Part shown: piece by piece, positions 1-32,373 of the stretch | How positions within the stretch are numbered: position 1 is the first letter of the stretch | How the letters are laid out: each line of letters opens with the position of its first letter | Origin: Bacteroidales bacterium | GTDB taxonomy: Bacteria > Bacteroidota > Bacteroidia > Bacteroidales > WCHB1-69 | Length of the DNA stretch: 32,373 bases | NCBI GenBank assembly: GCA_017613015.1 | Contig: JAGAEQ010000057.1 | Span: 1 to 32,373, forward strand | Direction of reading: 5' to 3' | Program-made: the position numbers and the translations under genes | The notes under the pieces: generated by a model | Told to the model about the DNA's origin: nothing | What the model saw: the letters and a program-made list of their open reading frames with translations, nothing else | The model's database searches: none

Positions 1-444
1 GTCGCTGAAGTAGGCGGGGACGGTGATGACCGCTTCCGTCACATCCTGACCCAGGTAATCCTCGGCCGTTTTTTTCATTTTTTGCAGCACCATCGCCGAA
101 ATTTCCTGCGGCGTGTACAGGTGGCTGCCGATTTTCACGCGGGGCGTGTTGTTGTCGCCGCGCACCACTTCATAACTCACCCGGCTGATTTCATTGCTGA
201 CCTGATCGTAGGTCTCGCCCATGAAACGCTTGATGGAGGCTACCGTGTTCTTCGGATTGGTCACGGCCTGCCGCTTGGCGGGGTCGCCGATTTTCCGTTC
301 GCCGTCGCCATTATCCAAAAATCCGATTACAGAAGGGGTGGTGCGGTTGCCTTCGCTGTTCGCAATCACCACCGGTTCGTTCCCTTCCATCACTGCCACG
401 CAGGAGTTGGTGGTTCCCAAGTCAATTCCAATAATTTTTCCCAT
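1..444 (-). CDS. dnaK: Chaperone DnaK (Hsp70), N-terminal part, cut by window edge
   Basis: This is the first 148 codons of the Hsp70 chaperone, which uses ATP to bind and release unfolded proteins in the cytoplasm. The reading frame starts at the ATG at 444 with [18 protein letters not shown], the phosphate-1 loop of the Hsp70 ATPase domain. It then reads VASIKRFMG and ends at the window edge in [10 protein letters not shown], a signature near residue 145 of all DnaK proteins. The rest of the nucleotide-binding domain and the substrate-binding domain lie outside the window. It is preceded by an AT-rich leader (about 445-590) with no clear TAnnTTTG box, so its promoter may be of a different, for example heat-shock, type. 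Identification is secure; only completeness is unknown. Confidence 0.97.
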
Positions 445-650
445 ACTATGTTTCCTTTCTTATTTTTTTCGGTTATAACATAAAAACATCCGCCCCTGCT
501 CAATTATTATGCCAACGGACAGGCTCTTCCCTTTTATTAAATCATAATAAATTAAAAATTAAATACTTATAAACATATTAAGAAAATCCGGGTGGCTGAC
601 AAGCCCTTTCCCGCTCTGCCAAAACGGCAGTTTTTCCCTTACGCACCTGC

Positions 651-678
651 AAAAACGCCTGCCATCGGACAGGCAGGC
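651..678 (-). terminator. Second, weaker terminator-like hairpin downstream of HU
   Basis: Read on the minus strand, this is a perfect 7-bp stem (GCCTGCC / GGCAGGC at 672-678 and 657-663) with an 8-base loop, then G and five T. It lies about 60 bases beyond the main HU terminator and could catch read-through before dnaK. The short T-run makes it weaker than the first. Confidence 0.45.
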
Positions 679-734
679 ATGCCCTTTTCAACGGAAGCCA
701 CGACAGGACAAGCGCCCACGGGCCGCTTCCGGGC

Positions 735-762
735 AAAAAAAAAGCCCCGTTGTCACGGGGCT
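735..762 (-). terminator. Rho-independent terminator of the HU gene
   Basis: On the minus strand, an 8-bp perfect stem AGCCCCGT / ACGGGGCT closes a four-base loop and runs directly into nine T residues (735-743 on the plus strand are A). It lies about 20 bases after the HU stop codon. This is a textbook intrinsic terminator and should separate HU from dnaK transcription. Confidence 0.9.
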
Positions 763-781
763 ATAGAACAAAAGGAATTTT

Positions 782-1045
782 TTACATTTCCATACCGGCA
801 CCGGCTTTGAATTTCACCACCTTTTTGGCTTTGATCATGATTTCCTTGCCAGTCTGGGGGTTGCGTCCTTTGCGGGCAGCCTTGTCAGCAACAGAGAAAG
901 TTCCGAAACCGACTAACGTCAGTTTGTCCCCTTTTTTCAGCGTATCGACGGTGGCGCTCATCATGGCGTCCAAGGCTTTTTTCGCCTGTGCGTTTGTCAA
1001 TCCGGCTTTCTCAGCCATTGCATTCACTAATTCAGCTTTGTTCAT
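782..1045 (-). CDS. HU-family DNA-binding protein
   Basis: This is an 87-residue histone-like protein that binds and bends DNA as a dimer in the nucleoid. It has the family's full length. It starts MNKAELVNAMAEKAGLT, shows the central GFGTFSV turn, and has the DNA-gripping beta-arm with the diagnostic GRNPQTGKEI motif at about residues 60-69. The C-terminal KAKKVVKFKAG segment is also typical. It is a single-gene unit, with its own -7 box (1073-1080) upstream and a strong terminator (735-762) downstream. Bacteroidales genomes often hold several HU paralogues, so I give no numbered symbol. Confidence 0.97.
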   Translation of the reverse strand: MNKAELVNAMAEKAGLTNAQAKKALDAMMSATVDTLKKGDKLTLVGFGTFSVADKAARKGRNPQTGKEIMIKAKKVVKFKAGAGMEM

Positions 1046-1072
1046 AATGTTTTGTTTTTAATGTTTGACGCG

Positions 1073-1080
1073 CAAAGATA
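1073..1080 (-). promoter_or_regulatory. Bacteroidota -7 promoter box for the HU gene
   Basis: The minus strand reads TATCTTTG, a perfect match to the Bacteroidota -7 consensus TAnnTTTG, followed by CGC. It lies 28 bases upstream of the HU start codon. No clear -33 TTG is seen at the expected distance, so the call rests on the -7 element and its position. Confidence 0.65.
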
Positions 1081-1136
1081 CTTATTTTTCACGCATGCTG
1101 GAGATTTTATGAAATTTTTTTTTCGTTTTTGCCGTT

Positions 1137-2489
1137 TTATTCTAAAATTCCCATTATCAACACTATAACCAAAGCCGCCGGGGCCAGGTAGCGCAAGGAG
1201 AAGTAGAACACCCGGAAATATCCGGCCTTGAGTTTTCCATTATTTGTCAATTCTTCGCGCACTTCGGCCTTCGGATAACGCCATCCGAGGAACAAAGTGA
1301 GGCAAAGCGCGCCTATGGGCATCATGTAGGTTGCCGTCAGGCGGTCCAGCAGATCAAAGACGCCGTAGCCTGCGATATGGAAGCCGGAAAGCGGCCCGAA
1401 CGAAAGGGTGCACAAGGAGCCCAGACCGAAAATCAGCAGGGAAACAACCAGCGTGGCGGCCGTCCGTTTGCAATGCAGCTCCTCCACCGCCCACAGCACC
1501 ACGATTTCCAGCAGCGAAATGGTGGACGTGAGCGCGGCAATGGACAAGAGCAGGAAAAACACCACGGCGAACAGTCTTCCCATCGGCATGCTGTTGAACA
1601 CATTGGGAAGCACTTCATAAACCAGGCTGGGGCCGCTGGCAGGGCTCAAGCCAAAAGCGAAAACGGCCGGGAAAATCGCGATACCTGCGAGCAGGGCGAT
1701 GAGCGTATCCGCCGTGGCCACGCACAAACCGGTTTTGAAAAGGTTGTCTTCCTTGCGGATGTACGAGCCGTAGGTAATCAGCGCGCCCATGCCGATGCTG
1801 AGCGAAAACAAGGCCTGCCCCAAGGCAGACAGCACGCTGCCGCCCGTCAGTTTGGAGAAATCCGCCTTGAACAGAAAGCTCAAACCGGCGGAAGCACCCT
1901 TCAAGGTGAGCGAACGCAGGCACAGCAGCAGCATCAGCGCAAGCAGCACCGGCATCAGGATTTTGGTGTAGCGTTCGATGCCTTTCTGCACGCCCATGGT
2001 GATGATGGCCGCCGTAAGCACCAGAAACACCATTTGGCACAGCAAAGGGGCCCATGTGCCTGAAGTGAAGGTGGAAAACACCTGGGAGACCTCCTGCGGC
2101 GTTTTTCCGGAAAGGGCGCCGTTACTGGAAAGCAACACGTAGTTCAATGTCCAGCCGGCCACCGTGCTGTAAAAGGAATAAATCAAGAAGGCGGCAACTA
2201 TGCCCAGCACTCCGACAAACGACCAGCGGCGATAGGCGGGCCCCAAGGTCCGGAACGCCCCGACCGTGTTCCGTTGCGAACGGCGTCCGATCACGAACTC
2301 ACTCATCATGATAGGCAGGCCTATCGCAAAGACAAACAGCAGGTAAACCAAGAGGAAGGCGCCTCCGCCCTGCTGTCCCAAGGTATAGGGGAAACGCCAG
2401 ATGTTGCCCAAGCCGATAGCGGAACCGGCAGCGGCGGTAATGGCCCCCAGACTCGTGGTGAAACCTCTTTTCTGATCCAAGTCCTTCAT
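1137..2489 (-). CDS. Sodium-dependent transporter, NSS/SNF family
   Basis: This is a 450-residue inner-membrane symporter of the neurotransmitter:sodium symporter family (LeuT fold), which imports amino acids or related amines with Na+. The diagnostic TM1 motif GSAIGLGNIWRFPY, with the unwound Na+/substrate site, is at residues 22-35. It is followed by GGGAFLLVYLL and the TM2-loop region MSEFVIGRRS. The rest is a run of hydrophobic helices typical of the 11-12 TM bacterial members, and the length is normal. Its start is 31 bases after the stop of the cytidylyltransferase/SDR gene on the same strand, so the two are probably co-transcribed. The substrate cannot be told from sequence. It ends just before the HU promoter region. 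Confidence 0.93.
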   Translation of the reverse strand: MKDLDQKRGFTTSLGAITAAAGSAIGLGNIWRFPYTLGQQGGGAFLLVYLLFVFAIGLPIMMSEFVIGRRSQRNTVGAFRTLGPAYRRWSFVGVLGIVAAFLIYSFYSTVAGWTLNYVLLSSNGALSGKTPQEVSQVFSTFTSGTWAPLLCQMVFLVLTAAIITMGVQKGIERYTKILMPVLLALMLLLCLRSLTLKGASAGLSFLFKADFSKLTGGSVLSALGQALFSLSIGMGALITYGSYIRKEDNLFKTGLCVATADTLIALLAGIAIFPAVFAFGLSPASGPSLVYEVLPNVFNSMPMGRLFAVVFFLLLSIAALTSTISLLEIVVLWAVEELHCKRTAATLVVSLLIFGLGSLCTLSFGPLSGFHIAGYGVFDLLDRLTATYMMPIGALCLTLFLGWRYPKAEVREELTNNGKLKAGYFRVFYFSLRYLAPAALVIVLIMGILE

Positions 2490-2520
2490 TGTATTGAGAC
2501 TAAATTATCCCGATTCGCGT

Positions 2521-3888
2521 TTATTTGTTCAATTTCACATCCACCACCTGCCCCGTCACGTCCGAAAGCAGGGTCTGCAAGGACACTTCGGCAACCGTTT
2601 CGGCGGGCAGCAGGGTGTTTTCCGGCTCCACGCCGAAATTCCGGACCCGCATGGGAGTGTTGGTCCGTTCCGGATTGATCACGTTCACCCGGACACCGTC
2701 CCCCTCCCACTCCTGCGCCAGGGCCTGCATAAAATTCACCGCCGCGGCTTTGGTGGAGGAGTACAGGCTGTAGAAAGCCCGCCCCCGGGTATAGGAACTG
2801 GAAGTGTAGAGCAGCAGCTGCCCCTTCGACTGCCGGAGGCAGGGATAGGCGGCAAGCGCGACATGCACCATACCGTTGTAGTTCGTAGAAATCAACGTAT
2901 TAATCAAATTCCTGTCCATGGAGGACAAAGGTTCCTTGGCTAAGATAGCCGCCGTGTTCACCACGTAATCCATGCGTCCGTCCGTTTGCGCGGCCACTTC
3001 GGCAAATGCCTTGTCCACATCCTCCCAACGGGAAATGTCTGTGCCTGTGGTGGAGCGGGAGAAGGAGAACACCCTCGCGCCATGCTCCGACGCCATGCGC
3101 ACCATTTCCTTTCCTATGCCGGAACTGCCTCCGAAGACCACCATCACCTTGTCTTTCAGCCCGTCGAAATCCACCGGCTCCGACGCGGCGTGGGAACGCA
3201 ATTGGAACAGTTTGTCCAATAGGTAGGTATCTTCCTTGTAAGTCAGTTTCATGTTGGATTCCTCGCCCGGCACCACAAAAATCGGTTCCTCGGGCAGGTA
3301 TTGTATGACCGTGCCGCAGTCGTCCGTGCTCACAAAAGCGGGATCCTTCAAGGCCCGCGCATACGCCTCCCGGATGGTGCGCAGGCGGAAGGCCTGTGGG
3401 GTCTGCCCCCGGCGCAGCAGCTTGCGGTTCGGAATGTCCGTAATCAGCGTCCCCTCCGGATTCACCCGGATGATGGTGTCGGTGGCGGGCACCGCCACGT
3501 CCACGGCATTGTACTGCTGTAGCGCGTCAATGACCGCGTGGATGACCTGCTGCCCTATGAGCGGGCGGACCGCATCGTGGAAAATCAGGCAGGCATCGGG
3601 AAAATCCTCGTAGGCGCGTATGGCCGAAAGGGAGGAGAAATAGCGCTCCTCGCCGCCTTTCAGAATCTTTTTCACCTTTTTCCAGGCGTTTTTCAGCACC
3701 AACTGCTCCATAAAATCCACATACAGCGGATGAATCACAATGGCTATCTCATCGATGCGCCCGTTGCGCTCAAACACATCCACCGTGTGCTCTATGACGG
3801 TTTTTCCCGCCACCTTGAAAAACTGTTTGGGCGTGGACGCGCCCAGGCGGCTTCCGACCCCGCCCGCCAAAATCACTGCAATATTCAT
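2521..3888 (-). CDS. Bifunctional cytidylyltransferase / short-chain reductase (Bcs1-like, probable CDP-ribitol synthesis)
   Basis: This is a 455-residue fusion. Residues 1-230 are an IspD/TarI-type CTP transferase, with LAGGVGSRLG at 7-16, PKQFF at 20-24, HDAVRP at 104-109, GQTPQAF at 161-167 and STDDCG at 187-192. Residues about 243-455 are an NAD(P)-dependent short-chain reductase, with GGSSGIGK at 253-260, NTAA at 311-314, serines near 363-365, and YSSTK (Y376, K380) as the catalytic pair. The same architecture occurs in Haemophilus Bcs1/Acs1, where the reductase makes ribitol 5-phosphate from ribulose 5-phosphate and the transferase makes CDP-ribitol for capsule. I infer a CDP-alditol product here; the exact sugar is unknown. 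A plain IspD role is less likely because of the fused reductase. A transporter follows in the same orientation. Confidence 0.88.
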   Translation of the reverse strand: MNIAVILAGGVGSRLGASTPKQFFKVAGKTVIEHTVDVFERNGRIDEIAIVIHPLYVDFMEQLVLKNAWKKVKKILKGGEERYFSSLSAIRAYEDFPDACLIFHDAVRPLIGQQVIHAVIDALQQYNAVDVAVPATDTIIRVNPEGTLITDIPNRKLLRRGQTPQAFRLRTIREAYARALKDPAFVSTDDCGTVIQYLPEEPIFVVPGEESNMKLTYKEDTYLLDKLFQLRSHAASEPVDFDGLKDKVMVVFGGSSGIGKEMVRMASEHGARVFSFSRSTTGTDISRWEDVDKAFAEVAAQTDGRMDYVVNTAAILAKEPLSSMDRNLINTLISTNYNGMVHVALAAYPCLRQSKGQLLLYTSSSYTRGRAFYSLYSSTKAAAVNFMQALAQEWEGDGVRVNVINPERTNTPMRVRNFGVEPENTLLPAETVAEVSLQTLLSDVTGQVVDVKLNK

Positions 3889-3946
3889 GGTTCGAGTTTG
3901 CTACACGCAGGCATGCCGCTTACCGGCACACTTGCAAAAACGGGTA

Positions 3947-3975
3947 CAAAAGTACTCAATCTACACATATCCCAA
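3947..3975 (-). promoter_or_regulatory. Promoter of the cytidylyltransferase/SDR gene
   Basis: The minus strand carries TACTTTTG (3947-3954), a perfect TAnnTTTG -7 box. A TTG lies at 3973-3975, 18 bases upstream, close to the usual -33/-7 spacing of Bacteroidota promoters. The -7 box is 58 bases from the start codon at 3888. The intervening leader contains no other obvious element. Confidence 0.65.
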
Positions 3976-4076
3976 GGAATTTCCCGCAAATATTTTCACC
4001 GGGAAGGAAAAGCGACCCATCGGAAAATCCGCAAAAGCCGATGAGGAACCCGCAAACAGGAAAAGCACTTTTCTAT

Positions 4077-5084
4077 TTATAAGACAATGACTTCAGGCTC
4101 CAACAAAATGCCGTAATGCCGCTGCACATCGGCCTGAATGGCCTGTGCGAAACGCCACACCTCCCCGCCTGTCGCCCGGCCGTAATTGACCAGCACCAGG
4201 GCCTGACGCTCATGCACCCCGACATCCCCGGAACGCCGGCCTTTCCATCCCAGACTGTCTATCAGTTGGGCTGCGGACAGCTTCTTCCTGCCCTCCGAGG
4301 CGGGAAACGCCTTGAATTCCGGATGCGCCGCCTGCAATGCCTGACATTTTTCAAGCGAAATCACCGGATTTTTGAAAAAACTGCCGGCGCTGCCCAGTTC
4401 GCGCACGTCGGGGAGCTTTTCCCTGCGAATTTCCGAAATAACCTCATACACAGCACGGAGACTGGTTTCTCCCCACGCTTGCAGACGCTCCGCCACATCG
4501 CCGTAGCCGGTATGGTAGGCCGCCTCCGTGGAAAGCTCGAACTCCACCGAATGAATCAGCCACTCTCCTTTGCCGACGGTTTTGAAAAAACTGGAACGGT
4601 AGGCGAAATCGCATTCCTCTTTGGAAAACACCTTCATTTCCGCCGTGGCGACATGCCATGCCTTCACCGCATGCACCACATCCTTCACCTCCCGGCCGTA
4701 GGCGCCGATGTTCTGCACCACCGCACTGCCGACCTGACTGGGGATAAGCGCCAAATTCTCCACACCATACAGTCCCTTGTCCACGCAAAAGCGGACAAAA
4801 TCGTCCCAACACTCCCCGGCGGCCACCTCCACGCGCACCCGGCCGTCCCGCGCCGCACCCATACGGATGCCCTGGGTCTCCAAATGCACGACAGATCCGT
4901 GAAAATCTTTCGTAAACAGCACATTCGCGCCGCTACCAAGGATAAAAAACGGCTGTTTCGCCCAGGGGGAGCGCAAAAACTCCTCCTCTTCCTCCCGGCT
5001 GCAAAGTATCCACAGCCGGTCCGCCTTCACATCCATTCCGAAGGTGTTGCGGGCTTTCAGGGAAGCGTTCTCCAAACACTGCAT
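4077..5084 (-). CDS. murB: UDP-N-acetylenolpyruvoylglucosamine reductase MurB
   Basis: MurB is a cytoplasmic FAD enzyme that reduces UDP-GlcNAc-enolpyruvate to UDP-MurNAc with NADPH, the second committed step of peptidoglycan synthesis. I place the start at the ATG at 5084 (335 residues, MQCLENASLKARNTFGMD). The more upstream ATG at 5108 falls inside the predicted -7 box, and family members begin just before the NTFG motif. Visible signatures are ILGSGANVLF, SQVGSAVVQNIGAYG (FAD site), AYRSSFFK, the catalytic-serine region LGSAGSFFKNP, and the conserved C-terminal Glu segment LEPEVIVL. The YRSSFFK insert places it in the type I class. The usual IPG of the FAD loop is IPS here, a mild oddity. 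It is transcribed alone and away from the dcw cluster that holds the other Mur genes. Confidence 0.95.
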   Translation of the reverse strand: MQCLENASLKARNTFGMDVKADRLWILCSREEEEEFLRSPWAKQPFFILGSGANVLFTKDFHGSVVHLETQGIRMGAARDGRVRVEVAAGECWDDFVRFCVDKGLYGVENLALIPSQVGSAVVQNIGAYGREVKDVVHAVKAWHVATAEMKVFSKEECDFAYRSSFFKTVGKGEWLIHSVEFELSTEAAYHTGYGDVAERLQAWGETSLRAVYEVISEIRREKLPDVRELGSAGSFFKNPVISLEKCQALQAAHPEFKAFPASEGRKKLSAAQLIDSLGWKGRRSGDVGVHERQALVLVNYGRATGGEVWRFAQAIQADVQRHYGILLEPEVIVL

Positions 5085-5105
5085 GATTTCTGTTTTTTGC
5101 AGCTG

Positions 5106-5113
5106 CAAAAGTA
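5106..5113 (-). promoter_or_regulatory. -7 promoter box for murB
   Basis: The minus strand reads TACTTTTG, an exact TAnnTTTG match, 21 bases upstream of the preferred murB start at 5084. Its presence argues against the in-frame ATG at 5108 as the true start. No convincing -33 element is seen. Confidence 0.6.
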
Positions 5114-5127
5114 ATCTTTTTTTTAAC

Positions 5128-5135
5128 TATCTTTG
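5128..5135 (+). promoter_or_regulatory. -7 promoter box for the ftcD operon
   Basis: The plus strand reads TATCTTTG followed by C, identical to the HU box and a perfect TAnnTTTG match. It is 81 bases before the ftcD start and only 14 bases from the divergent murB box, so the two promoters are nearly back to back. The nearest TTTG upstream (5096-5099) is too far for a normal -33 element. Confidence 0.55.
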
Positions 5136-5216
5136 CCTTTTCTTTCCCTCTTCTGTGGAGAAAGAACCTAACTTTTTGACAATAAAACCATTTAGTAATT
5201 AAAACTTACTATTGAC

Positions 5217-6917
5217 ATGAAAAAACTGATCGAGTGCGTGCCGAATTTCAGCGAAGGACGCAACTTGGAAGTCATCCGCCAAATCACGGCGGAAATCGAG
5301 AAAGTAAAGGGAGTGAAGCTGTTGGACGTGGATCCGGGCGCAAGCACCAACCGCACCGTGGTGACGTTTGTGGGTACGCCGGAAGAAGTCTGCGAAGCGG
5401 CTTTCCAATGCGTCAAAAAAGCGCAACAGCTCATTGACATGCGCCAGCACAAGGGAGACCATCCCCGCTTCGGCGCCACCGATGTCTGCCCGTTAGTCCC
5501 GGTCTCCGGCATCAGCATGGAGGAGACGGTAGTGTACGCACGCCGTCTGGCCGAGCGCATCGGCAAGGAACTGCACATTCCCGTATATTGCTACGAAAAC
5601 GCCGCGTTCGAAGAGAAGCGCCGCAATCTGGCCAACTGCCGCCAAGGCGAATACGAGGCCTTGAAGGAGCGCATGGAAAGCGCCGAGTGGAAACCCTGCT
5701 TCGGCCCTTGCCGCTATGACGACCAAGTGGCGAAATCCGGCGCCACCGCCGTGAGCGCCCGGGAGTTTTTGGTCGCGGTCAACTACAACCTGAACACCAC
5801 CTCCACCCGCCGCGCCAACGCCATCGCCTTTGACGTGCGCGAGAAAGGCCGTCCGAAAAGGGAGGGCAACCCTATCACCGGAAAAATCATCAAGGACGAG
5901 CACGGCGAACCAGTCATGCTGCCGGGCACGCTGAAAGCCACCAAGGCCATCGGCTGGTACATCAAGGAATACGGCATCGCACAGGTGTCGATGAACCTCA
6001 CCAACATTTCCGTCACGCCCCTGCACGTGGCTTTCGAGGAAGTCTGCCGCTGCGCCGGAAAACGCGGCCTGCGGGTGAGCGGATGCGAGATTGTCGGGCT
6101 GATTCCGAAAAAAGTGCTTATTGACGCGGCCAAGTTCTACCTCCGGAAACAGCAGCGCTCCCTCGGCATCAGCGAGGAAGAAATGGTGAAAATCGCCATC
6201 AAGTCCATGGGACTGGACGATTTGAAGCCCTTCAACCCTCAGGAAAAGGTGATTGAATACCTGATCGCCGCCGACGAGAAAGAGGATTTGCTGGTGGACA
6301 TGAGCTGCACGGCTTTCGCCAACGAGACGGCTTCGGAAAGCCCCGCTCCGGGCGGCGGCTCCATTTCCGCCTATCTCGGCGCGCTCGGTGCCGCCCTCGG
6401 CACCATGGTGGCCAACCTATCCGCGCACAAACCCGGCTGGGACGAACGCTGGGAGGAGTTTTCCGTGTGGGCGGAGAAAGGCGAAACCCTTAAAAACGAC
6501 CTGCTTTATCTGGTGGATGAGGACACCCGCTCCTTCAACCGCATCATGAACGCTTTCGGCCTGCCGAAAAAGAACGAGGAGGAAAAGGCCATACGCTCCC
6601 AAGCCATACAGGACGCCACGCGCTACGCCATCGAGGTGCCATTCAAAACCATGCAGAAGGCCTTCGAAGTGTTTGAAATTTGCGAGGCCATGGTGGACAG
6701 CGGCAACCCGAACTCCGTCTCCGACGCGGGCGTGGGTGCGCTTTGCGCCCGTTCGGCGGTCTTAGGCGCGTTCCTGAATGTCAAAATCAACGCTTCTTCC
6801 CTGAAAGACAAAACCTTTGCGGACAATATCCTGGCGGAGGCCGAAAAGCTGCAACAAGCGGCCCAGGAAAAGGAGCAGGCCATTTTGAACAAAGTTCACC
6901 GCGTGATCGAAGGATAA
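5217..6917 (+). CDS. ftcD: Glutamate formimidoyltransferase / formimidoyl-THF cyclodeaminase
   Basis: This is a 566-residue bifunctional folate enzyme. The N-terminal half moves the formimino group from formiminoglutamate to tetrahydrofolate in histidine breakdown. The C-terminal cyclodeaminase then releases ammonia to give methenyl-THF. The start MKKLIECVPNFSEGRN is the family signature. GDHPRFGATD places the catalytic His at residue 82, the same number as in the mammalian enzyme. The cyclodeaminase begins near residue 360 with SPAPGGGSISAYLGALGAALG (375-395) and runs to the end. The length is normal for Bacteroidota. The usual hutH, hutU and hutI partners are not adjacent; instead the next gene starts inside its stop codon (TAATG), leading to waaA. 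Confidence 0.96.
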   Translation: MKKLIECVPNFSEGRNLEVIRQITAEIEKVKGVKLLDVDPGASTNRTVVTFVGTPEEVCEAAFQCVKKAQQLIDMRQHKGDHPRFGATDVCPLVPVSGISMEETVVYARRLAERIGKELHIPVYCYENAAFEEKRRNLANCRQGEYEALKERMESAEWKPCFGPCRYDDQVAKSGATAVSAREFLVAVNYNLNTTSTRRANAIAFDVREKGRPKREGNPITGKIIKDEHGEPVMLPGTLKATKAIGWYIKEYGIAQVSMNLTNISVTPLHVAFEEVCRCAGKRGLRVSGCEIVGLIPKKVLIDAAKFYLRKQQRSLGISEEEMVKIAIKSMGLDDLKPFNPQEKVIEYLIAADEKEDLLVDMSCTAFANETASESPAPGGGSISAYLGALGAALGTMVANLSAHKPGWDERWEEFSVWAEKGETLKNDLLYLVDEDTRSFNRIMNAFGLPKKNEEEKAIRSQAIQDATRYAIEVPFKTMQKAFEVFEICEAMVDSGNPNSVSDAGVGALCARSAVLGAFLNVKINASSLKDKTFADNILAEAEKLQQAAQEKEQAILNKVHRVIEG

Positions 6918-7711
6918 TGGCCCGCCAAATGTTCCGCCGGATCCGGAATGCCGGATGTGCCTTGCTGCTGCTTCTTTGGGGCGGGCAGGCGCATGCGCAG
7001 ACGCAAATGCTGGTCTCCAAGGTGGATTCAGCCGGACTGATTGTGTACACCGCAGCCCATTACGGCTATTTTCTCACCCTGGGCGATTTGAAGAAAGAAT
7101 CGGCCAACCTGATGGGTGTCGGCATGGACTTGGGGCTGAAAACCCTTTCCAACTGGAGTTTCAACGCGGGCTTCACCTATTGTTTCTCCGGCAACGTCAA
7201 GGGCACCGACTCGCTCTTCCGGATGATCACCAACAGCAACGGCTCCATCATGGACGGGGACGGGCAGCCTGCGGACATCGACGTGGACCAGCGGTTGTGG
7301 TGCCTGCGGGCGGAAGCGGGGAAAATCTTCCCGATCAGCCGCAACTACCGCAATTCCGGCATACAGCTGAAACTCGGTGCCGGGGTGGAACAACGCTATG
7401 TGTACATCAAGAATCCGGAGAACCGCGTCGCCGCCCTGACCAACGAATACAAAAAAGGCTACGACCGCTTGAGCATGGGCTGCATGCTGTACCAGTTTGT
7501 CGGATACACCCACATTTCCAAGACCAGATACACCTGTTTCTACATCGGCGTGGAAGTCATGGAGGGATTCACCCACCGTCAGCGGGATTGGGATTTCTCC
7601 CTCATGGCCAAGGACGAACGCTCCTTCACCGACATTATGGCAGGCGTGAAGGCCGGTTGGATCATTCCTTTGTATAAAAAAGAGTATCAGGACACGTATT
7701 ACTTCAGATGA
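6917..7711 (+). CDS. Exported protein of unknown function, probable outer-membrane beta-barrel
   Basis: This is a 264-residue protein that I do not recognise by name. I chose the ATG at 6917, which overlaps the ftcD stop (TAATG), because it gives a clean signal peptide: MARQMFRRIRNAG, then a leucine-rich core and AHAQ as the likely cleavage site near residue 27. The mature part has many alternating aromatic/hydrophobic strands and glycine-rich turns, for example MGVGMDLGLK, FNAGFTYCFSG, GIQLKLGAGVEQRY and TCFYIGVEVMEG. It ends in a strand-like YQDTYYFR with a penultimate Phe, which fits a small outer-membrane barrel. Its stop overlaps the waaA start (ATGA), so it is translationally tied to Kdo transfer. 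A role in the envelope is inference from context only. Confidence 0.75.
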   Translation: MARQMFRRIRNAGCALLLLLWGGQAHAQTQMLVSKVDSAGLIVYTAAHYGYFLTLGDLKKESANLMGVGMDLGLKTLSNWSFNAGFTYCFSGNVKGTDSLFRMITNSNGSIMDGDGQPADIDVDQRLWCLRAEAGKIFPISRNYRNSGIQLKLGAGVEQRYVYIKNPENRVAALTNEYKKGYDRLSMGCMLYQFVGYTHISKTRYTCFYIGVEVMEGFTHRQRDWDFSLMAKDERSFTDIMAGVKAGWIIPLYKKEYQDTYYFR

Positions 7712-8970
7712 TCAGATGGCTGTATAACATCGGGATTTTTCTTTACGGACTGTGTATCCACATCGGTGCGGTGTACAACGACAAAGCCAAATCGTGGAAA
7801 ACGGGCCGCCAGTTCATTTTCGCCGCCCTGCGCCTCCAAATCAAGCGGCAGGACCGCATCATTTGGGTGCATTGCGCCTCCTACGGGGAGTTCGAGCAAG
7901 GCAAGCCCCTCATTGAACGCCTCAAACAGCAGCGGCCGGACCACAAGGTGCTGCTGACCTTTTTCTCACCTTCCGGATACCAGCATTTCCAGCACTACGA
8001 CAAGGCGGACTACATTTTCTACCTGCCTTTGGACAGGCGGCACAACGCCAAACGCTTTTTGGACATTGTGCATCCCCAGTGCATTTTCTTCATCAAATAC
8101 GAATACTGGTTCAACTACATCCACGAGGCCTACCAGCGGCACATCCCCTTTTATGTGGTTTCCGCGATTTTCCATCCCGACCAGTATTTCTTTAAAATCT
8201 ACGGGCACTGGTTCCGCCTGCAACTGCGCAAAGTCACGTATTTCTTCGTGCAGGACGAGGCCTCAAGGCAGCTGCTGCTGCGCTACCGCATCCCCCAGTG
8301 CGGCGTGTTCGGCGACACCCGCTTCGACACCGTCATCGAGACCGTGAAGCACACCCAGGCCAACGAGACGGTACGCCGCTTCTGCGAAGGGAAGAAAGTG
8401 CTTATTGCCGGAAGCACCTGGGAACCAGATGAAAAATTGCTGCACGAATGGATGCTGACAAGCGACTACGCCCTGATTCTCACACCTCACGAGGTGAACC
8501 CCACCCACCTGCAATCCATCGCCCGTCTGTTCAGCGACATGCCCTGCGTATACTACACCCAGGCCGGGAAGGGACAGGATTTCTCCGGCATACGGGTGAT
8601 GGTGGTGGACACCGTCGGGCTGCTGAAAATGCTTTATCCGTATGCCCAAATCGCCTATATCGGCGGCGGCTTCGGCAAAGGCATACACAACACCTTGGAA
8701 GCCGCGACCTTCGGGCTGCCCATACTGTTCGGGCCCAAGTACCGCCATTTCAAGGAAGCCTGCGACCTGATTGACTGCAAGGGCGCGTTTTGCGTGCACA
8801 ACGCACAGGATTGCATACAAACCCTTGAAAAACTTTCCGCCGATGCGTCCCTGCTGCGCCAAAGCGGCGAAAACGCCCGCAAATATGTGGCTCAGAAAGC
8901 GGGCGCGAGCGACCGTGTGCTCGACTACGTGTCACGCTTTCAGACAGGCAGTAGCGATTTAGACAACTAG
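7708..8970 (+). CDS. waaA: 3-deoxy-D-manno-octulosonic acid (Kdo) transferase
   Basis: WaaA is a GT30 glycosyltransferase at the inner membrane that adds Kdo from CMP-Kdo to lipid A precursor, starting the LPS core. The protein has 420 residues, the usual length. It begins with a membrane-anchor helix (residues about 3-22). The segment WVHCASYGEFEQGKPLI puts the conserved catalytic Glu at residue 61. Further family marks are LLTFFSPSGYQ, FFIKYEYWFNY, GDTRFDTV, the donor-site stretch IAGSTWEPDE, and YIGGGFGKGIHNTLEAATFGLPILFGPKY, typical of GT-B enzymes. The start overlaps the preceding gene by four bases (ATGA). It is the last gene of the ftcD-led operon. Confidence 0.95.
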   Translation: MIRWLYNIGIFLYGLCIHIGAVYNDKAKSWKTGRQFIFAALRLQIKRQDRIIWVHCASYGEFEQGKPLIERLKQQRPDHKVLLTFFSPSGYQHFQHYDKADYIFYLPLDRRHNAKRFLDIVHPQCIFFIKYEYWFNYIHEAYQRHIPFYVVSAIFHPDQYFFKIYGHWFRLQLRKVTYFFVQDEASRQLLLRYRIPQCGVFGDTRFDTVIETVKHTQANETVRRFCEGKKVLIAGSTWEPDEKLLHEWMLTSDYALILTPHEVNPTHLQSIARLFSDMPCVYYTQAGKGQDFSGIRVMVVDTVGLLKMLYPYAQIAYIGGGFGKGIHNTLEAATFGLPILFGPKYRHFKEACDLIDCKGAFCVHNAQDCIQTLEKLSADASLLRQSGENARKYVAQKAGASDRVLDYVSRFQTGSSDLDN

Positions 8971-8975
8971 CCTCC

Positions 8976-9000
8976 GGCGGTTCTGGCAGGTTCAACCGCC
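8976..9000 (+). terminator. Possible terminator hairpin after waaA
   Basis: A 7-bp perfect stem (GGCGGTT / AACCGCC) with an 11-base loop begins five bases after the waaA stop codon. No T-run follows directly; the next T-rich bases are about 15 bases on. It may be a weak terminator or simply a processing hairpin. Confidence 0.35.
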
Positions 9001-9053
9001 AGGGCGGATGCAATTTATTTTCCGAATCCGGCAGCGTGTATCCGAAAAAGCGG

Positions 9054-9061
9054 TATTTTTG
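9054..9061 (+). promoter_or_regulatory. -7 promoter box for the dehydratase-activase gene
   Basis: The plus strand reads TATTTTTG, matching TAnnTTTG, 60 bases before the ATG at 9122. It lies inside the longest possible open frame of the gene, which supports the shorter start. No clear -33 element was found, so confidence is modest. Confidence 0.5.
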
Positions 9062-9121
9062 TATTTTGGCATTTTTCCGCAAAACGCAAGGGATGCAGAC
9101 TGGAAAACAAGAAGACGGGAA

Positions 9122-12100
9122 ATGCCGCAACTTATTGAAATGAAAGAAAACAGAGAACTACCCACCTGCCACGCAGGCATAGACATCGGATCCACCACCC
9201 TTAAAATCATGGTTGTCGATAGTGAGGGGGACATACGCTTCACCGACTACCGCCGCCATAACACCAACATCAGGGAAACGGCCCAAGAGACCTTCCGGAA
9301 ACTCTGGGAGACCGTGGGCGAATGCCGGCTGCATTGCGTCATGACGGGTTCCGTCGGCATGGGCTACGCAGACCGGGCGGGCTTCCCGTTCGTACAGGAG
9401 GTGGTAGCTTCCGCCGAACTGATCAAGCAGGAGTTCCCGGACATTTCCACCTTTGTGGACATTGGCGGGGAGGATTCGAAAATGATTTTCTTTTCCGAAG
9501 GGAAATCCCCCGACATCCGCATGAACGGCAGCTGCGCCGGAGGGACCGGAGCCTTCATCGACCAGACCGCCGCGCTGCTCGGCGTGGAGACAATTGAACT
9601 CAACGCACTGGCGGCCAAAGCGGAAAACATCTATCCCATCGCTTCCCGCTGCGGCGTTTTCTCCCGCACGGACATACAGAACTTGGCCAGCCGCAACGTC
9701 AGCAAGAGCGACATCGCCGCTTCCGTGTTCAATGCGGTCGCCATTCAGGTGATTGCCTCGCTGGCCCGTGGCATGGACATCACCCCCAAACTATTTTTCT
9801 GCGGCGGACCCTTCCATTTTCTGCCCGAACTGAAAAAAGCCTTTCTGAAACAGCTGCGGCTGAACGAAACGGACTGCGTCTCCACCGAAGACGCCCGGCT
9901 CATTCCGGCCTGGGGCTGCGCCCTGATTGCCAAGCAACAGGCCCAAAGCGCAGCGGCGGATGCCCCTGTTCTCCTGCTTTCCCAGCTGCTGTCCGCGCTC
10001 TCCGACGACAGCCAGAACCTGATGGTAGACCCTTTGTTCAAGCGGCTGCCCGCTTTGTTCGAGTCGAAAGAGGCATTCGAGCAATGGAAAAACCGCAAGG
10101 GAAAACACGAAGTGCCGCAAATCGCTTGGGACGATTTGGAGGACGCCGACACCTTTTTAGGCATAGACTCCGGCAGCACCACCACCAAAATCGTGCTGAT
10201 TGACAGAAAAAAACGCATTCTGTTCCAAGAATACCTGCGCAACGAGGGCGACAGTTTCAACGCCATGCTGGAAGGCATGCGCCGCTTGCGCGAAGAGGCG
10301 GAGAAACACGGAAAAACCCTCCGTATAGCGAACAGTGCCACCACCGGCTACGGCGAAAACCTCATCAAAACGGCCTTCGGGCTGCACGAGGGAATTATCG
10401 AGACCATCGCCCACTACCTGGCCGCCAAGGAGATACTGCCGGATGTCAGTTTCGTATTGGACATCGGCGGGCAGGACATGAAAGCCATCTTCATTGAAAA
10501 CGGAACCATCAAACGGCTGGAAATCAACGAAGCGTGTTCCTCCGGATGCGGCTCTTTCATTGAGAATTTCGCCAACATGCTAAACTATCCCGTGGCCGAG
10601 TTCGCCCGTATGTCGTGTTTTGCCAAAGCCCCCTGCGACTTGGGCACGCGCTGCACGGTATTCATGAACTCCAAAGTCAAGCAGGCCATGCGCGAAGGGG
10701 CCAGTGTGGAGGACATTGCCGCCGGATTCTCCTATTCCGTGGTGAAGAACTGCCTGTTTAAGGTACTGAAACTAAAGGATGTCAAGGAGTTGGGAAACCA
10801 GATTGTGGTGCAGGGAGGAACCTTCCGCAACCTGTCGATTGTCAAAGCCTTGGAAACGCTTACCGGCGTAAAGGTGGCCTTTTCGAACATTCCCGAACTG
10901 ATGGGAGCCTACGGCGCCGCCCTCTACGCCTTGGAAAAACATACTCCGGACACGCCCGCGCTGGGCATAGGGCAGCTGGTCGGGGCAAACGCCTACGAAT
11001 CTCATTTTGAAAACTGCAAAGGCTGCGAGAACCAATGCACGGTGAAAGTCTTCCGTTTCGCCAACGGCAACACCTTCTATGCCGGAAACAACTGTGAAAA
11101 AGTGTATTCCAATTTGAGCGAATCGCGCAGCAAAGGAATCAACCAGTACCAGGAACGCTACAAACGGCTGTTCCAGCGCACTTTCCCCAAGGACAAAAAG
11201 CCTCTGCTGACCATTGGCATACCCAGAGGCTTGGGCATGTACGAGCATTACCCCTTCTGGCATACCCTTTTTTCGGAATGCGGCATACAGCCCGTGCTGT
11301 CAAGGCCTTCAACCAACAAACTGTACGAAAAGGGCATACACACCATCATGTCCGACAACATTTGCTTTCCGGCCAAACTGATGCACGGCCACGTCATGGA
11401 TTTGGTGGAGAAAAAAGTGGACCGCATTTTCTACCCCTATTCCATTTTTGAACACAAAGAGGACCCTAAAGCCCTGAACAGCTACAACTGCCCCGTGGTG
11501 GCAGGCTATTCCGATGTGCTCCGCTCCTCCATCGACACGGAAAAGAACTACGGCATCCCCTTGGATTCGCCCACCACTTCCTTCAACAACCTGAAACTGC
11601 TGAAAAAATCCTGCCGCAGCTACCTGAAATCCTTGGGCGTGCCAGGCAAGGTGTTTGAAACGGCCTTTGAAAAAGCCTGGAAAACCCAAAACGAGTACGT
11701 CTGGACCTTAGCCGAGCAAAACCGTCACATTGTGGAGCAGGCCAAACGGGAAAACCGCATGGTGATCCTGCTGGCAGGCCGCCCCTACCATATTGACCCG
11801 CTGATACAGCACAAAATCGCCGACTGTATCACCGACATGGGCATTGACGTCATCACCGAAAACATCTCCCTTTTCAACGGGGACGAGGTATTTGAGGAAA
11901 TCAACGGCATCAGCCAGTGGGCCTACCCCAACCGCATCCTTAAGGCCGCCCGCTACGTGGCAGGCAGCGAGGAGAATATTCATTTTGTGGAACTTACCTC
12001 CTTCGGTTGCGGACCGGACGCTTTCATCATCGATGAAATCAACGAATTGCTCAAACGCCACGGCAAGAGCTTGACCCTGTTGAAGATAGATGATGTGAAC

Positions 12101-13432
12101 AACATAGGCTCCCTGCGGCTGCGCATACGCTCTCTGGTGGAGAGCCTGAAATTCCACCACGGACGGAGCGAACACATTCCGCTGCGCCGCCTGCCTGTGT
12201 ATACCAAGGCTGACCGCTCCCGGAAAATCATCGCCCCCTATTTTGCCGAAGGCTATTCGGAGTTTCTGCCCTCCCTTTTCGCCCTGATGGGCTACCAGCT
12301 CATCAACTTGCCGATGGGGGACAAAGAAGCGGAGGAAACCGGCCTGAAATACGCCAACAACGAGGTCTGCTACCCTAACACGCTGGTGGTGGGCAGCATC
12401 ATCCACGCGTTGCAGAGCGGAAAATACAAGGCGGACGAGACGGCCGTCGCCATCACCCAGACGGGCGGACAATGCCGTGCGTCCAACTACATCGCCATCA
12501 TCAAGGACGCCATGCTCTCCGCAGGCTTCGACAACATTCCCGTGGTCTCCGTGGCCTTCGGGGACACCATGATGAACGAGCAGCCCGGTTTCGAACTGAA
12601 ACTGAAGGGAAACATCCTCATCACCTACTACACCCTGCTCTATGCGGACTGCCTTGCCCGGCTCTACCACGCCTCCGTGGTGCGGGAAAAGGAAAAGGGC
12701 TTGGCGCAACAATTACGCAACAAATATACCGAAGCGGCCTTCCCCATCATCGCCAAACGGGACTACAAAGCCTTGCTCGGACTGTTCAAGGAGGCGGTCA
12801 GGGAGTTCAACGACGCCATCGTGCCCGACGACCACATTCCGGTTATCGGCGTGGTTGGAGAGATTTATGTGAAATACAATTCGTTCAGCCATAAGAACGT
12901 ATTGAACTGGTTAGCGGAGCAAGGCGTGGAAGTCATCGCGCCCTCCATGTACAACTTCTTCTTCAACAGTTTTGTCAATAAGCACATTAACAAGAAGCTG
13001 CACATCAAAGAAGTGGAGCTGCCGCTGTTTGTCACCGACACCATCTACAAAGCGGCCTACCGTGTCGCCAAGAAATTCGACGCCGTGGGCAAGGGATTCC
13101 GCTACTACCGGCCCTTCGCCAACATTTTCCACGATGCCGAACTGGCTTCCAAGGTCATCAACCTGACCGCCAATTTCGGCGAAGGCTGGCTGATTCCGGC
13201 GGAGCTTTGCAGCATGGCCGAACAGGGCGTATGCAACGCCATCAGCCTGCAACCTTTCGGATGCATAGCCAACCACATTATTTCCAAAGGGATAGAAAAA
13301 CGCATCAAATCCATCTACCCGAAAATGAACCTGCTGTTCCTGGATTTTGACGCCAGCACCTCCGACGCCAACGTGTTCAACAGGCTTCACTTCATGGTGA
13401 AAAACGCCAAGGAAAGCCTGGCTTCCGACTAA
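9122..13432 (+). CDS. Giant acyl-CoA dehydratase activase / 2-hydroxyacyl-CoA dehydratase-type protein
   Basis: This is a 1436-residue fusion protein. I start it at the ATG at 9122 (MPQLIEMKEN); the longer frame from 9008 crosses the promoter box, and the ATG at 9140 is also possible. Two ASKHA-type activator domains of the BcrAD/BadFG/HgdC family lie in tandem. The first has GIDIGSTTLK at 19-28, DIGGEDSK at 113-120 and NGSCAGGTG with a cluster Cys at 138. The second has GIDSGSTTTK at 347-356, DIGGQDMK at 447-454 and NEACSSGCG with Cys at 472 and 476. Then comes a CKGCENQC Cys group (632-639) and a long HgdB/DUF2229-like region to the end. Known HgdC activators use ATP to push one electron from a [4Fe-4S] cluster into a radical dehydratase. 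The substrate of this long form is not known to me. It overlaps the convergent PorV/PorQ-family gene by four bases. Confidence 0.88.
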   Translation: MPQLIEMKENRELPTCHAGIDIGSTTLKIMVVDSEGDIRFTDYRRHNTNIRETAQETFRKLWETVGECRLHCVMTGSVGMGYADRAGFPFVQEVVASAELIKQEFPDISTFVDIGGEDSKMIFFSEGKSPDIRMNGSCAGGTGAFIDQTAALLGVETIELNALAAKAENIYPIASRCGVFSRTDIQNLASRNVSKSDIAASVFNAVAIQVIASLARGMDITPKLFFCGGPFHFLPELKKAFLKQLRLNETDCVSTEDARLIPAWGCALIAKQQAQSAAADAPVLLLSQLLSALSDDSQNLMVDPLFKRLPALFESKEAFEQWKNRKGKHEVPQIAWDDLEDADTFLGIDSGSTTTKIVLIDRKKRILFQEYLRNEGDSFNAMLEGMRRLREEAEKHGKTLRIANSATTGYGENLIKTAFGLHEGIIETIAHYLAAKEILPDVSFVLDIGGQDMKAIFIENGTIKRLEINEACSSGCGSFIENFANMLNYPVAEFARMSCFAKAPCDLGTRCTVFMNSKVKQAMREGASVEDIAAGFSYSVVKNCLFKVLKLKDVKELGNQIVVQGGTFRNLSIVKALETLTGVKVAFSNIPELMGAYGAALYALEKHTPDTPALGIGQLVGANAYESHFENCKGCENQCTVKVFRFANGNTFYAGNNCEKVYSNLSESRSKGINQYQERYKRLFQRTFPKDKKPLLTIGIPRGLGMYEHYPFWHTLFSECGIQPVLSRPSTNKLYEKGIHTIMSDNICFPAKLMHGHVMDLVEKKVDRIFYPYSIFEHKEDPKALNSYNCPVVAGYSDVLRSSIDTEKNYGIPLDSPTTSFNNLKLLKKSCRSYLKSLGVPGKVFETAFEKAWKTQNEYVWTLAEQNRHIVEQAKRENRMVILLAGRPYHIDPLIQHKIADCITDMGIDVITENISLFNGDEVFEEINGISQWAYPNRILKAARYVAGSEENIHFVELTSFGCGPDAFIIDEINELLKRHGKSLTLLKIDDVNNIGSLRLRIRSLVESLKFHHGRSEHIPLRRLPVYTKADRSRKIIAPYFAEGYSEFLPSLFALMGYQLINLPMGDKEAEETGLKYANNEVCYPNTLVVGSIIHALQSGKYKADETAVAITQTGGQCRASNYIAIIKDAMLSAGFDNIPVVSVAFGDTMMNEQPGFELKLKGNILITYYTLLYADCLARLYHASVVREKEKGLAQQLRNKYTEAAFPIIAKRDYKALLGLFKEAVREFNDAIVPDDHIPVIGVVGEIYVKYNSFSHKNVLNWLAEQGVEVIAPSMYNFFFNSFVNKHINKKLHIKEVELPLFVTDTIYKAAYRVAKKFDAVGKGFRYYRPFANIFHDAELASKVINLTANFGEGWLIPAELCSMAEQGVCNAISLQPFGCIANHIISKGIEKRIKSIYPKMNLLFLDFDASTSDANVFNRLHFMVKNAKESLASD

Positions 13433-14505
13433 AAGGCGAATTTCAGCGAAAAGACGTGCGAATACACCGCCAAGGAGACATCCCCCAGATCGGTGAGCGC
13501 ATAGTCCACGCTCAAGCGTTTTTTGATGCAGACCCCCACGCCCGCATTTACCTGCAAGGTGGTGTAAGTCTCGTTATCCATGTCGGTCTCCTGCTGCACA
13601 TTACCGACTCCGGCACGCAGAAAGACCGTCTGCCGGTAACCTAATTCCACGCCGACATGCGGATCCAAGGAAAAGGTGTTCCCCGAAAGCGGCACATGCC
13701 GCCGCCCGTCACAGAACACATCGGCATCTAAGGCAATCAAGGTGGAAAAATCCGTCTTCCAGTTCCAGCCGTAGGACGCGCCCAACGAAAAATGCGGACG
13801 GGTGTATTCCATGCCGTTTTCCGGAAGCTCGTTGCCCGTCTGTTGGAAAACCGCCTTCTCCTCCTCGCTCAAATGATGCGTCCAGGCGTTGAAGGTCGTG
13901 GTCACGTCCCGGGCGACCAGACCGAAATTCCAATGGCTGCCCACGCGGTATTGCAAGGCGGCGTCCAAGCCGAAGCCCCATGCCCCGGCGAAATCCCCAA
14001 TGCGGCGGCGGATGATTTTGGCCGAACCTCCGGCGGAAAGGCCAGGAAGCAGTTCGGACAGGTCCCGGGCATAAGTGAGCCACAAGGCCCAGTCGGCGGT
14101 TGTGAAATACGATATGCGCTCGTAGTTGATGTTTCCCTGATTGTCAATCAGCTGCGTAGTGTTCGGAATGTCATCGACCGCAAAGCGCAGCAGCTGCACG
14201 CCCAAGGCCTGCCTGTCGTCCATACGGTAGGCCCAACCCGCATAATCGTAGGCCGCAATACCGGCAAAATACTCGGCATGCATCAGAAAAGCCTCCTGAC
14301 GGTTCTCCAGACGGGACAAACCGGCGGGATTCCAATAGGCGGCCGTCACATCCTGCGCCACGGCGGTTTGGGTGCCGGACATGGACAAAGCCCTTGCCCC
14401 CACCCCCAAGTTCAGGAATTCGTTGCTGTATTTCACCTGGGCCGTAAGCCGCAGGGAACACAGGCAGCAGCCAATGACTATCGGAAGGGCAAGGCGGAGA
14501 CGCAT
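13429..14505 (-). CDS. PorV/PorQ-family outer-membrane protein
   Basis: This is a 358-residue exported protein of the PorV/PorQ (UPF0164, FadL-like barrel) group, some members of which work with the type IX secretion system. A signal peptide covers about residues 1-22, ending LRLTAQ. The mature start has the family hallmark EFLNLGVGARALSMSGTQTAVAQDVTAAYWNPAGL, seen here at about residues 29-63. The rest is beta-barrel-like and ends in a strand closing with Phe (SLKFAF). Its start overlaps the ftsZ stop (TGATG), so it is the last gene of the dcw operon. Its stop codon overlaps the opposing activase gene. Whether it is PorV, PorQ or another paralogue cannot be settled from sequence alone. Confidence 0.88.
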   Translation of the reverse strand: MRLRLALPIVIGCCLCSLRLTAQVKYSNEFLNLGVGARALSMSGTQTAVAQDVTAAYWNPAGLSRLENRQEAFLMHAEYFAGIAAYDYAGWAYRMDDRQALGVQLLRFAVDDIPNTTQLIDNQGNINYERISYFTTADWALWLTYARDLSELLPGLSAGGSAKIIRRRIGDFAGAWGFGLDAALQYRVGSHWNFGLVARDVTTTFNAWTHHLSEEEKAVFQQTGNELPENGMEYTRPHFSLGASYGWNWKTDFSTLIALDADVFCDGRRHVPLSGNTFSLDPHVGVELGYRQTVFLRAGVGNVQQETDMDNETYTTLQVNAGVGVCIKKRLSVDYALTDLGDVSLAVYSHVFSLKFAF

Positions 14506-15866
14506 CAGTCGATGTTTTCCTTTCTTTTCAGGTATGCCGCCGAATCCTGACGGAGCCCGTAGGGGGACACCCGGTAGGACGAGCAGTCGTAGGCGTCGCT
14601 GTCGCTTTTGCGCTGGTAGGCGGGTCTGCTGAAATAGTCGTTCATGTCTGCATCGCTCATGTTGCGGAGGTTGGCGTTGTCGATGTAGGAAGGGGCAGGC
14701 TTGGGGGCGGGAACCGGATCCACTTCCACCACCCGGGTTGCGGAGGTTTCCGGGGCTTCCGGCACAAAGTCAATCGAAGGCTCCGCTTCCGCTTCCACCG
14801 GCTTCACCGAAACGGTTTTCCCTTCTTCCGTGGCAATATGCTTGCGTTCAGGTTTCCCCGCCGTCTGCTCATGGAATCCGGTCGCAATGACCGTCACCCG
14901 GACCTTGTTGCCGAGCGACTCATCCGCGCCATGTCCCCAAATCAGTTTTTCACGCAGGTTGCAGGTGGCCTCCTCCAAACATTTGGTGATTTCGGTCAGC
15001 TCCTCCATGGTGATTTCATTTTCAGAACTGTAAGAAATGAACAGCAAAGCCTTTTCAGCGCCATAAATGCTCTTCTGGTCCAGCAGCGGACTGGCGATGG
15101 CCGCCTCCGCCGCTTCGCGCGCCCGGTTCTCCCCTTCGGCAATGCCCGCACCGATAATGGCGGTGCCACTGTCCTCCAGAATGGTCTTGACATCGTTGAA
15201 GTCCACGTTCATGCTACCATGGATGGTAATCAGCTCGGCAATGCTCTTGGCTGCGACCAGCAGCACATCGTCCGATTTGGCAAAGGCGTTTGACAGGGTC
15301 AGGTCGGAATAATAGCTTTTCAGCAACTCATTCTTGATGACAATGAGCGCATCCACATTCTGCCGCAACTCGTTGATACCCTCATCCGCCACCTTGAACT
15401 TGCTTTCGCCTTCAAAATCGAATGGGTAGGTGACAATTCCCACCGTCAGTATGCCCATGCTGCGGGCAATGTCGGCCACAATGGGAGAGGCTCCGGTTCC
15501 GGTTCCGCCACCCATACCTGCGGTGACAAAGAGCATTTTAGCTCCCTCCATCGCATGCTGCAACTGGGTTTCGGACTCCAAGGCCGCCTTGCGGGCCACT
15601 TCGGGAATGGCGCCCGCGCCCAATCCGCTGCCCAGCTGGATTTTCACCGGAATCGGACTGTTTTCCAAAGCCTGGGCGTCGGTGTTGCAAACCATAAAAT
15701 CCACCCCGGTGATGCCCATGTCGTACATGTGCTTGACCGCGTTGCCACCGCCGCCGCCGACTCCCATCACTTTGATGATGGATGTGGAGCTCGGCCTGCG
15801 GGTCGCCTCATTGGACACTATATCATCTATCGGACTGAATCCCAAATCAATATCATTTTCTTCCAT
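14505..15866 (-). CDS. ftsZ: Cell division protein FtsZ
   Basis: FtsZ is the tubulin-like GTPase that polymerises into the division ring at mid-cell. The 453-residue protein shows the N-terminal GTP-binding run IKVMGVGGGGGNAVKHM (31-47), the tubulin signature GGGTGTG at 119-125, and synergy-loop residues around NVDFNDVKTIL. A long acidic/proline-rich linker (about residues 330-430) follows, then a C-terminal peptide (AAYLKRKENID) in the place of the conserved partner-binding tail. The start is 24 bases after the ftsA stop. It is the last division gene in the dcw operon, followed with a one-base overlap by a PorV/PorQ-family gene. Confidence 0.98.
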   Translation of the reverse strand: MEENDIDLGFSPIDDIVSNEATRRPSSTSIIKVMGVGGGGGNAVKHMYDMGITGVDFMVCNTDAQALENSPIPVKIQLGSGLGAGAIPEVARKAALESETQLQHAMEGAKMLFVTAGMGGGTGTGASPIVADIARSMGILTVGIVTYPFDFEGESKFKVADEGINELRQNVDALIVIKNELLKSYYSDLTLSNAFAKSDDVLLVAAKSIAELITIHGSMNVDFNDVKTILEDSGTAIIGAGIAEGENRAREAAEAAIASPLLDQKSIYGAEKALLFISYSSENEITMEELTEITKCLEEATCNLREKLIWGHGADESLGNKVRVTVIATGFHEQTAGKPERKHIATEEGKTVSVKPVEAEAEPSIDFVPEAPETSATRVVEVDPVPAPKPAPSYIDNANLRNMSDADMNDYFSRPAYQRKSDSDAYDCSSYRVSPYGLRQDSAAYLKRKENID

Positions 15867-15890
15867 ACGTTGTTGTTTTATAAGGTTCTG

Positions 15891-17291
15891 TTATCGGTAA
15901 TCCTCTTCGTTATCGTCATATTCCTCGTCCTGACCATTGTCCGGAAGCAAAATGCTCTCCATGAAATGCTTCGCTTTGGTCCAGACATAGTTCTTGCGGT
16001 CCGTATCCGACTCCGCTTCCCGGTTCTTCTTCGGACGTTCCTCGCGCACAGGCTCGTTCTGGACTTCCGTCCCGGCGTTCAGGGAGGACTCCCCTCTTTC
16101 CACGCCCATCAGCATCAGGCCGAGGGCGGTCGAATAAATGGGGCTGTTGTATTTCTCTTTGGTGTCCTCGTTGAACTGAATGCCTTCCTCCGGTTTGCCG
16201 ACACGGACGCTCATTCCGGTCACAAATTCCGTATGGGGCTGGATGTCACGCAACAGGGAACCGCCGCCGGTCAGCACCATGCCGCAGCCCAAATGTTCCG
16301 CATAGCCGGAAGCCTCAATTTCAGCCATCACCCGGTGCAAAATCTCATCCAAACGGGCCGCTATGACCTCCGCCAACTGGCTCTGCCGGATTTCCACCGC
16401 CGGACGTCCCTTGATGCCCTGAATGGCCAAAACCACGTCCTTGCTGGTGTCCGGCACGCAAGTGCCATATTCTTTCTTGGTGCGCTCGGCATCTTCCTTG
16501 ACAATGCCTTTGAACACGTTTTTAATGTCATCGGTAATCACATCGCCACCGATGGGAATGACCGCAGTATGCCGCAGTATGCCGTTGTAGAACACGGCGA
16601 TGTCCGTGGTTCCGCCGCCAATGTCCACCAAAACCACACCGGTCTCCTTCTCGCGCTCGTCCAGCACAACGGCTGCGGACGCCAAGGGCTCCAGCACCAG
16701 ACCGTCCATTTTCAGGTCGCACTGCTGCACGCAGCGCACCACGTTGCGAATATGTTGCTCGCTGCCCGTAATCACATTGAATTCCGAGCCCAGCTGGGTG
16801 CCCGTCACACCGATGGGGTCTGTCAGGCCCTGGTAGTTATCCACGAAAAACTCCTGGGGAATGGCGTCGATAATGCGGGTGCCCGGACGCACATTGACCA
16901 GAAAGACCTCGTCTATCAACTGTTTCACGTCCTCCGCCGACACCACGGCATCCGGATTTTTCCGCTTGATTTCCTCTTTGGAATGGAAACTGTGGATGTG
17001 CTGTCCGGCAATACCGGCCACCACAGTGTCTATAGCCACGTGGGAGGTGGCGCAGGCATGCTTGATGGCATGGGTGATCGCCGTGACCGTCTTAGTGATG
17101 TTAATGACTTGTCCGCGCTGGACGCCAACGGAAATGGTCTCGCCCTGACCCAGAATCTCCACCTTACCCGTTTTCTCGTTGCGCTGCCCGACAAAGGCGA
17201 CGACTTTGGTGGTACCGATGTCCAGACCGACAGCGATATTGCCTTCGGTTTCCTTTTCCGCTACAAGATTTTCTTTCTTTCGTTTAAGCAT
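15891..17291 (-). CDS. ftsA: Cell division protein FtsA
   Basis: FtsA is an actin-like ATPase that tethers FtsZ filaments to the membrane. The 466-residue protein has the phosphate-1 motif VGLDIGTTKVVAFVG (about 21-35), the FtsA-specific 1C subdomain, the phosphate-2 motif VLVDIGGGTTDIAVF near 221-235, and the adenosine motif LTGGGSLL. Near the C terminus, the stretch KAKHFMESILLP could be the amphipathic membrane helix, followed by an unusually acidic tail (DEEYDDNEEDYR). The N terminus carries a short Lys-rich extension before the ATPase fold. It lies between ftsQ (28-base gap) and ftsZ (24-base gap), the standard order. Confidence 0.97.
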   Translation of the reverse strand: MLKRKKENLVAEKETEGNIAVGLDIGTTKVVAFVGQRNEKTGKVEILGQGETISVGVQRGQVINITKTVTAITHAIKHACATSHVAIDTVVAGIAGQHIHSFHSKEEIKRKNPDAVVSAEDVKQLIDEVFLVNVRPGTRIIDAIPQEFFVDNYQGLTDPIGVTGTQLGSEFNVITGSEQHIRNVVRCVQQCDLKMDGLVLEPLASAAVVLDEREKETGVVLVDIGGGTTDIAVFYNGILRHTAVIPIGGDVITDDIKNVFKGIVKEDAERTKKEYGTCVPDTSKDVVLAIQGIKGRPAVEIRQSQLAEVIAARLDEILHRVMAEIEASGYAEHLGCGMVLTGGGSLLRDIQPHTEFVTGMSVRVGKPEEGIQFNEDTKEKYNSPIYSTALGLMLMGVERGESSLNAGTEVQNEPVREERPKKNREAESDTDRKNYVWTKAKHFMESILLPDNGQDEEYDDNEEDYR

Positions 17292-17319
17292 ACTTTTGTT
17301 CTCCCAGATTTACAAAGTG

Positions 17320-18102
17320 TTATATTGTGCGTTTCTCACAAGGCACGCGGTCGCCGAATTGCAGGCCGACCTTGCGGTAGCGCTGCCATCCGGTCACATT
17401 GAAACCCTGTGAATAGACTTTCCATAAATTATTGAACTTGCGGTCCAGCTGGCTGACATCGCCCAAATCCACCAGATGGTTCCCGACGGTGGGGGCCAAT
17501 TGGTAACGACCCTTCCCAAGCACATGGATCTGACTGATTTGCGCACGCCAGAAAGGGCTACGGTCAATGTAGTCCGCCAAAATCATCAAGTCGTGGCAAA
17601 CGGAGGTGTCCTGCCATTCCAGCGCCAGATTCGGACGGCAAATGTCGGGAATGGCCCCCGACGCGACCGGCACCCGCACCGGACGGCCCGGCACACAAGG
17701 CAGCATGCGTCCGCTGCGACCGGTTTTAGCCAAATAAAAGGAGGCTCCCTTCTCGTTGAACACACGCAGCACCGTCCGGACCTGCACCACCTCAATGTGC
17801 ATGACCCCTTTCATGTCGGTGGCAATGCGGACAGAATCCGCATAGGGCCAGCGGCGGAGCTTTTTCTCAAGCTGCGGCAGGCTGACCTCGCGTTTCAGCC
17901 GTCCTTTCACCTTGGGGCAATGGGCGTTCGCGTAGGCTTTCAAGTCCGCAGCCGTCACCAAGGTGTCGGAATGGTAGCACACGCTGTAGGTCACGTTCCG
18001 GTACACCTGGTTCCTGCTCAGCAGCAGATAGCCAATCAGGCAAAGCAGCAGCAGGCCCAGCACGCTAACCCATCCGATTATCCGTTTTTTTCTTGCATCC
18101 AT
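17320..18102 (-). CDS. ftsQ: Cell division protein FtsQ
   Basis: This is a 260-residue bitopic inner-membrane division protein that links cytoplasmic and periplasmic parts of the divisome. A short basic N terminus (MDARKKR) leads to a single membrane helix at about residues 8-28. The periplasmic part follows the Bacteroidota FtsQ pattern: a POTRA-like start with LPQLEKKLRRWPYADSVRI, then a beta domain ending near DLGDVSQLDRKFNNLWKVY. Sequence conservation in FtsQ is low, so the call also rests on its place between murC and ftsA. Its start shares one base with the murC stop. Confidence 0.92.
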   Translation of the reverse strand: MDARKKRIIGWVSVLGLLLLCLIGYLLLSRNQVYRNVTYSVCYHSDTLVTAADLKAYANAHCPKVKGRLKREVSLPQLEKKLRRWPYADSVRIATDMKGVMHIEVVQVRTVLRVFNEKGASFYLAKTGRSGRMLPCVPGRPVRVPVASGAIPDICRPNLALEWQDTSVCHDLMILADYIDRSPFWRAQISQIHVLGKGRYQLAPTVGNHLVDLGDVSQLDRKFNNLWKVYSQGFNVTGWQRYRKVGLQFGDRVPCEKRTI

Positions 18103-19457
18103 CAGGCAAACGCATTTTTTATGTTCTCCACTTCACGGTCTATGTCCCCCGCTCCCATGGTCAGCAGCACTTCCGGATTCAGTTTCCTCAAAAGGGGAAT
18201 CAGGTCCTCCTTGGTGCAAAAATATTTTTCTCCCAATGTCATCCTGTCCAACAGCATGTGTGCGTCCACGCCCGGAATCGGCTGCTCCCTCGCGGGATAG
18301 ATGTCCAGCAGCACCGCGCAGTCCAAGGTGGAGAGCACGGCGGCGAAGGCATCGGCGAAATCCCGGGTCCGGGAATACAGGTGCGGTTGGAAAACACCGC
18401 AAAGCCGTTTCCCCGGATACCACGCCCTCGCAGAGGCAATGCAGGCCTTCAGTTCGTTGGGATGGTGGGCGTAATCGTCCACATACACCCTGTCGGGCCT
18501 CCGGATGATGTATTCAAAACGACGTTTGACCCCTTTATATTGTGCCAATTGCGTCCGTATTTTTTCTTCCGGCACACCGCCCGCCCACGCGGCGGCGACA
18601 GCAGCCAGCGCATTCTCCACATTGTACAGCCCGGCCGTCGGCAGAAGCAGGTCCTTGAACAACCCGTCCGGCGTGCGTGCGTCGAAACGGCTCACCCCGT
18701 CCCCTATGTGCAGCATTTCCATTTGAAAATCGGCCCGGGAATCCTCCAAGGCATAGGTATAGACCTTGCGTTCCGTATGGAAGCGGGCACGCAGCTCCGG
18801 CTTGGTAATCAGGCAGCCGCCGGGCTTGATTTGCTGCGAAAACATGTCAAAAGCCTCGTGCAGCGCTTCTTCGGTATGGTAGATGTCCAAATGGTCAGCG
18901 TCCATGGAGCTGACCACGGCAATGTCCGGCGTCAGCTGAAGGAAGGAGCGGTCAAACTCGTCCGCCTCCACTATCATGCGCTCCGCCCCCGCGTCATGCA
19001 CTAAATTGGACTGGAAATTGCAAGCGATGCCGCCGATAAAGGCCGTCACCGGCTCCTGTCCCCGGAAAAGCAGCGTGGTCAAGGCCGTCATGGAGGTTTT
19101 CCCGTGGGTTCCGGCCAAGGCGACGCTACGCTTGCCCCGACTGAGCGCCCCCAGAACTTCCGCCCGTTTCATGCAGGGGACGCCGCGCCCGCGCAAAGCG
19201 AGCAGCTCGGCGTGTCCGGACGGGACGGCAGGCGTGTACACCGCCAAATCCACCTTGGCGGGCAGCTGCGCGACCTCTTCGCAATAATGGACGGCGATGC
19301 CTTCCGTCTCCAACTGCCTTGTCAGCGGGGAGGGCGTGCGGTCATAGCCGGAGACCCGGCAGCCTTCCATGCGGAAATACCGCGCCAAGGCACTCATGCC
19401 TATGCCGCCTATGCCTATCATATAAACCTCGTCCAGATGTTCTGGTAGCGTCCGCAT
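18102..19457 (-). CDS. murC: UDP-N-acetylmuramate--L-alanine ligase MurC
   Basis: MurC is the cytoplasmic ligase that adds L-Ala to UDP-MurNAc using ATP, the first stem-peptide step. The 451-residue protein is of normal length and has all three Mur-ligase domains. The UDP-sugar-binding N domain has VYMIGIGGIGMSALA at 11-25. The ATPase domain has the P-loop GTHGKTS at 116-122 and EADEFDRSFL. The C domain has DDYAHHPNE, the usual MurC motif. It starts three bases after the murG stop and shares its last base with the ftsQ start. Its intact domains contrast with the remnant in the murD position of the same operon. Confidence 0.97.
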   Translation of the reverse strand: MRTLPEHLDEVYMIGIGGIGMSALARYFRMEGCRVSGYDRTPSPLTRQLETEGIAVHYCEEVAQLPAKVDLAVYTPAVPSGHAELLALRGRGVPCMKRAEVLGALSRGKRSVALAGTHGKTSMTALTTLLFRGQEPVTAFIGGIACNFQSNLVHDAGAERMIVEADEFDRSFLQLTPDIAVVSSMDADHLDIYHTEEALHEAFDMFSQQIKPGGCLITKPELRARFHTERKVYTYALEDSRADFQMEMLHIGDGVSRFDARTPDGLFKDLLLPTAGLYNVENALAAVAAAWAGGVPEEKIRTQLAQYKGVKRRFEYIIRRPDRVYVDDYAHHPNELKACIASARAWYPGKRLCGVFQPHLYSRTRDFADAFAAVLSTLDCAVLLDIYPAREQPIPGVDAHMLLDRMTLGEKYFCTKEDLIPLLRKLNPEVLLTMGAGDIDREVENIKNAFA

Positions 19458-19460
19458 GCT

Positions 19461-20567
19461 CTAATCCCCTATGATTTTGGCAATTTCATTCACTATGTCC
19501 GCTGTCGCATTGGGCATGGCGAAACGGCGGATGTTACGGCTCATGTATTCGCACTGCTGACGGTTCTCCACCAGCTCCCAAATCTCGTATTTCAGTTTGG
19601 AGGCCGCGTCGGCGTCCGGAAGCAGCACCGCCGCCCCCACATCGGAAAGCACCTTCGCGTTCTTGGTCTGGTGATCCTCAGCCACATTGGGCGAAGGAAT
19701 CAGAATGCAGGGCTTGCCCACAATGCAAAGCTCCGAAATGGACAAGGCGCCCGCCCGGGACACAATCAAATCGGAAACCTGATACAAATAGTCCATGCGC
19801 TTGACAAAAGGCATCATGCGCATGTTGGGCAAGCCGCTCACCATGTTTTTATAGGTGTTGTAATAGTATTCGCCGGTCTGCCACACAAACTGTATGTCCA
19901 AATCCCGCAAATCGTCAATGAAGCTGCGCACACTGTCGTTGATGCTGCGCGCGCCCAAGCTGCCGCCGACCACCGCAACGGTGAATTTCTGCGGATTCAG
20001 ATCGAAATAGGCGTAGGCCGCCGACTTGTCCTGCGGCAAGTGCATGATGTCCTCCCGGACCGGATTGCCGGTCTTCACGATTTTCTCTTTGGGAAAAAAG
20101 CGTTCCAAGTGGTCGTAGGCGGTGCAGATGGTACGCGCTTTCGAGGCCAGCATCTTGTTGGTTTTTCCCGGGAAGGAATTCTGCTCCTGTATCAGCGTGG
20201 GAATGCCCATGCCCGCGGCGGCGTCCAGCACCGGCCAGCTTACATAGCCTCCCACCCCTATGGCGATGTCCGGACGGAACTCTTGCAGTATGCGGCAGGC
20301 CGAGCGTTTCTCGTTCCACATGCGGAACGGCAGTTTCAGGTTCTCCCAAATGCCTTTGAGGCTCAAATCCCTGCGCAGGCTGTAGCTGTCAATGCCACGG
20401 ATGGGGTAACCGGCTTCCGGCACCCGTTTCATTTCCATGCGTCCGTTGGCTCCCACAAACAATATGTCGGCATCCGGCCAACGGGACTTGACAGCGTTGG
20501 CAATCGCTATGGCCGGGAAAATATGCCCCCCGGTCCCTCCGCCGGAAACAATCACTCGTTTACTCAT
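19461..20567 (-). CDS. murG: UDP-GlcNAc:lipid I GlcNAc transferase MurG
   Basis: MurG is a peripheral membrane GT28 enzyme that turns lipid I into lipid II. The 368-residue protein has the glycine-rich loop VSGGGTGGHIFPAIAIA (7-23), the EQNSFPGKTNK segment of the N domain, the second glycine loop VVGGSLGARSIND, and the donor-binding signature SRAGALSISEL followed by GKPCILIPSPNVAEDHQTKNA. Length and domain order are normal. It overlaps the end of ftsW by eight bases and is three bases from murC. Confidence 0.97.
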   Translation of the reverse strand: MSKRVIVSGGGTGGHIFPAIAIANAVKSRWPDADILFVGANGRMEMKRVPEAGYPIRGIDSYSLRRDLSLKGIWENLKLPFRMWNEKRSACRILQEFRPDIAIGVGGYVSWPVLDAAAGMGIPTLIQEQNSFPGKTNKMLASKARTICTAYDHLERFFPKEKIVKTGNPVREDIMHLPQDKSAAYAYFDLNPQKFTVAVVGGSLGARSINDSVRSFIDDLRDLDIQFVWQTGEYYYNTYKNMVSGLPNMRMMPFVKRMDYLYQVSDLIVSRAGALSISELCIVGKPCILIPSPNVAEDHQTKNAKVLSDVGAAVLLPDADAASKLKYEIWELVENRQQCEYMSRNIRRFAMPNATADIVNEIAKIIGD

Positions 20568-21798
20568 CTTCTTCTCCTTTCGTTTGCAGACGCTTTTCGT
20601 CTTTCCGTTTTTTGCTTTTGCTTATATTTAACAACAAACCGAAGTTAATGGACGTGATAAGGATGGACATGTTCCCCCAGCTGACCATGGGCAGGGTCTG
20701 TCCGGTATTCGGGGTCACGCCGACGCACACGCTGATGTGCAGCAGGGCCTGACAGACAATCCAGAAACCGAGCCCGCCCGCCAGATACGCGCCAAAAGGC
20801 GTCGGCACATGACTGACCATAAGGAAGATCCGATAGAACAGCAGCAGGTACAATATGATTATCAGGCTGCTGATTAGCACACCGTACTCCTCCACCGCGA
20901 TGGCGAAAATGCCGTCGGAATAGCTTTGGGAGGTTTTGCGGTACACGGAAGTGCCCGGCCCGTTGACCGGAAGTATGCCTCCGGTAGCCACCGCCCCCTC
21001 AAACAAAATGTCCTGACGGGTAAAGTCCACCTCCTGGTCGCTCATGGCAGCCACACGGTCCTTCACCGCCACCTCGTCGGAAGCGCGGAAGAAACGCTCC
21101 ACCCGCCCGTGCGCCGTCTCAAAACGGGACAGGCGGCTGATGCCGAAACCGCTGGTGGCAATCAGCAGCAGCACCACCGCCGCCAACACGCCGACCGTAA
21201 TGCCCAAAGTACGGAATTTCAGCTCGGAAATGAACAGCATAAAAAGGAAGGTGGTCAGCAGGATGAAGGAAGTGGAAAAGTCCTGCGTCATCATCAGCGC
21301 TATGACCAGGCCGACGGTCAGCAGCAAGGGCAGGTATACCCGCTTGGTCTCGTTGATGCGGCTTCCGAAGTGCGCAATGCTGTGCGCCGCATAGATAACA
21401 GTCAGCAGCACCACGATATAAAAGGTCTGGATTTCATGCCCGAACAGCACGATGGCACGGTTCACCGAATGGGAGGCTCCGGAGCCTTTCCCTCCCAGGA
21501 ACAGGGTGCACAGCAATATCACGACCGCCGCCAAGTAGCACAGACGGGACAAGGGGGCCAGACGCCGGTAGTCAAAATCTTGCAGCACCATGGCAATCGC
21601 CACGCCCAGCAGCAGGAAAACGCCGTGGGAGCGGAAATAGGGAAAAAGGTTGTGGCGTTCCGTCGGATTGAACAACTGGCTGGAAGCCGAACTGTAAATC
21701 AGCACCATTGAGCAGATGCACAAGGCAATCATGACAAACCATATCACCTTGTCCCCGCCGAACCACTGACTGATTTTATGCTTCATAACTCCGGACAT
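20560..21798 (-). CDS. ftsW: SEDS peptidoglycan glycosyltransferase FtsW
   Basis: FtsW is a 412-residue polytopic membrane protein that polymerises septal glycan from lipid II together with a class B PBP. The N terminus (GDKVIWFVMIALC, then SSASS) and the multiple membrane helices are typical. The large periplasmic loop has GPGTSVYRKTSQSYSDGIFAIAVEEYG, with the catalytic Asp at residue 295. The last motif TPNTGQTLPMVSWGNMS matches the SEDS terminal signature with changes. The RW...QPSE motif found in most FtsW proteins reads NRAI (113-116) and QTFY (124-127) here. It starts seven bases after the murD-remnant stop; an ATG at 21786 (MKHKIS) is an alternative start. Confidence 0.93.
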   Translation of the reverse strand: MSGVMKHKISQWFGGDKVIWFVMIALCICSMVLIYSSASSQLFNPTERHNLFPYFRSHGVFLLLGVAIAMVLQDFDYRRLAPLSRLCYLAAVVILLCTLFLGGKGSGASHSVNRAIVLFGHEIQTFYIVVLLTVIYAAHSIAHFGSRINETKRVYLPLLLTVGLVIALMMTQDFSTSFILLTTFLFMLFISELKFRTLGITVGVLAAVVLLLIATSGFGISRLSRFETAHGRVERFFRASDEVAVKDRVAAMSDQEVDFTRQDILFEGAVATGGILPVNGPGTSVYRKTSQSYSDGIFAIAVEEYGVLISSLIIILYLLLFYRIFLMVSHVPTPFGAYLAGGLGFWIVCQALLHISVCVGVTPNTGQTLPMVSWGNMSILITSINFGLLLNISKSKKRKDEKRLQTKGEEDE

Positions 21799-21805
21799 TT
21801 ACACA

Positions 21806-22351
21806 TTACAATTCCGTGACCGCTTCGCGGAAACACCGGCTGCGCTCCTGATGGTTAGCAAAACGCCGGTCGCACTCACAAGCCGAGGAAAGCAGCACCA
21901 CGTCACCGCTTTCCGCCGAATAATAGGCTGTTTTGACCGCATGGCCCATGTCGGGGCATTCATACATGGTGACATAGGGGGCGAACGCGCGTTGCAGGCG
22001 TTCGTTGTCCTCGCCTATGCAGACCACCGCCTTCACCTTCTCCACCACCAACGGCAGCAAGGAGGTGTAATTGACCTGACTGTCCGCGCCGCCGGTAATC
22101 CACAGTATGGGACGCTGTATGCTCTCCAAGGCGTAATTCAGGCCATGAATGTCATGGCAGCCGGAATCGTCCAGGAACTGCACGCCGCCGAAACGGCTGA
22201 TTTCCCGCATGCGGAGCGTCTCCTGTGTGGAAACGCCCATCAGCTGTTGCAGGTTCTTGTTACGGGCATACACCAGCTGCTCCGCAAAAAAATTGGCGGG
22301 ACGGTATGCGGTTATTTTTTCTGTTTCCTTCAGCACCACTCTTTTTTTCAT
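21806..22351 (-). CDS. MurD remnant: C-terminal (domain 3) only, likely without ligase activity
   Basis: This 181-residue gene sits exactly where murD belongs, between mraY and ftsW, but matches only MurD domain 3 (residues about 46-181). The matching stretches are GGVQFLDDSG, ALESIQRPILWITGG, LLPLVVEKVKAVVCIGEDNE, GDVVLLSSAC and RCFREAV. Full MurD has about 440-450 residues; the UDP-MurNAc-Ala domain and the ATPase domain with its GKT loop are absent. Aligning by eye to E. coli MurD, the positions of K319, T321, K348, S415 and F422 are G64, H66, S91, C160 and H167. The start at 22351 has a strong ribosome-binding site (AAGGAGGG, 8 bases away) and lies 17 bases after the mraY stop. The first seven residues, MKKRVVL, resemble a normal MurD start, which suggests an in-frame internal deletion. 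It is either a decaying remnant or a repurposed binding domain; the open frame and intact signals favour continued translation. Confidence 0.85.
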   Translation of the reverse strand: MKKRVVLKETEKITAYRPANFFAEQLVYARNKNLQQLMGVSTQETLRMREISRFGGVQFLDDSGCHDIHGLNYALESIQRPILWITGGADSQVNYTSLLPLVVEKVKAVVCIGEDNERLQRAFAPYVTMYECPDMGHAVKTAYYSAESGDVVLLSSACECDRRFANHQERSRCFREAVTEL

Positions 22352-22355
22352 TTCG

Positions 22356-22366
22356 CTTCCCTCCTT
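22356..22366 (-). promoter_or_regulatory. Strong ribosome-binding site of the murD remnant
   Basis: On the minus strand, AAGGAGGG followed by AAGCGAA precedes the ATG at 22351, a near-perfect Shine-Dalgarno match at normal spacing. Such sites are uncommon in Bacteroidota, where initiation usually does not depend on them. It decides the start of the 181-residue frame and argues that the short protein is made. Confidence 0.75.
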
Positions 22367-22368
22367 GA

Positions 22369-23736
22369 TTAACGTATTTTCAGTGTCAGCACGCTCACTA
22401 CGGCCAACAGTATGCCTATGATGACGAAGCGCTGTACGATTTTCGCCTCGTGATAATTCTTTTCTGACTCCACGGTCTCCACCCGCTTCAGGTATTCCGG
22501 AAGATTTTTCTCCTCGACCTCCTCCTTCACATGCTCCTTCCTTTTCTGGTAATGGTGGTGCAGCGGGGTCATCAGGAAGGGACGTTTTTCCACAGGAACC
22601 ATTTGTCCCTTCGGCAGTTTGTGTATTTTCCGATAGGTCTTGCAATACAAGGTCTGGATAATGACCGATAGGCTTTCCACCAAATAGATGCCGCACAGTA
22701 TCGGCAAAAGCAGCTCCTTACGGATAATGAAGGCGAACACGGCAATGATGCCGCCTATGGCCAGGGAACCCGTGTCGCCCATGAAAATCTGCGCCGGATG
22801 GCAATTCCACCAATAGAAGCCCAGACAAGCCCCCAGCATGGCGCCTGCGAAAATCATCAGCTCGCCAGTATTTGGTATATACATGATATTCAAATAGTCA
22901 GCAAAAATCGTATTGCCGGACACATAGGCCAGCACACCGAGCGCGACCACAATGACAGCCGCTGTGGAAATGGCCAGACCATCCAGACCGTCCGTCAGAT
23001 TGGCGCCGTTGCTCACCGCCATCAGAATCAGAATGATGATGGGAATGTACACCAACCAGGCCCAGCGTTCGTAATCCGGGCCCATCCATTTCAGCAGCAC
23101 GGAGTAGTCAAATTCGTGGTTTTTGATAAAAGGAATGGTAGTTTTCAACGACTTGGAAGGTTCCACACATTGGTAGGCATTGCTGCCCGCGGCCTCGGTG
23201 CCGCTCATGCTGAACACCTCATTGGTCTGCACATAGCTGTTGGCGGTGCATTTCTCCTTAATCACCACATCCGGATGGAAAAACAAAACCGCACCGACAA
23301 ACAAGCCCAGCAGTATCTGCCCGATGAGCTTGCCCTTGGCAGGAAGGCCTTTCTTGTTCTTTTTGAACACTTTGATATAATCGTCCAAAAAGCCCAAAGC
23401 ACCTAACCACACGGTAGTGACAATCATCAGCAGAATGTAGATGTTGTCCAAACGGTTGAACAGCAGCACGGAAATCAGCAGGCTCACCAGAATGATGATG
23501 CCGCCCATGGTCGGGGTGGTTTTCTTCAGCTCCACACCGGCCAGCCCCAGCTCCTCGCGGTTGCCGTCCTGCACCTGTTTTTTGCGGAGCAGGCGGATGA
23601 TGTACTTCCCTATGATCATGGAAAGGAAAAGGGAAAGCACGGCGGCCAGGGCCATACGGAAGGAAATGTACTGGAAGGCTCCGGCACCCGGAAAATCAAA
23701 CTTCACATCCAACCATCTGAAAAAAGTGTACAGCAT
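22369..23736 (-). CDS. mraY: Phospho-N-acetylmuramoyl-pentapeptide transferase MraY
   Basis: MraY is the integral membrane enzyme that transfers phospho-MurNAc-pentapeptide to undecaprenyl phosphate, making lipid I. The catalytic motifs are present: TPTMGG, GFLDDYIKVFKKNKKGL with the Asp pair, NLTDGLDGLA, FMGDTGSLAIGG, and PLHHHYQ in cytoplasmic loop E. The protein is 455 residues, roughly 30 longer than the Bacteroidota form as I know it. The extra length is a highly charged insert (about residues 398-427, from KRKEHVKEEVEEK to VESEKN) between the HHHYQ motif and the last membrane helix. It lies 21 bases after murE and 17 bases before the murD remnant. Confidence 0.96.
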   Translation of the reverse strand: MLYTFFRWLDVKFDFPGAGAFQYISFRMALAAVLSLFLSMIIGKYIIRLLRKKQVQDGNREELGLAGVELKKTTPTMGGIIILVSLLISVLLFNRLDNIYILLMIVTTVWLGALGFLDDYIKVFKKNKKGLPAKGKLIGQILLGLFVGAVLFFHPDVVIKEKCTANSYVQTNEVFSMSGTEAAGSNAYQCVEPSKSLKTTIPFIKNHEFDYSVLLKWMGPDYERWAWLVYIPIIILILMAVSNGANLTDGLDGLAISTAAVIVVALGVLAYVSGNTIFADYLNIMYIPNTGELMIFAGAMLGACLGFYWWNCHPAQIFMGDTGSLAIGGIIAVFAFIIRKELLLPILCGIYLVESLSVIIQTLYCKTYRKIHKLPKGQMVPVEKRPFLMTPLHHHYQKRKEHVKEEVEEKNLPEYLKRVETVESEKNYHEAKIVQRFVIIGILLAVVSVLTLKIR

Positions 23737-23757
23737 CTTCTCTTTGTTTACCTGTTA

Positions 23758-25215
23758 TTATTTGTCCAAAAAACTTTTCACCACCTCCACATCGTCAAAG
23801 GGATGTTTCACCCCTTGGATGTCCTGGTATTTCTCATGTCCCTTGCCTGCCACCAGCACAATGTCCCCCTTGCGGGCCATGCGCACCGCGAGTTTGATGG
23901 CCTCCCGGCGGTCCTCCACCACAAAATAGGAGGACTCGTCCACCCCTTCCAGACCTTTCCGCATATCGTCCAAAATGGCAGTGGGCGATTCAAAGCGGGG
24001 GTTGTCGGAAGTCAGGATAAGCACATCGCTCTCCGCATAGGCTATCTGCGCCATTTCCGGCCGCTTGGTCTTGTCGCGGTTGCCTCCGCAGCCCGCCACA
24101 GTCAGTATGCGCTGCCCGTCCTGACGGATTTTATGTATGGTTTTCAGCACATTCTCCAAAGCATCTGGTGTATGGGCGTAATCCACAATGGCCGTCACGC
24201 CGTCCGCGCCCCGAATGCAGAAGAAACGCCCTTCGGCGGCTTCCAACGCGCTTATATCCACTAACAAACGCTCCCTGTCCGCGCCCAAGAGGCAGGCCGC
24301 CCCGTACACCGCCAGCAGGTTGTAGGCGTTGAAATCCCCGGTCAAGTGCGTCCATACTTCCTTGCGGTCTATCTCCAGCTGCATGCCGTAAATCTGGCAG
24401 TCCATGATACGCGCCTTGAACTCCGCCCCTGCGGATTTCAGCGCATAGGTATGGCGTTGGGCCTTGGTGTTTTGCAGCATCACCCGGCCATGAGGGTCGT
24501 CGGCATTGGCCAAGGCGAAGGCCGTTTCCGGCAAAGCGTCAAAAAAGGCTTTCTTCGCCTGAATATAGGCCGCGAACGTACCGTGGTAATCCAAATGGTC
24601 ATGCGTGATGTTGCTGAAAATGCCTCCGGCGAAATGCAAGGCTGCAATCCGCTGCTGCACAATGGAATGCGAACTCACTTCCATAAAACAGAAAGCGCAT
24701 CCGGCATCCGCCATGACCCGCAGCAGCCGCTGCACCTCCAAAGCGTCCGGCGTAGTGTGGGTGGAGGGCAACACCTCCTCCCCAATCTTGTTTTCGATGG
24801 TGCTCAACAAACCGACCTTGTAGCCCATGCGCGTAAACAAACGGTGCAGGAGCGTGACCGTCGTGGTTTTGCCGTTGGTTCCCGTGATGCCGACCAAACG
24901 CAACCGCCGGGAAGGATCGTCGTAAAAAGCCGCAGCCAAGCGGGCTAAGGCCAAATGGCTGTCCGCCACCTGCACATAGCAGCAGTTTTCCGCCAAGTGT
25001 TCCGGAAGGGTCTCCACCACCACCGCGCAGGCGCCGGCCTCCGTCACCTGCGGCAGGAAACGGTGCCCGTCCGTCTGGGTGCCCTTGAGCGCGACAAACA
25101 GGCTGCCCGGCTTCGCCTCCCTGGAGTCAAAGCAGAGGGAGCTCACCTCCGCCCGGGCGTCGCCCCGCAGAGAAATCACCTCCAATGTTGCTATCAGTTG
25201 CTGTACGGTTTTCAT
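23758..25215 (-). CDS. murE: UDP-MurNAc-L-Ala-D-Glu--meso-diaminopimelate ligase MurE
   Basis: MurE is the ATP-dependent ligase that adds the third stem-peptide residue in the cytoplasm. I start it at the ATG at 25215 (MKTVQQLIATLEV, 485 residues), because the longer frame would begin inside the upstream PBP gene. Visible features are the substrate-domain stretch FDSREAKPGSLFVALKG, the P-loop TGTNGKTTT at 111-119, HDHLDYHGTF, and VDYAHTPDALEN. The DNPR motif (SDNPRFESP, about residues 406-414) marks enzymes that use meso-diaminopimelate, as expected in Bacteroidales. All three Mur-ligase domains are intact. It lies 14 bases after the PBP stop. Confidence 0.97.
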   Translation of the reverse strand: MKTVQQLIATLEVISLRGDARAEVSSLCFDSREAKPGSLFVALKGTQTDGHRFLPQVTEAGACAVVVETLPEHLAENCCYVQVADSHLALARLAAAFYDDPSRRLRLVGITGTNGKTTTVTLLHRLFTRMGYKVGLLSTIENKIGEEVLPSTHTTPDALEVQRLLRVMADAGCAFCFMEVSSHSIVQQRIAALHFAGGIFSNITHDHLDYHGTFAAYIQAKKAFFDALPETAFALANADDPHGRVMLQNTKAQRHTYALKSAGAEFKARIMDCQIYGMQLEIDRKEVWTHLTGDFNAYNLLAVYGAACLLGADRERLLVDISALEAAEGRFFCIRGADGVTAIVDYAHTPDALENVLKTIHKIRQDGQRILTVAGCGGNRDKTKRPEMAQIAYAESDVLILTSDNPRFESPTAILDDMRKGLEGVDESSYFVVEDRREAIKLAVRMARKGDIVLVAGKGHEKYQDIQGVKHPFDDVEVVKSFLDK

Positions 25216-25229
25216 ACGTTCACGTGTTT

Positions 25230-27443
25230 TCAGTTTTTCAAAGTGACAATGGCCCATTTTCCCTGACAGGAAATCCCGCTGACCTTTCCGGCCCCTTTCA
25301 GCCGCACCTTGTAGCCCTGCCGCTCCAGCAGGTACACGGCGTCCTTGGCGGAAGCGCCCAGCAGCAGACGCTCCAAGGAAGCCTCATGCTTTCCGCGCAT
25401 GACCAGCAGGCTGTCGCGTCCCGTGGCGGGCATCACCCCCACCCAAGGGGTCTTGGTCGGATATTGGATGCGGTAGCCGAGCTTGCGGTACACCAAAGCC
25501 AGGTCGGGCGCATAGCCGAAGGCCACCGAGGGGTATTTGTTCCACAAAGCGTCCCGGTACACGAACTGCCGCATGCTCAAATCCCGGTTCACGATTTTCT
25601 CCGCAATGTCGCGGCAGACCGGGGCCGCCACGACACCCGCGTCCCTGGACACTCCGGAAATCAGCACCATGCAAGTGTAGACCGGCTTGTCGGAAGGGAA
25701 GTAGCCGATAAACGAGGCGTTGTATTTGTTTTGCACGTAACGCCCGTTCTCAAACATCTGCGCCGTGCCGGTCTTACCGGCAAGCAAGAGGGCCACGTTC
25801 TGGGTCGAATCGTCCTTATGCCGCTTGTAATAAGCGTCTTGGGCACGCCGCGCCGTACCGGTGGCGACCACCCCCTCCATGCAGGCCCGGGCCTTGGACA
25901 GGGTCACGGGGTCCGCAATGCGCTCCTTGATGACCGTGGGGCGGCGCTTCTCGTTTCTCCCGTCGGGATAAAGCACCTCCTTCACAAGGTAGGGGCGCAT
26001 GAAACGTCCGTTGTTGGCCACGGCGTTGTAATAGGCCGCCATGTACACCGGCGGCGCCACCACCGCATAGCCGTGGCTTATGCTGTGGTAATCGGATTCG
26101 TAGCGTTTCGTCTTGGTGATGTCGGGTGTTGCGGCGTTCACCACCTCCAATTCCAAGTTGCTGTCCAAGCCCATCTGGTGCATTTTCAGGAAGAACTGGT
26201 TCAAGGTGCGGTAACCGGTCCGCGCCGCCTCATACAAGCCGTCGTTGTCCGAGAACTCGAAAGCCCAGCGCAGGGTATGCCGCCCTTTCTCGCAATCCAC
26301 CATGTCTCCGGTGTCTATCTTCTTGGAATCCAAGGCGGCGAGCAGGGAAATCAGCTTGAAGGTGGAACCCGGCTCATACCTTTCGGTAATGGCATGCTCC
26401 ACATAATCCCGGTAGCCCTGAGGGGTCTTCGTCAGGTTGGAAATGGCTTTGATTTCCCCGGTCTTCACCTCCATCAGCAGGGCGCAGCCCCACTCCACAT
26501 CCAGACGTTCCAACTGGGCCCGCAAGGCCTTTTCCACCACGCTCTGCATCCCCACATCAATGGTGGTGGTGATGTCGCAGCCGTTTTTCACTTGCAGCAG
26601 CTGGGTCTCACGCAAGGGTACCACCACCCTGTTCACCAACAGACGGCGGTACTTGCGGTTTTCTCCGGAAAGCAGGCTGTCGTAATAGCCCTCCACGCCG
26701 CTGTAGTTTCTGTCCGCATGCATGAAACCTATGACCGAAGCCGCATAGTCATCATACACATTGTGGTGCACAAAACGCTCGTCCACCCGGCAGCCGCCGT
26801 AATACTGCCGTGTCATCTCGCTCTCCGTTTCGGAGAAAAGGTAACGGATACGGTCCCAGTCCGAGCTCCGGACCCAAGTCTGCGGCAGTTCGTCCACGGA
26901 AATCCGGACAATGAGGTAGCGGTTCCGCTGCGCGAACTTCAAAGAATCCAGACGGGCCTTGGCCGCCGCCCGGACCTTTTTCCCCTTATGGTCCTTGTTT
27001 GCATCTATAATATCCTGCTGCACACGGCATTGGTGATAATAGTCCAGATAGGCCCGCTTGACTTTCTCTTCGTAAAAATCCCGGCTGCGCTTCGGGGTCA
27101 GGCGGCAGAAAATCGAAATGAGGGAATCCACCCTTTCCATGAAAAAGACCGAATCCTTGGGTTTCACCCCGACTTTTGCCATCTCCCAATACAAATCGTA
27201 AATCGGGATGGTGGTGGAAAGCAGCTCCCCTTCGGAAGAATACACATTTCCCCGGAAACCGTGTTGGAAACCGCTGTCTATCTGAAAAAAGCGGTTCCCC
27301 ACTGTCAAAGTGTCCTTGAAATTGCCCCGGTAGGCGTCCCCCATGCGCAGCGTCAGGGAGAACATGCGGGCAATGATGACCACCGTCCATACCAAAAGCA
27401 GGAAATATACAAACAACAGCTTGAAAGACAACTTCTTTTTCAT
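25230..27443 (-). CDS. ftsI: Division-specific class B penicillin-binding protein (FtsI/PBP3 type) with PASTA domain
   Basis: This is a 737-residue transpeptidase that cross-links septal peptidoglycan in the periplasm, partner of FtsW. A single N-terminal membrane helix spans about residues 9-30. The PBP dimer domain follows (GFRGNVYSSEGELL near 62-75). The transpeptidase domain has the active-site serine in STFK (360-363), SDN (398-400) and KTGT (556-559), the three classic motifs. A PASTA-like repeat occupies the last 60-70 residues (DAVYLLERQGYKVRLKGAGKV). The length and PASTA tail are usual for Bacteroidota FtsI. Its start overlaps the FtsL-like gene stop by four bases (ATGA). Confidence 0.96.
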   Translation of the reverse strand: MKKKLSFKLLFVYFLLLVWTVVIIARMFSLTLRMGDAYRGNFKDTLTVGNRFFQIDSGFQHGFRGNVYSSEGELLSTTIPIYDLYWEMAKVGVKPKDSVFFMERVDSLISIFCRLTPKRSRDFYEEKVKRAYLDYYHQCRVQQDIIDANKDHKGKKVRAAAKARLDSLKFAQRNRYLIVRISVDELPQTWVRSSDWDRIRYLFSETESEMTRQYYGGCRVDERFVHHNVYDDYAASVIGFMHADRNYSGVEGYYDSLLSGENRKYRRLLVNRVVVPLRETQLLQVKNGCDITTTIDVGMQSVVEKALRAQLERLDVEWGCALLMEVKTGEIKAISNLTKTPQGYRDYVEHAITERYEPGSTFKLISLLAALDSKKIDTGDMVDCEKGRHTLRWAFEFSDNDGLYEAARTGYRTLNQFFLKMHQMGLDSNLELEVVNAATPDITKTKRYESDYHSISHGYAVVAPPVYMAAYYNAVANNGRFMRPYLVKEVLYPDGRNEKRRPTVIKERIADPVTLSKARACMEGVVATGTARRAQDAYYKRHKDDSTQNVALLLAGKTGTAQMFENGRYVQNKYNASFIGYFPSDKPVYTCMVLISGVSRDAGVVAAPVCRDIAEKIVNRDLSMRQFVYRDALWNKYPSVAFGYAPDLALVYRKLGYRIQYPTKTPWVGVMPATGRDSLLVMRGKHEASLERLLLGASAKDAVYLLERQGYKVRLKGAGKVSGISCQGKWAIVTLKN

Positions 27444-27919
27444 CTGGCTGCCTCCTTTCCCCCGCCAAGCAGGTATACGATGCTGCTGTCATCCACAAAG
27501 CCTTTTTCCTTGAACACTTGCAGCAAAGCCTCCTTCCGTGTCTCGTCCACATACAGCAGCTCGCGCTGGTCCATAACTTGTATGTATTTGTCGTTCAGCT
27601 TGATTCTTTCCTTATCCAAGAGTTCCAGACGCTTTTGGTTGGATTGGGCCAATAAATTAATGTATATCAGCACAATCACCATAATGAACACCATCACAAT
27701 ATAGGGCATGTTACGGCGGAAATCCACCTTGCCCAGAAACTCCCCGCCCAGCAAGGCGCGGATACGCTTCCCCGCCGCGGAGACCCTTGTGTTCGGCTTG
27801 GGTTGGGGCTCCGTCTTCCGGCGGGAGGCCGTTTCCATAGCTTCCCGTTCGGCCCGCTCCCCGGCCTTGCGGATACGCTCCTGTTCCTCTATGTATTTCG
27901 GATCAAACTGATTGGCCAT
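27440..27919 (-). CDS. ftsL: FtsL-like cell division protein
   Basis: This is a 159-residue bitopic membrane protein in the ftsL position between rsmH and ftsI. A charged cytoplasmic N terminus of about 70 residues, rich in Glu, Arg and Lys, is followed by one membrane helix (MPYIVMVFIMVIVLIYINLL, 71-90). A periplasmic stretch with coiled-coil character follows (about 92-130, NQKRLELLDKERIKLNDKYIQ). This matches the Bacteroidota FtsL-like family, which is longer at the N terminus than the enterobacterial protein. It should bridge FtsQ and the FtsW/FtsI synthase. The gene overlaps rsmH by 17 bases and ftsI by four. Confidence 0.9.
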   Translation of the reverse strand: MANQFDPKYIEEQERIRKAGERAEREAMETASRRKTEPQPKPNTRVSAAGKRIRALLGGEFLGKVDFRRNMPYIVMVFIMVIVLIYINLLAQSNQKRLELLDKERIKLNDKYIQVMDQRELLYVDETRKEALLQVFKEKGFVDDSSIVYLLGGGKEAAR

Positions 27920-28829
27920 AATCCTGCTGTTTTTTCTCTCCTATACGCAATCGGGCGCTCCGGCTCCGGTTGTTCACCTGAAGCTCCGCAGCTGGAGGCA
28001 CTATCGCCTTGCGTGTGATCACGCGGAATGGCGAAAGCGGATTGCCGTAAAAATCCTTCTCCTCCTTCCCCTCCACGTTGCCGCTGCGCAGAAACTGCTT
28101 GACCAAACGATCTTCGATGGAATGGTAGGAAATCACCACCAGACGGCCGCCGGGCAGCAACAGGTCCACGCTCTGGGTCAGCAGTGCCTCCAAGGCCTCC
28201 CATTCGGCGTTCACCTCCATGCGCAAAGCTTGGTACACTTGGGCAAAATAGCGGTTCTCCTTGGATTTGGGGACGAATCCGGACAGTAGCTCCTTCAGCT
28301 GGGAAGTCTGCGTCAGCGGCCGCTGCGCCCGCGCCTTCACCACTTGTGCAGCCAACCGCTTGGCGTTGAACACCTCACCGTAGCGGGAGAACAGCCTCGC
28401 CAGCTCCTCCTCCCCGTAAGTCGCCAGCACATCCGCCGCCGTCAGGCTTTTCCGACGGTCCATGCGCATATCCAAAGGCCCGTCGAAACGGGTGCTGAAA
28501 CCGCGCTCCGGCACGTCAAACTGATGGGAGGAAACGCCCAAGTCAGCCAAGATGCCGTTCACCTGCTCCACGCCGTAGAATTGCAGAAAATTCCGGATAT
28601 GGCTGAAATTGGCGGAAATAAGAGTGAAGCGCCCGTCCTCAATGCGGTTTGCCTGCGCATCCTCGTCCTGGTCGAAAGCGTACAGCCGCCCCTCCGGACC
28701 CAATTGTGAAAGTATCGCCCGGGAACTCTGCCCCGAACCGAAGGTCACGTCCACATACACCCCGTCCGGACGTATGGCCAGACCGGCCACGCTCTCCGCA
28801 AGCAGCACCGGCGTGTGGTAAGGCATCAT
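27903..28829 (-). CDS. rsmH: 16S rRNA (cytosine(1402)-N(4))-methyltransferase RsmH
   Basis: RsmH is an S-adenosylmethionine-dependent enzyme that methylates N4 of C1402 in the 16S rRNA decoding site. I start at the ATG at 28829 (MMPYHTPVLLAESV, 308 residues), which overlaps the mraZ stop as ATGA; the next codon, ATG at 28826, is an equal alternative. The longer frame to 28943 lies inside mraZ and is not used. Motifs are YHTPVLL, the SAM loop DVTFGSGQSSRAIL, FDQDEDA, GILADLGVSSHQFD, RGFSTRFDGPLDMRMD and SYHSIEDRLVKQFL, all diagnostic. The C-terminal NNRSRSARLRIGEK is also standard. Confidence 0.97.
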   Translation of the reverse strand: MMPYHTPVLLAESVAGLAIRPDGVYVDVTFGSGQSSRAILSQLGPEGRLYAFDQDEDAQANRIEDGRFTLISANFSHIRNFLQFYGVEQVNGILADLGVSSHQFDVPERGFSTRFDGPLDMRMDRRKSLTAADVLATYGEEELARLFSRYGEVFNAKRLAAQVVKARAQRPLTQTSQLKELLSGFVPKSKENRYFAQVYQALRMEVNAEWEALEALLTQSVDLLLPGGRLVVISYHSIEDRLVKQFLRSGNVEGKEEKDFYGNPLSPFRVITRKAIVPPAAELQVNNRSRSARLRIGEKKQQDYGQSV

Positions 28830-29299
28830 CGATCCCCTCCTTTCCGCAAATCGGTATGGATGCGCTCCGCCAAATCGTACACCGCCGCCGACTCCCGAGT
28901 GGGGATTTGCAGCATGTCCTCCGCATAAAGGGTCGGATTCCAAATCTCAAAAAAGTGCATCATCCCGACAATCAGCAAATCCTTCTCCAAGGAGGCGTAC
29001 TGGACCAAATGCTTGGGAATCAGGATACGGTTCTTGGAATCCACCTTGACTTCGGTGGCACTGCTCAGGAAAAAGCGCACCAAGGCCCGCTGGTCGGGAC
29101 GGAAAACGTTCAGCTGGCTCAACTGCTGGCGGTAAAGCTGCCATTCATCCATGGGATACAGGGTGATGCATTTCTCCAGCCCCATGTTCATGACAAAACG
29201 GCCTTCCGCCTGTGCGCTGAGCTGACGCAGGCTGGCGGGGAACTGGAAACGTCCGCCGCTGTCGAGTGAACTGGAAAAGGTGCCTTCTGTGATGAACAT
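28826..29299 (-). CDS. mraZ: Transcriptional regulator MraZ
   Basis: MraZ is a 157-residue AbrB-like DNA-binding protein and the first gene of the dcw operon. It carries the two family repeats, each with the DxxxR motif: DSGGRFQFPASLR (about 14-26) and DSKNRILIPKHL (about 87-98). MraZ forms large rings and binds repeated TGGG boxes in its own promoter to regulate the dcw operon. Three such boxes with a 10-bp period lie 57-80 bases upstream of this gene, so autoregulation is likely here too. Its stop overlaps the rsmH start. The length is normal for Bacteroidota. Confidence 0.97.
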   Translation of the reverse strand: MFITEGTFSSSLDSGGRFQFPASLRQLSAQAEGRFVMNMGLEKCITLYPMDEWQLYRQQLSQLNVFRPDQRALVRFFLSSATEVKVDSKNRILIPKHLVQYASLEKDLLIVGMMHFFEIWNPTLYAEDMLQIPTRESAAVYDLAERIHTDLRKGGDR

Positions 29300-29355
29300 G
29301 TTTCTCTTTTTTTAGCCGAAACGGAGCAAAACCACCCGCAAAATCCGCCATTTTT

Positions 29356-29379
29356 CCCATTTTTCCCCAAAATTCCCCA
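29356..29379 (-). promoter_or_regulatory. MraZ operator: three TGGG boxes with 10-bp period
   Basis: On the minus strand, TGGG occurs at 29379-29376, 29369-29366 and 29359-29356, exactly 10 bases apart, with AT-rich spacers (AATTT, AAAAA). This is the arrangement reported for MraZ boxes in E. coli and Mycoplasma. A degenerate TGGC lies one turn further on (29350-29347), shifted by one base. The boxes are 57-80 bases upstream of the mraZ start. Confidence 0.75.
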
Positions 29380-29626
29380 TTTCCTCTGTAAAAAAAAGAG
29401 ACGGGGCAATACTCAAAACATTGGGGGTTAGCTGGTTATGCAACAACTCCCTTGGGGCGGCATTTTTTCCGCTTCTTTTGCAAAGAAAAACAAAAAACAC
29501 ATGCGAAAAAGCATCCGAAACATTTTTTTTGCAAAAAAATTCATTTTTTACATAAAAAACTGTGAACGAGGAATAAAAATTTTTTAAAAACTTTTTTTTA
29601 CCTCTTTTGCCTGTTCATAACTCGGA

Positions 29627-29652
29627 ATAATCCACCGGGGAATGTGGATTAT
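29627..29652 (-). terminator. Hairpin after the C10 protease gene, possible terminator
   Basis: A perfect 9-bp stem (ATAATCCAC / GTGGATTAT) with an 8-base loop lies five bases beyond the protease stop codon on the minus strand. It has no T-run directly after it, so it may end transcription weakly, or stabilise the 3' end. It is the only candidate boundary between the protease operon and the dcw operon. Confidence 0.45.
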
Positions 29653-29657
29653 CGGTG

Positions 29658-31370
29658 TTATTCCTTCACGAATTTGGCGGTCATGCGCTTGCCATCAGAT
29701 GTGCGCACCTGCAGCAGGTACATGCCCGCAGGCAGGGTGGTGACCTCCAATTCCGCTTGGGAAAGGTTTTCCTTATGCAGCATCACCTTCCCCAACACGT
29801 TGCAGACCGTGATTTGAGCAATGCCCGTTTCCGAATCCGGAAGTTCAATGTGCAGCATCCCCGATACCGGGTTTGGATAAACCTTCAAATGCTTCTTAAC
29901 CTGCGGCTCGACGACAGAGGTTTCGGAAGAATCCTGCCGTGAGGGCATGTCGCCATAACCACTCAGAGGAAGCGGGCTGCCCGATGCCATGTCTTGGGCC
30001 GACCTGTTGGAGCAGGGGGCAATGACCGCCTCAAAATCCGAACCGGTTGCGGCATGGAAACCATCTGTTAAAAGGATGTCATTTGCATTTAGATAAACAA
30101 GAGCACCTGAATTGACAATAAAAGCATAATTATTATTGCTAATAATCTGATTTGCTGAATAATAACACGAATTACCGTTTGCAAATGTTTTGTTGCAATG
30201 CATTACAATGTCTTTCCAACAGTATCTGGGTTGGATATGGAAAACAGCACACTGGCCGGTAGCATAATTATGAGAGGACGGATTGAGACTATTTAAGGTA
30301 AAATACCCATTACTATTGCCATTCCATCCCCAGTTGAAATGGAATCTGTCACTGTTGTCATAACCATCACAAACGAAACCATGACCATATATATAACCGG
30401 AAGTATATCCAGCATAAAAAATAGGGCAGCCATTGTCCAAATCAAATTTTAGCGAATCTATCCAAGCTGTGTCATTATAGTTGCTCTTATATCGCAAATC
30501 AGTACTCTTATAGTCAAACGAATCCAGCGCATCGTGAACATCACTAGGAGAAGCAATGGATGAATAATCCGTACATGTGCTGTTGCAATATGTTGTATTC
30601 AAACTCCGCCCGCAATCCAAAAGCAGTTGGGCTATTTCATGTTTTTGTTGGGAATAGCTGCTGTTTTGGGGTACACGCAACTCATTGGGCATGTTGATCC
30701 AGTCATACAGGTGACACTTATAGTAATTTTCCTGCGGATAGTTCCATTTTTTCAGAATTTGTCCCATGGCTACCGCTGCACAACCTGCCGCGCAATGAGT
30801 ATAAGATCCACATCCCGGAGCATAATAGTTATAAGCATTAAGGGAACCGCAATTGGCTGTGCTTTGCCCCCATTGGGTGCTAATCAGAGGCGAAACACTT
30901 CTCGCATTACCGGATTTACTTGCATCATACTGCTGCAAGTCGTTCCAATTCTTTTTATAGGTATCTGGCACTCTGTTCTGAAAACAGTATTCCACTTGTG
31001 CCTCATACATATCCACAAAAAAACGAAGTCCATCCGGCAATTCATTATAATGATTCAGTATGCCATTCGTCGAATCATCCCCCTTTTCGGGAAGGATATA
31101 TCCCAATACTGGAACACAAGACTTATTCCCAGACAACAGCACTATCGCCCCTGTACGGAAACGCACTTCGTACAACAGGGTGTAACCATTGGAAGTTTTT
31201 GTTAATACGGTATCGACATTTGTTTCTGACAATTGCTGCCTGCCAATCTGGTAATTCAGGGTATTTACTGCCGCATTAATAGCCTCTTGCCTGGATATTT
31301 GTTGCCCATAGACACATAATTGTACAAATAGCAGCAAAAGGATGGCAGAAATGTTTTTTGTTATTCTCAT
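29658..31370 (-). CDS. Secreted C10-family cysteine protease (streptopain-like) with T9SS sorting domain
   Basis: This is a 570-residue protease with four parts. A signal peptide (about 1-22, ending VYGQ) is followed by a Spi/C10 inhibitory pro-region (about 24-130). The C10 catalytic domain (about 155-375) has the nucleophile in CAAGCAAVAMGQ at Cys197, the catalytic His in YIYGHGFVCDGYD at His330, and NWGWNG (Trp348). A linker with the LTDGFHAATGS motif (434-444) leads to a C-terminal type IX secretion sorting domain (about 495-570, KVYPNPVSG to KFVKE). It should be exported, passed through the T9SS and activated by loss of the pro-region. The lipoprotein gene is two bases upstream on the same strand. 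GC content falls sharply between the sorting-domain part and the rest of the gene. Confidence 0.93.
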   Translation of the reverse strand: MRITKNISAILLLLFVQLCVYGQQISRQEAINAAVNTLNYQIGRQQLSETNVDTVLTKTSNGYTLLYEVRFRTGAIVLLSGNKSCVPVLGYILPEKGDDSTNGILNHYNELPDGLRFFVDMYEAQVEYCFQNRVPDTYKKNWNDLQQYDASKSGNARSVSPLISTQWGQSTANCGSLNAYNYYAPGCGSYTHCAAGCAAVAMGQILKKWNYPQENYYKCHLYDWINMPNELRVPQNSSYSQQKHEIAQLLLDCGRSLNTTYCNSTCTDYSSIASPSDVHDALDSFDYKSTDLRYKSNYNDTAWIDSLKFDLDNGCPIFYAGYTSGYIYGHGFVCDGYDNSDRFHFNWGWNGNSNGYFTLNSLNPSSHNYATGQCAVFHIQPRYCWKDIVMHCNKTFANGNSCYYSANQIISNNNYAFIVNSGALVYLNANDILLTDGFHAATGSDFEAVIAPCSNRSAQDMASGSPLPLSGYGDMPSRQDSSETSVVEPQVKKHLKVYPNPVSGMLHIELPDSETGIAQITVCNVLGKVMLHKENLSQAELEVTTLPAGMYLLQVRTSDGKRMTAKFVKE

Positions 31371-31372
31371 CT

Positions 31373-31969
31373 TTACTCCTTTAAGTTTTTGATTTCCAAT
31401 ACTTTAAAAGCATAATATGGAATAACGCAGTCTTTGTCCGGATCAGCCGGCGAATTCAATTCGAAAAAACCCACATTTAACATACTGAATGTGATTATCC
31501 CTTTGAGATATGCCATCTTGTCCATATCAATTTTTCCCAACAAAGAAACCGGACAGGCAATGCAATTGAGATCATTTGAACTGGTTCTCATGGCAGCTGA
31601 AACCGAATCATCCATCAATGAGATTTTAACCAAAGTGCTGTCCCTTGAATAGACCCTTTTCTCAAGCGGAGTATGGTCTATCCATCCGCACAGCAGCAAA
31701 GTGTCGCCTTCATGGGAGTAATAGGGATAGGTTTCTGGATTTTTGTAACTGACGCTGTAAGTAAAATACTTGCACACCGAATCCCAGAAATTATAGCCGT
31801 CTGTTTTTAGGACCGGCCTTTCACTTTCAGGGAAAGGCTGCACACAGTCGCAGACTTCTGTTTTGGCATTGAAAATCTGATCCGCTTTGCACTGATAGCA
31901 GTTTTCTGGACTTTTTACACAACTTGTCAAAGTGAAAACTGTAAGAACTATGAATAATAATTTTTTCAT
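31373..31969 (-). CDS. Lipoprotein of unknown function, encoded next to the C10 protease
   Basis: This is a 198-residue protein with a lipoprotein signal peptide: MKKLLFIVLTVFTLTSC, with the lipidated Cys at residue 17. The mature N terminus has a Cys group (C24, C27, C40, C42; CYQCKAD and VCDC) that may form disulphides or bind metal. The rest is mixed and low in recognisable motifs, with YSVSYKNPETYPYYSHEG, CGWIDHTP and NCIACPVSL. I do not recognise a family. The gene lies between a surface-type protein (one-base gap) and the protease (two-base gap), with GGAGGAG just before the start. C10 proteases of Bacteroides are often encoded with small exported inhibitors, so a partner role is possible but not shown. 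Confidence 0.8.
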   Translation of the reverse strand: MKKLLFIVLTVFTLTSCVKSPENCYQCKADQIFNAKTEVCDCVQPFPESERPVLKTDGYNFWDSVCKYFTYSVSYKNPETYPYYSHEGDTLLLCGWIDHTPLEKRVYSRDSTLVKISLMDDSVSAAMRTSSNDLNCIACPVSLLGKIDMDKMAYLKGIITFSMLNVGFFELNSPADPDKDCVIPYYAFKVLEIKNLKE

Positions 31970-31970
31970 C

Positions 31971-32373
31971 TTACTCCTCCTTCCCTTTTTTCAGTTCGTC
32001 AATCTGTTTCTGCAGGTCAATGATGTAACGGGTGAGTTCCTCCACCTTCTGCAGCAGCAAGGTGTTCATCTCGCCCAAATCGAAACTGCCCTGTTCCTCC
32101 ACCTCCTTGGCGGAAGGGATTCCCGGCAGGTGCTTGTGCTCGTTCACATAGCTCTCCAGTTCGGAAAGTGCCATCATTGGGTAGCCGCTTCCGAACACAT
32201 AGTCAGGCCAGTAGGTCGAACCTGTATTCACTCGCACCGCCTTGGCCAGCACTGTGCCGTTCACCGCCAGCTCCGCCTGCGGATTGTTCGTTTGGATGCC
32301 CACATTCCCGTTGTCCGCCAAAAAGAGCCTGTTGTTGGCTGTTATTTGGTCAGGCCTACAGGGCTGCCAGAAA
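31971..32373 (-). CDS. C-terminal part of a large tail-fibre-like surface protein, cut by window edge
   Basis: The reading frame is open from its stop at 31971 to the window end with no start codon of its own; the apparent start at 32321 is only an internal TTG. The visible 133 residues contain NRLFLADNGNVGIQTNNPQAELAVNG, the repeat unit found near the end of many long Bacteroidota surface and tail-fibre-like proteins. PDYVFGSGYPMMAL, HKHLPGIPSAKEVEEQG, LGEMNTLLLQKVEEL and a coiled-coil tail (YIIDLQKQIDELKKG) follow. In known relatives this tail resembles phage tail-spike intramolecular chaperone regions and may mediate trimerisation. The N-terminal part and any signal peptide lie outside the window. 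Confidence 0.85.
   Translation of the reverse strand, partial: FWQPCRPDQITANNRLFLADNGNVGIQTNNPQAELAVNGTVLAKAVRVNTGSTYWPDYVFGSGYPMMALSELESYVNEHKHLPGIPSAKEVEEQGSFDLGEMNTLLLQKVEELTRYIIDLQKQIDELKKGKEE

Follow-up and report, generated by a model that had tools for sequence, protein, structure and literature searches.

Gene order at the locus

The window, meaning the whole stretch of DNA analysed here, is an entire contig of 32,373 bases from a Bacteroidales genome of 1.7 Mb that is 79.6% complete. A dcw cluster of the Bacteroidales type lies on its minus strand (Table 1). The gap between mraY and ftsW is occupied by a single open reading frame of 181 residues, which begins at an ATG codon and is separated by 17 bases from mraY and by 7 bases from ftsW. 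This frame encodes little more than the third domain of MurD and is referred to below as the domain-3-only (D3-only) murD. The preliminary description had credited it with a strong ribosome-binding site. The AAGGAGG motif is indeed present, but it is probably irrelevant or unused in this capacity, since the ribosomes of Bacteroidia make no use of Shine-Dalgarno sequences (PMC9976891, PMC6847099) and the motif precedes the D3-only gene in just one of 53 homologues.

Table 1. Features of the dcw cluster in the window
Feature	Position	Strand	Remarks
D3-only murD	21806..22351	-	181 aa; domain 3 of MurD preceded by the end of domain 2; non-catalytic
ATG start codon of D3-only murD	22349..22351	-	
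AAGGAGG motif	22360..22366	-	precedes D3-only murD
mraY	22369..23736	-	lies upstream in those D3-only loci whose flanks are covered; gene end at 22369
ftsW	20560..21798	-	downstream neighbour; gene start at 21798; divergent, 165.8 bits against a cut-off of 337.5
murG	19461..20567	-	
murC	18102..19457	-	intact three-domain ligase
murE	23758..25257	-	intact three-domain ligase

Elsewhere in the window, inspection of the translations by eye revealed single frames resembling an IspD-type cytidylyltransferase fused to a short-chain dehydrogenase (2521-3888), a glutamate formiminotransferase fused to a cyclodeaminase (5217-6917), and a 2-hydroxyacyl-CoA dehydratase activator fused to further domains (9008-13432, 1474 aa).

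Domain content and fold of the window protein

Several lines of comparison agree with the original reading of the murD slot as holding domain 3 only. The MurD model TIGR01087 matches the window protein with 94.9 bits (E 5.8e-27) at positions 271-440 of 441 only, which is under the cut-off of 211.95 and falls short of three-domain coverage. Pfam Mur_ligase_C (PF02875) is matched above its gathering score (46.2 against 28.4 bits), and MurD chains of the PDB align to the protein only from about residue 300 onward. An AlphaFold2 model has a mean pLDDT of 79, with residues 51-181 mostly above 80 and poor values at residues 1-17 and 38-45; it superposes on MurD domain 3 with a Z of 22.9 and an rmsd of 1.5 A over 136 residues.

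Compared with canonical MurD (PDB 1UAG, 7SY9), the window gene shares the fold and ancestry of domain 3 as well as the dcw slot between mraY and ftsW, whereas domain 1 is missing, as is nearly the whole of domain 2 with the P-loop and the carbamylated Lys. The ATP P-loop, E157, H183 and K198 of MurD domain 2 are absent from the protein. The D-Glu- and phosphate-binding residues are replaced, and the five substitutions listed in the preliminary description were found as named (E. coli K319 to G64, T321 to H66, K348 to S91, S415 to C160, and F422 to H167). With its catalytic parts missing and its D-Glu contacts replaced, the window protein cannot be a ligase, as had been claimed.

A metal site had been suggested from C65, H66, H69, C132, H137, C158, C160 and H167. 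This suggestion fails, because these positions are mostly unconserved even within the genus. The residues most often found there in the 53 homologues are, respectively, A, T, N, A, D/E, C (28/53), S and Y, and a metal-binding protein was rejected for want of conserved Cys/His ligands.

Spread and selection of the short gene

The short gene is widespread among relatives of the source organism. Within the same family, 34 of 36 members (16 of 17 genera) carry a gene of 175-194 aa in the same slot, and among the 60 relatives searched three genomes of other families (G037, G039 and G049) also have a D3-only gene there. An order-wide search added 16 more D3-only genes and a very divergent one in G105, bringing the total to 54 genomes in 18 sampled families. 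Moreover, a scan of named genomes returned some 50 short loci, all in uncultured Bacteroidales, mostly from the gut of ruminants, horse and termite; other isolates with short loci include UBA5429, UBA3868 and UBA1176. Wherever the flanks are covered, the D3-only gene sits between mraY and ftsW.

No internal stop was found in any D3-only homologue. NG86 dN/dS is 0.04-0.22 in the 11 computable pairs, near the values of ftsW, these estimates being rough as dS is saturated in several pairs. Although the D3-only sequence evolves faster than mraY, its proteins conserve new lineage-specific motifs such as GVYN and AVAQL, the latter within ERGxxFKxAVAQL, beside the older WI and KV. This shift of conservation to new motifs argues for a function at the protein level. 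Judged from sequence, the D3-only products are under purifying selection. The search of relatives for a full murD, stop codons or relaxed dN/dS thus found the same short gene kept, free of stops and under constraint. An assembly deletion is excluded by the recurrence of the short gene in three congeners and, overall, in 54 genomes, and a pseudogene is excluded by the dN/dS values and the lack of stops.

A predicted second route of glutamate addition

The ligase function had been suspected to have moved to another locus, and a genome search bore this out. A single full-length MurD of the source genome exceeds the TIGR01087 cut-off (G000:C13:7044-8402, 311 bits); it adjoins a gyrB-like gene and bears E and R at the positions of E. 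coli D182 and K348 (FEEHLD, GGMDRG). These two residues form a MurD2 signature among such proteins (D182E in 27/28, K348R in 29/29), and in X. oryzae the equivalent positions switch MurD2 between L-Glu and D-Glu (PMC8788868). The gene is accordingly classed as a MurD2-type ligase with predicted L-Glu ligase activity, and a missing ligase is excluded as an explanation. A MurL homologue is also encoded (G000:C31:4445-5800, 277.5 bits, positions 5-411 of 447). It is near full-length and lies outside Xanthomonadales; as its score is below the cut-off of 700 for NCBIfam NF041275, a Xanthomonadales equivalog, its MurL activity is only predicted. MurI was not found in the source genome, and a supply of D-Glu by D-amino-acid transaminase was rejected, with no match above the cut-off in 22 genomes, where weak family relatives exist.

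MurD2 adjoins MurL in many relatives, and the two are fused as MurL-MurD2 in a single frame in G113 (L239:1264-3894, 876 aa) and G141 (L240:1108-3921, 937 aa). Across 149 Bacteroidales genomes, mostly one per family and spread widely over the order, MurL occurs in 55 (two of these matches being weak or partial), MurI in 89, and both together in none.

The source genome resembles X. oryzae, for which the available parts of the reports describe MurD2 (XOO_1320) with E and R, MurL (XOO_1319) and no MurI (PMC8788868, PMC5808125); those parts mention no D3-only MurD, which the source genome has. The same portions report MurD2/MurL in Gamma- and Alphaproteobacteria and actinobacteria, to which one review adds homologues of low similarity from cyanobacteria and some eukaryotes; here the route appears in about one third of the sampled Bacteroidales. 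It would explain the addition of Glu in the window organism.

Repeated reduction of murD

The D3-only murD was found in 22 of 55 MurL+ genomes against 0 of 89 MurI+ genomes, and wherever a dcw murD match was obtained in a MurI+ genome, the frame at that place is long. The other MurL+ genomes comprise 25 with a full gene, 4 in which the gene runs off the contig end but reaches upstream of domain 3, 3 with none, and G109, which has a full dcw murD and only a weak MurL fragment. The three without any dcw murD piece are G054, G111 and G162, whose dcw clusters were not located.

On a tree of mraY, murG and murE, about 15 changes between full and D3-only murD are needed, the exact number being uncertain because the tree was built quickly and from three genes that are linked. 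Supported sister pairs of full against D3-only genes (SH-aLRT) are G068/G181 (100), G128/G150 (97), G085/G113 (95) and G009/(G017,G029) (99). As a lineage is unlikely to recover two lost domains unless by gene transfer, independent reductions probably account for most of these changes.

Two further observations concern the genomes surveyed. The full dcw murD genes of MurL+ genomes, for instance L101:3716-5053, L192:2206-3549 and L197:2212-3549, have lost none of the catalytic residues of a D-Glu ligase, and neither MurI nor a clear D-amino-acid transaminase was found in those genomes. Genome G049 (L265, L261/L264), which is 98% complete and has a D3-only gene between mraY and ftsW, yielded no detectable MurD, MurD2, MurL or MurI and no murC match directly after murG.

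A candidate internal start at Met265

In D3-only proteins with alignable N-termini, the first Met corresponds to the internal Met265 of full-length Bacteroidales MurD; the match comes from these genes, the N-terminus having diverged in the window's own lineage. Met265 is present in 61 of 66 full-length murD genes (33/35 in MurI+ and 28/31 in MurL+ genomes); among genes of the other orders in the class, 11 of 18 have it. Bacteroidota start translation without Shine-Dalgarno pairing, helped by A at -3, -6, -12 and -13 and by low structure, and A at -13, -12 and -3 are measured determinants of initiation in F. johnsoniae (PMC6847099). Start signals were compared with synonymous-codon shuffles preserving the protein and the codon usage of each gene. 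Met265 was examined because of the D3-only starts and was not picked from a scan, and the statistics are computed on related genes.

In MurL+ murD the synonymous A excess is highest at Met265, with a z of 9.0 against 4.4 at the true start (95% of null maxima below 3.4). The true start ranks highest in MurI+ murD (z 9.0), followed by Met265 (5.3; 95% of null maxima below 3.6). The fractions of A at -13, -12 and -3 of Met265 are 0.69, 0.77 and 0.73, as against 0.20, 0.39 and 0.37 at other Met codons. At -13, a wobble position, A is enriched only in MurL+ genes (18/26, expected 7.7; Fisher p 7e-7 against other Met), with 6/33 in MurI+ genes (expected 5.5). In MurL+ genes, furthermore, only three of 145 positions are less structured than the Met265 region. 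The expected A peaks appear at the real starts of murE, mraY and D3-only genes, and for mraY and murE also at the 3' ends beside the following gene.

An internal translation start at Met265 may thus have given a free domain 3 product before the catalytic domains were lost. The same signature could instead mark a pause or folding signal at the boundary of domains 2 and 3, with the truncations reusing Met265 as a usable boundary Met. Such a signal would fit the Met columns 166 and 282, which are nearly as conserved, and the downstream part of the peak, which MurI+ genes share; it is nevertheless rather unlikely, as the domain junctions of MurD2 and murE have no A peak and the enrichment at -13 is confined to MurL+ genes. 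It is proposed, tentatively and at somewhat less than even probability, that Bacteroidales murD is a two-product gene, in which Met265 gives rise to a free domain 3 with a cell-wall role, and that numerous lineages independently stripped it to this second product when ligation passed to MurD2/MurL.

Proposed role and competing explanations

The D3-only gene is considered, as a provisional reading that falls just short of an even chance, to encode a conserved non-catalytic protein that arose by repeated reduction and acts as a docking or scaffold partner in Mur assembly. The scaffold role was chosen on the basis of the gene neighbourhood and published contacts between MurG and Mur proteins. In T. 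maritima, MurG binds MurD, MurE and MurF, and a scaffold for the cytoplasmic steps has been proposed (PMC6420597); MurD in those assemblies is a complete enzyme and no D3-only partner is described, whereas the window protein is domain 3 only. A parallel is offered by the PAP11/MurE-like subunit of the plastid RNA polymerase, a Mur ligase relative that joined a complex outside its original pathway (PMC9456514). It is MurE-derived, much longer and part of another complex, so it serves as an analogy only.

Under the proposed scheme, the internal start at Met265 of full-length murD would produce free domain 3 in MurL+ relatives. Domain 3 would hold a role apart from catalysis, a step put forward with less certainty than the internal start, and would be the likely dock tying the cytoplasmic MurC/E/F, MurG and possibly MurD2/MurL to MraY and FtsW. 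Once MurD2 took over ligation, only the docking role would be selected and domains 1-2 would be lost. The lack of any dcw murD piece in G054, G111 and G162 suggests that the role may be dispensable in some MurL+ genomes. Against a pure scaffold, the full-length MurD of MurL+ genomes keeps its catalytic residues, which a scaffold would not need.

The main rival is that domain 3 now serves MurD2 or MurL as a subunit or regulator devoted to them, which might, for instance, stabilise MurD2 or sense substrate. In its favour, D3-only genes are tied almost exclusively to MurD2/MurL lineages, but the exception, G049, has the gene and no detected MurD2 or MurL (MurI and a full MurD were likewise not detected there). 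In addition, MurD2 and MurL are encoded together elsewhere with the D3-only gene never seen beside them, and a weaker internal start-like peak also occurs in MurI+ murD, in genomes without MurL. This alternative is regarded as unlikely. Less probable still is a sensor that keeps a small-molecule site for a nucleotide or UDP-muropeptide: D317 (D62 in the window protein) is invariant throughout the 53 homologues, 51 of which have R or K at the place of R302, yet K319, T321, K348 and S415 are variable in most lineages, and a large share of the Mur ligase ATP site, including the P-loop, belongs to the absent domain 2.

Tight spacing and a conserved position would also be expected of a spacer retained solely for translational coupling of mraY and ftsW, which is very improbable in view of the constraint on amino acids and the conserved protein motifs described above. 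The remnant option of the preliminary description fares worst. Redundancy of the ligase function with MurD2 and evolution faster than that of mraY are compatible with a decaying murD, but purifying selection, the lack of internal stops, retention in 16 of the 17 sampled genera of the family and the repeated use of the same truncation boundary make it extremely improbable. Among the roles considered, a non-catalytic one in Mur assembly is still the best explanation.

Implications

The MurD2/MurL pathway and repurposed relatives of Mur ligases, such as the plastid PAP11/MurE-like protein, were already known. A literature search, with most subscription papers outside its reach, found neither a D3-only MurD family nor an internal murD start, and nothing relevant on MurL in Bacteroidota. 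The lineage-wide switch to MurD2/MurL, the repeated origin of the short gene and the shared internal start codon are new beyond the preliminary description. The MurD2/MurL route to peptidoglycan appears to be common in Bacteroidales (55/149), far wider than is reported in the reviews found, and it forms a clean replacement between MurI and MurL. MurD, which is essential and a target for drugs, is treated as a purely catalytic enzyme. Culturable Bacteroidales would allow a direct test of the internal-start hypothesis, and the fact that a catalytically dead terminal domain was kept repeatedly at one operon position, once the enzyme itself had been replaced, points to a possible second function of MurD.
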